Shown here piece after piece: positions 1 through 62,256 of a stretch of 62,256 nt of DNA. Made by a program: the position numbers and the translations under genes. Positions within the stretch are counted from its first letter, which is position 1. Every line of letters starts with the position of its first letter. The notes beneath the pieces were generated by a model that saw nothing but the letters and a program-made list of their open reading frames with translations, was not told the DNA's origin and made no database searches. The DNA lies in the NCBI GenBank assembly GCA_031292555.1, contig JARLGV010000128.1:1-62256 (forward strand), written 5' to 3'. The stretch comes from Fimbriimonas sp. Its GTDB lineage: Bacteria > Armatimonadota > Fimbriimonadia > Fimbriimonadales > Fimbriimonadaceae.

Positions 1-3000
1 TATTACGCATTGCGCAGCCGATTCACTTTCGAGGAAACCGACGACGTGCCCGAAAGCGAAGTGATCGCGGGTCTTGAAGAACTCGTACGATTCGAGGAGG
101 AACTGGAACGCGCAAAGATGACGGAGCATCCACGCATCCAAATCCCAATGGCCAAACCGGTCACAGCAGACGTCGAAATTCCGTCCGATGTTAGTCAGTG
201 GCTTCGGGATGTAAAGGGACTGGCATCCACGTTTGGTCAGGTCAACCAGAAAGTTGACAAACAGGTCTGTTATGTCCTGGGCATGCATGCCGTCGCCAAG
301 GGACTCACCGTACCTACGATAACCGTTACCCATCGTAGCCTTCTCAAGAATGGTGAGTACGGCAGGCAGGGCACTGTGAAACTGACCTCGGCGACTGGAA
401 CGCATAGTCCGGACTACTGGACTCCGCTCGACTGCACGCTCATTCAGGACTTGCGATCCAACACATCCACCGTCTCGTGGGATCAGGCGGCGTATCGGCT
501 CGACGGCCGCCATGGATACCGCCTGCTTCGAGACATTGTCGCAACCGGCCGATGCACGTGGCACACAGGCCAAAGCCTGCGACCGGGAGAGGCTCGATCT
601 GGATCGTTCGAATGGGTCGTCAATGCTTCCGATTCATCTCTCACGCCGACGATTCGGTCGACCCAAACCGCCGTCACACTACCTGTCATACGTCCGAGTT
701 ATGTCGATCTGGCAACGAGCGAGTGCGGCCTGATCGAGTGCGGACTGCGCGACGAGCTCGCCTCTGCCATCCTGGCAAAAGGACGCATCCTCCCTGAGCA
801 AGTGTCACATGTCCGACGCGAACTTGCCGGTTGTGGCATCTCCTCTGAGCTACTGCCACCGGATCACTTCAAAGTCTCCGTTCGCACTCCTGAGGTCAGG
901 CCGTGTCTCACCGTCGAATTGGAAGTCTGTCTGCCTCAAACGGCTTGGGCACGATCCATCGCGATGGCGACGATCGCCTTTGCTGATCTCAGGTTCAACT
1001 ACGATGGGCACCTTGCACCTTTGGACGGAGGCGATATACGCCTCGTCGAAGGAGATAACGTCTTGATCATCCGCCGTAACAAGGATGCCGAAAGAAACGC
1101 CCGTGAATTCCTCAAATCGCAGGCTTGGAGGGAGCCTTTCGCAACCAGATACGAATTACCTCCAAGGCGCAATGGGCAACTCATCCTCGCCCCCATCGAT
1201 CCGCGAAAGCCAGACGATCCGCTTGATGACGTTCACAGCTTCGCGATGAAGGTGGCTCCCGGCCTGAGAGATCTCGGGTGGACTGTCGAAATCGTCGATA
1301 GCCTTCGATCAGTAGCATCCGACGAGATCGAATGGGACGTCGCCATCGACAGCAACCAGACCGTCGACTGGTTCGAATTCCGGCTCGGAATCCGGGTGGA
1401 CGGCGAGCCGATCGATGTCCGGCCAATTCTTGTGGAATATCTAAAGGAGCAGGCACGTCCACAACTTTCCTTGGTCCGGGGCACTCCGGCTGCCGAAACA
1501 GAATTCACGTTCACCGCCTCCAAAGGCAGAATCCTCCACCTTGACCGCCATCGGCTCAACGCAATACTACGCCCACTCACTGAGTTGTTCGGAAGTCCAG
1601 AGACCTGGCCACAGGAGCTTAGGGCGGCAAAGGCGCTCGTCACCGAGGTCTCGGGCCTAAGCGCCGGCGAGTGGAAGACGAGCAAAGAGTTCCGCGAGCT
1701 TCGCAAGAAGCTAGCCAAGTTCGATCGTCTTCAGCCACAGTCTGAGTCTGAAGGCTTTCGAGGTGTTCTGCGGGAGTATCAACGAGAGGGCCTCGCGTGG
1801 CTTCAATTCTTGAGGGAGTACAACTTCGGTGGCGTACTTGCAGACGACATGGGCCTTGGCAAGACAGTGCAAATCCTCGCCCACATCCTAACGGAGAAGG
1901 TCTCTGGCCGAATGCTAACCCCGTGTCTAATCGTCGCGCCAACCAGCACAATGCCGAACTGGCTGCGCGAGGCGGAACGATTCGCGCCAGAGCTCAAGGT
2001 TGTAACGCTGCAAGGGACCGGTCGAGGTGCGCGGTTCGCTGACCTCGATGGCGTCGACATAGCGCTGACGACTTATCCTCTCCTCGACCGTGACAAGGAT
2101 AAGCTGGGCGCAACTACCTACCACGTTCTCGTTCTTGACGAGGCTCAAAACGTAAAGAACGCATCGACGGCAGCCGCTAGGGCGGCACGTGACCTCAGCG
2201 CAAAGCACCGAGTGTGTCTGAGCGGCACGCCGGTGGAGAATCACCTTGGTGAGCTTTGGTCATTGTTTCACTTTCTCGTGCCTGGGTTTCTGGGATCGGA
2301 AGGTGACTTCAAGAAGCGGTTCCGAACACCAATCGAGAGAAACAGCGATAAGGATGCCCGCAAGTCGCTGGCGCGCCGTGTTCGTCCATTCATGCTTCGG
2401 CGCACAAAAGGCCAAGTCGCGAGCGAGCTTCCGGACAAAACTGAAATCATCGAATCCATCGAGTTCGACGACGACCAGCGCGATCTTTACGAGTCGATAC
2501 GTATGGCGATGGACAAGCAGGTTCGCGACTTGATCGCGGCTCAAGGGTTCGACCGAAGTCGCATCCAGATTCTGGACGCCCTATTGAAACTCCGTCAAGT
2601 GTGTTGCGACCCGAGTCTCCTCAAGATCCCTTCCGCCAAGAAGGTGTCGGAATCGGCGAAGTTAGGTCGATTATCCGAAATGCTCAGCGTGTTGGTTGAG
2701 GACGGCCGCCGCGTGCTAGTCTTCTCCCAGTTCACATCGATGCTCGACCTGATCGAGGCTCGGCTAAGGACGGTGGGGATCTCCTGGGTGCGTATCAGCG
2801 GGGACACCAAGGATCGCGACACTCCAGTCAAGCAGTTCCAGTCCGGAAACGTGCCTGTGTTTCTAATCAGCCTTAAGGCCGGCGGAACCGGTCTCAATCT
2901 CACGGCGGCCGATACGGTGATACTTTACGATCCGTGGTGGAATCCAGCGGTAGAGAATCAAGCGATTGATCGCGCCCACCGAATTGGACAAGATAAGGCG

Positions 3001-3156
3001 GAAATCGTATACAAAATGGTGGTTAGCGGCACCATTGAAGAGAAAATGCTCGAATTGCAGGCGAGAAAGGGCGACATTGCCCGCAGCATCTTGACGGATG
3101 ATGCGGAAGGTATACGAACCCTCACGTCCGACGACCTTAAGTGGATTCTGTCGTAA
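1..3156 (+). CDS. SNF2-family DNA helicase/translocase, 5' truncated by window edge
   Basis: ATP-dependent DNA translocase of the Swi2/Snf2 superfamily. The frame is open to base 1 (codons before the TTG at 10 are TAT TAC GCA), so the true start lies outside. Counting from the TTG at 10, the Walker A motif DDMGLGKT begins near residue 612, the Walker B/DEAQ box near 710, the SGTPVENHLGELWSL motif near 738, and the helicase C-terminal motifs VFLISLKAGGTGLNLT and DRAHRIGQ between about 950 and 990. These define a complete two-lobe ATPase of roughly 460 residues at the C terminus. The preceding 570 residues match no domain I can name; bacterial SNF2 proteins often carry SWIM or helicase-associated regions there. 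The remaining length (over 1050 aa) suits the bacterial RapA/HepA-like group. The protein is probably cytoplasmic, acting on DNA-protein complexes; its exact role cannot be told from sequence. Confidence 0.93.
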   Translation, partial: YYALRSRFTFEETDDVPESEVIAGLEELVRFEEELERAKMTEHPRIQIPMAKPVTADVEIPSDVSQWLRDVKGLASTFGQVNQKVDKQVCYVLGMHAVAKGLTVPTITVTHRSLLKNGEYGRQGTVKLTSATGTHSPDYWTPLDCTLIQDLRSNTSTVSWDQAAYRLDGRHGYRLLRDIVATGRCTWHTGQSLRPGEARSGSFEWVVNASDSSLTPTIRSTQTAVTLPVIRPSYVDLATSECGLIECGLRDELASAILAKGRILPEQVSHVRRELAGCGISSELLPPDHFKVSVRTPEVRPCLTVELEVCLPQTAWARSIAMATIAFADLRFNYDGHLAPLDGGDIRLVEGDNVLIIRRNKDAERNAREFLKSQAWREPFATRYELPPRRNGQLILAPIDPRKPDDPLDDVHSFAMKVAPGLRDLGWTVEIVDSLRSVASDEIEWDVAIDSNQTVDWFEFRLGIRVDGEPIDVRPILVEYLKEQARPQLSLVRGTPAAETEFTFTASKGRILHLDRHRLNAILRPLTELFGSPETWPQELRAAKALVTEVSGLSAGEWKTSKEFRELRKKLAKFDRLQPQSESEGFRGVLREYQREGLAWLQFLREYNFGGVLADDMGLGKTVQILAHILTEKVSGRMLTPCLIVAPTSTMPNWLREAERFAPELKVVTLQGTGRGARFADLDGVDIALTTYPLLDRDKDKLGATTYHVLVLDEAQNVKNASTAAARAARDLSAKHRVCLSGTPVENHLGELWSLFHFLVPGFLGSEGDFKKRFRTPIERNSDKDARKSLARRVRPFMLRRTKGQVASELPDKTEIIESIEFDDDQRDLYESIRMAMDKQVRDLIAAQGFDRSRIQILDALLKLRQVCCDPSLLKIPSAKKVSESAKLGRLSEMLSVLVEDGRRVLVFSQFTSMLDLIEARLRTVGISWVRISGDTKDRDTPVKQFQSGNVPVFLISLKAGGTGLNLTAADTVILYDPWWNPAVENQAIDRAHRIGQDKAEIVYKMVVSGTIEEKMLELQARKGDIARSILTDDAEGIRTLTSDDLKWILS

Positions 3157-3243
3157 GTTGGCGGTGCACCACCCATTGGACCTTAGCCGCTCCAATCAAA
3201 CGGAACGATCGAAAGCACCGTCCTATCGTTTGAAATAGTCCAT

Positions 3244-4725
3244 ATGATCAAATCCCTGATATACGCCGTCCTTCTTGGAATATCGTGGCAGTCAGTCTTG
3301 GCTGCTAACTACTATGTCTCGCCAACCGGAAAGGACGCCAATCCGGGCACTCTCTTCTCTCCTTGGAAGACCATTCAGCACGCTTGCGATAAGGTGCCAT
3401 CTGGAGGCGCCGTGCTCGTGGCATCCGGAGTCTATAAGGAAGCGGTGACGGTCAAGCGTTCGATGACGCTGACTAACGCTGTCGGCGCGAAGCCGGTCAT
3501 TGACGGCACCGGCGTTGCGGTTCCCAGCGACAACGCCGCACTTGTTCTAGTAAACGGAATCAGCCACGTCACCATACAAGGCTTCGAGATCCGCAACTAC
3601 AAAACGACCGACTCGACGCTCCTTCCCATTGGAATCCTGGTTGAGGGCGCGGCAAACGGCATCACGATCCGAGGCAATCAGATTCACGACATCGAGAACG
3701 ACGGATCCGACGCGAAGAACATCAACGCCTTCGGTTTCGTAGCTTACGGCAACTCTTCAAAAGGGGCCATCACTAGCTTGGTGATCGATCGGAACACAAT
3801 CTACTCGACAAAGACCGGGAACAGTGAAACCATGACGGTGAACGGAAACGTCAACGGATTCCGGATCACCAACAACCTTGTTCACGATGTGGACAATATC
3901 GGCATCGACTGCATCGGATTCGAGGGGACCTCGCCGATCGCCGGACAGGATCAGGCTCGAAACGGCTATGTCGCCTTGAACACCGTCTACAACGTGTCGT
4001 CCCTGCACAACCCGGCGTACTTCGGTAGCGATGCCGCCGACGGCATCTATGTGGACGGTGGCACCGAGATCGTGATCGAGCGCAACACGATCCATAATGC
4101 CGACTTGGGCATGGAGGTGACTTCTGAGCACGCCGGGAAGGTGGCCAGCGGCGTGATCGTTAGGAGCAACCTGATCTACGCCTGCACCATCACCGGTTTG
4201 TCGATCGGCGGATACGACTCCAAGCGCGGTGGTACGACGAGTTGCACGTTCGTGAACAACACATTCTACGGGAACGACACAACGAATTCGGGTTCGGGCG
4301 AATTCATGGTTCAGTTCTACACAAAGGGCAACGTATTCGAGAACAACATTCTGTACGCCACCTCGCAGGGCGTGCTCGTTAGCACGGCCCCTGGGTCAGG
4401 GATACCTGGCGTAACGGCGGACTACAACCTGTTCTTCACCGCCGTAGCCGGCAACGAGAACTGGTTGTGGGGCACCAAGTCCTACTCGACGCTCACCTCC
4501 TTTCAGCAAGGCTCTCATCAAGATAGTCACTCAAGCCTCGTCGATCCCTCGTTCGTGAGTGCGCCCTCCTTCAACTTTCGCCTCAACGCCCACTCTCCTG
4601 CAATCAACGCCGGGACGAATCTGAGCACGGGGATTGTGGGAACCCAGGACCTCTCCGGGAACCCACGTGTCAATGGGAAAAGCATCGATATGGGCTGTTA
4701 TGAATCGGCGACCTCCGGCCCTTAG
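3244..4725 (+). CDS. Secreted right-handed parallel beta-helix protein
   Basis: Exported protein of 493 residues with a Sec signal peptide (residues 1-20, ending SVLA before NYYVSP). The segment YYVSPTGKDANPGT followed by SPWKTIQHA is the usual opening of DUF1565/NosD-type pectin-lyase folds. After it come many short turns rich in N-x-I and G-x-x-I-x-x-N (IRGNQIHDI, IDRNTIYST, ITNNLVHDV, IERNTIHNA, NNTFYGND, FENNILY), the signature of stacked beta-helix coils. The C terminus (NPRVNGKSIDMGCYE) is the common closing motif of choice-of-anchor beta-helix proteins. Such proteins bind or cleave polysaccharides, but no catalytic triad is obvious, so lyase activity is not claimed. The downstream neighbours are glycosidases on the same strand, which fits a carbohydrate-related role. 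The ATG has no clear Shine-Dalgarno. Confidence 0.85.
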   Translation: MIKSLIYAVLLGISWQSVLAANYYVSPTGKDANPGTLFSPWKTIQHACDKVPSGGAVLVASGVYKEAVTVKRSMTLTNAVGAKPVIDGTGVAVPSDNAALVLVNGISHVTIQGFEIRNYKTTDSTLLPIGILVEGAANGITIRGNQIHDIENDGSDAKNINAFGFVAYGNSSKGAITSLVIDRNTIYSTKTGNSETMTVNGNVNGFRITNNLVHDVDNIGIDCIGFEGTSPIAGQDQARNGYVALNTVYNVSSLHNPAYFGSDAADGIYVDGGTEIVIERNTIHNADLGMEVTSEHAGKVASGVIVRSNLIYACTITGLSIGGYDSKRGGTTSCTFVNNTFYGNDTTNSGSGEFMVQFYTKGNVFENNILYATSQGVLVSTAPGSGIPGVTADYNLFFTAVAGNENWLWGTKSYSTLTSFQQGSHQDSHSSLVDPSFVSAPSFNFRLNAHSPAINAGTNLSTGIVGTQDLSGNPRVNGKSIDMGCYESATSGP

Positions 4726-4777
4726 TTCCGATCGCTTTATGGCCGCAGCCTGTTCACTAAGGTAACCTGCCCCATCG

Positions 4778-6949
4778 ATGAAGCTCGATGCGCGATGCGC
4801 CCGCTTGCTGCTCCTGTTGGCAATCCTGTTCATTCCTGCCGCTTCTTGGTCCGAGTCCCCGATCCAAGCGCTTACGCAACGTGTACTGGGCCACGATGCC
4901 GATCGATTCCGGTTCGAAACACTCGCCTCTAGCGCTAAAGATCGTTTTGAAGTCGAGGCAAAAGATGGGAAGATCGTGGTTCGAGGGGCAACCCCGGCGG
5001 TCCAAGCATCTGGACTCATGGCCTACCTGAAGCAGTATTGCCACTGCGACGTCAGTTGGACCGCACGGCAGCTAGCGATCCCGACCGATCTGCCAAAGCC
5101 GAACGGCGTTTACACGGCGTCAAGCCCATTCCAGTACCGCTACTATCTGAACTTCTGCACATTCAACTACACGATGTCCTTCTGGGACTGGAACCGGTGG
5201 GAGCAAGAAATCGACTGGATGGCGCTCAACGGCATCAATCTCTGCCTCGCGGCCCAGATCGGTCAGGAGGCGGTATGGCAGAGAACCATGAAGCGACTTG
5301 GCCAAACCGACGACGAGGTCCGGAAGTTCCTTCCCGGTCCCGCATTCGGTGCATGGTGGATGATGGGCAATCACCAAGGTTGGGGCGGTCCCGATCCGGA
5401 GTGGTGGATCGATCGACAGGTGACCTTACAGAAGAAGATCCTCGCCCGAATGCGAAGCCTCGGAATCCAGCCTGTTCTGGCCGCATTCTACGGAAACGTT
5501 CCGTCAAGCCTCAAGAACCACTACCCGTCCTCACGGTTTGTCTCCACCGGTAATTGGATCGGATATCAGCGACCCGACATGGTGGTCCCCTCCGACCCAC
5601 TCTTCGACAAGGTTTCGAAGACGTTCTACGAGGAGGAATCGAAGCTGTTTGGTAAGGCCCGCTTCTACGCCGGAGACCCCTTCCATGAGGGCAGCGTGGC
5701 AGAGGTCAATCTCAAGCAAGCGGGCGAGGCGATCGAGGGCGCGATGCAACGAACCAGTCCGGGTTCCTCTTGGGTTCTGCAGGCTTGGGGCAACAACCCT
5801 CAAGACGGCATGCTCGCGGGAACGACCGCATCTCACACGCTGGTCCTCGATCTCCGTGGAGAAGGTGGCGGCGTGTGGCAGCAGCGGCATTCATTTGGCG
5901 GGCGTCCCTGGATACTCTGCACGATTGGCGGCTTTGGCGGCAAACGCCACTTTTCCGGCTGGATGCCCGAAATCTCTCAGGGACCATATCGTGCAATGCG
6001 TGCAGCTGGCTTCTCCGGCATTGGAACCGTCATGGAAGGTAGCGACCTAAACGATGCTCTTTACCAGATGTTTTACGACCTCACCTACCGGGACAAAGCT
6101 CCCGATATAGGCGACTGGTGCGCAGAATATTCTCAACGGCGCTATGGCGGAAATGATCGCCACACTGAGGCGGCCTGGCGGATTTTTGCCCGGTCGGTCT
6201 ACGCCCTTCCCGCGGCCAGCGCCGCCGACGGCGAGCCGGAGTCGGTTCTCTGCGCAAGGCCCGCGCTCCAGATCGAGAGCGCATCTTCCTGGGGCACGAC
6301 CATCAGGCACTACCGATTTGCCGACCTGATCGACGGCTGGCGTGAATTGCTTCAAGCGCGAAGTCTCGTTGGTTCCGATGCATACCGGTACGATCTTGTC
6401 GACGTAACGCGACAGGTGCTTTCAGATTGGGGACAGATCTGTCACCGCCGGATGGCGGACGCGTTCCGTGCCAAGAACGCCCAGGCGTTCGACAAAGAGT
6501 CTGCAAGGTTCCTTCAGATTATCGAAGATATGGATCGGCTGCTTGCCACTCGGCGCGAGTTCTTGCTGGGCTCCTGGATCGAGTCGGCACGATCACTTGG
6601 ACGATCGCCCGCCGACAAAGATTGGCTCGAATGGAACGCCAGAACCCAAATCACGACTTGGGGATTCGGCGGCGCCTCTGAATCGCTGCGCGACTACGCG
6701 AACAAGGAATGGTCGGGTCTGCTGGCCGGGTTCTATCTTAAACGATGGTCGCGGTGGATCGAGGACCGCAAACAAGAGCTTTCTGGACGCAAACTTGGCG
6801 ATATCCGATGGATCGATTGGGAACTGGCATGGGGCAAAGGCCATGAGAAGTATCCAGCAACACCGTCGGGGGACCCGGTTAAGGCTGCTAATGAGATAGC
6901 GTCAAAGTACGGTGCCGAGATCGACGAGTTCCTGCTAAAGACAAACTGA
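4778..6949 (+). CDS. Alpha-N-acetylglucosaminidase, GH89 (NAGLU-like)
   Basis: Glycoside hydrolase family 89 removes terminal alpha-linked GlcNAc; the human homologue NAGLU acts on heparan sulfate, and bacterial members act on host or microbial glycans. The 723-residue protein begins with a hydrophobic signal peptide (LLLLLAILFIPAASW). A small N-terminal domain (about 30-115) precedes the TIM barrel (about 120-460), which shows the family hallmarks MSFWDWNRWEQEIDWMA, FLPGPAFGAWWMMGN and GWGGP. By family analogy the two catalytic glutamates are E304 in DPFHEGS and E420 in GTVMEGSDLND. The remaining 250 residues form the helical C-terminal domain. Full length compared with NAGLU. The ATG at 4778 follows the previous stop by 52 nt, and a TAACCT hexamer lies 9 nt upstream. 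It sits beside a PNGase F-like gene, so the pair may act on one glycoprotein or glycan source. Confidence 0.93.
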   Translation: MKLDARCARLLLLLAILFIPAASWSESPIQALTQRVLGHDADRFRFETLASSAKDRFEVEAKDGKIVVRGATPAVQASGLMAYLKQYCHCDVSWTARQLAIPTDLPKPNGVYTASSPFQYRYYLNFCTFNYTMSFWDWNRWEQEIDWMALNGINLCLAAQIGQEAVWQRTMKRLGQTDDEVRKFLPGPAFGAWWMMGNHQGWGGPDPEWWIDRQVTLQKKILARMRSLGIQPVLAAFYGNVPSSLKNHYPSSRFVSTGNWIGYQRPDMVVPSDPLFDKVSKTFYEEESKLFGKARFYAGDPFHEGSVAEVNLKQAGEAIEGAMQRTSPGSSWVLQAWGNNPQDGMLAGTTASHTLVLDLRGEGGGVWQQRHSFGGRPWILCTIGGFGGKRHFSGWMPEISQGPYRAMRAAGFSGIGTVMEGSDLNDALYQMFYDLTYRDKAPDIGDWCAEYSQRRYGGNDRHTEAAWRIFARSVYALPAASAADGEPESVLCARPALQIESASSWGTTIRHYRFADLIDGWRELLQARSLVGSDAYRYDLVDVTRQVLSDWGQICHRRMADAFRAKNAQAFDKESARFLQIIEDMDRLLATRREFLLGSWIESARSLGRSPADKDWLEWNARTQITTWGFGGASESLRDYANKEWSGLLAGFYLKRWSRWIEDRKQELSGRKLGDIRWIDWELAWGKGHEKYPATPSGDPVKAANEIASKYGAEIDEFLLKTN

Positions 6950-7039
6950 TAGCGTCACGTACTGACATCGTCTCTCCGCCTGGCATGATTGCACATCGCC
7001 CCGGACACTTTCGACTCAATTCGAGTAGCCTTCTATCCG

Positions 7040-8638
7040 ATGTCCATGCTTGCAGCGCTGGTTCTTTCGATGGTCTCGATCTCGTCGACGGAGGTGACAT
7101 ACGATTTTCGGCGGCCCTCCGACGCCAAGACATTTACGGCTTCGCAAGGGGGTGGAGGCATGCGTAAGGATGGAGTTCCTCACGTCGAAGACGGCCAACT
7201 GTCCCTGATCGGTCCTTGGTCGAACAACTGGACGGCGGTGAGCTTTCCCGCCCCGGCCAAGCGCCTATACCGAGTGTTCGATGCCGAATGGACGACGACC
7301 CTCAGCCAGGGAACGGAAGGCTATAGTCTCTCCTGGGTAACCAATCCGGAAGGGCGCGCCCCGGAGAACCCCAAATGGGAAGAGCCGGATGTCGACGGGG
7401 CATTCTGCGTCGGGTTTCAAGCATCCGATCCGGTAAACAAGGACCCGTTCCGCGGTTCGGGGAACATAGAAGGACGCCCTCAGCACGAGGCGTCGCTGCA
7501 TTGGAACGGGCGAGAGATCGTCAAAGTCGTGACGCCAACCGAATACCGGGACGAGAAGCCGCACCCGTACCGCCTACACGTCGAATTCGTGACAGGCGGA
7601 GCGGAAGTGACGCTCAAGATTGGAAACCGTGCGGTCTGGAATCGGTACTTCATCCCAGGGATGACTCCAGAGGTTGGACACCCCGTGTTTGGGGCACGAA
7701 ACGGCGAGACGGCCGGTGAAATATCGATGCGTGAGGCAAAATTCCGGCTGTCAGAACCTTGCGAGGCGCCCAAGCCGCCTCTCCATGTGACCGCGCTCGA
7801 CAAGGTACTGAACGACAAGGACCACGGAACGAACGCTGCCGTGACGGAGTTCCCGACCGACACCAGCCGATACGGCCGAATCGTGATGACTCTCCGCCTC
7901 GATAAGCCACCTACTCGATTCGACCCGTGGGATCGGATCGCGCGTGTCTGGGTCGAAGGGGACGACCACGAGCGATACGAGTTGCTTCGATATATCACCC
8001 CATATAGCAAAGGCTGGGAGTGGAGGCAAGACGTAACCGATTTGCGGCCATTGCTTCGAGGAACCCACAAAGTCATCCAGGAGTGCGGGACGTATGGCGA
8101 AGGCTGGGTCGTAACCGTCGCCTTCGACTTCTATGAGGGAAAGGTGGATCGAGAAGCCTACAGGGTTGTCAAGCTGTGGTCAGGCGCCCCCGAGATTGGG
8201 AATCCCGACAAGCCTGCCGAGGCATTCTACACTCCCCAATCTGCTCTCACCGACCCATACACGGTTGGCGCCAAAGTGCTTGTCACCGTTACGGGTCATG
8301 GGATGGAGCCCAACACAAACAACGCCGCCGAGTTCATGCCGATTGGACGAACTCTCACCGTCAATGGGCGTCCCTATCGCAACCTGCTTTGGAAGACCGA
8401 CAACTACATGAACCCGTGTCGCCCCCAAGGCGGAACATGGAAGTACGACCGAGCCGGCTGGGGCCCGGGAACCATCGTGCCGCCTTGGAAGGTCGACGCA
8501 CCCAACGTGGCCCCCGGCCAACCGATCGATGTCCAATACCGCCTGGATCCGTATCTGAACAAGGGTCGAGGCAAAACCTGGGCGCCCACCCACGTCACCG
8601 AAGCTATGCTCGTTCTGTTTCGACGCCCCAAGCCTTGA
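7040..8638 (+). CDS. Secreted PNGase F-like amidase with N-terminal lectin-like domain
   Basis: Peptide-N-glycosidases of this fold hydrolyse the amide bond between Asn and the first GlcNAc of N-glycans. Numbering from an upstream TTG at 6989, the C-terminal half matches the two jelly-roll domains of PNGase F: VTVTGHGMEPNTNNAAEFMP near 430-450, then RNLLWKTDNYMNPC and GGTWKYDRAGWGPG. Where many relatives have GWCPG this protein has GWGPG, so a cysteine is missing. Residues about 35-255 look like a concanavalin A-like/LamG sandwich (TAVSFPAPAKRLYRVFDAEW, YRLHVEFVTGGAEVTLKIG), giving a lectin-amidase fusion. I place the start at ATG 7040 (with ATG 7046 in frame) because it gives a compact signal peptide, MLAALVLSMVS; the TTG adds 17 uncharacteristic residues. 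It lies 90 nt after GH89 on the same strand. Activity is inferred from fold motifs, not demonstrated. Confidence 0.75.
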   Translation: MSMLAALVLSMVSISSTEVTYDFRRPSDAKTFTASQGGGGMRKDGVPHVEDGQLSLIGPWSNNWTAVSFPAPAKRLYRVFDAEWTTTLSQGTEGYSLSWVTNPEGRAPENPKWEEPDVDGAFCVGFQASDPVNKDPFRGSGNIEGRPQHEASLHWNGREIVKVVTPTEYRDEKPHPYRLHVEFVTGGAEVTLKIGNRAVWNRYFIPGMTPEVGHPVFGARNGETAGEISMREAKFRLSEPCEAPKPPLHVTALDKVLNDKDHGTNAAVTEFPTDTSRYGRIVMTLRLDKPPTRFDPWDRIARVWVEGDDHERYELLRYITPYSKGWEWRQDVTDLRPLLRGTHKVIQECGTYGEGWVVTVAFDFYEGKVDREAYRVVKLWSGAPEIGNPDKPAEAFYTPQSALTDPYTVGAKVLVTVTGHGMEPNTNNAAEFMPIGRTLTVNGRPYRNLLWKTDNYMNPCRPQGGTWKYDRAGWGPGTIVPPWKVDAPNVAPGQPIDVQYRLDPYLNKGRGKTWAPTHVTEAMLVLFRRPKP

Positions 8639-8655
8639 GCATTGACAACTCGTGA

Positions 8656-10104
8656 CTAGGTCGAGCCGTAAAACCTCTCGACGTCGGATTTGAGTTGCGC
8701 TAACTCTTTAGCGTGTACGTACATCATGTGGCCCGATTCGTAGTAGCCGTTTTCGATATTTCCGATGAGGCTGGGGTCGAGGGACATGTGGTTGATCGTA
8801 TAGCGCGTCGCGTAGTATGGGGTGGCCAGGTCGTAGTAGCCGTTGGCGATGAACACCTTCATGAAGTTGTTCTTGCTCATCGCTCGGCGCAAAGCCTCGC
8901 TGGTGTCCGGATAGCCGCCGCCCGCATCGCCCCAGGACCAATTCGCCCAGAGCCGATCTGGGTTCGAAATGTAGTAAGGCAGATTCGACTTATATCCCAG
9001 AACGCGCTGCACGTAATCGTTAAGGCAGTGCGTAAACGCCGGCGTAATGACGGTCGCCGGATCGAACTCTGGATACTCGGTGACGCCATTGGGATCGATA
9101 CCCTTGTATCGCGAGTCCAGGCGTCCCACCGTCCGGCCCTCCTTCCTCAATAGCTCCTTGCAGAAGCGGTGGATATTGATCCTCAAATCCGTCAGGTCAA
9201 CATAAACCGGATCGATGCCGGTGTATCGAGCAAGCTTCTTCACGATGCGGACACGCTTGTCGTCCGGCAGGGCGGAGCCTTGATGTAAAGCTAGGAGGTA
9301 CTCGCCTTCGCAGAACGACTCGACCTCTTTAAGTACCTCTTCAAGAGGTTTCGACTGCAGGTCGGCAGGTAGCTTCTCGTGGTAGTAGGCAGTAGCCGTA
9401 TACGTTGGCAGGAACAACAAATAGGGTTGGTCGTTGCCACGCCCAAAACGTGCTGTCCCAAAGTTCAGAATGCTGCTGATCAAGACGAGGCCCTTCAGCC
9501 CGATTCCCCGATCCATCAAAGCGTCGCTCAATCCCGCCGCTCTCGTCGTGCCGTACGATTCGCCGGCAATGTAGATCGGACTCATCCATCTCTGCGATGC
9601 AGTGAGGTAGCCGCGAATGAACTCAGCGACCGAATCGACGTCTCCCTTGAGTCCCCAGAAGTTCTTTTCGTCCTCCTGCTTGACGCTGCGGCTGAATCCG
9701 GTCCCAACCGGATCGATGAATACGAGGTCGGTAAACGGCAGCCACGATTCGAAGTTCTCGACAAGCTCATAGGGAGCGTTGACTGCTTCGCCTTCGTCCC
9801 CCAATTTAACTCGACGTGGCCCCAGGGCCCCCAAGTGCAGCCAAACCGAGCTGCTGCCCGGACCGCCATTGAAACTGAACGTCAACGGGCGGGGCGAATC
9901 AGACTCGACGGTATAGGCGGTATAGAAAATGCCTGCCTTGACCTCACCCAGGGCATCCTTGCTCGGCAGCATGCCAACCGTCGCTTTGTAGTTGAGATCG
10001 CCGAGCATATGTTCGGTTGTTATGGGCTCGGCATCCGGTTGGATGGCATATGTCTCGTTCTTTTCGTCGGCTTTCTTCGTCAGGTCTTTTTCGGCTTCAG
10101 CCAT
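8656..10104 (-). CDS. Serine carboxypeptidase, peptidase family S10
   Basis: Alpha/beta-hydrolase exopeptidase that removes C-terminal residues. The family signature FSFNGGPGSSSVWLHLG (oxyanion region) is followed by the nucleophile elbow GESYGT with S183. The acid is D425 in NGYYDLATPYY and the base H459 in ESGHMMYVH, so the catalytic triad is complete in the expected order. Length, 482 residues, is typical of bacterial S10 members. The N terminus (MAEAEKDLTKKADEKNE) is charged and has no signal peptide, unlike secreted eukaryotic carboxypeptidases, which suggests cytoplasmic action or a misjudged start. The gene converges on the PNGase-like gene with only 17 nt between the stops. No Shine-Dalgarno and no well-placed -10 element is seen before the ATG. 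Confidence 0.92.
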   Translation of the reverse strand: MAEAEKDLTKKADEKNETYAIQPDAEPITTEHMLGDLNYKATVGMLPSKDALGEVKAGIFYTAYTVESDSPRPLTFSFNGGPGSSSVWLHLGALGPRRVKLGDEGEAVNAPYELVENFESWLPFTDLVFIDPVGTGFSRSVKQEDEKNFWGLKGDVDSVAEFIRGYLTASQRWMSPIYIAGESYGTTRAAGLSDALMDRGIGLKGLVLISSILNFGTARFGRGNDQPYLLFLPTYTATAYYHEKLPADLQSKPLEEVLKEVESFCEGEYLLALHQGSALPDDKRVRIVKKLARYTGIDPVYVDLTDLRINIHRFCKELLRKEGRTVGRLDSRYKGIDPNGVTEYPEFDPATVITPAFTHCLNDYVQRVLGYKSNLPYYISNPDRLWANWSWGDAGGGYPDTSEALRRAMSKNNFMKVFIANGYYDLATPYYATRYTINHMSLDPSLIGNIENGYYESGHMMYVHAKELAQLKSDVERFYGST

Positions 10105-10240
10105 AGTTCACGTTCCCGGATCGCCGGCTCAACGACCAGCGATCGCTCTGATTCGAGCATAGCAGGGAAGCGCCGCCTAACGCCAGCATAAAAGGCCCAC
10201 AATGCAATGTTAGAACTTCAACTGGAGATTCAAAACGGCA

Positions 10241-10678
10241 CTAGCCTCGGACGAGGATCTGGCCTGTCTTCCACCTCATCCGTCCGAAAACCAGGGGAAG
10301 GAACCTAGTCTCATTCTGCTCGCTACCCAGATTAGGCTCCTGCCCATACCCGACGCTCTTGCTGGCGACGTCGAGGCGAATTCCCATCGGAAGCCGATTC
10401 CAAGTGCCGGCAAACCACACGGTTGGAACCGGCTTCGTTTCGGGTCCCATCCAGTACTCTCTGCTTTCAAAGCGGCCGCTTCTCTCCAAACGCAACTCCA
10501 CCTGCGCATCCTGTCTTGGATTGGTACGCCAGATTCCGGACGAATCTAGCGGCACAGTAGCCGCGACCACCGCCATGAATAGCCCTGCACCGATGAACCA
10601 ACGTATTCGATTTGCCACTCTCCTTCTGTGGCGCGCCAAGAGTGAAAGGTTCACGGTTCCCGCACCTGACTCCAGCAC
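10241..10678 (-). CDS. Small membrane-anchored protein of unknown function
   Basis: Not recognised. The 145-residue frame starts with GTG 9 nt after the methyltransferase stop, so the two are probably co-transcribed. A single hydrophobic segment (WFIGAGLFMAVVAATVPL, residues about 27-44) would anchor a roughly 100-residue exported domain containing SGIWRTNPRQDAQVELRLE and an aromatic/beta-rich tail. An alternative GTG at 10618 would begin immediately before the membrane segment (M-A-N-R-I-R-W) and follows an AGAAGGAGA stretch, though the spacing is too tight to decide. No motif suggests a catalytic role. Confidence 0.55.
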   Translation of the reverse strand: MLESGAGTVNLSLLARHRRRVANRIRWFIGAGLFMAVVAATVPLDSSGIWRTNPRQDAQVELRLERSGRFESREYWMGPETKPVPTVWFAGTWNRLPMGIRLDVASKSVGYGQEPNLGSEQNETRFLPLVFGRMRWKTGQILVRG

Positions 10679-10687
10679 TGACGCGGA

Positions 10688-11452
10688 TCAGAGGGCTACG
10701 ACTTCGATCATCGCGACATCGATAGTGAACGATCCGTCTTCTGCAATTTCGAAGTGAGTTCGCACCTTGTCGCAGAACGTTCGTTGAAGGGCCAGAATCG
10801 CGTCCGAGAGAACGGGCGGCGTTTGCATCCGGGCAATCCATGAAGCAAATTCCATACGGAGCCGATCGAACGTTACGCGATGAATGGCGAATCTCGCCGA
10901 GTTCAGAGCTTCGGCCCACTCGGAGGCGGAGTAATCGCGAACGTGCGAGGGATCGCGGAGGATCTCTACAGTCTGAAGCGCGGTATCGAGAACTGGAACA
11001 CCCGGCGAGATAACGTCGATGAAGACCCCTCGCGAACCGGTCTTCAACACACGGCGTGCCTCTCGAATGCCTGCCCGGAAATCGGACCAGTGGTGAGCGG
11101 TCAGGCGACAGACTATCAGATCGAAAGCTGATTCACGAAACGGCAGTTCCTCGGCTGCCCCCCTTCGAGTCTCGATGTTCGCGAGTCCCCGGCGCAGAGC
11201 CTCACCGCGGACGGCTTCGAGCATCTCCTGGGACAGATCATAGGCAGTTACGGCTTCGCAGTTCGGTGCGATCGCATAGGCAGCATGACCCCCGCCACAC
11301 CCCAGATCGAGGGCGTTTTTGGGGGATATCTCACTGGCGATGTCAGCCATCCGCTTGAGATCCTTGCCTTGCGAATGCACGGCGCTTGTTACGTATTCAG
11401 CGGCGCGGGAACCAAACTGCCGCGTCACCATTTCCTGCTGGGTCGAATCCAC
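10688..11452 (-). CDS. Class I SAM-dependent methyltransferase (UbiE/COQ5-like)
   Basis: Transfers a methyl group from S-adenosylmethionine to a small-molecule substrate. Motif I is ALDLGCGGGHAAYAIA, the acidic loop is VTAYDLSQEML, and the post-motif segment FDLIVCRLTAHHW is the usual Methyltransf_11 pattern. I choose the GTG at 11452 because GGAGG (11461-11465) lies 8 nt upstream and the protein then starts MDSTQQEMVTRQFGSRAAEYV, a common N terminus in this family; the frame itself is open to a TTG at 11476. It is divergent from an MmyB-type regulator gene, with 86 nt between the starts. MmyB-family regulators frequently sit opposite the genes they control, so regulation by the neighbour is a reasonable inference. 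The substrate is unknown. Confidence 0.9.
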   Translation of the reverse strand: MDSTQQEMVTRQFGSRAAEYVTSAVHSQGKDLKRMADIASEISPKNALDLGCGGGHAAYAIAPNCEAVTAYDLSQEMLEAVRGEALRRGLANIETRRGAAEELPFRESAFDLIVCRLTAHHWSDFRAGIREARRVLKTGSRGVFIDVISPGVPVLDTALQTVEILRDPSHVRDYSASEWAEALNSARFAIHRVTFDRLRMEFASWIARMQTPPVLSDAILALQRTFCDKVRTHFEIAEDGSFTIDVAMIEVVAL

Positions 11453-11511
11453 TAATAGCACCTCCATCAAACACAACCAACCTACCGAGCCGTTTCATCC
11501 TGGTACAAGTG

Positions 11512-11523
11512 AGCATATATGCT
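11512..11523. promoter_or_regulatory. Perfect 12-bp palindrome, candidate operator
   Basis: AGCATATATGCT is a perfect dyad in the spacer between the methyltransferase and the MmyB-type regulator. It is flanked by two similar heptamers, TGGTACA at 11501 and TGGTATA at 11523, in direct orientation. Position and symmetry fit a site for the dimeric HTH regulator encoded downstream; binding is inference. Confidence 0.45.
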
Positions 11524-11525
11524 GG

Positions 11526-11531
11526 TATAAA
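11526..11531 (+). promoter_or_regulatory. -10-like TATAAA close to the MmyB-type regulator start
   Basis: TATAAA ends 7 nt before the chosen ATG at 11539, with no Shine-Dalgarno in between, so the transcript may be leaderless or nearly so. It also overlaps the TGGTATA heptamer beside the candidate operator, which would allow autorepression. Confidence 0.4.
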
Positions 11532-11538
11532 ACCAACT

Positions 11539-12336
11539 ATGCTGGCGGGAGATAAGCAAGAGCGGCGGTCACATGAGCTTGGGGCATTTCTTCGATCCCA
11601 GCGAGAGCGACTTGTGCTGAGGCGGGACGGATCGCCGCCTGGTCAGCGCCGCAGAACACCCGGTCTGCGGCGAGAGGAGGTGGCTGAACTTGCCGACCTG
11701 AGCACGACTTGGTACACCTGGCTGGAGCAAGGCAGAAACGTCCAGCCTTCGACAAAAGCCCTGGATAGAATTGCTAAAGCACTTCAACTCACCTCTGCCC
11801 AGCGTGCCTATCTGTTTCGTCTCGCCGCCATCGCGGACCCTGATCCCAGTACCGCGATGGAGACCCAACCAAGCCCATGGTCGGAGGTGGTCGGCCACAT
11901 CGATTGTCCGGCCTATGTGCTCGACGAGCTTTGGAACGCTTTGGCATGGAACAAGTCTGCCGAATGGCTCTTCAAGGGATGGCTCGATGAGGACAACGAT
12001 CGCAATCTACTTATCTGGCTGTTCCGCTCACCGGCTTCGAGGGACCTCGTCGAAGATTGGCAAGGAAGGGCAAGGCGCATCGTCGCCGAACTGCGCGCCG
12101 ATTGGAGCCGGAATATGCAAAACCAACCCCTGCGCGATCTCATCGGTCGGCTCACCGAGACCAGCCCCGATTTCCGGGCGTGGTGGGAAGACCGGAGCGT
12201 CCTGGATCGGGAGGGCGGAATCCGGGTCTTCAACCACCCAACTGACGGGCGTCAGACGTTTCGACAGAACGTCTTCCAGTCATCAGTTGGAGCAGGCACG
12301 AGGCTCGTAATATTGACCGGCGCACAAACGGACTAG
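11539..12336 (+). CDS. MmyB-like helix-turn-helix transcriptional regulator
   Basis: Helix-turn-helix XRE protein with a C-terminal MmyB ligand-binding domain. The N terminus carries LGAFLRSQRERL, then RRTPGLRREEVAELADLS and TWYTWLEQGR, the diagnostic opening of this family, and KALDRIAKALQLT completes the DNA-binding domain (about residues 10-80). Residues 100-265 (AYVLDELWNALAWNKSAEWLF, WWEDRSV, ending TRLVILTGAQTD) match the PAS-like MLTR ligand-binding domain, reported to bind fatty-acid-like ligands in relatives. The frame is open further upstream to 11386, but that extension overlaps the divergent gene and lacks family similarity; the ATG at 11539 gives the standard length of 265 residues. 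It probably regulates itself and the divergent methyltransferase. Confidence 0.9.
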   Translation: MLAGDKQERRSHELGAFLRSQRERLVLRRDGSPPGQRRRTPGLRREEVAELADLSTTWYTWLEQGRNVQPSTKALDRIAKALQLTSAQRAYLFRLAAIADPDPSTAMETQPSPWSEVVGHIDCPAYVLDELWNALAWNKSAEWLFKGWLDEDNDRNLLIWLFRSPASRDLVEDWQGRARRIVAELRADWSRNMQNQPLRDLIGRLTETSPDFRAWWEDRSVLDREGGIRVFNHPTDGRQTFRQNVFQSSVGAGTRLVILTGAQTD

Positions 12337-12369
12337 CGGCGGCTGCTTCCGAAGAAGCTGCCGCCGCTA
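12334..12369. terminator. Bidirectional terminator hairpin between convergent genes
   Basis: A 16-bp stem with one mismatch and the loop CGAA starts at the stop codon of the regulator gene: TAGCGGCGGCTGCTTC pairs with GAAGCTGCCGCCGCTA. It lies between two convergent genes and has no strong T-tract on either side, so it may act by stem strength or with Rho. Confidence 0.7.
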
Positions 12370-12386
12370 AGGACTTGGCTGACGAA

Positions 12387-15300
12387 CTAGGAGATCGTCA
12401 GCGTCGCGGTTTTCGATCCGCCGTTCAAAGTTGACGTTATTGTTGCCGACGTCTTCGACGTGACCTTTGAGGTCGTTGCCTTGAAAGTGATCGAGGTCTT
12501 TCCGGCTGGGATCGTCACCGATCCTGGAACAGTGGCCGATTGCGAACTACTCGACAAAGTGATCGCCAACCCACCGGAAGGGGCGGCCGAACTGATCGTT
12601 ACCGTGCCAGTACTGGATGCGCCGCCCTTGACCGACGTCGGGCTGAGAGCGAGTGACTTGATTGTCGGCGCGTTGACCGTCAAAGTCGCGGTCTGGCTTA
12701 TGCCATTGAGAGAGCCAGTGAGCGTAGCGACCGTCTGAGAGCCAACTGCCACCGTCTTGACGGTGAAGTTTGCCGAGGTCTTCCCCGCTGCGATCGTGAC
12801 CGATGCAGGTGGACTCGCGGCGCTCTTATTGCTCTTGAGGCTTACGATCATCCCTCCCTTCGGTGCAGCAGACGATATCGTCGCCGTACCCGTCGCCGAA
12901 GTGCCCCCAACAACCGCCGTCGGACTCACCTTGATGGACGCCAACGTCGGAGGGTTGATCGTCAGTGTCGCCGATCGAGTAACCGTCCCTAGCGATCCAG
13001 TTACCGTGGCCGTCGTTTGCGTTGTGACGACGACCGTCGTTACCGCGAATGTTGCCGACGAATTGCCGGACGCGATCTTGATGCTTGCCGGAGCCGAGGC
13101 ACTCTTCGAACTGCTGCTCAAGCCAACCGTGAAGCCACCCGTCGGTGCGCGTCCTGTCAGCGTGACCGTTCCCGTTGAAGAAGCGCCTCCGCTCACGGTA
13201 GCCGGTGAAAGCGATACCGACTGGAGCGTTATCGGGTTCACAGTTAGCACCGCCGATTGGATCGACGTCTGGAACGTCGCCTTAATTGTCGCGGTTACTG
13301 CCGAGGTCACCACGGTCGTACCGATCGCAAAAGTCGCGGTCGATTGTCCGGCAGCAACCGTAACAGCCGTAGGAACCGACGCTGCCGAGGCACTGCTCGT
13401 CAACGCCACCGTAATCCCGCCGGTGCCGGCCGGGCCGCTTAGCGCGACCGTGCCGGTCGAGGCGTTCCCGCCCGTCACGGAGGTCGGGCTCAGGCTCACC
13501 GAAATAAGCGAGGGTGGGTTCACGGTAAGAGTTGCCGTCTTGATTGCCGTCCCAAGCTTGGCTGTCAGCGTCGCAGTTGCCAAACTGCTCACTGCTTGCG
13601 TGTTAGCCGTGAACGTGGCTGAGGTGGCACCAGCCGCGACCGTTACGCTTGCAGGAACCGTTGCCGCCGAATTGTCGGACGTCAACGCAACTGCCGCCCC
13701 GCCGGAAGGCGCCGGCCCGCTAAGCGTGACGGTTCCGGTCGCCGATTTACCGCCTACAACTGCGTTAGGCGACACCGAGATGCCGGTGAGGGCTGCCGGA
13801 TTGACAGTGAGGGTCGCGGTCTTGCTTGTCGAACCTTGGCTCGCCGTAATCGTCACGGTCGCCTGGGCAGCAACCGGGTTCGTCGCTATGGTGAAGGTTG
13901 CCGTCGTGGCTCCCGAAGTAACCGTAACGCTGGACGGAACCGACGCACTGGTCGAATTCGATTGGAGGTTGATGACGACGCCACCGCTAGGGGCCGCAGA
14001 ACTCAGCGTAACGGTGCCCGTAGAAGATGTCCCTCCGGTTACTGACACGGGGGACACCGAAACCCCTGTCAGAGCTACCGAACTGATCGTTAAGGTCGTG
14101 CTCGACTTTGAACCGTTTAGCGTCGCGCTGATCGTCGCAGTCACGGTATTGGTAACGGCCTTTGTCGGAACCGCAAACGTCGCGGTCGTGGATCCGGCAC
14201 TGACGGTGACGGTTGCCGGAGGGCTTGCACTCGTTGAACTCGATGAGATCGCGACCGTCGCTCCACCGGTGGGAGCCGCCGCATTCAGCGTCACGGTTGC
14301 GTTCGATGAGTCGCCACCAACGACGGACGTCGGAGAGAGAGTCAGACTGTTGACCGTAAGTGGCGTGATCGTCAGCGTAGCGCTCACCGAACTCGTCCCC
14401 ATCGTCGCCGTTATCGTTGCAATCACCGACGTGGCAACCGACTTCGTGGTGACCGTAAACGTCGTCGAAGAGGCGCCTGCAGCGATGGTGACGCTCGACG
14501 GAACCGAGGCATCCGTCTTGCTGGACGACAGGTTGATGACTGTACCGCCAGTCGGAGCGGGGGCAGTGAGCGTAACCGTTCCCGTCGAACTGTTACCTCC
14601 CACCACCGAAGTCGGCGATACCGTCACGTTCTGCAGTCCGGGTGGCGAAATCGTGAGGGTCGAGGAGGCACTGGTTGAGCCGACCTTTGCAGTAATCGTG
14701 GCGGAGACCGTTGAAGCAACCGCCGTCGTTGCGGTGGTGAACGTAGCGTTCGTCACCCCGGCAGCTACAGTCACACTGGAGGGAACGGTTGCGCTCGTAC
14801 TGCTCGACGACAGATTGACAACCGTACCTCCGGATGGCGCAGGCCCATTCAGGGTCACCGTGCCTGCGGAGGATATGCCTCCGACGACCGCAGATGGGTT
14901 GAGAGTGACCGTCGAAGGCACAGGAGAGGTCACGGCAAGGGTGGCAGTCAGCACGTTGGCGCCCTGAGTCGCCGTAATCGTGGCAGTGCCCGAACTCGCA
15001 ACTGGCACGGTCGTGACGGTGAAGGTTGCAGACGACGCTCCGGATGCCACCGTGACCGTGCCCGGGACCGTAGCGGTGGAGGCATTCGACGAAAGCGTAA
15101 CCGTCGTGCCTCCGGCTGGGGCGGGAGCCCCAAGGGTCACGGTTCCGGTTGCCGGCGTACCTCCAACGACGGATGTGGGAGATATCGACAGTCCGGTCAG
15201 ACCGGAGCCTCCGCCAACGGGGTTGCTGGCTCCCACGATGTCGCCGTTGTAGTTACAGTAAACGATCTGCTTTCCATCGGCCCTGACTGACACGGAACTG

Positions 15301-17288
15301 ATGATTCCGGTCCGGTAGTAACTGGCCCGGGTGTTATCCGAAGTGCGGAATACCTGTAAATCGTAAGCCGTCGAGATGAAGTAGTTCTTGCCGTCCGGCG
15401 TGTAGCGAATCGTCGCAATGCCATATACGTCGCCACTTGGGTTGAGGGTCGCCTGGTTCGCCCCAGAAGCGGCATTCCAAAACTCAAGCACCGGCGTGTA
15501 CACGTTGGTGAGTGGATTGTACGAATACCCGCCGGTCGCAAGGGTCTTTCCGTCGGGCGAAAATGTCACCGCAAGAATCGATCGGTTTGCCGATGTCGCG
15601 AGCGTTCCTGACACCGTCAGACTGCTCATACTCCAGAGTTCGATCACGCCCGACAAGGCCGAATCGCCGCCAACAACAAGTTGGGATCCGTCTGACGAAA
15701 AAGCAAGCGCATGCACTCCCCCGGTGGCGGAAGTGGTTAACGATTTCACAAGGACGCCGGTCTTTACGTTCCAGATCTCCAGAACTGGGTTACTTGCCGA
15801 ATCCAAACCACCAACGGCCAGGGTTTTCCCATCTGGGCTTAGCGCGACGGCCGCGTTGAACGCGCCAAGGGAGCCTTCCCCTCCAATCTGAGATGCCAAC
15901 GATTGGGTAAGGGCGCCAGCGCCAAGATCCCAGACTTCGACCAAGCCCCCGCTGGATGCAGAGATCGAGGAGCCAGCGGCAATGAGCGTCTTTCCGTCCG
16001 CGGAAACCGTGAGGGCATCGACGACTGACAAGGAAGTGCCGAGGTTCTTGAGGGTCTCGCCTGTCGCGCTGTTTAGCAACGTCAGAGATCCGACCGGAGT
16101 GCTATTCATCTGCGCCTCACCCCCGACCACTACGGTGGCTCCATCGGGAGTAAAGGCTGATGCAAGGACGTATGCGTAGGTCGGCATCTCCAACGTCGAT
16201 AGCAGGACGCCGGACGATGCGTTCCAGAACTCGATCGCGCCCTGGCCGGCATTGCCGATGCCGGATTCCTGGCCGCCCACAGCCAAGGCACTGCTACCGG
16301 GCACGTAACACATCCCGCTTACCATGCCGCATTTGGTGTTGAGCGGAGTCTCACTTCCAGAGGAGATCGTGAACAGCTCAACCTGGTTCTGGCTGGACAG
16401 GTCGTTGTATCCACCATCGGCGAGCGTACTACCGTCAGGAGATATAGCAATCGCGTTGATCCCGGTCAAGGCTGTGCTAAACGTCTTCACGTTGCCGTTC
16501 GACATGGACCACATCTCAAGAGCCGATGTCTCACCGGCGCGGTACCCGCCGTCAAAAAGAAACTTTCCGTCGGATGAGAACTTCAGGGACATCACCGCAT
16601 CGGAGTTGCCGGTCGCTAGTGTCGTCGACTTGCTGGTAGCCATATTCCACAGTTCAAGAACTCCATTACCGACGTCGCCGCCACCAACGGCGAGAACCGA
16701 TCCGTCAGGAGAGTACGCGACGGCGTTGACGGTGTTCGTGCTCGTTGACAGGGGCGTGACCGACCCATCGGCCAGCTTCCATAGCTCGAGAACCCCGGTA
16801 CGGTTATTGGCCTGATCAACGCTGTAGCCGCCATCGGCCAGCGTCTTGCCGTCAGGAGAGAATGAAAGTCCAAAGACACCGGTGTTCGCCTGTGAGACAA
16901 AACGGTTCAAGAGCTTCCAGCCGGAGACCTTCCAAATTTCGACTAACCCGTGAGCAATACCGTCCTGTCCGCCGACGGCCAACGTGCTCCCATCACTCGA
17001 GAAGGCGACGCAGTATGCGCCCCCGCTGATGGTTGACGGGAGGTAAGCAATAGATCCCGTGGCAATCGTATCGATGGCGACTCCGTTCCAGCCTGCCAAC
17101 GCAAGTAGCTTCCCATCGGGTGAATACGTGAGCGCGTTTGGCTGGCAGAGATTGCCAGCTACCCACTGGTTTGGCAGAAGACCTTGCCCGTGAGCGACCG
17201 AACCGAAATGGCCCATCACAACGCAGACCAGCCACAACAGGATCCTCTTAACAAACCGGGACGAAACTTGAAAACGTCGATCAGCCAT
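12387..17288 (-). CDS. Giant secreted protein: 14 WD40-like blades plus 10 Ig-like repeats
   Basis: Exported 1633-residue protein of unknown specific function. A signal peptide (RILLWLVCVVMGHFGSVAHG) is followed by 14 WD40-like blades (about residues 45-710), each with a core like VAFSSDGSTLAVGGQDG and most ending in a strand such as LEIWN; 14 blades suggests two seven-bladed propellers. The rest is ten tandem Ig-like repeats of about 92 residues, each starting with a core like LSPTSVVGGxSSTGTVTL, then APxGGxxVxLSS, a VPxSVTVAAG strand and an ATFTVTT strand. There is no sorting signal, lipobox or membrane anchor at the C terminus, so attachment is unclear; the protein could be shed or bound by the propellers. 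Start: ATG with GGAGAGGG close upstream and a good promoter at 17321-17349. Related proteins lie at 36168, 41281 and 51828. Confidence 0.9.
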   Translation of the reverse strand: MADRRFQVSSRFVKRILLWLVCVVMGHFGSVAHGQGLLPNQWVAGNLCQPNALTYSPDGKLLALAGWNGVAIDTIATGSIAYLPSTISGGAYCVAFSSDGSTLAVGGQDGIAHGLVEIWKVSGWKLLNRFVSQANTGVFGLSFSPDGKTLADGGYSVDQANNRTGVLELWKLADGSVTPLSTSTNTVNAVAYSPDGSVLAVGGGDVGNGVLELWNMATSKSTTLATGNSDAVMSLKFSSDGKFLFDGGYRAGETSALEMWSMSNGNVKTFSTALTGINAIAISPDGSTLADGGYNDLSSQNQVELFTISSGSETPLNTKCGMVSGMCYVPGSSALAVGGQESGIGNAGQGAIEFWNASSGVLLSTLEMPTYAYVLASAFTPDGATVVVGGEAQMNSTPVGSLTLLNSATGETLKNLGTSLSVVDALTVSADGKTLIAAGSSISASSGGLVEVWDLGAGALTQSLASQIGGEGSLGAFNAAVALSPDGKTLAVGGLDSASNPVLEIWNVKTGVLVKSLTTSATGGVHALAFSSDGSQLVVGGDSALSGVIELWSMSSLTVSGTLATSANRSILAVTFSPDGKTLATGGYSYNPLTNVYTPVLEFWNAASGANQATLNPSGDVYGIATIRYTPDGKNYFISTAYDLQVFRTSDNTRASYYRTGIISSVSVRADGKQIVYCNYNGDIVGASNPVGGGSGLTGLSISPTSVVGGTPATGTVTLGAPAPAGGTTVTLSSNASTATVPGTVTVASGASSATFTVTTVPVASSGTATITATQGANVLTATLAVTSPVPSTVTLNPSAVVGGISSAGTVTLNGPAPSGGTVVNLSSSSTSATVPSSVTVAAGVTNATFTTATTAVASTVSATITAKVGSTSASSTLTISPPGLQNVTVSPTSVVGGNSSTGTVTLTAPAPTGGTVINLSSSKTDASVPSSVTIAAGASSTTFTVTTKSVATSVIATITATMGTSSVSATLTITPLTVNSLTLSPTSVVGGDSSNATVTLNAAAPTGGATVAISSSSTSASPPATVTVSAGSTTATFAVPTKAVTNTVTATISATLNGSKSSTTLTISSVALTGVSVSPVSVTGGTSSTGTVTLSSAAPSGGVVINLQSNSTSASVPSSVTVTSGATTATFTIATNPVAAQATVTITASQGSTSKTATLTVNPAALTGISVSPNAVVGGKSATGTVTLSGPAPSGGAAVALTSDNSAATVPASVTVAAGATSATFTANTQAVSSLATATLTAKLGTAIKTATLTVNPPSLISVSLSPTSVTGGNASTGTVALSGPAGTGGITVALTSSASAASVPTAVTVAAGQSTATFAIGTTVVTSAVTATIKATFQTSIQSAVLTVNPITLQSVSLSPATVSGGASSTGTVTLTGRAPTGGFTVGLSSSSKSASAPASIKIASGNSSATFAVTTVVVTTQTTATVTGSLGTVTRSATLTINPPTLASIKVSPTAVVGGTSATGTATISSAAPKGGMIVSLKSNKSAASPPASVTIAAGKTSANFTVKTVAVGSQTVATLTGSLNGISQTATLTVNAPTIKSLALSPTSVKGGASSTGTVTISSAAPSGGLAITLSSSSQSATVPGSVTIPAGKTSITFKATTSKVTSKTSATITSTLNGGSKTATLTIS

Positions 17289-17629
17289 GTACCCTCTCCA
17301 TGCAGATGGATTGAGGCATCACTATAACAGAGCCACCGTCTAGCGGCAAGAGTAAATTACAGCTTTTTACCTGTTGGTGGGGATCATAAGAAAATTTCAT
17401 TCACGGTACAATACCGCCTACACGGTGTACTTACCACGACCATCAATGCTGTGTTGCAGCCTTTCTTCGTCAGTGCAGTAGGCTGAGATAATGGCCGCCA
17501 ATACATGCAAATTGTTGTGGCTGCTCGCGGTCAGGCGTCGAAAGAGGCATTTATGCAAAGCCCAGGTTTCTTCTCCAGGGCCAAACGAATCGGTCGAGGC
17601 AGAACTCCGTAATGGGTCCGCCCCGACCA
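17289..17629. other. Intergenic region, 341 bp
   Basis: Holds the promoter described at 17321-17349. Beyond it (17350-17629) I see no convincing gene: the short open frames have no ribosome binding site or family resemblance. The part near 17395-17480 is AT-richer than the surroundings. Confidence 0.5.
17321..17349 (-). promoter_or_regulatory. Sigma70-type promoter for the WD40/Ig giant
   Basis: On the minus strand, TTGCCG (17349-17344) and TATAGT (17326-17321) are separated by exactly 17 bp. The -10 lies about 32 nt upstream of the ATG at 17288, leaving room for the GGAGAGGG ribosome binding site, so this gene has a conventional leader. Confidence 0.6.
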
Positions 17630-17845
17630 CTATTTGGGTGTGCCCGTCTTCAGACCAGGCGGTGCAGGCAGTAAATCCAAGTCAGCTCCCGCTGCCTTCT
17701 TTCCTTGAGCCGGACCGCCGCCGATCACATGGGGTTTGTGATCCACGCTTTCTCCCAAATCCGGCTTAACGCAACCGCCGACGGTCAGACCGACGGTGAC
17801 AACCCCAAGAACAACCTTACAGAGCGAGGTCATTGAGCGATCCAT
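17630..17845 (-). CDS. Small lipoprotein overlapping the end of the pseudopilin gene
   Basis: A 71-residue lipoprotein: hydrophobic h-region [11 protein letters not shown] followed by the lipobox TVGGC, then a Gly/Pro/Lys-rich tail ([20 protein letters not shown]). The first ATG (17845) lies inside the last codons of the pseudopilin gene; an in-frame ATG at 17833 (MTSLCK) gives a more usual short n-region and still overlaps by 17 nt. Translation is probably coupled to the upstream gene. The same arrangement occurs at 31491-31673, which argues that this small frame is real. Function unknown; its place next to a pseudopilin suggests an outer-surface accessory or assembly role (inference). Confidence 0.65.
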
Positions 17846-18746
17846 CGAGAGTCCAAAGGTAGTTAGTGGGCGCAGCTCCCGGCGCGGAGTTGTTCGTCAC
17901 CCCGTTGATGGTCGCTCCGCCAGATGTATAGGACGAAACGCCATAGTTCGTTCCGGCCGCCAAGGCATCGTCCTTCAGGTACTTGGAATGGCCATCAACC
18001 CACGTGACGTTGGCACCGCCATATGGCCGGTATCCGCGCATTTGAGCGGTGAAATGGTCGTATGGGGTTGGGTTGTTTCTTGACCATCCGCTCGAATCGA
18101 ATCCTGACGGATAGGAGCCGAATGCGTCGTAGAAGATGCACGCGTTGGGCGCCGGGTTAGTGATGGCCGATGAACCGGGAGCATTCACGCCGGTGAAGCC
18201 GCGGTTGACGTCGTACATGAACGCGACCGATGTGGTGAACATCACGGTCTCAGCCGGATGGATGCTTGATGACTCGGCTCGCGAGAGCGAAGTGGCGCAT
18301 TGCCACCAAGGCGACAGGAACATGTAGTTGTAGCCGTATTGGGTGAACCGGTACTGGTTGTAGAACCACGCATATTGGCCATTCCCATAGATCCCCTCCG
18401 AGTCGCCAACGCCCGGATCGACAAATACTTGCAGGGTCTTGATGTAAGGCACGACGAGTTCGCCCCACATCGGAGCGTGCTGAGCCAAGTTGTCGGAGCA
18501 GTGAGGTCCACCAGTCGACGCCGGGCAGCTCGAGTCGGCGTAGTTGGTTTGGAAGATGACGAACGAGTCGTCGGAGTCGGCCTGATACATCTTCTCGGCC
18601 AACCCGATCTGCTTGGAGTTTGAAAGCGAGGCCGTCTTCTTCGCGGCCTGCTTCGCTTGGGCAAAGACAGGAAAGAGAATCGACGCGAGGATCGCGATGA
18701 TCGCAATGACGACTAAGAGTTCGATGAGCGTAAATGCCTTGTTCAA
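17817..18746 (-). CDS. DUF1559-type pseudopilin (type II/IV prepilin-like)
   Basis: Prepilin with the N-terminal methylation and cleavage motif: K-A then [17 protein letters not shown], so a prepilin peptidase would cut just before F and the hydrophobic helix would pack in a pilus or pseudopilus. The following [14 protein letters not shown] with ADSDD is the pattern of Armatimonadota/Planctomycetes DUF1559 proteins. The C-terminal part contains the family H-x-[11 protein letters not shown] region near residues 250-260. Four cysteines (two in [17 protein letters not shown]) may form disulfides. Start is TTG, decided by a perfect AAGGAGG 8 nt upstream. A small lipoprotein gene overlaps its 3' end. 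Such proteins are present in many copies in these genomes and their individual roles are unknown. Confidence 0.93.
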
Positions 18747-19184
18747 GAGGACAACCTCCTTGTGAAACTACAGGCCGGACCAAACCTGCCGGCCCGGGTT
18801 CATGCTATCACAGCAGGAGGCCAACGGCAAGTATTTATTTCCCATGAAGCAATCACATTGAGAGCATCCATGCGACTATGCGGTCATCGCTTCGTACCTT
18901 CTTGGTGTATACTCCCCCATTCTCTGCACGTGTCATGGACGCATCCCGGTTCCTCTCGTTTGAATCAAAGATCGATAGTCCGATTCCATGCGTTAATACA
19001 GGTACATGACATCATCGACTTATGATATAATCGGCTAATTCCTAGCATGTGCGCTTCACGCTATATTTCCGCCAACACGCACCGTGCAAAGTCGCAGATC
19101 GCTGCCGAATCACGCTTTCCGGTTCCTCTCTAAGCAGGCAGGATTAAGCCGCTGGCGACCGAACCTAGTCGGTTTCGCCTCTCA
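18747..19184. other. Intergenic region between divergent genes, about 440 bp
   Basis: Carries AAGGAGG and presumably the promoter of the pseudopilin on the left. TATAAT at about 19024 is a consensus -10 on the plus strand, but I find no matching TTGACA-like box at 17 bp. No gene is seen in it. Confidence 0.4.
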
Positions 19185-20207
19185 ATGTGGCGATCGAGAT
19201 TGGCTCGTACCTGGTTCGACGTGAACGTATGGTCGCATCCAAATCGACGAATCCGAAGCCAGGCGCAGGCGTCCAATATCGTAACCGTGTTTCCGTTGAT
19301 GTTGCTCTTGGCGCTACCTATTCCAGTTGCCGGACAGATGCCCGACGCACTATGGGTCTCGGGCAAGAGCTGCTATGTTATCGAAGGCAAGCCAGGGCGA
19401 ACGATGGCCGTGAGCCGATTTGTCGAGTCGGACGGGACACTGATTCGGCGCGGAAGCCCAATCAGGATTCCCAACACCGTGACCGGATGCGGCCCCGGCA
19501 GAAATGACTCGCTCCTGATCGTCACCGCAGCCCCAAAGGGTGGACGCCGAATCTCCCGGGTAACGCCGGAACGGATCTCAAAGATTTGCGACTTCCGCCC
19601 GGGCTCGTTGTTGGGCGACCCCTACTGCATCGTCTCCGAAACTGAGGCTCACCTCACCGTACAGACGCGGCGTTATGGAGGAGACGATCCGATCGTGAGT
19701 GAGTGGATCTACGGGAACTCATGGATAGGGCCGGTCGAAGAGGACTTGCAGCGAGTGCGCTTTCCTGTTCAGGCGGATCGTTTTGTCACGATCGACCGCT
19801 GGTTCAATAGCGCCGACCAGACTTTCACCTTCTCGATCACGCGTCAGGTTCCGCGCCGCCACACCTACAGCTATTTTTGGATCAGAGGCTCATGGCTGAA
19901 GATTCCCAACCATCAACAACCGTACCAAATCGACCCTCTTCCCTCCTTTTCAGACAACCTGGTCGCCCTTTACGTGAGGGACAGCGATAAGCGGTGGCTG
20001 GCCGTCATCCACATGACTGACCAATGGTCCAAAACCCAGGCCATGGATGTGTGGCAGGAGACCGGCGGAAATCTGCTGGCGCCAATCAACGACTGGCAAC
20101 CGATGGTTCTGGACTCGAAGGGACGCCTTTGGGTTATGCCCGCAGGTAAGGGCTTCCAGAAGGTTGGGCTCACGAAAATGCGTACAGTGATCGCTGACGA
20201 CTACTGA
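19185..20207 (+). CDS. Secreted protein of unknown function
   Basis: Not recognised. The 340-residue frame has an internal hydrophobic signal-like stretch (VFPLMLLLALPIPVAGQ, residues 35-51 from ATG 19185). With the first ATG the n-region would be unusually long (about 34 residues), so a GTG at 19287 or ATG at 19299 may be the true start; none has a Shine-Dalgarno. The mature part is beta-rich with regularly spaced motifs such as DALWVSGKSCYVIEG, GDPYCIVSETEAHL and LLAPINDWQPMVLDSKGRLWVMPAG, reminiscent of a propeller-like sensor or reporter fold, but without clear blade repeats. It stands alone between the divergent pseudopilin and an M81 peptidase gene on the same strand. No function is proposed. 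Confidence 0.65.
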   Translation: MWRSRLARTWFDVNVWSHPNRRIRSQAQASNIVTVFPLMLLLALPIPVAGQMPDALWVSGKSCYVIEGKPGRTMAVSRFVESDGTLIRRGSPIRIPNTVTGCGPGRNDSLLIVTAAPKGGRRISRVTPERISKICDFRPGSLLGDPYCIVSETEAHLTVQTRRYGGDDPIVSEWIYGNSWIGPVEEDLQRVRFPVQADRFVTIDRWFNSADQTFTFSITRQVPRRHTYSYFWIRGSWLKIPNHQQPYQIDPLPSFSDNLVALYVRDSDKRWLAVIHMTDQWSKTQAMDVWQETGGNLLAPINDWQPMVLDSKGRLWVMPAGKGFQKVGLTKMRTVIADDY

Positions 20208-20257
20208 GTCTACCGTGCAGCACCTTCAAGTTCAGGAATTGGCGACTCCAGGTCGAC

Positions 20258-20263
20258 TAGACT
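20258..20263 (+). promoter_or_regulatory. -10-like TAGACT placed 6 nt before the M81 peptidase start
   Basis: TAGACT, then TAGGCA, then ATG at 20270. The spacing would put the transcription start at or next to the start codon, giving a leaderless mRNA. No Shine-Dalgarno is present. Confidence 0.5.
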
Positions 20264-20269
20264 TAGGCA

Positions 20270-21643
20270 ATGCGCATTGCAGTTGCCGGAATCGGCCATG
20301 AGACGAACACGTTCTCCTCGCTTCGAACTACGCTAAGCGACTTCTGGGTCCGAAGGGGCGAGGAATGCGTTCCTCGCGAGATTGCCGAGGAGTTTGGCGC
20401 CGAGGTCGAGCTCGCACCGTGCCTGATCGCCTCGGCCACTCCCAACGGCATGGTGACCCTGTCAGCGTACACCGAGCTTCGAGACGAGTTGCTTGCGCGG
20501 CTGAAGCTACGGATGCCGTTCGACGGCATCTATCTTTCTCTTCACGGCGCGATGGAGGTCGAAGAGATCGGCGACGGCGAGACCGACCTTCTGCGATCGA
20601 TCCGCAGGCTGGTCGGCCCGAACATGCCGATCGCGGCAAGCCTCGATTTGCACGGAAACCTTTCGCCCGAATTCGTCGCCTCGGTTAACATCCTGACCGC
20701 ACTGCGCACCGCTCCTCACATCGATGGACCGGAGACGAGAGTGCGAGCCTTTAGGCACCTCGTCCAGTCGATCCGGCAGGGTGTCCGACTTACGACCGCG
20801 ATGAAGAAGCTACCGCTTTTGCTTCCCGGCGAAAATGCGGTGACTGCGACCGAACCGTCCAAGTCGCTCTATGCCCACATCTCGGAACTTGAATCCAACG
20901 AAGGCATCTGGGATGCGTCCTTGATGATCGCATGCGCATGGACTGATTCCCCACATACGTCGGTATCAACCTTGGTGGTTGGCGAGGACGGCGAGAGGGC
21001 TTCGACTTTGGCTTGCGAATACGGAGATCTCGTGTGGACAAAGCGCCATGAATTCGGACCCGAAGTGGCGACAATCCCTCTGCGCGAAGCCATCGCGAGA
21101 GCAATGGCAGCAACCGAGGGTCCGGTCTTCGTTTCTGACTCCGGCGACAACGTGACCGCCGGTGGGGCGGGGGACGTGAGCTTCATGCTGGGCAAACTCC
21201 TCACCGCCGGGGCCAAGGATGTCCTCTACGCCGGCATCACCGATCCGGCCGCGGTAGAGGCGTGCGTCGCCGTAGGTCCCGGGGAGACTGTTGAACTCAG
21301 CCTCGGCGGAAAGCTTGATGCGATCAACTGTCAACCCCTAGGAATCACGGCAAAGGTGCTGAGAGTCGAGGGCGGTACCGCAACCGTCGAGGTTGACGAC
21401 ATTACGGTTGTGATCACCGATGGACGACGCCCGTTCCACACCCTGGAGTCGTTCGAGCCCTCCGGCATCGATCCGCTATCCAAGAGAATCGTGGTCGTCA
21501 AGCAAGGCTATCTCGCCCCCGAATTGCGGGAACGCTGTTCCGAAACTTTCATTGCCCTCACCCCAGGCTTTACGGACCTACGGATCGCCTGCCTTCCCTA
21601 CCGCAACCTCAGCCGGCCGATCTACCCACTCGATCCGATATAG
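20270..21643 (+). CDS. M81-family metallopeptidase (MlrC-like)
   Basis: Homologue of microcystinase C (MlrC), a zinc peptidase acting on small peptides, and of uncharacterised amidohydrolase-like relatives. The start MRIAVAGIGHETNTFS is the family signature (H10, E11, N13). Further conserved blocks are PFDGIYLSLHGAM, ASLDLHGNLSPEF, TALRTAPHID, and GPVFVSDSGDNVTAGGAGD, which hold the expected metal ligands of the N-terminal domain. The C-terminal MlrC_C domain (about 300-457) includes RIVVVKQGYLAPELRE. Full length (457 residues) and no signal peptide, so cytoplasmic. Natural substrates in non-cyanotoxin bacteria are unknown. The ATG is preceded by TAGACT at leaderless spacing. Confidence 0.92.
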   Translation: MRIAVAGIGHETNTFSSLRTTLSDFWVRRGEECVPREIAEEFGAEVELAPCLIASATPNGMVTLSAYTELRDELLARLKLRMPFDGIYLSLHGAMEVEEIGDGETDLLRSIRRLVGPNMPIAASLDLHGNLSPEFVASVNILTALRTAPHIDGPETRVRAFRHLVQSIRQGVRLTTAMKKLPLLLPGENAVTATEPSKSLYAHISELESNEGIWDASLMIACAWTDSPHTSVSTLVVGEDGERASTLACEYGDLVWTKRHEFGPEVATIPLREAIARAMAATEGPVFVSDSGDNVTAGGAGDVSFMLGKLLTAGAKDVLYAGITDPAAVEACVAVGPGETVELSLGGKLDAINCQPLGITAKVLRVEGGTATVEVDDITVVITDGRRPFHTLESFEPSGIDPLSKRIVVVKQGYLAPELRERCSETFIALTPGFTDLRIACLPYRNLSRPIYPLDPI

Positions 21644-21911
21644 TGCATCCTGCTTCGACTGAAGGGTGACGGGCCGGCACGACATGTGAACTCTTCGTTT
21701 GCGGGATGACGACGACCGACACCGGCACTGTCTATATTCAGTGTTTCGTGCTGTTCCGCCGGGTCTCCCAGCGACAGCCCTTTGATCCTGCCCAATGGTG
21801 GTACGCCGCTAGGCTCGGGAGCCCTGGATACCCTTTTGAATTGCAGTCCGAATTCCTCCCGACTTGCCGTAGTGTGCATTGCCAGGACAAAGTAGTTTAC
21901 TAGACCACGTA

Positions 21912-21967
21912 TTACTGCCAGGGTATGCAGTGAAAACGGGCGAGGTTAGGAAACTACCTGGCAGTAA
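21912..21967 (+). repeat. Inverted repeat, 11-bp perfect stem with 34-nt loop
   Basis: TTACTGCCAGG at 21912-21922 is exactly complementary to CCTGGCAGTAA at 21957-21967. It lies about 170 nt upstream of the pilin start codon and is either an RNA hairpin in the leader or a protein-binding dyad. Confidence 0.55.
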
Positions 21968-22052
21968 CAATTGTTTTCGAATATTTCCCAAAGCCCGGGC
22001 CATTTGCCGTTATCGACCGCTAGGAAGCGCCCGACTACCTATCTCGGCTGAC

Positions 22053-22110
22053 CCGGGCCAGTAGACAGACTAGAAAGAGACTGCTGATGGCGCCGGGCCA
22101 GTAGATAGAC
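22053..22110 (+). repeat. Direct repeat pair CCGGGCCAGTAGAYAGAC upstream of the pilin gene
   Basis: Two 18-nt copies (22053-22070 and 22093-22110) differ at one base and are spaced 40 nt apart. They end 26 nt before the pilin start codon, just ahead of the AGGAG ribosome binding site, so they could be duplicated binding sites for a regulator or RNA elements. Confidence 0.6.
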
Positions 22111-22136
22111 AAACAGGCTTCACAGGAGATCTGTAG

Positions 22137-22703
22137 ATGAAACAATTCAAATTCAACCGTTTTGCCCCTCTCGCCCTTGGTACCGTATTGCTGCTTGGAG
22201 CAGTCCAAAGCGCCAACGCCCAGGCGAGTTCCTCAGCGACTGCCAATGGATCCGCCCAGATCGTCGCAGCCATCGCTATCACGGCGAACGATAACCTTAT
22301 GTTCGGCCAGATCGTCGCCGATACGTCGGGAGGCACCGTTACCGTTACCCCTGCCGGAGTTAGAACCTTCCCGGGGCACACGCTAATCACGAACCAATCG
22401 GGATTGGCAAATTCAGCCGTCGGGGCGGCATCGTTCTCGATCACCGGAATGCCAGGCTATGCCTACTCCATCACCTTGCCTACGCTCGACACGACGAGCC
22501 CGGTAACCATCACCTCGGGATCCGGCGAAGGTGCACCCTCGATGACGCTCGATACATTCAAGAGTGCCACCCTATCGGGTACTGCGACCCTGAGCGAATC
22601 GGGTACCGATACTCTCACCGTAGGCGCCAACCTGAACGTCGGCCCAAGCCAGGTTGCCGGCTTCTACACCGGTTCCTTCAGCGTAACCGTTAACTACTCG
22701 TAA
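22137..22703 (+). CDS. DUF4402 secreted protein, probable fimbrial subunit
   Basis: Exported 188-residue protein. Signal peptide: LALGTVLLLGAVQSANA with cleavage before QASSS. The mature part is Gly/Ser/Thr/Ala-rich and all-beta; AIAITANDNLMFGQIVAD and the closing AGFYTGSFSVTVNYS match the DUF4402 domain. There are no cysteines in the mature protein. Proteins with this domain are commonly found beside PapD-like chaperones and ushers, and the final beta strand would suit donor-strand exchange, so I read this as the structural subunit (inference). The ATG at 22137 has AGGAG 8 nt upstream. The chaperone gene follows after 234 nt that include strong hairpins, which would allow the subunit to be made in excess over chaperone and usher. 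Confidence 0.82.
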   Translation: MKQFKFNRFAPLALGTVLLLGAVQSANAQASSSATANGSAQIVAAIAITANDNLMFGQIVADTSGGTVTVTPAGVRTFPGHTLITNQSGLANSAVGAASFSITGMPGYAYSITLPTLDTTSPVTITSGSGEGAPSMTLDTFKSATLSGTATLSESGTDTLTVGANLNVGPSQVAGFYTGSFSVTVNYS

Positions 22704-22712
22704 CCCCATCTC

Positions 22713-22748
22713 TCAGCCCTTGGCAGAGCAAGAGCTTCCAAGGGCTGA
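22713..22748 (+). terminator. Strong intercistronic hairpin after the pilin gene
   Basis: TCAGCCCTTGG (22713-22723) pairs perfectly with CCAAGGGCTGA (22738-22748), starting 9 nt after the pilin stop codon. No T-tract follows, so it may be a partial terminator or a 3'-end stabiliser rather than a full stop, since the chaperone gene lies downstream on the same strand. A second stem-loop (CTGAAGCA with TGCTTCGG) lies near 22826-22850. Confidence 0.6.
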
Positions 22749-22937
22749 ACCTTCCTGATTTGGGCTCACTTCCCCCTACAGCCCGAATCGAGCGGAACTG
22801 GACCGACATCCGACAACAATATGAGACTGAAGCAATGTCCCTGCTTCGGCTCATGAGCTGAACCTCCATCGGCAATGCGCTGAGATTCTTCTTGCTCACG
22901 CTCAAAGCCGACCTCATCCGAGGCTCTGGGTCATTCT

Positions 22938-23813
22938 ATGAGAGATCTCCGAAAACAACTATCTTTGTCCACTGTATGCGTGCTCCTGGGAGCCGCAACC
23001 CTGCAAGCCGGCATTCAGCAACCAGCCCAAACACCACGGGCGAGAGCCGGAGACCTCCTTGTTTCACCGATGCGTATCGTGTTCGAGGGCCCCAAACGGA
23101 CGGCCGAGATCAGCCTGCTCAATATTGGGGACAAGCCGTCGCTCTACCGAATCTCCCTGATACACGAACGCATGAACGAAGACGGTGACCTCGTCAACGT
23201 CGCCACCCCAGGGGCCGACGACAGGTTCGCGGACGATCTCGTTCGTTTCACTCCCCGCCAAGTTCTATTGGCTCCACGTGTATCACAGGTTGTCCGCATT
23301 CAGTTGAGACTGCCAGCCGACCTTGCGACCGGAGAGTATCGTTCGCACATGCTTTTTCGCGCCGTTTCGGCGGATTCCGCACCCGACCAGGCGCCCGCCG
23401 CCGCCGATCTGCCCAAAGGGCTAACTGTCCAGATCAAGCCGATTTTCGGTCTGTCCATCCCCGTGATCGTTCGCCATGGGGAGACATACGCCTCGGCCGA
23501 TTTCGCCGAGGTACGACTCGTCTCAACGCCAGATGGACTGCCTGTGCTCGTCGGCAAACTGACTCACACTGGTAATGCATCGGTGTATGGCGACCTGGTC
23601 GTCGAATTCGCTCAGAATGGCCAGCCCTTCAAAACGCTCGCAAGGACCAATGGCGTGGCGATCTATGCAAGCAATGCCACCAGGAGCTTCGCCGTCCTTG
23701 TTTCTCAGGACAAGACGCTGCAACTGCATAACGGCACGATACGTGCAACCTACAAGCACTCCGATGCCGACGGCGGTCAACCGTTCGCGAAGACTCAAGT
23801 CACTGTACTGTGA
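22938..23813 (+). CDS. PapD-like periplasmic fimbrial chaperone
   Basis: Periplasmic chaperone of the chaperone-usher pathway, which caps pilus subunits by donating a beta strand. Signal peptide LSLSTVCVLLGAATLQAG, then the N-terminal Ig-like domain starting LLVSPMRIVFEGPKRTAEISLLN, the usual opening of such chaperones. The edge strand QVLLAPRVSQVVRIQLRLP corresponds to strand G1, with alternating hydrophobic residues used for donor-strand complementation, followed by TGEYRSHMLFRAV. The C-terminal domain occupies about residues 160-291. At 291 residues it is longer than classical PapD (about 240), as is common in archaic/alternative systems. The usher gene overlaps its stop codon by 4 nt (GTGA), so the two are translationally coupled. 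Confidence 0.9.
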   Translation: MRDLRKQLSLSTVCVLLGAATLQAGIQQPAQTPRARAGDLLVSPMRIVFEGPKRTAEISLLNIGDKPSLYRISLIHERMNEDGDLVNVATPGADDRFADDLVRFTPRQVLLAPRVSQVVRIQLRLPADLATGEYRSHMLFRAVSADSAPDQAPAAADLPKGLTVQIKPIFGLSIPVIVRHGETYASADFAEVRLVSTPDGLPVLVGKLTHTGNASVYGDLVVEFAQNGQPFKTLARTNGVAIYASNATRSFAVLVSQDKTLQLHNGTIRATYKHSDADGGQPFAKTQVTVL

Positions 23814-26416
23814 ACATCTTCCGGGCATTGGCGTGCGCCGGTCTCATGATCTGCTCGGCGCACGTTCTCGGAGCGACCACTCAGTCGATCGGCCAAACGA
23901 ATCTCAAGACGGACGCCGTCTCATTCGTGAAGCCATCTGAGGACGACTTGCTCCTTCTGTCTCTCGTTTTGGAGGAGATCGATCTGACCGACGAAATTGA
24001 GGCATACCGAAACGGAGCAGGCGTCTTGCTCCCCCTCGGCGCCATCTGCCGCTTGTTGGAGATCGCGGTCCGGACCACCCCTGCCGATGGAACCGCCGAA
24101 GGCTTTGTCGGCAGGAGCAGCCGCACGTTCAGTCTGGACGTTCGACAAAAACGGATCAAGGTTAGCGGAAAGGACGAACCCTACGATCCAGCCTACGTTC
24201 AGGTCCAGCGCAACGACATTTACGTCGACTATCGAGCGCTGAACAAGTGGCTTGCACTCGGAATCGAGATCAACGAGAACGGCCTCGCAATCTACGTCAA
24301 TCCCAAAGACCAGCTTCCCCTCCAAAGACGACTCCGGCGAGAGAACCTCGCAAACCAACTGAACAAGGGCGAATACCACGACCCGGGATTTGCCCGGGTG
24401 CCCAATCCGTATCAAGCGCTCGGCAGCCCCGCCATCGACCAGTCTCTTTCGTTTGGCGACGCCGAGGCCACAAGAGCGAAGTCAACTTCAATACGATACG
24501 ACGCCCAATTTGCATCCGATTTCGCTGAGGGGAGCTTGGATGGCAGCCTGGACCTTGAATCGCGAACTGGACCGGCAGGCCTGTTGTCGTTCGTGCTCAA
24601 GAACCAAGAGGGCGGACTGCTTGGTTCCCTCAATGCGCGGCAAGAGACCATCGGGTACACGACATCGTTGGATTTGCCGCTGGTGTCGTCGTCACATGCA
24701 ATCACCGGATTCGCCGCCTCCAATGACCCCGTCTCCCAGGTCGGTCCTGCGAAAACGACAACCCTCACCGGACCGCTGCAGCCAGGTTGGGACGTCGAGC
24801 TATTCCGGGGCGAAGCTCTTATCGGCTACCAAGAGGAGAATGGACCCGGCAAATACGAGTTCAAGAATGTGGCTTTGCATCCTGGAACAAACAAATTTCG
24901 CCTTATTTTCGATGGCCCTCTTGGTGAGCGTCGGGAAGAAGTCCAAACGAGGAACGTCGTCGGCACATTGGAGCCCGGGTCCCTTCAATATGAGGCGGTC
25001 ATAGGAGGGTCTGCTAGCTCCCCGGAGTGGGCAGCCCAATCCAGTCTGGGAATCAAGCGCGACCTAACCGTCTTCACCAGTATAGCGAGCGAACCTGTCG
25101 ACGGCGGAAGACACCTGTATTCGACGGTCGGGATGCGCGGTTACTTTGCCAACGCACTGATCACCACTTGCATTGTCGACGATCCTGCTTCGGGTCAGGC
25201 AAGTCAAATCGACGGCGAATGGGCATGGGGCAGGGCTTTCGTCGGACTGAGCCAAACGAACGTGACCGGTCTCGTGAGCGGCATATACGGGCGGGAACAG
25301 GACCCGGATAGGAGCGACACCGAATTGAGGCTCCAGAATCTTACGATGCCCAATTGGTCGCACCTCCTGCCTGCCGACCTAGAAATCAGTCGACGCGAGA
25401 CGGTCTTCGGAACCCAGGAGTGGAAGGCTGAGGGTCGCCTATCCTACCAACGAAACGGACTCAGCATTACCAACATGACGTCCACCCAAACGCAAACGGG
25501 CACCACCGACCATCGGACCGGCGAGCTGATGTTCAGTCGTTTCCAGAACGGTCATTCAACGGAAGCGAACCTGAACTATGATTGGTCCGGAACTCCCACG
25601 ATTGTATCCCTGGGGTTTCGCACAAGCAGGGTGCTGCGTGATGGCCGAATGCTCGCTTTTGGAGCCTATGAATCTCCTGGCGACGGGGACCTTGGCGTAA
25701 CCGGATCCCTATACCGAAATGACGACAACTATGCCTACGGCCTCATTCTCGACGTATCGAGAGCCCGTGGAATCATGCTTGGGTTGACCATCTCGTTCGG
25801 CATGGTACGGAACCCGTCATCCGGCAAGTGGATGACCACCGCCCGGTCGCAGGCGATGCAAGGCTCGGTGCTGATTCGGGTGTTCCAAGATTCGAAAGGC
25901 ACCGGGCATCTCGCCAAGGGTGATGCTCGGGTCGCCGGAGTTGCGATCTATGTGAACGACTCAGCGTTTCCGAAGTTGACAGGGCCAGACGGGACGGTCC
26001 TTATCGATGGCCTAGCGGCCTATCAACCAGCCGACATCAAGGTCGTGGAGGCTTCGATGGAGAACCCACTCATGATCTCGGCGTTGCCCGGACTGAGAAT
26101 TACCCCTCGGCCAGGAAACGTGCAGACGATCGACATGCCGGTCATAGCCACTGCCGAGGTAGCAGGAACCGTGTACACCCTTCAAGATAGGCGCCTCAGT
26201 GCCGCGAGTGGAGTCTTGGTCGAAGTCATCGACCGGGACGGTCGAGTCGTCCTAAGCCAGAGATCCGCGTTCGACGGCTACTATTCGATCAGCCGCGTCC
26301 CGGTCGGATCCTATGCGGTTCGTGCGAAGGCCTTTGGCGTCGAGACCTCCAAGAAGATCGTCGTTCCCCCGGAAGGCGCATACCTGGACGGCATTGACTT
26401 GACGCTTTCTCAATAG
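23810..26416 (+). CDS. Outer-membrane usher-like protein with C-terminal carboxypeptidase-regulatory-like domain
   Basis: Outer-membrane pore for fimbrial subunits. GTG start overlapping the chaperone stop (GTGA); signal peptide to about residue 22. Residues 65-130 (LLPLGAICRLLEIAV, RTFSLDVRQKRIKVSG) and 140-165 (NDIYVDYRALNKWLALG) match the N-terminal region of archaic/alternative ushers. About 190-720 is a long series of amphipathic beta strands with periodic aromatic residues, suitable for the barrel, including the middle-domain-like GWDVELFRGEALIGYQ and GKYEFKNVALHPGTNKFRL. Residues about 780-868 (VAGTVYTL, VLVEVIDRDGRVVLSQRSA, GYYSISRVPVGSYAVRAKA) form a CarboxypepD_reg-like Ig domain, the usher C-terminal position. 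Length, 868 residues, fits ushers. Its presence implies a diderm envelope. Confidence 0.85.
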   Translation: MNIFRALACAGLMICSAHVLGATTQSIGQTNLKTDAVSFVKPSEDDLLLLSLVLEEIDLTDEIEAYRNGAGVLLPLGAICRLLEIAVRTTPADGTAEGFVGRSSRTFSLDVRQKRIKVSGKDEPYDPAYVQVQRNDIYVDYRALNKWLALGIEINENGLAIYVNPKDQLPLQRRLRRENLANQLNKGEYHDPGFARVPNPYQALGSPAIDQSLSFGDAEATRAKSTSIRYDAQFASDFAEGSLDGSLDLESRTGPAGLLSFVLKNQEGGLLGSLNARQETIGYTTSLDLPLVSSSHAITGFAASNDPVSQVGPAKTTTLTGPLQPGWDVELFRGEALIGYQEENGPGKYEFKNVALHPGTNKFRLIFDGPLGERREEVQTRNVVGTLEPGSLQYEAVIGGSASSPEWAAQSSLGIKRDLTVFTSIASEPVDGGRHLYSTVGMRGYFANALITTCIVDDPASGQASQIDGEWAWGRAFVGLSQTNVTGLVSGIYGREQDPDRSDTELRLQNLTMPNWSHLLPADLEISRRETVFGTQEWKAEGRLSYQRNGLSITNMTSTQTQTGTTDHRTGELMFSRFQNGHSTEANLNYDWSGTPTIVSLGFRTSRVLRDGRMLAFGAYESPGDGDLGVTGSLYRNDDNYAYGLILDVSRARGIMLGLTISFGMVRNPSSGKWMTTARSQAMQGSVLIRVFQDSKGTGHLAKGDARVAGVAIYVNDSAFPKLTGPDGTVLIDGLAAYQPADIKVVEASMENPLMISALPGLRITPRPGNVQTIDMPVIATAEVAGTVYTLQDRRLSAASGVLVEVIDRDGRVVLSQRSAFDGYYSISRVPVGSYAVRAKAFGVETSKKIVVPPEGAYLDGIDLTLSQ

Positions 26417-26525
26417 TCGACCCTGATCGGTTCCACAAAACCCTTGAGACGATGCGCTGGGCCCGGTGAACACTAATCGAACTATCCTCTCGGCCCAGCA
26501 TCCAACTCCTGAGACGGCATCAGCT

Positions 26526-27539
26526 ATGGAAAATCCACGTGATCATATCGCGACCATTCTGGATCGACGCAACGACGGGCAACCTGGATACTGGACCGGC
26601 AATCCGCATTCGGACACGATGCCGATGTATCTCGCCAAACTCGGCCTACCTGACGGCGAGGCGCTCTACACCCACTTCGGCGACGACCTAAGGTGGATCC
26701 CAGCCGATTCGGGCTATCGACATCCCGAAGGACGATCGCCGTTCGATCCCTACGCTGGCAAACAACGCGAGTCACTGAATATGGCGGGGATCTTCGCCGA
26801 GTGCGAATCGATCGCCGAAGTGGAAGCTCATGCGTGGCCCAATCTCGACTACCTCGATTTCGGCCCGGTGCTCGACCGAATTCAAACGCACCGCACGCGG
26901 GCGGTTTGGACGGGCTTGTGGTCGCCGTTCTTCCATGACGTCGCCGAATACTTCGGCATGGACAACTATTTCATGGCGATGTTCGACCGCCCAGAGATCG
27001 TGGACGCGGTTACCGACCGAATCGTCACCTACTACGAGCAGGCCAACGAGCGGTTCTTCGACCAATTGGGGGACTGCGCCGATACCTTCTTCTTCGGCAA
27101 CGACTTCGGCACGCAGCGCGGCTTGATCCTCTCGCCGCAGTTGTTCAATCGATTCGTCTTGCCAAGTATGCTGCGCCTCATTGGAGTGGCGAAGAGGCAC
27201 GGGAAGAGGGTCGTCCTCCATTCGTGCGGAGCGATCAGCGAGGTGATCCCCACCCTCATCGAACACGGCGTGGATGGATTGCATCCTCTTCAAGCGCTTG
27301 CCACCGGCATGCACGCGAAGGATCTCGCCCGGGAGTTTCGAGGAAAGATCGCGTTCGTCGGCGGCGTAGATTCCCAAGATCTGCTTGTGAATGGAACGCC
27401 GGCCCAGGTTCGTGACGATGTACTCCGATTGCGCGACCTCTTCGGCCCGAACTTCGTCGTGAGCCCAAGCCACGAGGCCCTCCTCCCCAACGTGCCCGTC
27501 GAGAACGTCGCTGCGATGGCCGCCGCCGCTCGTGAGTAG
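26526..27539 (+). CDS. Uroporphyrinogen decarboxylase-superfamily protein (not HemE)
   Basis: URO-D superfamily TIM barrel. I choose ATG 26526 (MENPRDHIATILDRR), which gives the usual N terminus of this family; a GTG at 26466 would add 20 unrelated residues. The motif GKRVVLHSCGAISEVIPTLIE followed by GVDGLHPLQ is typical of the corrinoid/cobalamin methyltransferase-like branch, where the cysteine can bind zinc, rather than of haem-biosynthetic HemE. FFFGNDFGTQRGLILSP corresponds to the substrate-pocket segment. Length 337 residues. Such proteins are numerous in Armatimonadota and related soil bacteria and their substrates are unknown. It lies 109 nt after the usher gene on the same strand but is unlikely to belong to the fimbrial system. 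Confidence 0.85.
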   Translation: MENPRDHIATILDRRNDGQPGYWTGNPHSDTMPMYLAKLGLPDGEALYTHFGDDLRWIPADSGYRHPEGRSPFDPYAGKQRESLNMAGIFAECESIAEVEAHAWPNLDYLDFGPVLDRIQTHRTRAVWTGLWSPFFHDVAEYFGMDNYFMAMFDRPEIVDAVTDRIVTYYEQANERFFDQLGDCADTFFFGNDFGTQRGLILSPQLFNRFVLPSMLRLIGVAKRHGKRVVLHSCGAISEVIPTLIEHGVDGLHPLQALATGMHAKDLAREFRGKIAFVGGVDSQDLLVNGTPAQVRDDVLRLRDLFGPNFVVSPSHEALLPNVPVENVAAMAAAARE

Positions 27540-27578
27540 GGTTGCCACCGATGACGTGCATGAATAGGCCGGTCCGGA

Positions 27579-27584
27579 TACAAT
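27579..27584 (+). promoter_or_regulatory. -10-like TACAAT placed 6 nt before the C45 hydrolase start
   Basis: TACAAT, then CACCGG, then ATG at 27591. Leaderless spacing and no Shine-Dalgarno. Confidence 0.5.
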
Positions 27585-27590
27585 CACCGG

Positions 27591-28982
27591 ATGGTTTGCT
27601 ATATGATTGCAGGTTTAGTGCTTCATGGCGGGAAGGGCCCGCGACTCGCCGGTAGCTACCGGCAGGAAAGGGCGGGGTGGGTCACCGTCCATTTGGCGGG
27701 ATCGCCCGAGACGATCGGATTCCAACATGGCTATTGGCTGAAGCCGGAGATCGAGGCGATGCTCAAGGTGGAGCGAGTGTATTCGGCCCACGATGCGGGC
27801 TTCAAAGACCCCAATTCCTTCACGAAAGAGCGAGCGGAGGCGATGCAGCTCCTCTGGCCCAAGGTTCCGACCGAATACAAGCAGGAGCTTCGAGGCATTG
27901 CCGAGGGAGTTCGAGCCCATGGCAGCCGTCTCACTCTCGCCGACGTCGTCATCAACGCCATGAGTTCGGATTATGGCTACTATCGCGGATACCATCAGGC
28001 GCTGGTCGCCAAAGCGAAGAAGGGGGCGCCCAAAACATCGGGGGCGGCCGACCACTGCAGCGCGTTCATCGCCACCGGCTCGGCGACGAAGGACGGCGAG
28101 ATCGTGATGGGACACAACTGCTGGAGCGGATATGCCGACGGGTCGCATAACAACATCATCCTTGACATCAGCCCGAGCCACGGCAAGCACATCCTGATGG
28201 ACTCCTTTCCAGGCCATATCGACAGCGGTGACGATTTCGCCGTGAACTCCGCCGGCATTATGCTCACCGAAACGACGATCGACTCCTACGTAGGATTCGA
28301 TCCGAAGGGGGTACCTGAGGCGGTTCGGATGCGAGAAGCGATCCAGTACAGCGACAACCTCACCGACGTCGAGCGCTGGTTCACCGAGAAGAACAACGGC
28401 GCCTACGCCAACATGTGGCTCATCGGTGATGCCAAGACGAACGAGATCGCGTCATTGGAACTCGGCCTCAAGAACGCAATCTTTCACCGGTCATCCGATG
28501 GCACGATCACAAGCTGCAATTGCCCAATCGACGCCAAACTGACAGCAGAGGAGTGCCAGCGTGACGTCAAAACGTCCTCGAACATGTGCTCTGACCGGCA
28601 GGGCCGGTGGGCTCAGTTGATGGCGCGGGACAAGGGCAAGATCGACGCCGAACTCGGCAAGGCGTACCTGGGCGACCACCACGATGCGGTCCTCGGCAAA
28701 GACGGTCCGAGCCTCAGCGACCTTTGCGGTCACGGCGACGTCGAGTCCCGCAAAGACCACTGCGACGGTCCGGTCTTCACGCCGATGGGCTCGGTGCAAG
28801 GAAAGGTGGTCACGAGCAAGCTCGCTCGCAACCTCAGCTTTTGGGCGCGCATGGGCCATCCCTGCGGCGAACCGTTCTATGCCGCCCCCTTCCTGAAATC
28901 CCATGCCGAATTCGCCTGGGAGAAGTCGATCCTCTCGGATATGCCGACTCAACCGTGGGTGCTAGTCAAGGCAGCAAGGTAA
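27591..28982 (+). CDS. C45/phospholipase B-like Ntn-hydrolase family protein
   Basis: Ntn-hydrolase that matures by self-cleavage at an internal cysteine, exposing it as nucleophile; relatives are acyltransferases, acid-ceramidase-like amidases and phospholipase B-like proteins. C156 in DHCSAFIATGSATKDGEIVMG is the expected cleavage site and new N terminus; the next block GHNCWSGY, then FAVNSAGIMLTETTI, follow the family order. Residues 1-155 would be the propeptide/alpha chain. GETIGFQHGYW-type residues near 42-50 (SPETIGFQHGYWL) are also typical. The first 12 residues (MVCYMIAGLVLH) are weakly hydrophobic, and export is uncertain; an alternative ATG is at 27603. TACAAT lies 6 nt upstream of ATG 27591. 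The substrate cannot be predicted from sequence. Confidence 0.82.
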   Translation: MVCYMIAGLVLHGGKGPRLAGSYRQERAGWVTVHLAGSPETIGFQHGYWLKPEIEAMLKVERVYSAHDAGFKDPNSFTKERAEAMQLLWPKVPTEYKQELRGIAEGVRAHGSRLTLADVVINAMSSDYGYYRGYHQALVAKAKKGAPKTSGAADHCSAFIATGSATKDGEIVMGHNCWSGYADGSHNNIILDISPSHGKHILMDSFPGHIDSGDDFAVNSAGIMLTETTIDSYVGFDPKGVPEAVRMREAIQYSDNLTDVERWFTEKNNGAYANMWLIGDAKTNEIASLELGLKNAIFHRSSDGTITSCNCPIDAKLTAEECQRDVKTSSNMCSDRQGRWAQLMARDKGKIDAELGKAYLGDHHDAVLGKDGPSLSDLCGHGDVESRKDHCDGPVFTPMGSVQGKVVTSKLARNLSFWARMGHPCGEPFYAAPFLKSHAEFAWEKSILSDMPTQPWVLVKAAR

Positions 28983-29064
28983 TTCGAGTGGCGGTTCCGG
29001 CGTCCCCGAATCGCCTCTCGATTAATCAGCGCAAGTCGCGTTACGCTGACAGTCCAAATGCCGG

Positions 29065-29539
29065 TCAGTTCGGGCAAGTGGAATGGACCGGTGCTAGTCG
29101 GGACTCAACAGCTTCAATGTCGGCAAGATCCTTCGATCGTCCCACTGCCTGCTTGTTAGTGATGAAGTCGTCCCGAGATATGTTGCTGACTGCTAATCCA
29201 TCCAGGCACGCAATCGTTCGCCTTTCCCAGCACGCATCGAAATCAAGATCGGTCAGGCAGGTCAGGATATCAATGCGTCGGGGAGGATATCCCAGTTGGA
29301 CCACTTGGTCGCAAGCTACGAAATCGGAAGGACTCAGCCCAAGCGAGCCGAACCCAAACTCTCAATGGCATTCATCACTCGGTTGGCATTCTCGGCGGTG
29401 GGTTTCACCCAGAGATCGATGTCCCCAGTCATGCGAGGCTCCCCATACAGCGCACGCGCCCATTCCCGACGATCATGAACTCAACGCCGCCTGATATGAA
29501 CAGATTCAGGAACTCTTTCCAATCGGTGTTCAGTGCCAT
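29065..29539 (-). pseudogene. Nucleotidyltransferase (DUF6036-like) relic with two frameshifts
   Basis: Reading from ATG 29539 gives MALNTDWKEFLNLFISGG then VEFMIVG, the usual start of small nucleotidyltransferases. A shift in the span 29445-29470 is needed to continue into ALYGEPRMTGDIDLWV, and a second in 29330-29345 to continue into LSPSDFVACD and QLGYPPRRIDILT, then FITNKQAVGRSKDLADIEA. Joined, the three pieces make a nearly complete family member with the GDIDLW metal-binding aspartates. As given the gene cannot make a full protein, unless the sequence has indel errors. Homologues are often encoded after a short partner such as the overlapping 60-residue frame here; a toxin-antitoxin role is possible but unproven. 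Confidence 0.75.
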
Positions 29540-29663
29540 AGTAATCTTCGATCATCTCGATCAGGATCGTGGTGCGCTGTTCGGGCGTAAGCGACCGGTA
29601 GTACGCCCGATTCGCCTTCTTCTCTTCATCTCCCATCCGGTAACAGTTAACGACGCGCTCCAT
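29481..29663 (-). CDS. Short partner protein upstream of the nucleotidyltransferase relic
   Basis: A 60-residue protein from ATG 29663 with NRAYYRSLTPEQRTTILIEM and DYYGTEHRLERV. I recognise this type (short, YYRxLTPEQR core) as commonly encoded just upstream of nucleotidyltransferase genes. It overlaps the start of the decayed nucleotidyltransferase by 59 nt in another frame. It may still be expressed, but with a broken partner it is probably a remnant. Function unknown. Confidence 0.55.
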   Translation of the reverse strand: MERVVNCYRMGDEEKKANRAYYRSLTPEQRTTILIEMIEDYYGTEHRLERVPESVHIRRR

Positions 29664-29804
29664 TTAGTTTCCCCGCCACGATCATAGACGTGAGCGGCCC
29701 CTTGATCGGTCGAGGCAAGTCAGCCCGAGCGCAAGGGTCGAGCTGCCAGATTAGGTTGCACTCACGATAGCCTCAGCGCTCCTCACCGCGTCCTCCGCGA
29801 TTAC

Positions 29805-31472
29805 TTACGCACCACCCAGTCGATCGAGCAAAGCCCCGATGCGATGGGCGTAGTTCTTCCATCGGCCGACTGAGCTGCCGTAGATCGGTTGTCGGGCTTG
29901 CCACACGCTTGGCGTTTGAATCGGACGCTTGGTGGCGCGGGTTTCCAGGCAAGCCGGGTCCCATTCGAGGCCGAGCGATTCGACGAGGGTCCGGATGGAC
30001 GTCTCTTGATTCCCGACAAGGTCTTCGTAGCGGACCTCGATCAGGCACTCCTCTGGCAGGATGCGTTTCCAGTGCGCCATCAGGCGCTTGTACTCGGCGT
30101 ATGCCGACGCGATGTGGTCCAAGTCGTGGGCAAACTCGGGCGGCGTGCAGTACGGAGTCATGTAGATGGATAGGCACGTGTCAAGCGGACTCCTGAGGCA
30201 ATGCACGATCTTTGCCCCAGGGTACGCCAGGTGAATGAGACCCAGCGCATGGTAGTTGAGGGGCATTTTGTCGGTCACGAACCGCGATCCGGGCGATATC
30301 CGACCGATTTCGACCTCGTATTCCCGATTCCAACCGGCAGACGCCGCCAAACCCTCCTCACTAAGCTCTACTAGAAAGCGGGCCTCGTTCTCGGTCCAAA
30401 ACTTGAGTTCCCCGCCCGCATCGACGTCGGGGTGCCTCGACAGTATCTCCTCAACCAGAGTCGTGCCGGATCGGATCATGCCGACGATAAAGATCGGCCG
30501 GCACTCTCCCTCCCCGCCGTCAAACGCGTCCGGAAACAGCTCAACGATCTTGTCGACTTTGGCTCGCTCGATCTCCGCTCGGTATGGGCCGCGCTGCGCC
30601 TCGGCGGTCGACAGACAGATCCGATTCGCGCGCTCGAAGCTGTCCATCGCCGCGTCGTAGTCGCCCAGGTCGTCCAGACTTTTGCCGACCGCATAGCTCA
30701 AAAGGCTGCCGTCTGTATCGCCTAAGCCGTTTCGGCCCAGTTGCCGATTCATTGCTTCGATCAAAGCGGCGTCGTCGCTGGTCATCTGCTTGGAGTAAGC
30801 CAATGCGAAGTAAGCGGCGGCCTGGTTCGGCTGTAGGGCGATCGACTTCTGGAACCGCTCGATCGCCTCCGTGAATTCGCCTTTGGTTTGGTGGATCCGT
30901 CCCAGCAGCCGATTAGCGGTCGGTTCGTTCGGGTTGAGAAACAGGGCAGAACGGAGGGTCTTCTCCGCCTCCACCATCTCGCCGACGTCGATGAGAGCCT
31001 GGCCCAAGTTCAGGTAGGCGGGAAGGGCTTTGGGATCGAGGCGCAGGGCCCGGCGAAGGACGGAAACGGCTTCTTGCGGCGCCCCGGCCGCGCACAGAAG
31101 TTGGCCGAGTTTCGCATGAAGTACGGCAACCTCGGGTTCGAGGCGCACGGCATGCCGGAGCGCCTCGATAGCCGCTCCCATTTCGCCAAGGGCCTGACAG
31201 GCAAGAGCGAGGTTGAAGCGCAGGTTGGCAGCGTCAGGGCGAAGCCTAACCGCCTCGGTGAACCGCTCGCTGGCCTCGCTTGGGCGCTGGGCCGCCAGAA
31301 GTGCTTGCCCTAGTAGGTTTAGCGCGCCGACGTCATCGCTCTTAAGACGCAGAAGCGTTCCGCAGAGCGCCTCCACCTCGGCCAGGCGCCCCCTGGACAA
31401 AGCGTCGCGTGCCTGCGCGTGGATCACATCGGAGGAGCCGTCTCTGGACGGCTCCCTGGCATTCAATCGCAT
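29805..31472 (-). CDS. TPR-repeat sulfotransferase
   Basis: A fusion of tetratricopeptide repeats (about residues 15-270; units such as ALNLLGQALLAAQRPSEASE and LPAYLNLGQALIDVGEMVEA) with a PAPS-dependent sulfotransferase domain (about 325-545). The 5'-phosphosulfate loop is IFIVGMIRSGTTLVEEIL near residue 333, with SRHPDVDAGGEL after it; the 3'-phosphate-binding motif is VHCLRSPLDTCLSIYM. Family members transfer sulfate to tyrosines, glycans or lipids; the TPR part may recognise the acceptor. No signal peptide or membrane segment, so cytosolic. It is the last gene of a minus-strand run with a small lipoprotein, a pseudopilin, a second TPR-sulfotransferase and a membrane protein. TATCCT sits 6 nt upstream of its ATG, so it may also be transcribed independently and leaderless. 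Confidence 0.9.
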   Translation of the reverse strand: MRLNAREPSRDGSSDVIHAQARDALSRGRLAEVEALCGTLLRLKSDDVGALNLLGQALLAAQRPSEASERFTEAVRLRPDAANLRFNLALACQALGEMGAAIEALRHAVRLEPEVAVLHAKLGQLLCAAGAPQEAVSVLRRALRLDPKALPAYLNLGQALIDVGEMVEAEKTLRSALFLNPNEPTANRLLGRIHQTKGEFTEAIERFQKSIALQPNQAAAYFALAYSKQMTSDDAALIEAMNRQLGRNGLGDTDGSLLSYAVGKSLDDLGDYDAAMDSFERANRICLSTAEAQRGPYRAEIERAKVDKIVELFPDAFDGGEGECRPIFIVGMIRSGTTLVEEILSRHPDVDAGGELKFWTENEARFLVELSEEGLAASAGWNREYEVEIGRISPGSRFVTDKMPLNYHALGLIHLAYPGAKIVHCLRSPLDTCLSIYMTPYCTPPEFAHDLDHIASAYAEYKRLMAHWKRILPEECLIEVRYEDLVGNQETSIRTLVESLGLEWDPACLETRATKRPIQTPSVWQARQPIYGSSVGRWKNYAHRIGALLDRLGGA

Positions 31473-31478
31473 ATGCAG

Positions 31479-31484
31479 AGGATA
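31479..31484 (-). promoter_or_regulatory. -10-like TATCCT placed 6 nt before the TPR-sulfotransferase start
   Basis: On the minus strand: TATCCT, then CTGCAT, then ATG at 31472. It lies in the 18-nt gap after the lipoprotein gene, with no Shine-Dalgarno. Confidence 0.45.
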
Positions 31485-31490
31485 GTGCCT

Positions 31491-31673
31491 TTAGGACTGA
31501 CCTTGCCGCCGTTGCTGGATGGCTTTGGGCACACCTAACTTCGGCCGCCCCTCCGGAGGCGCGACATCATGGCTTGAAGCGCTTGGCGCACAGCCGAGCA
31601 CGAACCCGGCTGCCAAGACCAAGACGAGGCAAAGGCGAAGGGCTAAGGACATCCCTGGATGGCCCAATCGCAC
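31491..31673 (-). CDS. Small lipoprotein overlapping the end of the second pseudopilin gene
   Basis: A 60-residue frame from GTG 31673. An in-frame ATG at 31652 gives MSLALRLCLVLVLAAGFVLGC, a textbook lipoprotein signal with lipobox VLGC, and a short Pro-rich mature tail (APSASSHDVAPPEGRPKLG). The ATG start overlaps the pseudopilin stop by 10 nt; the GTG start overlaps by 31. Same position, type and size as the frame at 17630-17845, although the mature sequences are not obviously alike. Probably translationally coupled to the pseudopilin. Confidence 0.65.
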   Translation of the reverse strand: MRLGHPGMSLALRLCLVLVLAAGFVLGCAPSASSHDVAPPEGRPKLGVPKAIQQRRQGQS

Positions 31674-32470
31674 GGTCCTGTGCTATTCCACTTGTGGTAC
31701 TTTGCGTGCCCGTCTCCGTAGATGCTGTTGAACCCGCCGGAGTGGCGTGCTCGAACGTAGTAACCGGGAACCGTCAGGCCGGAAACCGTCTGGTTGGGGT
31801 TGCCCTTCGTGTACCGCTGCCATCCATAGTCTGTGTTCCGGTCGCTGCCGGAGAGGTCCGTCCAGTCGCCTTCGGCAATCCAAATCGCGGAAGCCGGAGT
31901 CTGTACTTCGGATTCCGACACCGGATCTCCGTTCCAGTAGGCATACGGGTCGTCGCCGTGGGTGTATCCGGTCTTTCCGGTCGCGTTGAACGTCGGCGTG
32001 ACCTGCGTCGCGTACGGCCAAGCTTCCACGTCGTTCCATGTCCAGCTAACCCGAAGCTCGCCGGCGGGGCTGGAGGTGGGGTTGCCCGGATCGGCCCATT
32101 GACCGTTTACATAGGCGGCATAGCCGAAGTTCGTGTAGTCCTTGTCAGGGCAGACGAGCAGTTCGTAACTCTTGATATAGGGCTGGATGAGCTGGTTCCA
32201 ATAGATCAGCCCGACCCCTTGGCCGAACCACGGCGCATACCAGTTCGGGTTGTACTCGCCGTAGCTGGCGGGAACGTACATGTTGTCGTTGTCGTTCGCG
32301 TACATCATCTCGGAAAGCCCAGTCTGCTTTGCCTGGCTCATACAGGCGGTCTTCTTCGCGGCCTCTTTCGCCTGAGCGAAAACCGGGAAGAGAATGGCGG
32401 CCAAGATAGCGATGATTGCGATGACGACGAGCAACTCAATCAGGGTAAAAGCCTTTTGCTTGGTGGACAT
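31643..32470 (-). CDS. DUF1559-type pseudopilin
   Basis: Second prepilin-like protein of the window. From ATG 32470 it reads [19 protein letters not shown], with prepilin-peptidase cleavage expected before FTLIE, then [22 protein letters not shown]. The C-terminal region carries the H-x-G-G and Y-GDGHAKYHKW motifs (RHSGGFNSIYGDGHAKY) found at the end of DUF1559/SBP_bac_10-like domains. 275 residues. The frame continues 20 codons upstream, but AGGAG 11-12 nt before 32470 and the family pattern decide the start. It shares the first helix and downstream AQAK..AKKT segment with the protein at 17817-18746. Neighbours on both sides are TPR-sulfotransferases. Confidence 0.92.
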   Translation of the reverse strand: MSTKQKAFTLIELLVVIAIIAILAAILFPVFAQAKEAAKKTACMSQAKQTGLSEMMYANDNDNMYVPASYGEYNPNWYAPWFGQGVGLIYWNQLIQPYIKSYELLVCPDKDYTNFGYAAYVNGQWADPGNPTSSPAGELRVSWTWNDVEAWPYATQVTPTFNATGKTGYTHGDDPYAYWNGDPVSESEVQTPASAIWIAEGDWTDLSGSDRNTDYGWQRYTKGNPNQTVSGLTVPGYYVRARHSGGFNSIYGDGHAKYHKWNSTGPCDWAIQGCP

Positions 32471-32557
32471 GAATTGCGTCGGTCTCCTTATGTCTCCGAG
32501 GGAGCTCGGAGCCAATAGTGTATGTTCCACACCTAAAGATGCGCTAAAAGAAGCGTT

Positions 32558-34441
32558 TTAGGGCTCGTTAAGCAACAGGAGTTCGGTCAGTTCGCCCAAA
32601 CCGTGTACATAGGGCGCCCATCGCTTTACAGAACTCGTATAGATGGGTTGCCTCGCCTGCCATTTGCTCGGAGTTCGGATCGCGCTCTCGTTTTGTTCGT
32701 GGCGCAGGCACGCGTCGCTCCATTCGAGCCCGCAGAACCGGACGAGTTTCCGGGCGACCTCTTCACGATCGGAAACAAGGTCCTCGTAATCGACCTCGAT
32801 CATCTGGTCTTCGGTGAAGACGCTCCGCCAGTGGTGCATAAGGCGCCGATAGAGCTTGTAGTAGAAGACGATATTGGACCGATCGTACGCGAAGTTCGGC
32901 CCCTGTCCGAGATACGTGGTGTAGATGGAGAAGCACGTATCGAGCGGATTCCTCCGGAGATGGATGATCTTAGCTTCCGGTAACACCCGGTGGATGAGCC
33001 CCAGGTGGGCGTAGTTAAGGGGCATCTTGTCCGAAATCCTCGGCGACTCGCCCGCCACCGCCTTCAGGGCGGTTAGGTATCGCTGCGCGATTTGGGCCAC
33101 TTCGTCGCCGGACAGTTCGCGGTCTCCCAGTCTTCGAACTCGGTCGGCCTCCCGCATCCAGAAGACGGGTTCTCCGGCAGACGCGACCTCGGGATGGCTA
33201 CTCAAAACCTGATCCAGAAGGGTCGTGCCTGAGCGGATCATCCCAACGATGAAGATTGGGCATGCCGAGCCGGACCCAGCGTCAAGCTTGCGCTGAACGA
33301 CATTCTTTGGATAGCGATCGATCGTTTGGATATGGATCGATTCCAACTCGGCCCGGTCAAACGGCCTTCCCTCGTTGTAGAGCTTGAACGCCGCCTTGTT
33401 GGCGCCGTCGTAGTACTCGACCACCTTCTCGACGTGCTTCTGCCGCTCGAACGCCTTTGCCAACGCAAAGAGGAGATAAGTTCGCCCCTTAAGATCAAGT
33501 TCGTTCGAGTTCGCCACATGTTCAGCGCGATCGGTCCACGACTTGCCGTCTATCTCAAACACCTTGGCTTCTGTCAACCCGTAAAAGGGGACCCCTTGGA
33601 CGGGATCGGCATGCAGGGATCTCAAGAAGCATGCAACCGAATCGTCGAACCGGCCTCGCTGCTGCAACCAGAGTCCGTAGGCATTTCCAGACGCCGGGTT
33701 CGATTCCATTGCCTTGACGAAGATCTCCTCCGCTTCGTCGTTGCGTCCGACATAGGAGAGAGCAGCGGCGAGGGCGGTCTGTAGCTGAAAATCGGCGGGA
33801 ATCCTCTCAACGGCGCGTTGGAGCACGGTCACGACTTCCGCACGGGCGTCTAGAATCTCTAGGATCCGAACTAACTCTAGATAGGCTTCCACTCGGTCCG
33901 GCTCGAGACGAATCGAGCTTGCAAATGCATCCCGGGCCTTATAGATCCGGTCGAGCCGGGACAGGGCGAGGCCCAGGTTGAAGAGGTATGCGCCGGACTT
34001 CGGCGCCGAGTCCACGGCGACCTGAAACGCGGGAAGCGCAAGTGATGGCCGATTGACGGTCATGTAGCAGAGACCGAGTTCATTCGCAACGATCGGGTTG
34101 CCTGGACTGAGGTCAAGTGCGCGACGGCACATGTCGATGGCCACCTCAATCGCACCCGTGTGCTTCTTTGCGACGGCAAGCCAGTAAATCGCCTCGTCGC
34201 GCCGAGGCATCGCCTCTACCGCGCGTTCCAGGAAATCGGACGACTCGGCCCATCGCCCCGTCCGGACGAGAAGGATTCCGAGAACCAAAGACGCCTCCGC
34301 GAACTCGGGCTCCCGAGCGACAACATCGCGCAACAGACGTTCGGCCAGCGGTACCTGCCCCTTCCTAAAGGCGTCTCCCGCCCGAGCAAAAACGGCTTCT
34401 ACAGATTCGACGGTACTGGGCTCCTTTTGGATTGTCGCGAT
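32558..34441 (-). CDS. TPR-repeat sulfotransferase with an apparent ATC start
   Basis: Same architecture as the gene at 29805: TPR units to about residue 330 and a sulfotransferase domain with IFIVGMIRSGTTLLDQVL near residue 400 and the 3'-phosphate motif IHLRRNPLDTCFSIYTT. The first standard start is a TTG at 34333, but that would cut into the first TPR: the upstream in-frame codons encode VEAVFARAGDAFRKG and then QVPLAERLL, which align with the N terminus of the paralogue. Between the in-frame TAG at about 34469 and 34333 there is no ATG, GTG or TTG. An ATC at 34441, preceded by AGGCAGGGAG, would give a natural start (A-T-I-Q-K-E after the initiator). Either a rare ATC start, a mutation/sequence error, or the shorter TTG form. 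Cytosolic; acceptor unknown. Confidence 0.85.
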   Translation of the reverse strand: MATIQKEPSTVESVEAVFARAGDAFRKGQVPLAERLLRDVVAREPEFAEASLVLGILLVRTGRWAESSDFLERAVEAMPRRDEAIYWLAVAKKHTGAIEVAIDMCRRALDLSPGNPIVANELGLCYMTVNRPSLALPAFQVAVDSAPKSGAYLFNLGLALSRLDRIYKARDAFASSIRLEPDRVEAYLELVRILEILDARAEVVTVLQRAVERIPADFQLQTALAAALSYVGRNDEAEEIFVKAMESNPASGNAYGLWLQQRGRFDDSVACFLRSLHADPVQGVPFYGLTEAKVFEIDGKSWTDRAEHVANSNELDLKGRTYLLFALAKAFERQKHVEKVVEYYDGANKAAFKLYNEGRPFDRAELESIHIQTIDRYPKNVVQRKLDAGSGSACPIFIVGMIRSGTTLLDQVLSSHPEVASAGEPVFWMREADRVRRLGDRELSGDEVAQIAQRYLTALKAVAGESPRISDKMPLNYAHLGLIHRVLPEAKIIHLRRNPLDTCFSIYTTYLGQGPNFAYDRSNIVFYYKLYRRLMHHWRSVFTEDQMIEVDYEDLVSDREEVARKLVRFCGLEWSDACLRHEQNESAIRTPSKWQARQPIYTSSVKRWAPYVHGLGELTELLLLNEP

Positions 34442-34523
34442 CTCCCTGCCTGAAGCTCCGCTCTAGACGTCGAATGTGCATTTCGGGATCTCATTCAAGC
34501 TTATTATGAATTTGACCGCCCAT

Positions 34524-35768
34524 CTATTTCGGCGGTACCCAGTTCTGATGCTCTACGTCGTTGACGAACTGAGTGAACGCACCGGAAAAAGGATAAGGAT
34601 TCGCGCCCGGTGCGTTCGGGACCATGCCCATCATGAACTCGCCCGTCGCCATGTTGATGGCCACAAGAAGGACGATGAGGTTTCTCGCTCCAACGCTGAG
34701 GTCCAGCCGACGATCTGGCATCGAACGGCATAGCAGCATCAGGACGATAAAGCCGTCCAGGCATACCATAGCGTCCCATCGCGCGCAATCCGAACCCAGG
34801 GCATTCAGCAGCAGGGGCGCAAACATTACGCACAGCGAAAGTGCGAACAAGCGCTTCCGCGAAGCCATTCCCTGGTGCCCCTCCAACATCTGCCCGATCG
34901 TCCGCACAAGCATCACGGTAAGTGGCGTGAAGATCAAGATCGATACTATGAACTCCATCCGCCACTCTGAGTCCTGGGTGTAGCTTCTCACCATGTCGGA
35001 GAAGTTCTTGGTCGCCGTCCGGATCAACGCATCGTAGACGTTGGGGTCGACCTTGAAATCCGCGTGCTTGGACGCCTCGTTCATAAGCTCCCTGGAAACT
35101 GAGGCAGAGACAACACAGACGGACGAAAGAATCCATGCCAAACCAGTGCACCCTATCGCGAGCAATCCGGCGAGTCGATACTGCAGCTTCCTTTGTTTGA
35201 GGTTGCCCATGGCGTCGGCATCTAGTACGAGGCTGAATAGGATCAGCGGCAAGAAAACGATCAGGAACATCTCGTGAACGAAGATCGCCGCCGTACACAC
35301 GGGAATCGCCGTAAAGAGCCTCTTCTGGGGATCGCGGATCAACAAGAGAAACAGCGTAAGGCTGGCGAGCACGATGTCCAGATAACCAGCGAGCACGCCT
35401 AGGAAACTGATGACGACACTGGAATAGAACAGGGCGGCGATCTCCCCGCGCCCTAACCTATCCACCACTCCGCTGCGAATCGTGAGGCTGATCAGGAGCC
35501 TCAGAAGGACATAGAGCAGTAGGTAGGAGAGAATTGTGAAGTTGACGTAGTGATCGAGGTGAAACGCCTTGCCAAAGGTCGCGCCGAACAGACCCCTCTT
35601 GATGAGGCCATGATCGTAATTGAGAAGTGCCTGGGTGGCAGGCCATGTACCTGGGTGCCGAATTCCCTTAAGGAGGCTGATTACGCCAAGGACAATAGTG
35701 GCCAAGGGCCAAAACTTTCCTTCGTCATAAAGCCGCGCCTTGGTATTGGTCCAAACCCTCATTTGCAC
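34524..35768 (-). CDS. Polytopic membrane protein of unknown function
   Basis: A 414-residue protein with about ten predicted membrane segments (for example FTILSYLLLYVLLRLLI, IVLASLTLFLLLI, VHEMFLIVFLPLILFSL, RNLIVLLVAINMATG). An early loop TWPATQALLNYDHGLIKRGLF, with R-G and Y-x-x-G features, resembles large membrane proteins of the EpsG/oligosaccharide polymerase or glycosyltransferase-like type, but I cannot assign a family. Start GTG (M-Q-M-R-V-W); an in-frame ATG lies two codons later. It begins the minus-strand run that continues into the sulfotransferases (gap 82 nt), so involvement in building or exporting a sulfated surface polymer is possible but is inference. Confidence 0.7.
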   Translation of the reverse strand: MQMRVWTNTKARLYDEGKFWPLATIVLGVISLLKGIRHPGTWPATQALLNYDHGLIKRGLFGATFGKAFHLDHYVNFTILSYLLLYVLLRLLISLTIRSGVVDRLGRGEIAALFYSSVVISFLGVLAGYLDIVLASLTLFLLLIRDPQKRLFTAIPVCTAAIFVHEMFLIVFLPLILFSLVLDADAMGNLKQRKLQYRLAGLLAIGCTGLAWILSSVCVVSASVSRELMNEASKHADFKVDPNVYDALIRTATKNFSDMVRSYTQDSEWRMEFIVSILIFTPLTVMLVRTIGQMLEGHQGMASRKRLFALSLCVMFAPLLLNALGSDCARWDAMVCLDGFIVLMLLCRSMPDRRLDLSVGARNLIVLLVAINMATGEFMMGMVPNAPGANPYPFSGAFTQFVNDVEHQNWVPPK

Positions 35769-36158
35769 ATCGATTGGGCGGCATTTTACCGGCTATTTCC
35801 CTTGGGGTTGGGATTCGGAGAGAAGGAGTGGTGGAGTGACGTAGTGGCGTAATGGAGAAGTAGGGTAGTGCCGAAATGCCGGGGATGCTTGGACCTCCGC
35901 TGCATGGTCCGGGATGTTGGCGCGATGGGATATGGGGCTGGGAGGCGTTTCGGAAGTGGGGAGAACTGGGGTTGAGCAGTGGGCTGCAATCGCGTGCATG
36001 GCCGATTCCCGAGTCTTCGGCACGTAGGACGAAATGATGGAGGGCGATTCGGCTCCCAGAACCAATAAAATAGCTGCAGATCTGGCTTTTGCCTTCGCTT
36101 GCCTTGAACAGCTAATGCTATTTAAAAGATTATACTGTAACATTCAACTTAGCAGGAG
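35769..36158. other. Intergenic region between divergent genes, 390 bp
   Basis: No gene is supported. The left part (35815-35990) is purine-skewed, low-complexity DNA with repeated GGAG/TGGAG/GTAGTG words. The right part holds a TATACT at 36131-36136 and a TTGAAC further upstream at a spacing too long to be a confident promoter, then AGCAGGAG at 36151-36158 for the WD40/Ig gene. Confidence 0.45.
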
Positions 36159-36167
36159 ATGGATGGA

Positions 36168-39100
36168 TTGATCTACGGACTCACCAAAGCGGCCGGATTG
36201 CGAGCAAAGCGCATCGTGATCGCGTTTGCGTTGGCGACTTCCCTCGCCGTCCCCACCTTATCCAAGGCTCAAGGATCGATGCCGCTTCAATGGCTCTTCA
36301 ACTCGATCTCCGGCCCCTCGTGCACCGCATTCACGCCGGACGGCGCCATGCTTGCGGTTGGAGGCGACGGAGGGCTCCAGATATACGACGCTCATTCGGG
36401 AGTGCCGATTCGCAGTCTCTCTCTGGGCATCGACCACTCCGTTCAAAGCTTGGCATTCACGGCTGACGGCAAGACGCTCGCCGCCGGCTCGAGCGGCGAT
36501 CTTCAGCTATGGAACGTCGCGGATAGTCGGCTGATCAAACTCCTCCATACTGGCTTAACAACGATCCGGTCGACCAAACTCTCCGCCGACGGTTCGATCG
36601 TAGTGGTTGGCGGCCTTGGCCCGGCACAGGACGACCTCGAAGTATGGAATGTGGTCGGCTCGACCAAGTTGAAGACCCTCCAATCGGCCGCAACCGAGAT
36701 CAACTCGGTAGCGCTGAGCCCAGACGGCAAACTGGCCGTGGCTGGGGGCCAAACGGCAACCGCAGGAACGGCGGAGGTCTGGAATCTTGCGAATGGAAAC
36801 CAAGTCGCTTCCCTCTTGACGGCAGAGGTCCCGGTTGTTTCTGTCGCCATCTCGCCGAATAGTCAGTCATTGGCGGTCGGGGGCCAGGTCCTGAGGCCGA
36901 ATGGAAGTTACGCCGGCTCTGTGGAAGTATGGTCCCTTTCCAGTTTCACCCTGAAACAGATACTACCGACGACCCAGACGAGCATCTCGGCAGTGGATTA
37001 CTCCCCAGATGGAAGCTCCTTGGCCGATTCGGGAAACGGCCATGCCAACTACCCTACTTACACGAACGTCGGTGAGATCGAGATATGGGATACGGCCACC
37101 GGTTACGTGTCTCGGTCAGGCGTGAACCACCTGTCCGCTATCTCGACCATGAGCTTCTCCCCAGACAGTCAGACGGTCGCGATAGGCGGCTCGTACACCT
37201 GGGACCGCCTTTTCGACGTGGGCTATATAAGAATCCTCCAGATCCCCAGCTTCTATGGAATCGTAGGATCGACAACCGGTTCGGACGTGCTCAGTTCGAC
37301 GCCGCCGGTGTTTTCTCCCGACGGAAAATCCATCATCGGAGGCGGCGCCCGCCTCACTGATGGCACCGTAGATCTTTGGAACGCCTCTACTGGCACGTGG
37401 CTGGCAAACCTCAATACCGGATACTTCAACCCGATTGGTGGCTGCGTGTACTCCCCCGACGGAAGTACGATTGCGATTGGGCTGGGCAACGGAAGCGGAT
37501 CGGTCCAGCTATGGGACGCTTCAACGTGCACGCTACGCCAGACCCTGACGACCAACGCTACCGCCATCTCGTCGGTCAAATTCTCTCCCGATGGATCGAA
37601 ACTTGCGGTTGGCGGCAGTTTGGCCAATTCCTCAGGCGATCTCGAGGTATGGAGCGTCAAGACTGGGCAACGCTTGGTTTCAATTGGCACCGGCGCCAAC
37701 CAAAGCATCAAAAGTGTCGCATTCTCCACCGATAGCTCACTTCTTGCCGATTGCGGATTTTCGACGGATGGGGCGACCCTTAATCAGGTTGGGGTCGTTG
37801 AGGTCTGGCAAACTTCCGATGCACGTCTAATCGCTTCGTACGCCACGTCGACGACGATTGCCTCGTCAATTGCCTTTTCACGCGACGGTTCCAACCTCGC
37901 GGTTGCCGGCCAATCGGGCAGTGCTCGGACCGTTCTCGAGATTTGGTCTCTGGCGAAGGGAACGGCGGTGAGACCGTTCTTGGCTACCGGCGCCAGCGGA
38001 CTCGGCTTCGTCACCTATTCTCTGGATGGGAAGACCCTCTATCTCGCCGGCAATAGCTCCATCGGGATCGAGGGCTTTCGAACGTCGGACTACGCCATGC
38101 TGGGCTACTTCTCCGACGACGCCATTTCTATGGCAGTGTCCCCTGATGGCACTCGGCTGGCATACATGTCAAGGAACAACGACTTGGTCGTCGGGCCGAT
38201 TCCGATCTTCACCTCGTTCAATATCACGGGGCTGTTAGTGGCTCCGACATCGGTCGAAGGTGGCAACCTGGTTTCCGGTACGGTCACCTTAGCCTATCCT
38301 GCTCCCGCCTCGGGCGTTACGGTCAAACTGGAGTCATCTGGATCGACCGCCTCGGTGCCGGCATCCTTGTTTATTCCGGCAGGGGCCCTTACGGCTACAT
38401 TTGAGGTGACCACATCTCCGTCCCAGACCAAGGCATCGCTTTCCATAACCGCATCGAGCGGGCCCCACTCCCAGTCGGCGGATCTCACAATCACCCCGCC
38501 GACCGTGGCTTTGTTGTCGGTTACGCCCTCGACCATCGCAGGCGGGAACAAGGTATATGGATCGGTCACCCTGGGAGGTCCCGCATTTACCGGCGGTGTC
38601 ATGGTTACGCTTACAAGCAGCAACTCGGCGGCGGTCGTGCCCCTTTCGATCGCCATCCCCGGCGGACAGACGACGGGGACCTTCACGATCACTACTTCGG
38701 GGGTCGATGCCAAGACAACGGCGAGTATTACGGCCACTCTGAACGGGGCATCGAGGTCCGCATCGCTCTCGGTGATTCCCGCCTTCCTTTCCCATATCGT
38801 AATCGCTCCCGCTTCCGTATTCGGCGGCTACGGGGCGAAAGCAACCGTCGTACTTACGGGCGCAAGCGGACCAACGGGGCTCGACGTTTCGCTTTCAAGT
38901 TCCGATCCGGCGGTCACTGTCCCTCCGAAAGTCACGATTCAGCCAGGCATGAGCAGCGCCAGCTTTAGCGTTGTGACTAATCCGGTGCCGTCCAATCGAG
39001 TCGTCGCTTTGACGGTCAAGGCGAGCGGAGTGAGCCGCCAAGTGAATCTCACCGTGATTGCGCTGCAATTGCGATCGCTGAGTCTTTCACCATCGGTGTT

Positions 39101-39344
39101 GACCGGAGGCGCCGCCGGCGTCGGGACGGTGCGACTTACCTCCCCGGCTCCGGCAAACGGACTCAACATCGCCCTATCGAGTAATAGCCAGCTCGTCAAG
39201 GTACCCAATGTCGCCAAGATTCCTGCCGGGTTCACGTCCGCGAACTTCGCCATCAAGACATATAGAACGTCCGCGCCCACCAAGGCCGTAGTAACCGCGT
39301 CCCTATTCGGCACAAGCGTTTCTGCGAACTTGACCGTCCGCTAG
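36168..39344 (+). CDS. Secreted protein: 14 WD40-like blades plus 4 Ig-like repeats
   Basis: Paralogue of the giant at 12387-17288 with the same plan but fewer repeats. Signal peptide (IVIAFALATSLAVPTLSKA), then 14 blades (about residues 45-690), for example VALSPDGKLAVAGGQ, VKFSPDGSKLAVGGS and AFSRDGSNLAVAGQ, consistent with two seven-bladed propellers. The C-terminal 370 residues hold four Ig-like repeats beginning LLVAPTSVEGGN, LSVTPSTIAGGN, IVIAPASVFGGY and LSLSPSVLTGGA. No anchor at the C terminus. Start: the AGCAGGAG at 36151-36158 abuts an in-frame ATG at 36159 but is 9 nt from TTG 36168, so TTG is the better start. A hairpin terminator follows at 39406. Confidence 0.88.
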   Translation: MIYGLTKAAGLRAKRIVIAFALATSLAVPTLSKAQGSMPLQWLFNSISGPSCTAFTPDGAMLAVGGDGGLQIYDAHSGVPIRSLSLGIDHSVQSLAFTADGKTLAAGSSGDLQLWNVADSRLIKLLHTGLTTIRSTKLSADGSIVVVGGLGPAQDDLEVWNVVGSTKLKTLQSAATEINSVALSPDGKLAVAGGQTATAGTAEVWNLANGNQVASLLTAEVPVVSVAISPNSQSLAVGGQVLRPNGSYAGSVEVWSLSSFTLKQILPTTQTSISAVDYSPDGSSLADSGNGHANYPTYTNVGEIEIWDTATGYVSRSGVNHLSAISTMSFSPDSQTVAIGGSYTWDRLFDVGYIRILQIPSFYGIVGSTTGSDVLSSTPPVFSPDGKSIIGGGARLTDGTVDLWNASTGTWLANLNTGYFNPIGGCVYSPDGSTIAIGLGNGSGSVQLWDASTCTLRQTLTTNATAISSVKFSPDGSKLAVGGSLANSSGDLEVWSVKTGQRLVSIGTGANQSIKSVAFSTDSSLLADCGFSTDGATLNQVGVVEVWQTSDARLIASYATSTTIASSIAFSRDGSNLAVAGQSGSARTVLEIWSLAKGTAVRPFLATGASGLGFVTYSLDGKTLYLAGNSSIGIEGFRTSDYAMLGYFSDDAISMAVSPDGTRLAYMSRNNDLVVGPIPIFTSFNITGLLVAPTSVEGGNLVSGTVTLAYPAPASGVTVKLESSGSTASVPASLFIPAGALTATFEVTTSPSQTKASLSITASSGPHSQSADLTITPPTVALLSVTPSTIAGGNKVYGSVTLGGPAFTGGVMVTLTSSNSAAVVPLSIAIPGGQTTGTFTITTSGVDAKTTASITATLNGASRSASLSVIPAFLSHIVIAPASVFGGYGAKATVVLTGASGPTGLDVSLSSSDPAVTVPPKVTIQPGMSSASFSVVTNPVPSNRVVALTVKASGVSRQVNLTVIALQLRSLSLSPSVLTGGAAGVGTVRLTSPAPANGLNIALSSNSQLVKVPNVAKIPAGFTSANFAIKTYRTSAPTKAVVTASLFGTSVSANLTVR

Positions 39345-39405
39345 GCGATGCGGGCATCGTGGCATGCGGAGGCCGTAACCCAGTGCTCGGTTGGTTGTAC
39401 GTCAC

Positions 39406-39427
39406 CCCGTTTCGAGTTCAAAACGGG
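39406..39427 (+). terminator. Rho-independent-like terminator after the WD40/Ig gene
   Basis: CCCGTTT and AAACGGG form a 7-bp stem with an 8-nt loop, followed by ACTTTTGG. It lies 62 nt after the stop codon of the upstream gene. Confidence 0.6.
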
Positions 39428-39487
39428 ACTTTTGGCCCTCTCCCGAACGACAGGATCATGACTCGGTAGATTGCGATATTCCTGTGA

Positions 39488-39493
39488 TAAGAT
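39488..39493 (+). promoter_or_regulatory. -10-like TAAGAT placed 6 nt before the gene at 39500
   Basis: TAAGAT, then GAACGT, then ATG at 39500. Leaderless spacing, no Shine-Dalgarno. Confidence 0.45.
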
Positions 39494-39499
39494 GAACGT

Positions 39500-40282
39500 A
39501 TGGTGGTCTCCCTATTAGTTGCGATGCACCTATCAAAGTGCCTGGCCATGTCGGATCAGATCTTCAGTTTGGACGACTGGGAAGAGGAACCTGTCGTTCA
39601 ATCGATCCCTGGATATCACCCGATGCTGAAGTTCATGCCTGAGTCGAGCTACATGCTCGTAACTCCGGCGTTCATCCAGCAGGGCAAGTATCAGTTTCAA
39701 AACGGCCACTACTTCTTCAGGGCGGTCACCGCGTTCGAACAGGAGAACGCCGATATCGCTAAGCTGATGGGGGACATGAGCCGAGATGCGGCCATCCAGT
39801 TCCACAAGCAGTATGAAGCTTCGATGCTGAACTTCGAGGGTGACTACGATCCCAATCAGGGAAAGCTGGAGATCACTTATCTGGTCAAGGGAACGATGCG
39901 AATCTTCTCCCTGTACCCCTACACCGCCGGCGACAACCACCGAGTAAATGCGGTAGACGATCACGATCGGGGGATGGTCGGGGTTTGGCATACGCCAGAA
40001 CCGTATCCCGACAAGCTGGATTCGCATTGGCGATACCGAATCGGCGGGCTTGAGGGCCTCGAGCAGTTCTTTACAGAGGCGTCAAGGAGCGACTCCGCTC
40101 AATTCGGCCTCATCGACTTGCGTATCGATCGCACATTTCGGCTGCATGCCAAAGGCGGCATATGGAATCTGAACGGTCGCACGCTCACACTCATCTTCGA
40201 TACAGGCAAGGCCATATACAATCTGTCCGACAACGGCCAGAAACTGTTGCAGGGCGGCAAGCCAGTCTATATTCGCAACTGA
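39500..40282 (+). CDS. Protein of unknown function with a hydrophobic N terminus
   Basis: Not recognised. 260 residues. A weak signal-like stretch (MVVSLLVAMHLSKCLAM) opens the protein, followed by an acidic region (IFSLDDWEEEPVV). The rest is mixed alpha/beta; notable segments are FQNGHYFFRAVTAFEQENADI, shortened here as FQNGHYFFRA, and IRIFSLYPYTAGDN-like (MRIFSLYPYTAGDNHRVN). The C-terminal 60 residues (FGLIDLRIDRTFRL, GGIWNLNGRTLTLIF) resemble the short beta-rich domains that report on growth or toxicity models in other Armatimonadota unknowns, but no named family applies. A -10-like TAAGAT precedes the ATG at leaderless spacing. It is downstream of a terminator and so independently transcribed. 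Confidence 0.65.
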   Translation: MVVSLLVAMHLSKCLAMSDQIFSLDDWEEEPVVQSIPGYHPMLKFMPESSYMLVTPAFIQQGKYQFQNGHYFFRAVTAFEQENADIAKLMGDMSRDAAIQFHKQYEASMLNFEGDYDPNQGKLEITYLVKGTMRIFSLYPYTAGDNHRVNAVDDHDRGMVGVWHTPEPYPDKLDSHWRYRIGGLEGLEQFFTEASRSDSAQFGLIDLRIDRTFRLHAKGGIWNLNGRTLTLIFDTGKAIYNLSDNGQKLLQGGKPVYIRN

Positions 40283-40285
40283 CGC

Positions 40286-40471
40286 CTACACTACGTCACC
40301 CAAGCCAAGACTCATCCTTTCTGGTGCTCCGTGCTTGCTCCACCATGGGTTGAGACCAACGATCTTTACGGGTGCGTTGCCAAAGCCCATAGGCACGATC
40401 GTGACTCGGGCACGGCATCTAAACAAATGGTCCGACATGGCTTCCTGAGTCACGAGGGAGATTGAGTACAT
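40286..40471 (-). CDS. Possible small protein (61 residues), low confidence
   Basis: An ATG-started frame on the minus strand in the gap between two plus-strand genes, reading MYSISLVTQEAMSDHLFRC and VKIVGLNPWWSKHGAPERM. Composition is protein-like (balanced hydrophobics, two Trp, few rare runs), but there is no ribosome binding site, homologue or context. Could be chance. Confidence 0.25.
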   Translation of the reverse strand: MYSISLVTQEAMSDHLFRCRARVTIVPMGFGNAPVKIVGLNPWWSKHGAPERMSLGLGDVV

Positions 40472-40509
40472 CTGGTACCGGTACGCACGGACAGGGGCTT
40501 GGGTGAAGC

Positions 40510-40515
40510 TACAAT
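40510..40515 (+). promoter_or_regulatory. -10-like TACAAT placed 6 nt before the gene at 40522
   Basis: TACAAT, then GACAAT, then ATG at 40522. A CGGACA about 16 bp upstream could be a weak -35. No Shine-Dalgarno. Confidence 0.5.
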
Positions 40516-40521
40516 GACAAT

Positions 40522-41181
40522 ATGCCCAAACTGGATTGGGAGACGTGGATCAGCGATAACGAGGTCGACTTACGTACCGATGCTCACCACGGCCCCGGGG
40601 TTGTACGCGTTGAGTGGCAGTCAAATCGATATCGATCGTTAGGATTTGCCGGACTCGACATCAGCACCCGCGAATTGAGGCGAGTTCGGAACTGGCAGGC
40701 TGAGTTCTGGGTCGCCATTGAAGACGCAGACGGCGAACTACACCTCTGCTCGATACTCAGAGAAGCCGTTGACCACGAGGTCGGGCGCACCCGGGCTGCC
40801 ATAGATACGGCTATTGGTGCCAGCACGGTCCTCAACAAGCCCACCCTTCACTATTACTTGGCCGACGATGGCAGCAAGCGAAGGGCACGGTTGAAGGATC
40901 TCAGAACAAAGAAGCGCAAGATGAAGCTCAAAGCCGCCAAGAGACCAAGCCCAAACCCCGGACAGGCGATGGCTAAGCTCCAGCAGAACGATGCCGGCAA
41001 ACTCCGGGCGAACCATTCCAGGCACGCGGAACCTTCGCGCCTGAAGTCATCCGGGGGCACGCCAGCGTTGCGGGCGGGGGAGACCTCGATGGCTAGAAGA
41101 TCGTTTGGTCAGTTTGTGAAGGTCACTTTCCGGCCAGCCACCAAGCGGGAACTTGCCAGACTCAGGGTGCGGCCCTTGTGA
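40522..41181 (+). CDS. Cytoplasmic protein of unknown function with a basic tail
   Basis: Not recognised. 219 residues, no signal or membrane segment. The first 115 residues are mixed (WETWISDNEVDLRTDAHHGP, FWVAIEDADGELHLCSI). Residues 115-219 are strongly basic (RRARLKDLRTKKRKMKLKAA, PATKRELARLRVRPL) and probably disordered, suggesting binding to nucleic acid or another polyanion. Gene is convergent with the GloVer/Ig gene at 41281, 99 nt away. Its -10-like TACAAT lies at leaderless distance. Confidence 0.6.
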   Translation: MPKLDWETWISDNEVDLRTDAHHGPGVVRVEWQSNRYRSLGFAGLDISTRELRRVRNWQAEFWVAIEDADGELHLCSILREAVDHEVGRTRAAIDTAIGASTVLNKPTLHYYLADDGSKRRARLKDLRTKKRKMKLKAAKRPSPNPGQAMAKLQQNDAGKLRANHSRHAEPSRLKSSGGTPALRAGETSMARRSFGQFVKVTFRPATKRELARLRVRPL

Positions 41182-41280
41182 TCAGACAACCACACGCGCG
41201 ATCCAATCACGGAACTTAGCCGCCATCAACGCCAGCAAGCCTTCGAAGACGACGTAATCCCCGCCCCTCTCTTGACCGGG

Positions 41281-44200
41281 CTAGGTGATCGTCAGCGTTG
41301 CCGTCTTCGTCACTCCGTTGAGCGCTCCTAAGATCGTCACAGTCGTCCTCGCGCTCACCGTAGACGTCTTGACCGTGAAAGTCGCCGATGTTTTTCCGGC
41401 TGCGATGGTCACGGTAGTTGGAGGCGTTGCCGCCGGAAGGCTGCTCGACAAGGTGATCACTAACCCGCCGGTCGGTGCGGCCGAACTGATCGTTACGGTT
41501 CCCTTGCTGGTCTTACCGGGCGCCACCGACGCCGGACTCAGCGCCACTGACTTCAGAGTGGGAGCGCTAACGCTAATCGTCGCCGTCTTGTGGACGCCTC
41601 CCTGCGATGCCGTCAGGGTCGCGATCTGGTTGGTTGCCACCGCGACTGTCTTGACACTAAACGTAGCCGACGTTTTATTCACGGGCACAATCACGTAGGC
41701 TGGTACCGCCCCGGGACCGGCGACCGACAATCCAACGGATATACCGCCGGCAGGCGCCGATCCATTTAGGGTCACGGTACCGACCGCCGAAATGCCACCC
41801 ACAAGGCTCGTGGGTTTGACCGTGACGGAACTCAGCGCCGGCGGCGTTATCTTGAGCTGCGCGGTTTCCGAGTCTTCGTTCAGGCTCGCGCTGATCGTAA
41901 CCGTTTCCTGAGCGGCGATCGCGACTGTCTTTACTGTGAACGTGGCGACCCTCTGGCCCGGTTTGACCTTCACGGTTGCCGGAACCGTGCCTAAATGCGA
42001 GTTACTGGACACCTTCACCGTCATGCCGCTCGTCGGCGCCGGGCCGCTCAAACCCACCGCGCCAGTCGAGGACGAGCCACCAATTAGGGTGGTCGGATTG
42101 AGGCTCAACGCTTCTAGGGTCGGAGGAGTGACCGTCAGTTCTGCCGTGTGCGACACCTTTGCATTGGTTGCAGTGATAGTCGCCTCGAGTTTTTCGGCAA
42201 CGGTGATCGTAGTTATCTGGAAGGTCGCCTCCTCTTGTCCAGCCGCGACGGTTACGGATTTGGGTACCGTCACTTCTGAGCTATTGCTCGCCAAAGTGAC
42301 AGCCATCCCGCCGACACCCGCCTCGCCGCTAAGGGTGACAGTGCCGGTCGCCGGGTTTCCCCCCGCCACTTCGGTCGGGTCGATCGAGATCGACGCCAAT
42401 GTCGGGGGAGCAATAATGAGGTCTGCCGACTTGATCACTCCATGTGAAGTTGCCGTTAGCGTTACCGTCGTCGAAGCGCTGACGACCCCGGTATTGATCG
42501 TGAAAGTAGCGGAATTCGCCCCCGCCGGTACGAGCACGTTCGCCGGGGCCGCCACATAGTCGCTGTTGTCGCCAAGCTCTACCCAAGTCCCGCTTGGGCC
42601 AGCCGGTCCGCTTAGCGTGACTGTCCCTGTCGAATTGTCCCCTCCATCGACCGTTTTCGGGTTCAGACTCAGCGAGGACAACACCGCTGGAGTGATCGTG
42701 AGTGTCGCCGTCTTCGCCCATAATCCGCTGCCTGCGGAGATCGTAACGGTCGTCGAATCATCGACCCCGACCGTTGTAATGGCAAAGGTTGCGGTCGTCG
42801 CCCCGGCAGCTATCGTGACCGTCTTCGGAACAGTCGCGCTCATGTTGGTCGACGATAACGTCACAGTCGCCCCGCCCGTAGCGGCGGCTGCCCCAAGGGT
42901 AACCGTTCCCGTAGACGAGGTCCCGCCGACGACCGAGTTGGGCGCGAGGCTCACACTTTTCACCGCCGGAGTTGAGACCCCTGCGAGCGACCACATCATG
43001 CCGGCGCCATACCAGCCTGCCGCGTTTTTCCCGCCGTTTTCGTTCACTCCAAACAACACTCCGGCGGTGCTCACTGTGACTGGCGCACAAGGAAAGGTCC
43101 CGTCGTAACCACTCGAACCATCCGAACGCGTCGCCGATCCCCCGAAGTCATGGAGGTCAAAGTAGGATCCCGATGCGGTGAGTTCCCACAGCATGCCGAA
43201 ACCGTTATTTCCTTCGCCGTACGCACCTCCGTAGTAGGTGGTCCCGAACATATTCCCCGCCTGATCAAACGTCACCCCGGCGGCGGGAGCCCTGCCATCC
43301 ACTCCTATCGTTCCGTTAGGATAGACCACCGCTCCGCCGAAGTCATGTAGGTCGACATAGCTCCCCGATGCCGTTACCTCCCAAACCATTCCGAAACTGT
43401 TGCCGTATTGATCAGTGGCTCCACCACCCTCCGCTGTTCCGTACATATTCCCAGCGCCGTCGAATGTCAACTGCCCGGCAGGATGCAATCCGTCCAGACC
43501 GACCGCCCCACTGGCATTGACGATCGTTCCACCGAAATCGTGTATGTCCTTGTACGTACCTGCGGCAGTGATCTCCCAAAGCATTCCGGACCCGTCGTTG
43601 CCTACAGTATTGGGGCCCCGCGCAATAGCCGTTCCATACCGGTTTCCAGCGCTGTCGAAAGCCACTGGGGAGGCAGGGAACACGCCGTCCTTTCCTACCG
43701 TTCCATTGGCATTTATGACGTATCCGCCGAAGTCGTGCAGGTCTCGGTATTTTCCGCTTACTGTGATCTCCCAGACCATTCCGCTATTGGCGGACGGGCC
43801 GACGTCCGATTTGTTGGCTCCTCCATATTCAGTCGTGCCGTACAAGTTCCCGTTGCGATCGATGGTGACGCCGGCGAATGGGTAAGTGCCGTCCGGCCCG
43901 CCCGTGCCGTCGGCATTGACGATAGTTCCGCCGAAGTCGTGAAGGTTCAGGTACGTTCCCGAAGCCGTAATCTCCCACACCATGCCGCCGCCGAATTCGC
44001 CGCCCCCACTCGCCGTGCCGTAAAGGTTGCCGCTACTATCGATCGTGACTCCGGCACAAGGTTCGATTCCATCTGGGCCGGTCGTTCCGTTGGCGCGTGT
44101 AGCGGTGCCTTGAAAGTCGTGCAGGTCCTTGTAGGCTCCCGAAGTCGTGACCTCCCATATCATTCCGCCACCAAGTCCATTGACGATGATGGCGCCGCCT

Positions 44201-44469
44201 CCTACAGTCGTTCCATACATATTGCCGGCGCTGTCGAAGGTGGCCCCGGCATAGGATTCGATGCCGTCTGGCCCGCTCGTCCCGTTGGAGTAGACGATTG
44301 TCCCTCCGAAGTCGTGGATGTTCGTGTACTTAGGCCGCGATTGGGCAACTGCTTGAGTGCCGGTAAACAGCACGACGAACAAGAGCAAACAGCGCAGGTG
44401 GCTCATGATCACCCATACGACAGGGGTCCTGTACATCATGTTCCCGTAGCGGGAGCCGGGAAAACGCAA
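41281..44469 (-). CDS. Secreted protein: 7 GloVer-type repeats plus 6 Ig-like repeats
   Basis: Exported protein of up to 1062 residues. The N-terminal half has seven repeats of about 65 residues, each with LHDFGGTIVNADGTGGPDG-like and YGTTxxGG segments ending MVWEIT, the tandem repeat known in NCBI naming as GloVer-containing; seven copies suggest a seven-bladed propeller. The C-terminal 550 residues are six Ig-like repeats of the same type as in the WD40/Ig proteins (LAPNSVVGGTSSTGTVTL and variants). The most upstream start is TTG 44469, with TATGCT exactly 6 nt before it; an internal ATG at 44406 (MSHLRCLLLFVVLFTG) gives a tighter signal peptide. No C-terminal anchor. Paralogue at 51828-54608. 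Confidence 0.88.
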   Translation of the reverse strand: MRFPGSRYGNMMYRTPVVWVIMSHLRCLLLFVVLFTGTQAVAQSRPKYTNIHDFGGTIVYSNGTSGPDGIESYAGATFDSAGNMYGTTVGGGAIIVNGLGGGMIWEVTTSGAYKDLHDFQGTATRANGTTGPDGIEPCAGVTIDSSGNLYGTASGGGEFGGGMVWEITASGTYLNLHDFGGTIVNADGTGGPDGTYPFAGVTIDRNGNLYGTTEYGGANKSDVGPSANSGMVWEITVSGKYRDLHDFGGYVINANGTVGKDGVFPASPVAFDSAGNRYGTAIARGPNTVGNDGSGMLWEITAAGTYKDIHDFGGTIVNASGAVGLDGLHPAGQLTFDGAGNMYGTAEGGGATDQYGNSFGMVWEVTASGSYVDLHDFGGAVVYPNGTIGVDGRAPAAGVTFDQAGNMFGTTYYGGAYGEGNNGFGMLWELTASGSYFDLHDFGGSATRSDGSSGYDGTFPCAPVTVSTAGVLFGVNENGGKNAAGWYGAGMMWSLAGVSTPAVKSVSLAPNSVVGGTSSTGTVTLGAAAATGGATVTLSSTNMSATVPKTVTIAAGATTATFAITTVGVDDSTTVTISAGSGLWAKTATLTITPAVLSSLSLNPKTVDGGDNSTGTVTLSGPAGPSGTWVELGDNSDYVAAPANVLVPAGANSATFTINTGVVSASTTVTLTATSHGVIKSADLIIAPPTLASISIDPTEVAGGNPATGTVTLSGEAGVGGMAVTLASNSSEVTVPKSVTVAAGQEEATFQITTITVAEKLEATITATNAKVSHTAELTVTPPTLEALSLNPTTLIGGSSSTGAVGLSGPAPTSGMTVKVSSNSHLGTVPATVKVKPGQRVATFTVKTVAIAAQETVTISASLNEDSETAQLKITPPALSSVTVKPTSLVGGISAVGTVTLNGSAPAGGISVGLSVAGPGAVPAYVIVPVNKTSATFSVKTVAVATNQIATLTASQGGVHKTATISVSAPTLKSVALSPASVAPGKTSKGTVTISSAAPTGGLVITLSSSLPAATPPTTVTIAAGKTSATFTVKTSTVSARTTVTILGALNGVTKTATLTIT

Positions 44470-44475
44470 TTCAAT

Positions 44476-44481
44476 AGCATA
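44476..44481 (-). promoter_or_regulatory. -10-like TATGCT placed 6 nt before the TTG at 44469
   Basis: On the minus strand: TATGCT, then ATTGAA, then TTG. The hexamer is part of a small dyad, ATAGCA-ATA-TGCTAT, which could also be an operator. If the ATG at 44406 is the true start, this would be an ordinary promoter. Confidence 0.35.
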
Positions 44482-44565
44482 TTGCTATAGGAAGGCCGTT
44501 CAACCATGGGGCCTGGGGAATATCCTTCAACGGATTCGGGCCCCCTCGCGTTAAACTAACTGCAC

Positions 44566-45417
44566 ATGCCTCGAGCAGTCCGGTCAAAACAGCTTCCCTA
44601 CCTTACGGAGTACGTCCGCTACGCAGCCGACTGGGAGCCGAGTCCTTGGCACGAGAATGTCTCGGGCAAGTCGATCGGCATAGGATTGGGAGTCAGCCTG
44701 GGTATCGGAGGTCTGGTGCAATTCTGTCTTGCGGTCCTCGGACTAGCCGCCCAGTGGGGGTTTTCCCTCGCTGCCTGCTCGGTCGCTTTCGCTGTGTTCT
44801 TTGTAGGGATGGTTGTTTCCGGCACGCGCCGGGCGAAGGATCGCGATCCGCTGTTCGAGATGCGTCGCGAAGCGACGCAAGTCGCTGGCCGGTTGGAGGC
44901 CTGTGTTGCGCGGAAGCGCCTACATCGCGACCTGAGCAGCGACGTGGCGGCGCTCCTGGAACAGGCCGCTACCAATTGGCAACGGGCTCGAACGACGCTC
45001 GACTCCCCCTACTGGAGGAGTGCCGATCTTCCCAATCACCTGCGCACCGTTCGCGAGCAATCGTTGTTGTCGATCGACCAAGGTATGCAGGAGCTTTTGG
45101 TCCTGTGCGCTACTTCGGTTCCGACTGAGCCGGGGAACTGGTCGTTCGGCGAGGTTATCGACGAAGCCTTCGGCCAAGACGTCTTCAATTCTCGAAATCG
45201 CGTTCAGGCGGTCGCCCCACTCTTCGATCAGAGCGTAGGGGTCGCCCAGAAACTGCAGGAACTCGCCGATCAGGTTGAATCGCTAACCAGGCAATTGGCC
45301 TCCCAAGAACTCATAGCCGGCGCTCCGAAGCCGGGTTCGTCCCTGGAGGCAACCCTGCAGGAACTGCGCCGACTAAAGGATGCCGAAGACGAGTTGCGGC
45401 AAGACCTTCGGACCTGA
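44566..45417 (+). CDS. Membrane protein with two TM segments and coiled coil, function unknown
   Basis: Not recognised. 283 residues. Two adjacent membrane segments (IGLGVSLGIGGLVQFCLAVL and FSLAACSVAFAVFFVGMVV, about residues 37-85) form a hairpin after a 35-residue N-terminal tail; the remaining 195 residues are largely helical with heptad-like stretches (VAQKLQELADQVESLTRQLA, ELRRLKDAEDELRQDL). The arrangement would place both ends on the same side of the membrane, probably the cytoplasm. TAAACT lies 8 nt before the ATG. It converges with the ankyrin gene with 12 nt between stops. Confidence 0.65.
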   Translation: MPRAVRSKQLPYLTEYVRYAADWEPSPWHENVSGKSIGIGLGVSLGIGGLVQFCLAVLGLAAQWGFSLAACSVAFAVFFVGMVVSGTRRAKDRDPLFEMRREATQVAGRLEACVARKRLHRDLSSDVAALLEQAATNWQRARTTLDSPYWRSADLPNHLRTVREQSLLSIDQGMQELLVLCATSVPTEPGNWSFGEVIDEAFGQDVFNSRNRVQAVAPLFDQSVGVAQKLQELADQVESLTRQLASQELIAGAPKPGSSLEATLQELRRLKDAEDELRQDLRT

Positions 45418-45429
45418 TCTGTTCGGCTA

Positions 45430-47178
45430 CTAGAAGGTCGTTTCGCTGTGCGACCATTGCCGGTTGGGAATCAGCCTGACGCTGTAGCGCAGATTCACTC
45501 GCTTCCTTGATGTGGGAGCAGGCAGACCGGTTGACACGGTCTTGCCGGAGCCGATCTTCAGAATGCGTCCGGCGAGAGCTTTCAGTTCCTTCCCGCCGAC
45601 GATGACTTTGTCGAGACGCACCTGCATCGTACGTCCCGGAACCTGATTGACGCAGGCGATCGCTTGTCCATATGTGAACATCGGCGCGATCTGGGCGCCT
45701 TCGGCAAACTCCCCGCCGCCGGATTGGCGGCTGTCATTGCGATAAGCCACGTCGAAACTCATGTCGACGGCTCCTCCGCTGCCGGCAGCGGCGGGAAACT
45801 CGATTTCGAATGTCTGAGGCTTGCCCTTGGAAAGTTCCATTCGATAGGGCGCCGGGCTCAAGGGCTCGTAATCTTCAAGCATCACGCTCTTGATCTTCAA
45901 ACCGACGTCGCGGCGTGTCGGCTCGAACGAAAGCCGAAGGATGGCCCTACTCCCTTCGACGCGAACCTCCCGTTGCGCGACCGCATCGATGAAATCGAGT
46001 GGCGCATAGCGGAAGCCATGGGGGCCGGCGACCGCTGCTGGCTTCTCGATCGGGGCGGCGTTTGGATCCAGCATTTTGGCAACTTCGTTGCCCGTCTTGA
46101 GATATCGGGCGACAAATCCAGACTGCTGGCTGATCCTTGGGTTGGTGGCGCGAAGGCGCCAGGCGATATCAGATCGCAGCAATTCAAGCGGCGTCTGACC
46201 TGACCTGTTTTTGAGCGAGGGTTTGGCTCCGGCGGCGACCAGGACTTGAACCATCCGTTCATCGGGGACAAAAAAACCGACCCGCATGGCGACGTGAAGA
46301 GGCCGGAAACCGCCGTTCGACGGGGCGTTTGGATCGAGGCCAATACCTAGCAGCCAACGAACGGCGGCCAAGTCTCCCTGCTTGACGGCCTCGTGGAGAA
46401 TCGTCCATCCGTTGTCGTCGGTGGCCCTGAAATCGGCGCCCGATTTGCGTAGGAACTCTGCCACCTCGCGATGAAAGTTGACGACGACCTCAAAGGCGGG
46501 GGTTTTACCGGCATAGACGTACCCCGGTTCGAAACCGTGCGATAGCTCCTCTTCCTGGAGCTTGGCTTCTCGGTCACCTAGCTGGTCGCCGCCGTTCGCT
46601 CCATCGGCCACCGCCATGTTCCTCACCCTGCGGATCATGGGAGTGTGCGTTCGCGCTGACAAGCCAACCCCCTTTGCCAGAAGCAGTTTGATTGCTTCGA
46701 TGCTGCCGGCCCTTACCGCCAAGTGCATCGTCGTATTCCCTTCCGAGTCGACTGCCTTCGGGTCGGCGCCCTTCGACAACAGGAATGTGATGAGTGGGAT
46801 GGAAATATCCCGGCGTTCCATCTCCGCCGTCAAGGGAGTCCAGCCCTGATCGGGCTGGCAGTAATTCACATAGGCGCCCTTGTCGATGAGGAGCTTGGCA
46901 ATTTCGAGTTGATTGATGCCAGCTTCGTAGAGTTCGATCAACGGTCTCCAGCCGTTCGCCTCGTTCGCATTGGGATCCGCCCCGGCGGCGAGAAGTTGAC
47001 GGACCCGTTCAACGTTCCCGCCTCGGACCGCGGCAAACAGCTTTTGGTCGATCGGTCGCTCGTCCTGCACGACGAACCGGTGAGGGGATTGCAGCGAGAC
47101 TGCCGGCGAAAGAAGATTTGCGGCGATAGGTATGGCGAGCAATCCGGCCAGTGCGGGACGTATGATCATCCCCTGCAT
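45430..47178 (-). CDS. Exported ankyrin-repeat protein with an unassigned C-terminal domain
   Basis: 582 residues. Signal peptide (LAGLLAIPIAANLLSPAVSL), so exported. About seven ankyrin repeats fill residues 48-345, for example VRQLLAAGADPNANEANGW, LLSKGADPKAVDSEGNTTMH, and LHEAVKQGDLAAVRWLLGI; they bind partner proteins. Residues about 385-582 form a beta-rich region (LKIKSVMLEDYEPLSP, TFEIEFPAAAGSGGAVDMSF, MQVRLDKVIVGGKELKALAG) that I cannot name. Two starts are possible: ATG 47178 and ATG 47169; AATAAT ends 7 nt before the latter. Ankyrin proteins exported to the periplasm may protect against or regulate envelope processes, but nothing specific is visible. Confidence 0.8.
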   Translation of the reverse strand: MQGMIIRPALAGLLAIPIAANLLSPAVSLQSPHRFVVQDERPIDQKLFAAVRGGNVERVRQLLAAGADPNANEANGWRPLIELYEAGINQLEIAKLLIDKGAYVNYCQPDQGWTPLTAEMERRDISIPLITFLLSKGADPKAVDSEGNTTMHLAVRAGSIEAIKLLLAKGVGLSARTHTPMIRRVRNMAVADGANGGDQLGDREAKLQEEELSHGFEPGYVYAGKTPAFEVVVNFHREVAEFLRKSGADFRATDDNGWTILHEAVKQGDLAAVRWLLGIGLDPNAPSNGGFRPLHVAMRVGFFVPDERMVQVLVAAGAKPSLKNRSGQTPLELLRSDIAWRLRATNPRISQQSGFVARYLKTGNEVAKMLDPNAAPIEKPAAVAGPHGFRYAPLDFIDAVAQREVRVEGSRAILRLSFEPTRRDVGLKIKSVMLEDYEPLSPAPYRMELSKGKPQTFEIEFPAAAGSGGAVDMSFDVAYRNDSRQSGGGEFAEGAQIAPMFTYGQAIACVNQVPGRTMQVRLDKVIVGGKELKALAGRILKIGSGKTVSTGLPAPTSRKRVNLRYSVRLIPNRQWSHSETTF

Positions 47179-47219
47179 TATTCACGAAGAGGCCGGCTAC
47201 TCATTTGCTATCCTTTGCT

Positions 47220-47741
47220 GTGACCCTGTCCCGCGACCTCGAAGCTTATCTCTACGATCACATCCCGATTAGCCGATACATGGCTGTCTCAGTATTGGAG
47301 GCGAACGAGGATCGGGTTCGGTTGGCTTTCCCGCTAGCGCCGAACATCAATCATCGTCAGACCGCTTTCGGCGGAAGCGTTGCCTCCGCTGCAATCCTTA
47401 GTGCGTGGGCGCTGCTCTGGGTTCGCTTCCGCGACCGGGATGCAATGCCACGGCTGGTCGTTCGGGACAACTCGATGAGGTACGAACGCCCAGTCGAGGG
47501 CGATTTCATTGCCGAAACTATTCCGATTGACCCAGACGCTTGGAGCAAGTTCCTGTCTGGACTGGAACGAAAAGGCAAGAGCCGTATCGAAATCCAAGCC
47601 GCGGTTCTGTTTGGCGGCGAAATGTGCGGCAGCTTCCTGGGAACGTTTGTGGCGCTGCTGCCATCGACCGGGCAGGCACAGACGCGAGACACCGCTGGCG
47701 AGCGATCGACTCAGATCGCACAAGGACCACCTGCTCGTTAA
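47220..47741 (+). CDS. YiiD_C-type thioesterase-like protein
   Basis: Hotdog-fold putative thioesterase (YiiD_C domain). The core NHRQTAFGGSVASAAILSAW corresponds to the central helix motif of the family, followed by LLWVRFRD and the beta strand RLVVRDNSMRYERPVEGDFIA and later GKSRIEIQAAVL. The start is GTG 47220 (MTLSRDLEAYLYDHIPISRYM), the usual N terminus; the frame is open to TTG 47205. TATCCT ends 5 nt before the GTG. Family members are assumed to hydrolyse acyl-CoA or acyl-ACP thioesters, but the substrate is unknown. Gene is divergent from the ankyrin gene. Confidence 0.82.
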   Translation: MTLSRDLEAYLYDHIPISRYMAVSVLEANEDRVRLAFPLAPNINHRQTAFGGSVASAAILSAWALLWVRFRDRDAMPRLVVRDNSMRYERPVEGDFIAETIPIDPDAWSKFLSGLERKGKSRIEIQAAVLFGGEMCGSFLGTFVALLPSTGQAQTRDTAGERSTQIAQGPPAR

Positions 47742-47881
47742 CAGCTCTACGAGATTTTCTACGGTAAGGAATGTTCCTCCCCAAGCCCTGATCGTCAGAT
47801 GGCCCATCCGCCGATGACGGCGCGGCCAAATATCCCTGTTCAAAATGCAAACACCTTAACCCTGCGGAGGCAACCATCGTG

Positions 47882-47887
47882 TAGGAT
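47882..47887 (+). promoter_or_regulatory. -10-like TAGGAT placed 6 nt before the GTG at 47894
   Basis: TAGGAT, then GGACGG, then GTG at 47894. It is notable that the spacing holds also for a GTG start. No Shine-Dalgarno. Confidence 0.45.
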
Positions 47888-47893
47888 GGACGG

Positions 47894-49525
47894 GTGTCTT
47901 TTCGGCCTGCCATTCAATGCCTGTTTCTATCGCTCCTTTGTTGTGCCCTCGTTGGGTGCGGCGGAAACGGCTCGTCCGTCGGGCCAACCGCGGTCAAGCC
48001 GAAACTGACCATCGACTGGGGGACGAGAGCATTTGACATCGGTGGGCCCTCCTCCGCAGTGTCGGTGGTCGTCACATTCCGGGGCGCCGGTGCCAAGGGC
48101 CAGGACGTCAGCTTCGCCGTCGACCGGACCTCCGGGCCAGCCTCATACAAGGAGCCAATCGTGTCTCCGACCGCAATTCGGTCTGGTGCGATCCTGATGC
48201 ACATCGGATTCTTCTCACAAGCAGGTGGACTGGGGGCGGTGGTCGGAACGCTCGATGCGAGCGTCCAAATCGATCAAACCGGCAATTTGCTTAACGCGAA
48301 CGGTGGCCCGTTGGGAACGATCCAAGCAACCGGCACGATCGCCCGCGTATTTGTGGTGACGCCCCTCACCTTCTCGACCGGATTGGCCGCCGACGTCCCA
48401 ATCAGCACATTCGACCTGAGCCTCCAGCCGGTCGCCTTGACTCCCGGTTCGGTCTTTCTGCAGGTGACCCCGGGTACCGGATCTGGCACGATCACACCTA
48501 AGGGTCAGTTCCTCGGGCAGACTGCCGGGACCGTTTCGATCGTCGCGACGGTCGACGGCGTCTCTAGTCCGGTGGCCACCGCGAACGTCACGCTTCCACC
48601 TGTTGCATATTCGACACTAACGCAAGCGACCAACTCCATGGTCTACGATTCCGCCACTGGCCACCTCTGGGCCTCTGTGCCCGGCTCGGACTCGAAGTAC
48701 GGCAACGACGTAATCGAGATCGACCCTAACAGCCAGACGATCGTTTCGAGCATTCCCGTCGGAAGCGAGCCGAATGCACTCGCCCTTTCGGACGACAACT
48801 CGACCTTGTACGTTAGCCTGACGGGGGCGAACGCGGTTCGGCGTGTTGACCTTACGTCCCATACCGCCGGCCTTCAGTTTTCGGTGACTGGCAATTCGTT
48901 TGCGAACAGCCCGTATGCCTTCGCCCTTGCCGTCCAACCAGGCAACCCAAACGTCGTGGCGGTGACCCTCCAGGATCCGGGAGACACCGGTTCGCTCGGA
49001 CCGCAAATCTACGACAATGGCGTCGTTCGGCCCAACGGTCTCGGAATATACGAAGGCTTGTTCATCGGATTCACGTCCCCGACGACAATCTGGTCCGGGA
49101 TGACGTTCGAACCGGCCGAAGTTTTCCAGGCGAATGTCGATGCCAGCGGGGCAACTAAGACAGGCACATTCGGAGTGCTTAGCGGTGTTCTCAAGACGTT
49201 CGGCAGCAAGGTCGTCTTGGGAAGCGGTCAAGTCCTCGACGGCGCCACTGGGACAATGCTGGGTACCTATCCCGCCAACGGCGACTATACGGTCGACCTA
49301 GCTGCCGGAAGAGCGTTTTGCCTGAGCACCGATACGTATACCAACGCAGCCAGCCTCATCGCTTTCGACGCATCGACTTTTCGCGAATTGAGCATGAACC
49401 CGGTACCCAACTTCACTCCAGACCCTTACGCCGCCACCCAGAACCTTACGCGCTTTGGCACGAAGAGCCTTGCTTTCCGTAGTCAGAGCACTGTCTACTT
49501 CATCGCGGCCGCGCCCGGGCTATAG
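47894..49525 (+). CDS. Lipoprotein with Ig-like and YncE/YVTN-like propeller regions
   Basis: 543-residue lipoprotein: GTG start, signal CLFLSLLCCALVGC with lipobox LVGC, Gly next to Cys. Residues 35-235 are beta-sandwich-like and resemble exported Ig/cadherin modules (GTGSGTITPKGQFLGQTAGT is close to a BIG_2-type domain). From residue about 240 there are propeller blades of the YncE/YVTN type: SMVYDSATGHLWASVPG, GSEPNALALSDDNSTLYVSL, ANAVRRVDL. The overall theme (lipid anchor, Ig, propeller) is the reverse order of the giants nearby. Role unknown, probably surface binding. Confidence 0.8.
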   Translation: MSFRPAIQCLFLSLLCCALVGCGGNGSSVGPTAVKPKLTIDWGTRAFDIGGPSSAVSVVVTFRGAGAKGQDVSFAVDRTSGPASYKEPIVSPTAIRSGAILMHIGFFSQAGGLGAVVGTLDASVQIDQTGNLLNANGGPLGTIQATGTIARVFVVTPLTFSTGLAADVPISTFDLSLQPVALTPGSVFLQVTPGTGSGTITPKGQFLGQTAGTVSIVATVDGVSSPVATANVTLPPVAYSTLTQATNSMVYDSATGHLWASVPGSDSKYGNDVIEIDPNSQTIVSSIPVGSEPNALALSDDNSTLYVSLTGANAVRRVDLTSHTAGLQFSVTGNSFANSPYAFALAVQPGNPNVVAVTLQDPGDTGSLGPQIYDNGVVRPNGLGIYEGLFIGFTSPTTIWSGMTFEPAEVFQANVDASGATKTGTFGVLSGVLKTFGSKVVLGSGQVLDGATGTMLGTYPANGDYTVDLAAGRAFCLSTDTYTNAASLIAFDASTFRELSMNPVPNFTPDPYAATQNLTRFGTKSLAFRSQSTVYFIAAAPGL

Positions 49526-49555
49526 CCGGTAGCCTCGATCTTCCTACGAATGACT

Positions 49556-50287
49556 CTACGGCGAGGCGCCAAAGCGATTCCGGATTGGGTTGTCAGCCTC
49601 GGACGTGCTCTGCCCCTCGGCGGTCGGCTGGGCACGCTCAATCGGCGTCTTCGGACGCTCGAGCATGTCGGTAAGCACGCTTCGAAGCTCCTCGGCAACC
49701 AGGCGGAACTGGACGACCGCGCTCATGCTCGTCCGGACGAAAAGGCCGATTGCCGCCAGGAGCAACATGATCGCACAGAATGCCGGCACGAGGGTCCCGG
49801 TCGCGAAACCGACAACCGTCATCACAAACGCCAGGATGAGCGGAGCATGAAGGAACACGAAGTAGGTGATGAACGGCGTCTGCTTGATGCGGAATCGCGT
49901 TCGTCCGCCGGTCGTGCTGACCGAAATCGTATTGAACTGGAACCCCTTGGATAGCCTCACGCTTGTGGTGTTACCGAGCGCTTGGACGTTTTGCACCTTT
50001 CCGATTTCGCCCAACTGATCGAAAAACTCGGCACGCTGGCCGTCAGTAAGCACTTCGCCGAACGTGCAGGACATCTCCTCGCTTAGCCCCAGCCATCCCC
50101 TTTGCGTCATAGTCGGGTTGGCAAGAGCGAGATCGAGGCTTTCCTTGCTGATTCCGGCCTCCCGGGCAATCGAGAGGAGTTCGTCGTAACCCATGCCTGC
50201 CTTCTCGCCCGACTGTGCCTTTGCTTCGATTCGAACCGCTTGGGCCAGAATCGCCGCGACCTCTTCCTCAGAAAGCTGCTTCTCCAC
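49556..50287 (-). CDS. Small membrane protein with N-terminal helical domain, function unknown
   Basis: Not recognised. 243 residues, GTG start. The first 55 residues (MEKQLSEEEVAAILAQAVRI, YDELLSIAREAGISKESLDL) look like a helical SHOCT/2TM-type N-terminal module. Two adjacent membrane segments (YFVFLHAPLILAFVMTVVGF and LVPAFCAIMLLLAAIGLFV) follow at about 145-190, and the C-terminal 40 residues are polar. CATAAT lies 8 nt before the GTG. It follows LrgB on the same strand after 42 nt and could be co-transcribed, although it also has its own promoter-like sequence. Confidence 0.65.
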   Translation of the reverse strand: MEKQLSEEEVAAILAQAVRIEAKAQSGEKAGMGYDELLSIAREAGISKESLDLALANPTMTQRGWLGLSEEMSCTFGEVLTDGQRAEFFDQLGEIGKVQNVQALGNTTSVRLSKGFQFNTISVSTTGGRTRFRIKQTPFITYFVFLHAPLILAFVMTVVGFATGTLVPAFCAIMLLLAAIGLFVRTSMSAVVQFRLVAEELRSVLTDMLERPKTPIERAQPTAEGQSTSEADNPIRNRFGASP

Positions 50288-50329
50288 GTCGCCCCATTAT
50301 GGCCATTGCTGGGATTCGAGGCCGGGTGG

Positions 50330-51025
50330 CTATCGCACGATCCGCTCGACGATCGGTGCGATGATAACGTTGAACACGCCGGTGAGGACCATGACCATGG
50401 CGGAAATGGCTCCCAACTCCGGGTCGATCTGGTACGCCTTGTTGGAGCCGATGGCATGCGCGCCCAGTCCAAACGCGCTTCCCCGTGCCAACGTCGATTT
50501 GATCGGAAACTTGGCAAGCGCCATTTCGCCGAACGCGGCCCCCCAGATACCGGTGAGAATCACGAATACTGCCGTTAATTCCGGAACTCCGCCGACTTGA
50601 CCAGAGAACGTCATTGCGAATGGGGTGCTGATCGACCTCGGCAAGAGGCTCAGCCGTAACGTGCCGTCGAGCCCCAACAACGTCGCAAATCCCCAAGCCG
50701 TCAGCATCGACAGCATCGAGCCGAACACGACCCCGATCGTCAGGGTCCTCCAATAACGGCAGATCATATCGCGCCGACGGTAGATCGGAAGGGCGAACGC
50801 CACGGTCGCCGGTCCGAGCATGACAACGAGCCAGTGCGTACTTCCGAGGTACACGTTGCAGTCGGTGTGAGATAGGACTGTCAAACCCATCAGAACCAGG
50901 GGAGTCACAATGAGCGGCGCCAGCCACCATCGGCGAAACCTGAAATAGATGTATTTGGCTAACACGTAGAGGGCGATCGTGACCACCGACCAAAGCGTCG
51001 CCACTCCAAGTTCCGGCTGAATCAC
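50330..51025 (-). CDS. lrgB: LrgB/CidB-family membrane protein
   Basis: Polytopic membrane protein (231 residues) of the LrgB/CidB/YohK family, proposed to work with LrgA/CidA-type proteins as a holin-antiholin-like or pyruvate/metabolite transport pair. The conserved stretch FALPIYRRRDMICRYWR, the central LLPRSISTPFAMTFSGQVGG (P-x-S-x-T-P-x-A motif), and the C-terminal ARGSAFGLGAHAIGSNKAYQ (H-x-x-G-x-x-x-A) are diagnostic. The ATG overlaps the LrgA stop codon by 4 nt, so the two are translationally coupled. Confidence 0.93.
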   Translation of the reverse strand: MIQPELGVATLWSVVTIALYVLAKYIYFRFRRWWLAPLIVTPLVLMGLTVLSHTDCNVYLGSTHWLVVMLGPATVAFALPIYRRRDMICRYWRTLTIGVVFGSMLSMLTAWGFATLLGLDGTLRLSLLPRSISTPFAMTFSGQVGGVPELTAVFVILTGIWGAAFGEMALAKFPIKSTLARGSAFGLGAHAIGSNKAYQIDPELGAISAMVMVLTGVFNVIIAPIVERIVR

Positions 51026-51432
51026 GCCTCATCCTCCGGCCGTTTCTCGAACCGGTGGTAACACGCATCGACAACGAGACCGGTGCCCACCATCACAATC
51101 ACTGTCCCGAGAAGGATGATCGCCAGGATCTTCAGGCCGGTCGCCCCTACAAACTCGCGGTGACTAAGGACCGCCGGCACGGCGGGAACGAAGAACAGCA
51201 GCATTTCGGCAAGGAGCCACTCAGAGCCACGTTCCAGGTTGGACGGTCGGATCTTGCGCACGATCAGTAGCCCCAAGACCATGAGCAGTCCGATCACCCC
51301 GCCCGAAATGGGGATTTTTAAGATCGTTGAGATCTCCTGACCCAAAAACCAGATTCCAATGAGAACGGCGATCTGCATCCATACGTTCCGCCGCAGAACC
51401 CGCTTGCCTACGATAAAGTGCTTCCTATGCAT
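51022..51432 (-). CDS. lrgA: LrgA/CidA-family membrane protein
   Basis: Holin-like CidA/LrgA/YohJ family, partner of LrgB. From ATG 51432 (MHRKHFIVGKRVL) the protein has 136 residues and four membrane helices, with the conserved LGQEISTILKIPISGGVIGLL shown here as KIPISGGVIGLLMV, and WLLAEMLLFFVPAVPAVL. The frame is open to a TTG at 51510, but those 26 residues are polar and not family-like. 4-nt overlap with LrgB. The pair lies divergent from the GloVer/Ig gene. Function in Armatimonadota is untested; in firmicutes LrgAB affects lysis and pyruvate uptake. Confidence 0.88.
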   Translation of the reverse strand: MHRKHFIVGKRVLRRNVWMQIAVLIGIWFLGQEISTILKIPISGGVIGLLMVLGLLIVRKIRPSNLERGSEWLLAEMLLFFVPAVPAVLSHREFVGATGLKILAIILLGTVIVMVGTGLVVDACYHRFEKRPEDEA

Positions 51433-51827
51433 CGGTGGGAGACCACCGGCTCCCTGCTGGATTATTGACGGATCGAACGCCTCACGGCACGTCCTTGGAA
51501 ATCCCTCCATGGGTTCCGACTCACCTGACGGGTCACAGACCTGCTCACTGATAGGCTATGCCCCTTGTCCTTACCCAGATCTCAGTTGGCATTCGGAGAA
51601 CGGAAGCTCCGATTGTGCGGATTCAAAGTAGTCTTGGGTGAAGCCAAGGGGCCGGGAGCCGCGCACCCAAACGGGCCAGAGGTCCGTGCCGTCTCGAGCA
51701 CCAGAAATCGGTTAAGCAAACTTTCTATACTCTTCGTTACTCTAGTCCATTCAACTAAAAGTTACGGTATAGTCGGGCCAGGCAGGTTGGACGACCTTGC
51801 CGTTCCCCTTGCCGAGAGGTGACAACG
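51433..51827. other. Intergenic region, about 395 bp
   Basis: No gene seen. On the right it holds AGAGGTG (51814-51820), a ribosome binding site for ATG 51828, and TATAGT-like sequence at about 51768, with no clear -35 at 17 bp. Confidence 0.4.
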
Positions 51828-54608
51828 ATGTGTCTCCGTGGCTTGCGGATTGCTTCGGTCATCGCCATCTATTTTGGCGGTCTGCTACCACTTTATGGAC
51901 AGGGCAAGCCTGTCTATAGCGATTTGCACAACTTCGGTTGGACGGTAACCAACGCAAACGGAACCTCCGGTCCCGACGGCACATACCCGTACATGGGGGC
52001 AGTCACGTTCGACAGCGCCGGCAACATGTACGGCACGTGCTTGAAAGGCGGTCCCAACGAACTGCCGAGCACCCTCTACGCCGGCATGGTCTGGGAGATC
52101 ACCGCCGATGGCGCCTACCTGGATCTGCACGATTTCGGTGGGACCGTGACCAATGCGGACGGTACCCAGGGTCCGGACGGCACCTTCCCTAGTTCGCCAG
52201 TCGCAATCGACGCTGACGGAAACCTCTACGGCACAACCGAGGAAGGCGGATCTCACGACTTTGGGATCGTTTGGAAGATCGCAAAGGGCGGGACTTTTTC
52301 GGATCTACATGACTTCGGTGGAACCGTGATCAACGCGGATGGAAGCTCTGGCCCCGACGGTGGCAATCCCCAATCCGGATGTGTCGTCGACCCGTCCGGC
52401 AATCTGGTTGGCAGTGCCCGCATCGGTTCACCTAACGGTCACGGCATGGTCTGGAAGCTCACGAAAACTGGGCACTACTCGGATCTTCACGACTTCGGGG
52501 GAACGATCACCGATGCCGCCGGAGATAGCTCACCGGATGGACTCGATCCGATCGGCGGCGTCGCAACCGATGCGGAGGGGGCCATCTATGGAACGGCCTA
52601 CGACGGCGGGCCTCAGAATCATGGACTGCTTTGGAAGATCACTCCGAAAGGAGCCTATGTCGATCTTCACGACTTCGGCAAAAGTGTAACGAACGCCAAC
52701 GGAACTCAAGGCCCGGATGGCGGATACCCCCAAGCGGCAGTCGTCTTCGACACAGTAGGAAATCTTTACGGAGTGGCGACGGATGGAGGCCCCTCAATTG
52801 GCGGAGTTCTTTGGGAACTTACCAAAAGCGGCCACTATCTCGACCTGCACGATTTCGGAGCAAACATTACTTACAGCGATGGCTCGACCGGTCCTGACGG
52901 CTATTGGCCGGAAGGAACGATCGCCGTCGATTCTGCGGGGAACGTATACGGCACGACGGTAGAGGGTGGACCAAGCTCTTCGAATGTCGGCATCCTGTGG
53001 AAATGCACTTCGAATGGTCAGTACATCGACCTGCACGACTTCGGCACATTCATCGACATCGGAGGTGGAAACACGGGCGCGGATGGAACGTATCCTTTCA
53101 CCGGCGTAACTCTGGATTCGAGCGGAGCGCTCTATGGCGCAACGCCTGCCGGGGGGCATGGCGCAGGCGGACTGGTTTGGCGCTACGGCGTGCCGGCGGT
53201 GGCTTTGCAAAGCCTTTCGATCGCCCCGTTGTCCGTGATCGGCGGAGGGATGGCAACGGGCACGATTACCCTATCCGGCTCGGCACCGACCGGCAATACG
53301 GTCGTCAGCCTGGCGTCGAGCGACACGAGCGCGTCCTGCGCATCGTCGGTGACCGTAGTGGCCGGATCGGCGACGGCAACCTTCACAATCGGAACGGCCG
53401 GCGTGACATCTTCGAAGAGCGTTACGTTTACGGCGATGTTGGGCTCGAACACCAAGATCGCTACTTTGACGATTCAGGCAGCGTCCCTGCAGTCCGTCAG
53501 CGTCAATCCTCCGAGCATAGGCGGCGGAGGAACCGCAACCGGGACCGTTACGCTTAGTGGGTTGGCTGGACCGAACGGCACAAGCTTGGCCCTCTCCAGC
53601 GGAAGCGCGGCGGCTACCGTGCCGCAAACCGTGCTCGTCCCAACCAGCATTAATACCGCGACCTTTGCGATTACTACGCAGCCAGTTGTCTCATCGACGA
53701 ACGCCGTCATCGCTGGGAGCCTGAACGCCGTATCTCAAGCCGCGACTCTCACGATTCTGCCCGCAACTCTCGCGGTCGTGACACTGAACCCCTCATCCGT
53801 TGCGGGAGGCAACCCAAGCACGGGCACGGTCGGACTGAGCGCCGAAGCGGCGACCGGTGGATTGACCGTGTCGCTTTCGAGCAGCGACAAGACTGTAACC
53901 GTGCCCAAGTCGGTGATCGTCGCCGCCGGAAAGAGCCATGCCAACTTCACTGTCGCCACGAAGGTTGTGACCGCGCCGAAATCGGTGACGATCACGGCGA
54001 TGGTTGGACCGTCGACAAAATCGGCGGCCTTGTCCGTCGTTCTCCCGGCCATCTCATCGTTGTCGGTGAACCCAACAACGGTCGCCGGAGGATCCGCTTC
54101 GACCGGCACGATAGCGCTGACCGGCATGGCTCCTCCCGCCGGCTTCTCCGTCAAACTGACGAGCAACACCAAGGCTGTCGTCGTTCCCGCGGCTGTTAAG
54201 GTCGCATCTGGGAAGTCGATGGCGACGTTCGTGATCAAGACTACGGCGGTCGCCGCCCAGATCGTCGGGACGATTACCGGCGTCAATGGCACGCCCTCGC
54301 AGATGGCGACCATGACCGTCAATCCGCCGCGTTTGAAATCGTTGACGCTCAAGCCAGCGTCGGTGAAGAGTGGCAAGACAAGTTCCGGCACGGTCACAAT
54401 CGCATCGGTGGCCCCAACAGGAGGCTGCCTAATCACGCTGTCGAGCAACTCACCGGCGGCGACGACGCCGGCAACCGTGATGATCCCAGCCGGCAAGACG
54501 TCGGCCGTATTCACCGTAAAGACCGCCAAGGTCGGATCCCAAACCGCCGCGACGATCGCCGCATCGTACGGTGGAACAACCGCCTCAGCCGTCCTTACGA
54601 TCACGTAA
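51828..54608 (+). CDS. Secreted protein: 7 GloVer-type repeats plus 5 Ig-like repeats
   Basis: Paralogue of the gene at 41281. Signal peptide (LRIASVIAIYFGGLLPLYG), then seven repeats of about 62 residues, each with DLHDFGGTVTNADGTQGPDG-like, Y-G-T and GG-type segments and a LWKI/VWEI strand, giving a probable seven-bladed propeller (about 30-465). The rest is five Ig-like repeats starting LSIAPLSVIGGG, VSVNPPSIGGGG, VTLNPSSVAGGN, LSVNPTTVAGGS and LTLKPASVKSGK. No C-terminal anchor. Start: ATG 51828, 7 nt after AGAGGTG; an in-frame GTG at 51819 lies inside the ribosome binding site. Confidence 0.88.
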   Translation: MCLRGLRIASVIAIYFGGLLPLYGQGKPVYSDLHNFGWTVTNANGTSGPDGTYPYMGAVTFDSAGNMYGTCLKGGPNELPSTLYAGMVWEITADGAYLDLHDFGGTVTNADGTQGPDGTFPSSPVAIDADGNLYGTTEEGGSHDFGIVWKIAKGGTFSDLHDFGGTVINADGSSGPDGGNPQSGCVVDPSGNLVGSARIGSPNGHGMVWKLTKTGHYSDLHDFGGTITDAAGDSSPDGLDPIGGVATDAEGAIYGTAYDGGPQNHGLLWKITPKGAYVDLHDFGKSVTNANGTQGPDGGYPQAAVVFDTVGNLYGVATDGGPSIGGVLWELTKSGHYLDLHDFGANITYSDGSTGPDGYWPEGTIAVDSAGNVYGTTVEGGPSSSNVGILWKCTSNGQYIDLHDFGTFIDIGGGNTGADGTYPFTGVTLDSSGALYGATPAGGHGAGGLVWRYGVPAVALQSLSIAPLSVIGGGMATGTITLSGSAPTGNTVVSLASSDTSASCASSVTVVAGSATATFTIGTAGVTSSKSVTFTAMLGSNTKIATLTIQAASLQSVSVNPPSIGGGGTATGTVTLSGLAGPNGTSLALSSGSAAATVPQTVLVPTSINTATFAITTQPVVSSTNAVIAGSLNAVSQAATLTILPATLAVVTLNPSSVAGGNPSTGTVGLSAEAATGGLTVSLSSSDKTVTVPKSVIVAAGKSHANFTVATKVVTAPKSVTITAMVGPSTKSAALSVVLPAISSLSVNPTTVAGGSASTGTIALTGMAPPAGFSVKLTSNTKAVVVPAAVKVASGKSMATFVIKTTAVAAQIVGTITGVNGTPSQMATMTVNPPRLKSLTLKPASVKSGKTSSGTVTIASVAPTGGCLITLSSNSPAATTPATVMIPAGKTSAVFTVKTAKVGSQTAATIAASYGGTTASAVLTIT

Positions 54609-54779
54609 GGACGAAGTCCTGTCCACCTATCCCGGGATTTCGAACCATTGCCCGTGGTTGACGTTCCGTGTGCCTACCCCGGAATCAGGCATCGGCGACG
54701 CCAGAAGTCTGAGGCCCCTCGTCGGCCCCCGCGAAGCGGCAAAAGACGGTCGATTCCAATCACCAAATACGAACCCGTC

Positions 54780-55958
54780 TCATTTCGAAAAGTCGGATAT
54801 AAGCCGACGACCGTACCGCACCACAGCGTCACTCTGGAATCGCTTCCGGATAGCTTGGCCATTCAACTCGTTGTCCAGGCTTAGGAGGAGCATCCCCTGA
54901 TCCAGCACGAGAAACTTGTCCGACCGCTTCTTTTCCTTCCAGTTGTAGGCATCGTAGAAACCGTCTTCCTTGCTGCGCACCCCCAGTGACTCAAGAGCCC
55001 GCAGGTTCGAAACCGCTTCCGACGGGAAATACTCGATTGGCAAGACGCACGCGTGCGGAGTGACCACCTCGTCTTTGATGGACTGCCAGCCGAGGTAGCC
55101 ACCGTCGGGATTGTCACTGGCCGACCATCCCCAGACTGGCGCCTCGATGACCGGGCGATGCTTGATCTGAGCTTCCGCGAAGTTCCTGGATGAACGGCCC
55201 AGTTCGGTGTTTCGCTCGTCCAGCCAGATGGCGGAGAGGAACTGCATAAACAGACCGCCTCCCTGCCAACCAGGATGAAAGTAGCTTAAGCCGTGATTCG
55301 TTTCCTTTGTCCGATCGAGTCGATCCCATAGCGTGGGAGGCGCCGCGCCGGTAGCGACAGCGAAGAACAGGGAGAGCTGGGCGTCGCTGCCAACCTGTAC
55401 GAGCCGCCAGTCCGGATTCACCTTGTTCGTCGACGTATTGAATCCGCCGATAAGCGCTTGATGGTCCTTGTCCCAGAAGAAGGACCAATCCATCGAGTCG
55501 AACAGCTTCTTGCACCGGTCACGGAAATGCGGCGCCGCTTGCGAGACGGCAATCAGGGCCGCCGCCAAATTCCCGCTGTCCAATACCGAGACCCACGGGT
55601 CGGAGGTCGACCCCTTGAGCGTCAGAACCGAGTTCCACGATTGCTGGAAGCCATGCCAGCTTTTCAGCCTTTCGACGGCAAGTATGGTCTTGTCCAACCG
55701 CCGCTCCTGTTCCGCCTGATCGATGAATCCGAAATCGCGAGCGGCGACGACGCACGTCAAAAAGATGCCGATATTCGAGACAGACGTAAACTCGCCGCGA
55801 TCGGTGTTATCGTAGGGCAACCCCGTCGCGGACTCCATTTTGGAGACGCAATGCCACGTATCGCGAGCGACTGAACGCAGGTATTCGAGATCGGATGCGG
55901 ATACCTGCCAGACGGCGATGCCCGCTAAAAGAGAGAGCATGGCCGCATTAAACCACAT
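54780..55958 (-). CDS. Glycoamylase-like (GH144/DUF-type) secreted protein
   Basis: 392 residues with an N-terminal signal (MLSLLAGIAVWQVSA). An (alpha/alpha)-barrel-like pattern: FTSVSNIGIFLTCVVAARDF, VSVLDSGNLAAALIAVSQAA, FHPGWQGGGLFMQFLSAIW, then the family hallmark APVWGWSASDNPDGGYLGW and VVTPHACVLPIEYFPSEA. These match the glycoamylase-like domain found in GH144 endo-beta-1,2-glucanases and in cyclic beta-1,2-glucan synthases. Acidic residues in the S-x-S-N-x-G and ETN regions may be catalytic, but I do not assign them. The enzyme would act on an extracytoplasmic glucan. Divergent from the CsgG-like gene; no Shine-Dalgarno. Confidence 0.75.
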   Translation of the reverse strand: MWFNAAMLSLLAGIAVWQVSASDLEYLRSVARDTWHCVSKMESATGLPYDNTDRGEFTSVSNIGIFLTCVVAARDFGFIDQAEQERRLDKTILAVERLKSWHGFQQSWNSVLTLKGSTSDPWVSVLDSGNLAAALIAVSQAAPHFRDRCKKLFDSMDWSFFWDKDHQALIGGFNTSTNKVNPDWRLVQVGSDAQLSLFFAVATGAAPPTLWDRLDRTKETNHGLSYFHPGWQGGGLFMQFLSAIWLDERNTELGRSSRNFAEAQIKHRPVIEAPVWGWSASDNPDGGYLGWQSIKDEVVTPHACVLPIEYFPSEAVSNLRALESLGVRSKEDGFYDAYNWKEKKRSDKFLVLDQGMLLLSLDNELNGQAIRKRFQSDAVVRYGRRLISDFSK

Positions 55959-56063
55959 CGCGGATCACGGGGGTTGCGTCGTGCCGATCCAAAGCAAAAT
56001 GGCTAAGCTGAGCTTGAATGAACTGACTTTAACTCCTCGGCGTCAGACCGGAATCCATCCTGC

Positions 56064-56069
56064 TAGAAT
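56064..56069 (+). promoter_or_regulatory. -10-like TAGAAT placed 6 nt before the CsgG-like gene
   Basis: TAGAAT, then GGGCTC, then ATG at 56076. Leaderless spacing with no Shine-Dalgarno. Confidence 0.5.
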
Positions 56070-56075
56070 GGGCTC

Positions 56076-56978
56076 ATGAAGCGCTCGGCATTCCTCAGTC
56101 TTGCTTTGGTCGCTCTGACCGCGGCCGCGATGGGCCAGGATCATCGCCTCAAGATCCGACTTGCGGTCGCCCCGATCGACTGGTCGGCCGCCGAGTCTTG
56201 GAAGATGCCGGAGGGGTTTCAGGCCGGCATCTACGAGAAGCTGGTGAAGAAGCTAGTCGAAACCGGTCGCTTCACCGTGCTGGAGCGCGAGGCGCTCGAC
56301 GCGCTGATGAAGGAACAGGCGATCAAAGAGGAGAACACGGGCCTCAGTCAGCATGGCAAGGTCGTTCCCGCGCAAGCGCTGCTCCAAGGCAAGATCACCG
56401 ACTTTGAAGTTGCCGAACGGGGAGGCGGCGCCGACATCACCGTCAGCGGTATCACGCTCGGCGGCAGTTCGAAGCAAGCCACCGTCAGCATCAACGTCCG
56501 ACTCTTCGACGTGGATACGAGTGAAGTGCTTTCCACCGAAACCTCGACTGGCAAGGCAAGCGCGGGCGGGCTGAGCGTCGGACTGAATATCGGAAGTACC
56601 TATTCGGACTTCAACGCCTTCCAGAGTTCCCCGCTCGGCAAGGCGACTACCACTGCGATCGACCGGGCCGTCGAGTTGGTCATGAAGAAGATGGATCGAC
56701 AGCCGTGGTCCTGCAAGGTTGCCGACTTCGACGCGTCCGACAAGGAAGTCGCGATCAACGCCGGCAAGGAGTCCGGAGTGCGAGTCGGAGACAAGTTCGA
56801 CATCGCTCGGACGACCAAAGTGATCAAAGATCCCGACACCGGCCAAATCATCGGCCGCCGAACCCATCGAGTCGGCTCCTTAGTCGTCACCCGTATCGAA
56901 AAGAACATCGCCTTCTGCTCCCTAACCGACGGCGATCCCCCTGAGGTAGGCGATACAGTCACCGAACCGGCGAGGTAG
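56076..56978 (+). CDS. CsgG-family secreted protein
   Basis: CsgG/HfaB-family domain. Signal peptide SLALVALTAAAMGQ; instead of the lipobox cysteine of curli CsgG the mature protein would begin with Gln, so it is probably not an outer-membrane lipoprotein pore of the classical type. The domain core reads IYEKLVKKLVETGRFTVLER followed by EALDALMKEQ and the AQALLQGKITDFEV, then VSINVRLFDVDTSEVLSTET, as in CsgG. Residues 220-300 (VAINAGKESGVRVGDKFDIA, GSLVVTRIEKNIAFCSL) form an extra C-terminal beta domain like those in flagellar/LPS assembly FlgT-type proteins. No other curli genes are near. Role: envelope-associated, otherwise unknown. Confidence 0.82.
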   Translation: MKRSAFLSLALVALTAAAMGQDHRLKIRLAVAPIDWSAAESWKMPEGFQAGIYEKLVKKLVETGRFTVLEREALDALMKEQAIKEENTGLSQHGKVVPAQALLQGKITDFEVAERGGGADITVSGITLGGSSKQATVSINVRLFDVDTSEVLSTETSTGKASAGGLSVGLNIGSTYSDFNAFQSSPLGKATTTAIDRAVELVMKKMDRQPWSCKVADFDASDKEVAINAGKESGVRVGDKFDIARTTKVIKDPDTGQIIGRRTHRVGSLVVTRIEKNIAFCSLTDGDPPEVGDTVTEPAR

Positions 56979-57108
56979 GAGGCGAATTAGGCCGCTAATG
57001 CCGTTATTCCGGAACTGATGCGAGGCACTAGGGAATCGCCAATGCCTTGCCGAATCACCTCAGCATCTACTCGGCGAGCGTCGCTGGCCTGATGCGGTGG
57101 ACCTTGTT

Positions 57109-57318
57109 TCATTGTCCTGGTGCTTCCATCGATTCCTTTGCGCCATCCTTGCCCATCCGCTCGTGGAAGAGTGCCACTTGGGCATCTTCGTCGATATGAT
57201 ACAGGTCGTGCGTTGCACTTGGTGACCAACCTTGATTCATCCACCTCCATTCGAAAGTGACGCTGGTCGCGAGACTGACCCGCCTCATACGGCGGGTGTA
57301 CGTAAACCTTCCCTCCAT
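57109..57318 (-). pseudogene. Possible gene remnant on the minus strand
   Basis: A 69-codon frame with protein-like sequence (VTFEWRWMNQGWSP, THDLYHIDEDAQVALFHERM), but no upstream continuation: the likely N-terminal part lies in another frame (57319-57400). No family recognised. It could also be chance. Confidence 0.3.
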
Positions 57319-57469
57319 TGAGCTTCTGCTTGCGATTGTTCACAAATTGAACCATGTCGCAAGGGACGCATCCATCCTCGCTTCCATGGATAGGTACCGC
57401 AGCCCACTCGGCAGTTGTCACGATGCCCGAATGTCGTGCCCGCCTTGCGACGTCACCTTGTGCTGGCAT

Positions 57470-57865
57470 TTGTTAGGGCGAGGAAGCATGCTGAACTCAA
57501 CCACGGCAAGATCTGAGTTGCGTTAGAGGAAGGTCAACCTCGGATCCTCGGCTATGAGACGCTTTCGATGGGCAGTATTGTGTTCGAGAACCTCACGGAG
57601 GAGCTACGTATCCGGCTTCCCCGCTATCCGACGACGGTGCCTTTATGCGGGACAACTGGCAGTGGACACATCAGTCAATGGGCGCAGAATCGGCTCGTTC
57701 CTGCCGAGGTTTGCGGCAGAAAGGGCGATTGAAGCCTCGGCGACGGTCAGATGCTTCGGACTGAAACTGATCGCCGACAATCCGAGGGCATTTGATTGGC
57801 AATTGAAGCACGGTTTCGAGCCGTTGGTTCCCGGATCTCTTCGGCTCTGCCAAAGCTCTGAAACT
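57470..57865 (+). pseudogene. GNAT acetyltransferase (TacT/AtaT-type toxin) relic
   Basis: Three pieces in two frames. One frame reads RKHAELNHGKI then a stop, then VALEEGQPRILGYETLS, MGSIVFENLTEELRIRLPRYP (written here in parts); near 57640 it must shift into a second frame reading AGQLAVDTSVNGRRIGSFL and GLKLIADNPRAFDWQLKHGF, EPLVPG. The joined protein has the order and motifs of GNAT toxins, which acetylate charged tRNAs in type II toxin-antitoxin systems: LGYxTLS, the L-x-R-Y-P loop, LAVD, and GFEPL. At least one stop and one frameshift, so inactive. The antitoxin (usually DUF1778/RHH just upstream) is not found. Confidence 0.65.
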
Positions 57866-58982
57866 CTGAAGCGCGCCGCCAAGCAGGCTGACCCCTTGCC
57901 GGTTTCCGGTGGAAGGATCGCCCATGCAGAACTGGATCGATGAACTCGTCAAAGGCCCTCGCATTCCAATGACCAAGCAGCACTAGGGCAGCGCCTGAGA
58001 CTTGGGCGAATGAGGTCGCTGTATCATTACGCGACTCACCGTCAAAGCGACGTCATTCATGGCTGCAGAGAACTCCATTCCTACGAATACGATCGACGAT
58101 TTTTTGGAGACGAATCTCGCCAATCAGAACTCCAAACTTCCCCAAAGTTGGGCTCACTAGCAGGTCCAGCTATTTCAAGTCGGCGAACAACGCGACGATT
58201 AACGGCATGACTTCTCAGCGAGCGTCGGACCTGCAGAGATCATTTTGAAGGACATCCCATATAGAGGCACAAGTCTATCGTTTTACTGACATTGGTTTCA
58301 TCATATGCATCCTCCGCATTCAATCATCTCGATTGAAACGGAGCCCCTGCGAGCGCGTCGCGGCCCCTGTTGCCGACATCCACACGTAGCCGTGGATGGG
58401 CCCGGCCTACGCTGGTCGTACTCATTTCCCAAAGCCCCTTCAGAGTGAAGAGGACCCAATCGTTGTTTTGGTGGCGCCATTCGAGGCGGTGCGGATTGCC
58501 GACTCCCCAAGTGTGCCGTTTCACGGATGCGGACAGCGCTGCTCGATGAAGCTCTCAAGCTCAGCACTCCTGACAGATGCAAAGACGGGGAGCCGACGAA
58601 CCCACTCCCCAAATCTCAGGTTCCCTATCCAGGACTTTGGGACTTTTGGCTCACTGACTCGATGGTGCCAACATAGCAGTGTAACGCGCCCAAATCGCCA
58701 ACCATCTGATCCGCAAAATGCAGGTACTCCCGGGTATCAGAAGCGTCTCTTCATAGCCTGTCAGGTACAAGGGACAAGATATACACCCCGCAAAACACTG
58801 GGCTTGCTTGCCTAGCGGCCTAGGTTGATAGGGACAGCAATACTGTTAATCACCCTATTCGATTAACTGGTTTCTTCGCTCCAAAAAGCCAAAACAAGAT
58901 CTTAAGCACTGGTTTGTCACCATAAAATGGCAGACCTCTATATAATTACCAATGGTTCCGTTTGGAAGGACAAGGAGAGCTT

Positions 58983-61313
58983 ATGCCAATTTCACCTACG
59001 TATCCTGGGGTCTATATCCAGGAAATCCCGAGTGGCGTTAGGACCATCGTTGGCGTTGCGACATCGGTGACTGCCTTTGTGGGTCGAGCCCTGAGGGGAC
59101 CGGTTAACGAACCAACGACGATCAACAGCTTTGGAGATTTCGAGCGTCTCTTTGGTGGCTTGTGGTCTGAAAGCACCATGAGCTACGCCATCAGAGACTT
59201 CTTCCTGAACGGTGGCGCTCAAGCCGTCGTCGTTCGGCTTTACAAACCCGACTTCGCAGATGACGCAACTCGAGTCCTGGCTTACAATGCGGCTCGCCTT
59301 CGAGCAGTTGCCGCATCGACTGCAGTCAGCACTGCCGCCACGGGTCCTGTTGGCGCGACCGCGATCAAAGCAGCAGCAACGACCGCGACCAACGCCCAAA
59401 TCGCAGGAGCTCCCGGCGATGTTGCAGTCTCGGTAGCTGCGACCTACATCTTGAATATCATCCGCGATACGGCGGATGGACCACGGCCTAAATCTGAGGT
59501 CGGAACCGACACAACTGCTGCCGCACTCGCCCTGACATCCGCTGCGGACAATGCCATCGCAGCCATCACCACCATGTGCGGAGACATGACGGCCGCAACT
59601 CCGGCGGCGGCCAAGCTCCCCGCCGGTCAGGCCGACGCCACCGCGGCAGCAAGCCCCATCAAGGAGATTCTGCAGGCGATCATCGATTCGTTTGGAGGCT
59701 CGGCGCCCACGAATGCCGCGATTGCTGCCGTCCAAGCAACCGAGGTTGGCAAGCAGAACACGATCAAGACGGCCGTCAACGCGGTCCGAGATGCGGTCAC
59801 AACGGAAGTCGGCCGGGCCGGGTCGACCTTGTCGTCGATCGCAACCGTTGCGAACTCCAATCGCGATTCGCAGATCTCGATAAGCCCCCTCGTCAGTCCA
59901 GCCGTCACCTCGCTCGCCCTGAGCGTGAATGCCGCAACACTGGCTCCGCCAAACGACTCGACCATCGTCGCCGCCGCCGTTGCCGGGCTGTCGGCTGCTG
60001 CCGACGCGGGAGCAAATGCCTTTGCTCCCCGCTCAAAGGCGGTTCTGCCAATCAGCACCCTGACGCTAACCGCAGCGTACGAAGGCGCCTGGGGAAACAA
60101 CCTCCAGGCGAGGATCACGACCGACACCGAAGGCGTACGAACCGGCTCTGATCCTAAGGCCTTTAACCTCTACGTGAAGGATGGAAATACCGGAGCCGTC
60201 GAGGCATTTCTCGAGATCTCGGCAGACAGCTCCCAACCGCGCTATGTCAATGCGGTCCTGGAGAACGAGTCAGTTCTTGTTACAAACGAGAGTTCTCCCA
60301 CTGTCGTTGCCTGTAGCGAGCCCTCGGCATCGTTGGGCGTCGTGGCAGAACGAGACGCGTGGAACTCGACCAATTCCACGTCCGTCACGCCAAACAACTA
60401 CGGATCCGATGGTTCGCCCTTGGAGAATGCCGCCTTCATTGAGAGCCGGACCGACAAAAAGGGAATCTATGCGCTTGAGAGAATAGATCTCTTCAACCTC
60501 CTTTGCCTTCCTCCACTTACTTTCGACGTCGACATCGATGGCTCCATCATCGACGATGCGATTTCCTATTGCACGGAACGACGAGCGTTCATGATTATCG
60601 ACCCTATCTCAAGTTGGGCCAACAAGGATCAAGCAAAGGCTGGAATGGCGAACCCGGGATTCAGCAAATCGGATTCCAGTGCCATGTTTTTCCCGAAGCT
60701 TCAAGCCAAGGACCCACTGCGAGGCAATCGGGTGATGAACTTCGCACCATGCGGAGTGGTGGCAGGAATCATGGCCCGAACGGACACGAATCGTGGGATC
60801 TGGAAGGCTCCGGCCGGTCTGGATGCCGGCATCGTCGGCTATCCCGGAGTCGCGGTCGACCTCACCGACGCTGAAAACGGCGAACTCAATCCGCTTGGTT
60901 TGAATTGCATCCGCTCCAACGCAGCCGGTCGAATCATCTGGGGCTCCCGCACGATGCGAGGTGACAACCGCTTCGCAAGCGAATACAAGTACATTCCGGT
61001 ACGTCGGCTCGCTCTTCACATCGAGAACAGCCTGTATCAGGGTCTGCAATGGGTCGTCTTCGAACCTAACGACGAGCCTCTATGGGCTCAGATTCGGCTG
61101 AATGTCGGAGCATTTATGCAGGGGCTTTTCAGTCAGGGCGCTTTCGAAGGCAAAACGCCAAGCGATGCCTACTTCGTCAAGTGCGACGGAGAGACTACGA
61201 CCGCGACGGATCGGAACCTCGGAGTCGTGAACATCATCGTTGGATTTGCTCCGCTCAAGCCCGCCGAGTTCGTCATCATCAGCCTCCAGCAGATCGCGCA
61301 ACAGGACGCATAG
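58983..61313 (+). CDS. Contractile injection system tail sheath protein
   Basis: Sheath of a phage-tail-like contractile apparatus (eCIS/tailocin type), which shortens to drive the tube through a target membrane. From ATG 58983 it begins MPISPTYPGVYIQEIPSG, the standard sheath N terminus, followed by VGVATSVTAFVGRALRGPV and INSFGDFERLFGG. The core fold resumes at TAAYEGAWGNNLQARI near residue 365 and ends with YIPVRRLALHIENSLYQGL, FEPNDEPLW and a C-terminal arm VGFAPLKPAEFVIISLQQIA. Between, about residues 95-355, is an Ala/Thr/Ser-rich, mostly helical insertion. AAGGAGA lies just upstream of the ATG. First gene of a cluster leaving the window, with tube and a baseplate-type protein following. 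Confidence 0.93.
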   Translation: MPISPTYPGVYIQEIPSGVRTIVGVATSVTAFVGRALRGPVNEPTTINSFGDFERLFGGLWSESTMSYAIRDFFLNGGAQAVVVRLYKPDFADDATRVLAYNAARLRAVAASTAVSTAATGPVGATAIKAAATTATNAQIAGAPGDVAVSVAATYILNIIRDTADGPRPKSEVGTDTTAAALALTSAADNAIAAITTMCGDMTAATPAAAKLPAGQADATAAASPIKEILQAIIDSFGGSAPTNAAIAAVQATEVGKQNTIKTAVNAVRDAVTTEVGRAGSTLSSIATVANSNRDSQISISPLVSPAVTSLALSVNAATLAPPNDSTIVAAAVAGLSAAADAGANAFAPRSKAVLPISTLTLTAAYEGAWGNNLQARITTDTEGVRTGSDPKAFNLYVKDGNTGAVEAFLEISADSSQPRYVNAVLENESVLVTNESSPTVVACSEPSASLGVVAERDAWNSTNSTSVTPNNYGSDGSPLENAAFIESRTDKKGIYALERIDLFNLLCLPPLTFDVDIDGSIIDDAISYCTERRAFMIIDPISSWANKDQAKAGMANPGFSKSDSSAMFFPKLQAKDPLRGNRVMNFAPCGVVAGIMARTDTNRGIWKAPAGLDAGIVGYPGVAVDLTDAENGELNPLGLNCIRSNAAGRIIWGSRTMRGDNRFASEYKYIPVRRLALHIENSLYQGLQWVVFEPNDEPLWAQIRLNVGAFMQGLFSQGAFEGKTPSDAYFVKCDGETTTATDRNLGVVNIIVGFAPLKPAEFVIISLQQIAQQDA

Positions 61314-61316
61314 GAA

Positions 61317-61841
61317 ATGAATTTCTCAGCAAACTCAAATCGATTCGACCCGTACAAAAACTTCAAATTCCGCGTAAAGTGGGATGGCAAGTACGTCGCG
61401 GGGATCAGCAAAGTCAGCGCCCTCAAGCGAACGACGGAGGTGGTCAAACATCGTGCCGGCGGCGACCCAAGCAGTACTCGAAAGAGTCCGGGACGCACCG
61501 AGTACGAGGCCATTACGCTCGAACGCGGTGTGACGCATGACAAGGAATTCGAGACCTGGGCCAATAAGGTCTGGAATCACGGCGCCGGGCTTGGAGCGGA
61601 AGTCTCTCTCAAGGACTTCCGCAAAGACCTAATCATCGAGCTCTACAACGAAGCCGGCCAACTTGTAATCGCATACAAGGTTTACCGGGCGTGGTGCTCC
61701 GAATTCTCCGCTCAGGCGGATCTCGACGCCAATGCCAACGCGACGCTGATCCAATCCCTGAAACTCGAGAACGAGGGATGGGAGCGTGATCAGGAAGTCA
61801 ACGAACCCGTCGAGCCATCGTTTGTGAACCCGCCAGCTTGA
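61317..61841 (+). CDS. Contractile injection system tail tube protein (gp19-like)
   Basis: Inner tube subunit of the T4 gp19 family. 174 residues: RFDPYKNFKFRVKWDGKYVA, then GISKVSALKRTTEVVKHRAGG and SPGRTEYEAITLERGVTHD (the conserved strand pair, where K-F-x-V and L-x-R-G-V are typical), and VWNHGAGLGAEVSLKDFRKD. It ends with ENEGWERDQEV. The start follows the sheath stop by 3 nt (AGGAA-ATG), so the two are co-translated in one operon. Tubes of this type stack into hexameric rings inside the sheath. Confidence 0.93.
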   Translation: MNFSANSNRFDPYKNFKFRVKWDGKYVAGISKVSALKRTTEVVKHRAGGDPSSTRKSPGRTEYEAITLERGVTHDKEFETWANKVWNHGAGLGAEVSLKDFRKDLIIELYNEAGQLVIAYKVYRAWCSEFSAQADLDANANATLIQSLKLENEGWERDQEVNEPVEPSFVNPPA

Positions 61842-61850
61842 TAGGATCCC

Positions 61851-62256
61851 ATGCAATATCCTACGTCGGCTTGTTTGCTTCAAGCATGGGAATCTGCCGT
61901 ATCGGAGCGATCCGTACGGAGGCCCATTAGCTGGCTGAGCTACGCGTTTGGATGGCAAAGACCCGACCTGGAGAACCTGAGTCTTGGAGAGCGAGAACGA
62001 CTCATTCTCCAGGCTCGGTGCCTACTCTTTGGGTCTACCATGATCGGTCTTGTGGAGTGTCCCTTTTGCGGCGAGGCCATCGAATGCGAAATCCCGGTTC
62101 GCGCTCTGCTTGAGGTGCCGAGAAGCCCTGTAACCCCTATTCCTGTGAAGGGCGTAGGGTTCGACCTGGATGTTCGGATGATCACGGCTGGAGACATCGA
62201 GGCTGCATCCGCCGCCGACAATATCCGGGAGCAGCTCTTCAAGAGATGCGTCCTAA
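61851..62256 (+). CDS. Baseplate-type protein with CxxC motif of the injection system (3' truncated)
   Basis: Begins MQYPTSACLLQAWESAVSE and runs out of the window after 135 codons. It has a helical N-terminal half (LENLSLGERERLILQARCLL) followed by FGSTMIGLVECPFCGEAIEC, with the CPFCG...C pattern that could bind zinc, and a beta segment. Genes of this shape (short, with a GLxxCPxCGE motif) commonly follow the tube gene in extracellular contractile injection clusters and T4-like baseplates; I give that role by position and pattern. Start ATG 9 nt after the tube stop. Confidence 0.65.
   Translation, partial: MQYPTSACLLQAWESAVSERSVRRPISWLSYAFGWQRPDLENLSLGERERLILQARCLLFGSTMIGLVECPFCGEAIECEIPVRALLEVPRSPVTPIPVKGVGFDLDVRMITAGDIEAASAADNIREQLFKRCVL

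Follow-up and report, generated by a model that had tools for sequence, protein, structure and literature searches.

Three plus-strand genes in a 62,256-nucleotide stretch of Fimbriimonas sp. DNA (the window, meaning the whole stretch that was analyzed) very likely form a minimal chaperone-usher pathway, in which donor-strand polymerization would assemble a DUF4402 protein into a surface fiber. The genes lie where an earlier note on this DNA, made from its letters, had placed them:

22137-22703, plus strand, DUF4402 gene (188 residues; PF14352, E 8.7e-25)
22938-23813, plus strand, gene for a predicted PapD-like periplasmic chaperone of non-classical type (291 residues)
23810-26416, plus strand, gene for the predicted usher (868 residues, GTG start)

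In the list of open reading frames, the chaperone stop and the usher start share four nucleotides, GTGA, as the note had also reported. Since neither the chaperone nor the usher has an identifying Pfam match, their original identification was a guess from the residues. Single sequences could not confirm the chaperone-usher call, and therefore family-level evidence was needed. The reading of the three genes as a minimal pathway has since been borne out by their relatives and by structure prediction.

Searching plasmids by tblastn recovers the same cassette in Polaromonas, Sphingopyxis, Novosphingobium, and Pseudoalteromonas. These plasmid cassettes carry at least one DUF4402 protein and a chaperone that is mostly annotated as a fimbria/pilus periplasmic chaperone or as a molecular chaperone, and their ushers are annotated as carboxypeptidase regulatory-like, SdrD B-like, or hypothetical proteins. 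When species genomes were scanned, a single protein returned nothing, seven distant ushers were too varied, and three sequences worked. The scan yields 56 loci, mostly from Burkholderiales, with single loci in Desulfuromonadaceae, Gemmatimonadaceae, and a short contig labeled Eisenbacteria. Gene order was scored in the 43 loci (window included) that have at least 3 kb upstream of the usher. DUF4402, chaperone, and usher genes stand in this order on one strand in 41 of them, a conservation far beyond chance. There are two DUF4402 genes in 36 of these 41 loci, three in another four, and one solely in the window. Elsewhere in the scan, a locus of Polaromonas sp. P2-4 (L034, 5353-8638) has an usher frame split in two, with no chaperone or DUF4402 gene upstream in the locus, and its cassette looks decayed.

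Taken alone, the window chaperone sequence has no Pfam match. Within its family of 30 members, PapD_N is matched by 28 (best E 8.7e-9) and fimbrial chaperone models by up to 21. Compared using hhalign, the family profile aligns through both domains, over 208 columns, with the FimC set of five E. coli K-12 chaperones (E 5.9e-6), and with a Deinococcus archaic chaperone at E 7e-9; reversed and column-shuffled targets used as controls give E 0.027 or worse. At the family level, these profile matches identify the protein as a PapD-like chaperone homolog. In the chaperone superfamily one proline is invariant, and Arg89 of CsuC is restricted to the archaic and alternative chaperones (PMC4654587). 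Mapping the CsuC positions onto the window protein by way of the Deinococcus chaperone finds the invariant proline kept as P106 (30/30) and the domain-1 arginine, which in CsuC holds the subunit's C-terminus, kept as R135 (29/30). Where classical chaperones have their anchor lysine, the alignments read by eye apparently show a proline, P175. The retained R135 and the exchange of the lysine for a proline point to a non-classical way of holding the subunit. Based on their conservation, Y243 (30/30) and R210 (29/30) may correspond to the domain-2 anchor pair formed by Tyr196 and Arg174 in CsuC; the window itself has a histidine in place of R210, which counts against the pathway reading. The Gram-positive WxL-interacting protein domain (WxLIP, PF06030) is also matched by 12 of the 30 family members, and the best PDB match of a smaller chaperone profile is an Enterococcus WxLIP (E 0.0085); a distant link between the chaperone and the WxLIP system is possible.

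The Pfam Usher model (PF00577) matches neither the window usher nor anything else across the window's 6.46-Mb genome, and among 37 usher relatives it matches just one (E 5.2e-4). The sole Pfam matches of the window usher are CarboxypepD_reg/SdrD_B, at its C-terminus. The missing Usher match would suit a different kind of outer-membrane barrel, such as a porin or an LptD-like or TonB receptor-like protein, whose likeness to ushers would be that of any barrel. Because PDB searches by sequence profile gave no convincing ushers, chaperones, or pilins, a comparison of folds was needed. The AlphaFold2 model of the usher, built from 37 aligned sequences (mean pLDDT 84.4), has these predicted parts:

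23948-24304, plus strand, N-terminal periplasmic domain (residues 47-165, confidently modeled)
24431-25810, plus strand, beta-barrel (residues 208-667), six strands before the plug and 18 after
24755-24958, plus strand, plug domain (residues 316-383), between barrel strands 6 and 7
25859-26413, plus strand, two C-terminal beta-sandwich domains (residues 684-868)

In the model, DSSP finds six long barrel strands at residues 208-304 and 18 at 392-667, giving 24 in total, and six further strands within the insert at 316-383. FimD and PapC share this plan, their plug likewise being inserted after the sixth of 24 barrel strands; a predicted usher with no such barrel and plug would, by the earlier note, have refuted its reading. 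The plug stretch is also the part that matches a Deinococcus usher by profile (E 9.1e-5), and the C-terminal sandwiches are where the CarboxypepD_reg annotation originates (PF13620, E 1.3e-6). When the model is compared to the PDB by Foldseek, the best 18 matches are all FimD or PapC chains (E 9.5e-27 to 4.8e-11), an SdrD domain protein comes next, and porins and LptD are at about 1e-5, an E-value that nearly all of the FimD and PapC matches far surpass. The VIA-align comparison with the FimD translocation domain (3ohn) reaches Z 19.6 over 369 residues at 5.2 A; unrelated porins attain up to Z 15.5 (OccK3), a score that counts for the other-barrel explanation. VIA alignments to FimD and PapC begin at about residue 189, after the domain at 47-165, which is a candidate for the usher domain that binds complexes of chaperone and subunit, and those to full ushers extend to residues 866-868 of the window protein. 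The resemblance is a distant one, with TM-scores to FimD and PapC of about 0.4, VIA rms deviations of 5-13 A, and an identity of about 10%. Against a porin, LptD-like, or TonB receptor-like barrel stand the Foldseek ranking, the strand number and plug position shared with ushers, and the PapD-like chaperone gene that precedes the usher in nearly all loci, and this explanation is highly improbable. The PF00577 miss is a limit of the sequence model, not a structural criterion. By its computed architecture, the 868-residue protein is an outer-membrane usher.

The DUF4402 protein consists of a signal peptide, a short N-terminal extension, and a pilin-like fold that ends in the strand GFYTGSFSVTVNYS. 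Its only Pfam match is DUF4402, with none to SCPU (PF05229, whose search of the window's genome was run without a positive control). In the AlphaFold2 model (pLDDT 82), the first 46 residues are without secondary structure, and the donor strand may lie here:

22221-22274, plus strand, candidate N-terminal donor strand (about residues 29-46, QASSSATANGSAQIVAAI)

When the model is aligned by VIA to the assembled Csu pilus, its residue 31 sits at residue 1 of a CsuA/B chain. The model's last strand region, YTGSFSVTVNY, is equivalent in the VIA alignment to the last strand of CsuA/B, and no strand follows it; the complete Ig fold that would speak against donor-strand complementation, as the earlier note had pointed out, is not seen in the model, and the fold may lack the final strand that a donor would supply. 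In Foldseek, chaperone-usher subunits make up nearly all of the top 50 matches, the best E being just 1.2e-3. The Foldseek and VIA matches include Caf1 (first in Foldseek), the PapG pilin domain, FimA, and CsuA/B, and VIA places archaic Csu subunits first, at Z 7.3 and 7.0 (6fm5, 114 residues, 3.8 A). These fold scores are modest, and at such values a common sandwich arrangement alone could suffice. They gain weight from the neighboring genes and from an independent profile match, since the DUF4402 profile aligns over its full length with Deinococcus archaic (SCPU) pilins at E 4.5e-7, with shuffled versions at 0.038 or worse. By profile, no significant DUF4402 match is found to FimA or EcpA. 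Judged by its computed pilin-like fold, the DUF4402 protein is a predicted fimbrial subunit. Profile searches of the window's genome find no second copy of either DUF4402 or the chaperone, and sequence searches find no tip adhesin for the window's system. The suggestion that this protein may be the only subunit therefore holds for the window's genome as far as sequence search reaches, but does not carry over to most relatives, with their two or three DUF4402 genes.

The working of the pathway can be outlined by analogy with the families just named, from which we infer donor-strand complementation and exchange, the fiber, and the fiber's role. The DUF4402 subunit would be exported by Sec, and the chaperone would then lend it a beta-strand, completing its pilin fold, and grip its C-terminal carboxylate. 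Chaperone-subunit complexes would be taken up by the usher, acting as a 24-strand outer-membrane pore gated by its plug. Subunits would be joined by donor-strand exchange, each displacing the chaperone's strand from its neighbor with its own N-terminal extension, and the product would be a thin surface fiber, probably for attachment or biofilm. Since a single subunit type is found by sequence search, this fiber is probably a homopolymer. The lone subunit and the tip adhesin that was not found would also suit a cassette laying down a DUF4402 coat or capsule-like layer, comparable to Caf1 capsules or the Myxococcus spore coat, in place of a discrete fimbria. Caf1, which Foldseek ranks first for the subunit, forms a capsule-like coat, and the subunit's Deinococcus relatives carry the annotation spore coat protein U. 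However, the subunit's best VIA alignments are to CsuA/B, which is a pilus subunit, and a coat is possible but rather unlikely. Computation cannot separate a thin fiber from a coat.

At the nucleotide level, the gap between the first two genes of the proposed pathway is structured:

22713-22853, plus strand, series of strong RNA hairpins (MFE z-score -5.3 for 22690-22945)

These hairpins may possibly lead to unequal expression of the subunit and the chaperone. They proved not to be conserved across the family, the median z-score over 19 loci being -0.81, with similarly strong structure only in locus L046. Upstream of the DUF4402 start, at a distance of about 170-225 nt, is a perfect 11-nt inverted repeat (TTACTGCCAGG / CCTGGCAGTAA, 21912-21967, arms 34 nt apart), which might serve as an operator or form a hairpin. 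Just upstream of the gene, two copies of the direct repeat CCGGGCCAGTAGA(C/T)AGAC are found 40 nt apart (22053-22110). Farther away in the window, four large exported proteins (12387-17288 and 41281-44469 on the minus strand, 36159-39344 and 51819-54608 on the plus strand) have, as seen by eye, common repeats of the type SxSPTSVVGGxSSTGTVTLSxPAPxGG, and two of them have N-terminal parts that look WD40-like. The product of 58962-61313 resembles, again by eye, a phage or contractile-injection tail sheath protein.

A contaminant contig of another phylum, carrying a system foreign to the lineage, could be suspected from the predominance of Burkholderiales in the species-genome scan and from a 201-genome sample of the phylum, in which the window's genome alone has the full-length family or DUF4402. 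That sample missed the congeners carrying the cassette, which were found by a genus-wide search using the chaperone profile. The chaperone is present in five of 20 genomes of the genus, the window's included, and the 15 without it include a single-contig 5.2-Mb genome. Two congeners have the order DUF4402-DUF4402-chaperone-usher, and their ushers are 37% identical to the window usher, as against about 30% for those of Burkholderiales. Two others have DUF4402-chaperone-usher of a more distant type (usher identity 21-24%), so that the single-subunit locus is not unique to the window. Tree building joins the window usher to those of the first two congeners with full support (100/100) and sets the other two apart as a clade of their own. 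The cassette is patchy within the genus, where it occurs in two lineages. Its presence in four other congeners, along with a base composition that is even across the region, makes contamination barely conceivable.

The earlier note had also connected the locus to the class name Fimbriimonadia. The Fimbriimonas ginsengisoli genome paper ascribes fimbriae to type IV pilus genes and does not mention ushers (PMC4072686). With that, and with most congeners lacking the chaperone, the name is no evidence for the locus, and the connection is not supported. In the rest of the phylum, usher-like matches in about 60 other genomes were rejected, as they cover just the C-terminal CarboxypepD/SdrD-like parts. 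A plug-like match in another genome (L104) was rejected as well, for the protein repeats a plug-like Ig domain several times and matches no barrel, and a PF00577 match below the cut-off (G088, E 6e-4, one stop) is unsupported by the family profiles. An archaic-looking operon is found in another genome of the phylum (L105, G166:C105), with SCPU-like subunits, a chaperone, a PF00577 usher, and a further SCPU-like subunit; it sits on a 6.7-kb contig, in a genome whose listed contamination is 6%.

As the Pfam Usher model is blind to this usher family, surveys relying on PF00577 would undercount such systems. For DUF4402, to which no function is assigned, the cassette suggests a role that can be tested, namely that of pilin in a non-classical chaperone-usher pathway, and the three-gene form should lend itself easily to reconstitution in E. 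coli K-12. No mention of DUF4402 or PF14352 was found in the open literature searched, which leaves out most subscription journals.

Among known systems, the archaic pili (Acinetobacter Csu, Pseudomonas CupE, Deinococcus SCPU) resemble the window's locus in clustering a small secreted subunit with a PapD-like chaperone and an usher. The Deinococcus system has profile similarity to all three window proteins (reversed and shuffled controls E 0.027 or worse), CsuA/B is closest to the window subunit's fold by VIA, and the non-classical arginine typical of archaic chaperones is kept. However, archaic subunits are SCPU (PF05229) and the window's is DUF4402; the usher's profile similarity is confined to the plug region; and Csu has a tip adhesin gene of the CsuE kind, which the window's locus lacks. 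The system is not filed under the archaic family, given its DUF4402 subunits in place of SCPU ones and an usher that PF00577 does not see. The classical systems (type 1/FimCD, P/PapCD, Caf1) share with the window usher the 24 strands, the plug, and the C-terminal domains, and FimC matches both domains of the chaperone family by profile. They differ in an usher identity of about 10%, in the anchor lysine whose position is here apparently P175, and in FimA, which is unlike DUF4402 by profile. The alternative (alpha) systems, such as E. coli ECP and CFA/I, have the non-classical chaperone arginine in common with the window (PMC4654587). Using one K-12 sequence each, hhalign gives a non-significant E of 0.52 for the usher with EcpC, a weak 0.0014 for the chaperone with EcpB, and 0.13 for DUF4402 with EcpA. 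The earlier note had described chaperone-usher systems as best known from proteobacteria and this one as lying in an apparently distant lineage, a remark in need of correction: systems outside the Proteobacteria were already known in Cyanobacteria and Deinococcus-Thermus (PMC4654587). The window's system is very probably homologous to the known chaperone-usher pathways, and is most likely a divergent, unannotated, non-classical variant of them. We lean toward its belonging to a separate, undescribed chaperone-usher clade, with DUF4402 subunits and an usher that has a CarboxypepD_reg-like C-terminus and is missed by PF00577. Such a clade would be found in Pseudomonadota, Thermodesulfobacteriota, Gemmatimonadota, and the window's genus, and its smallest form would need just one type of subunit.
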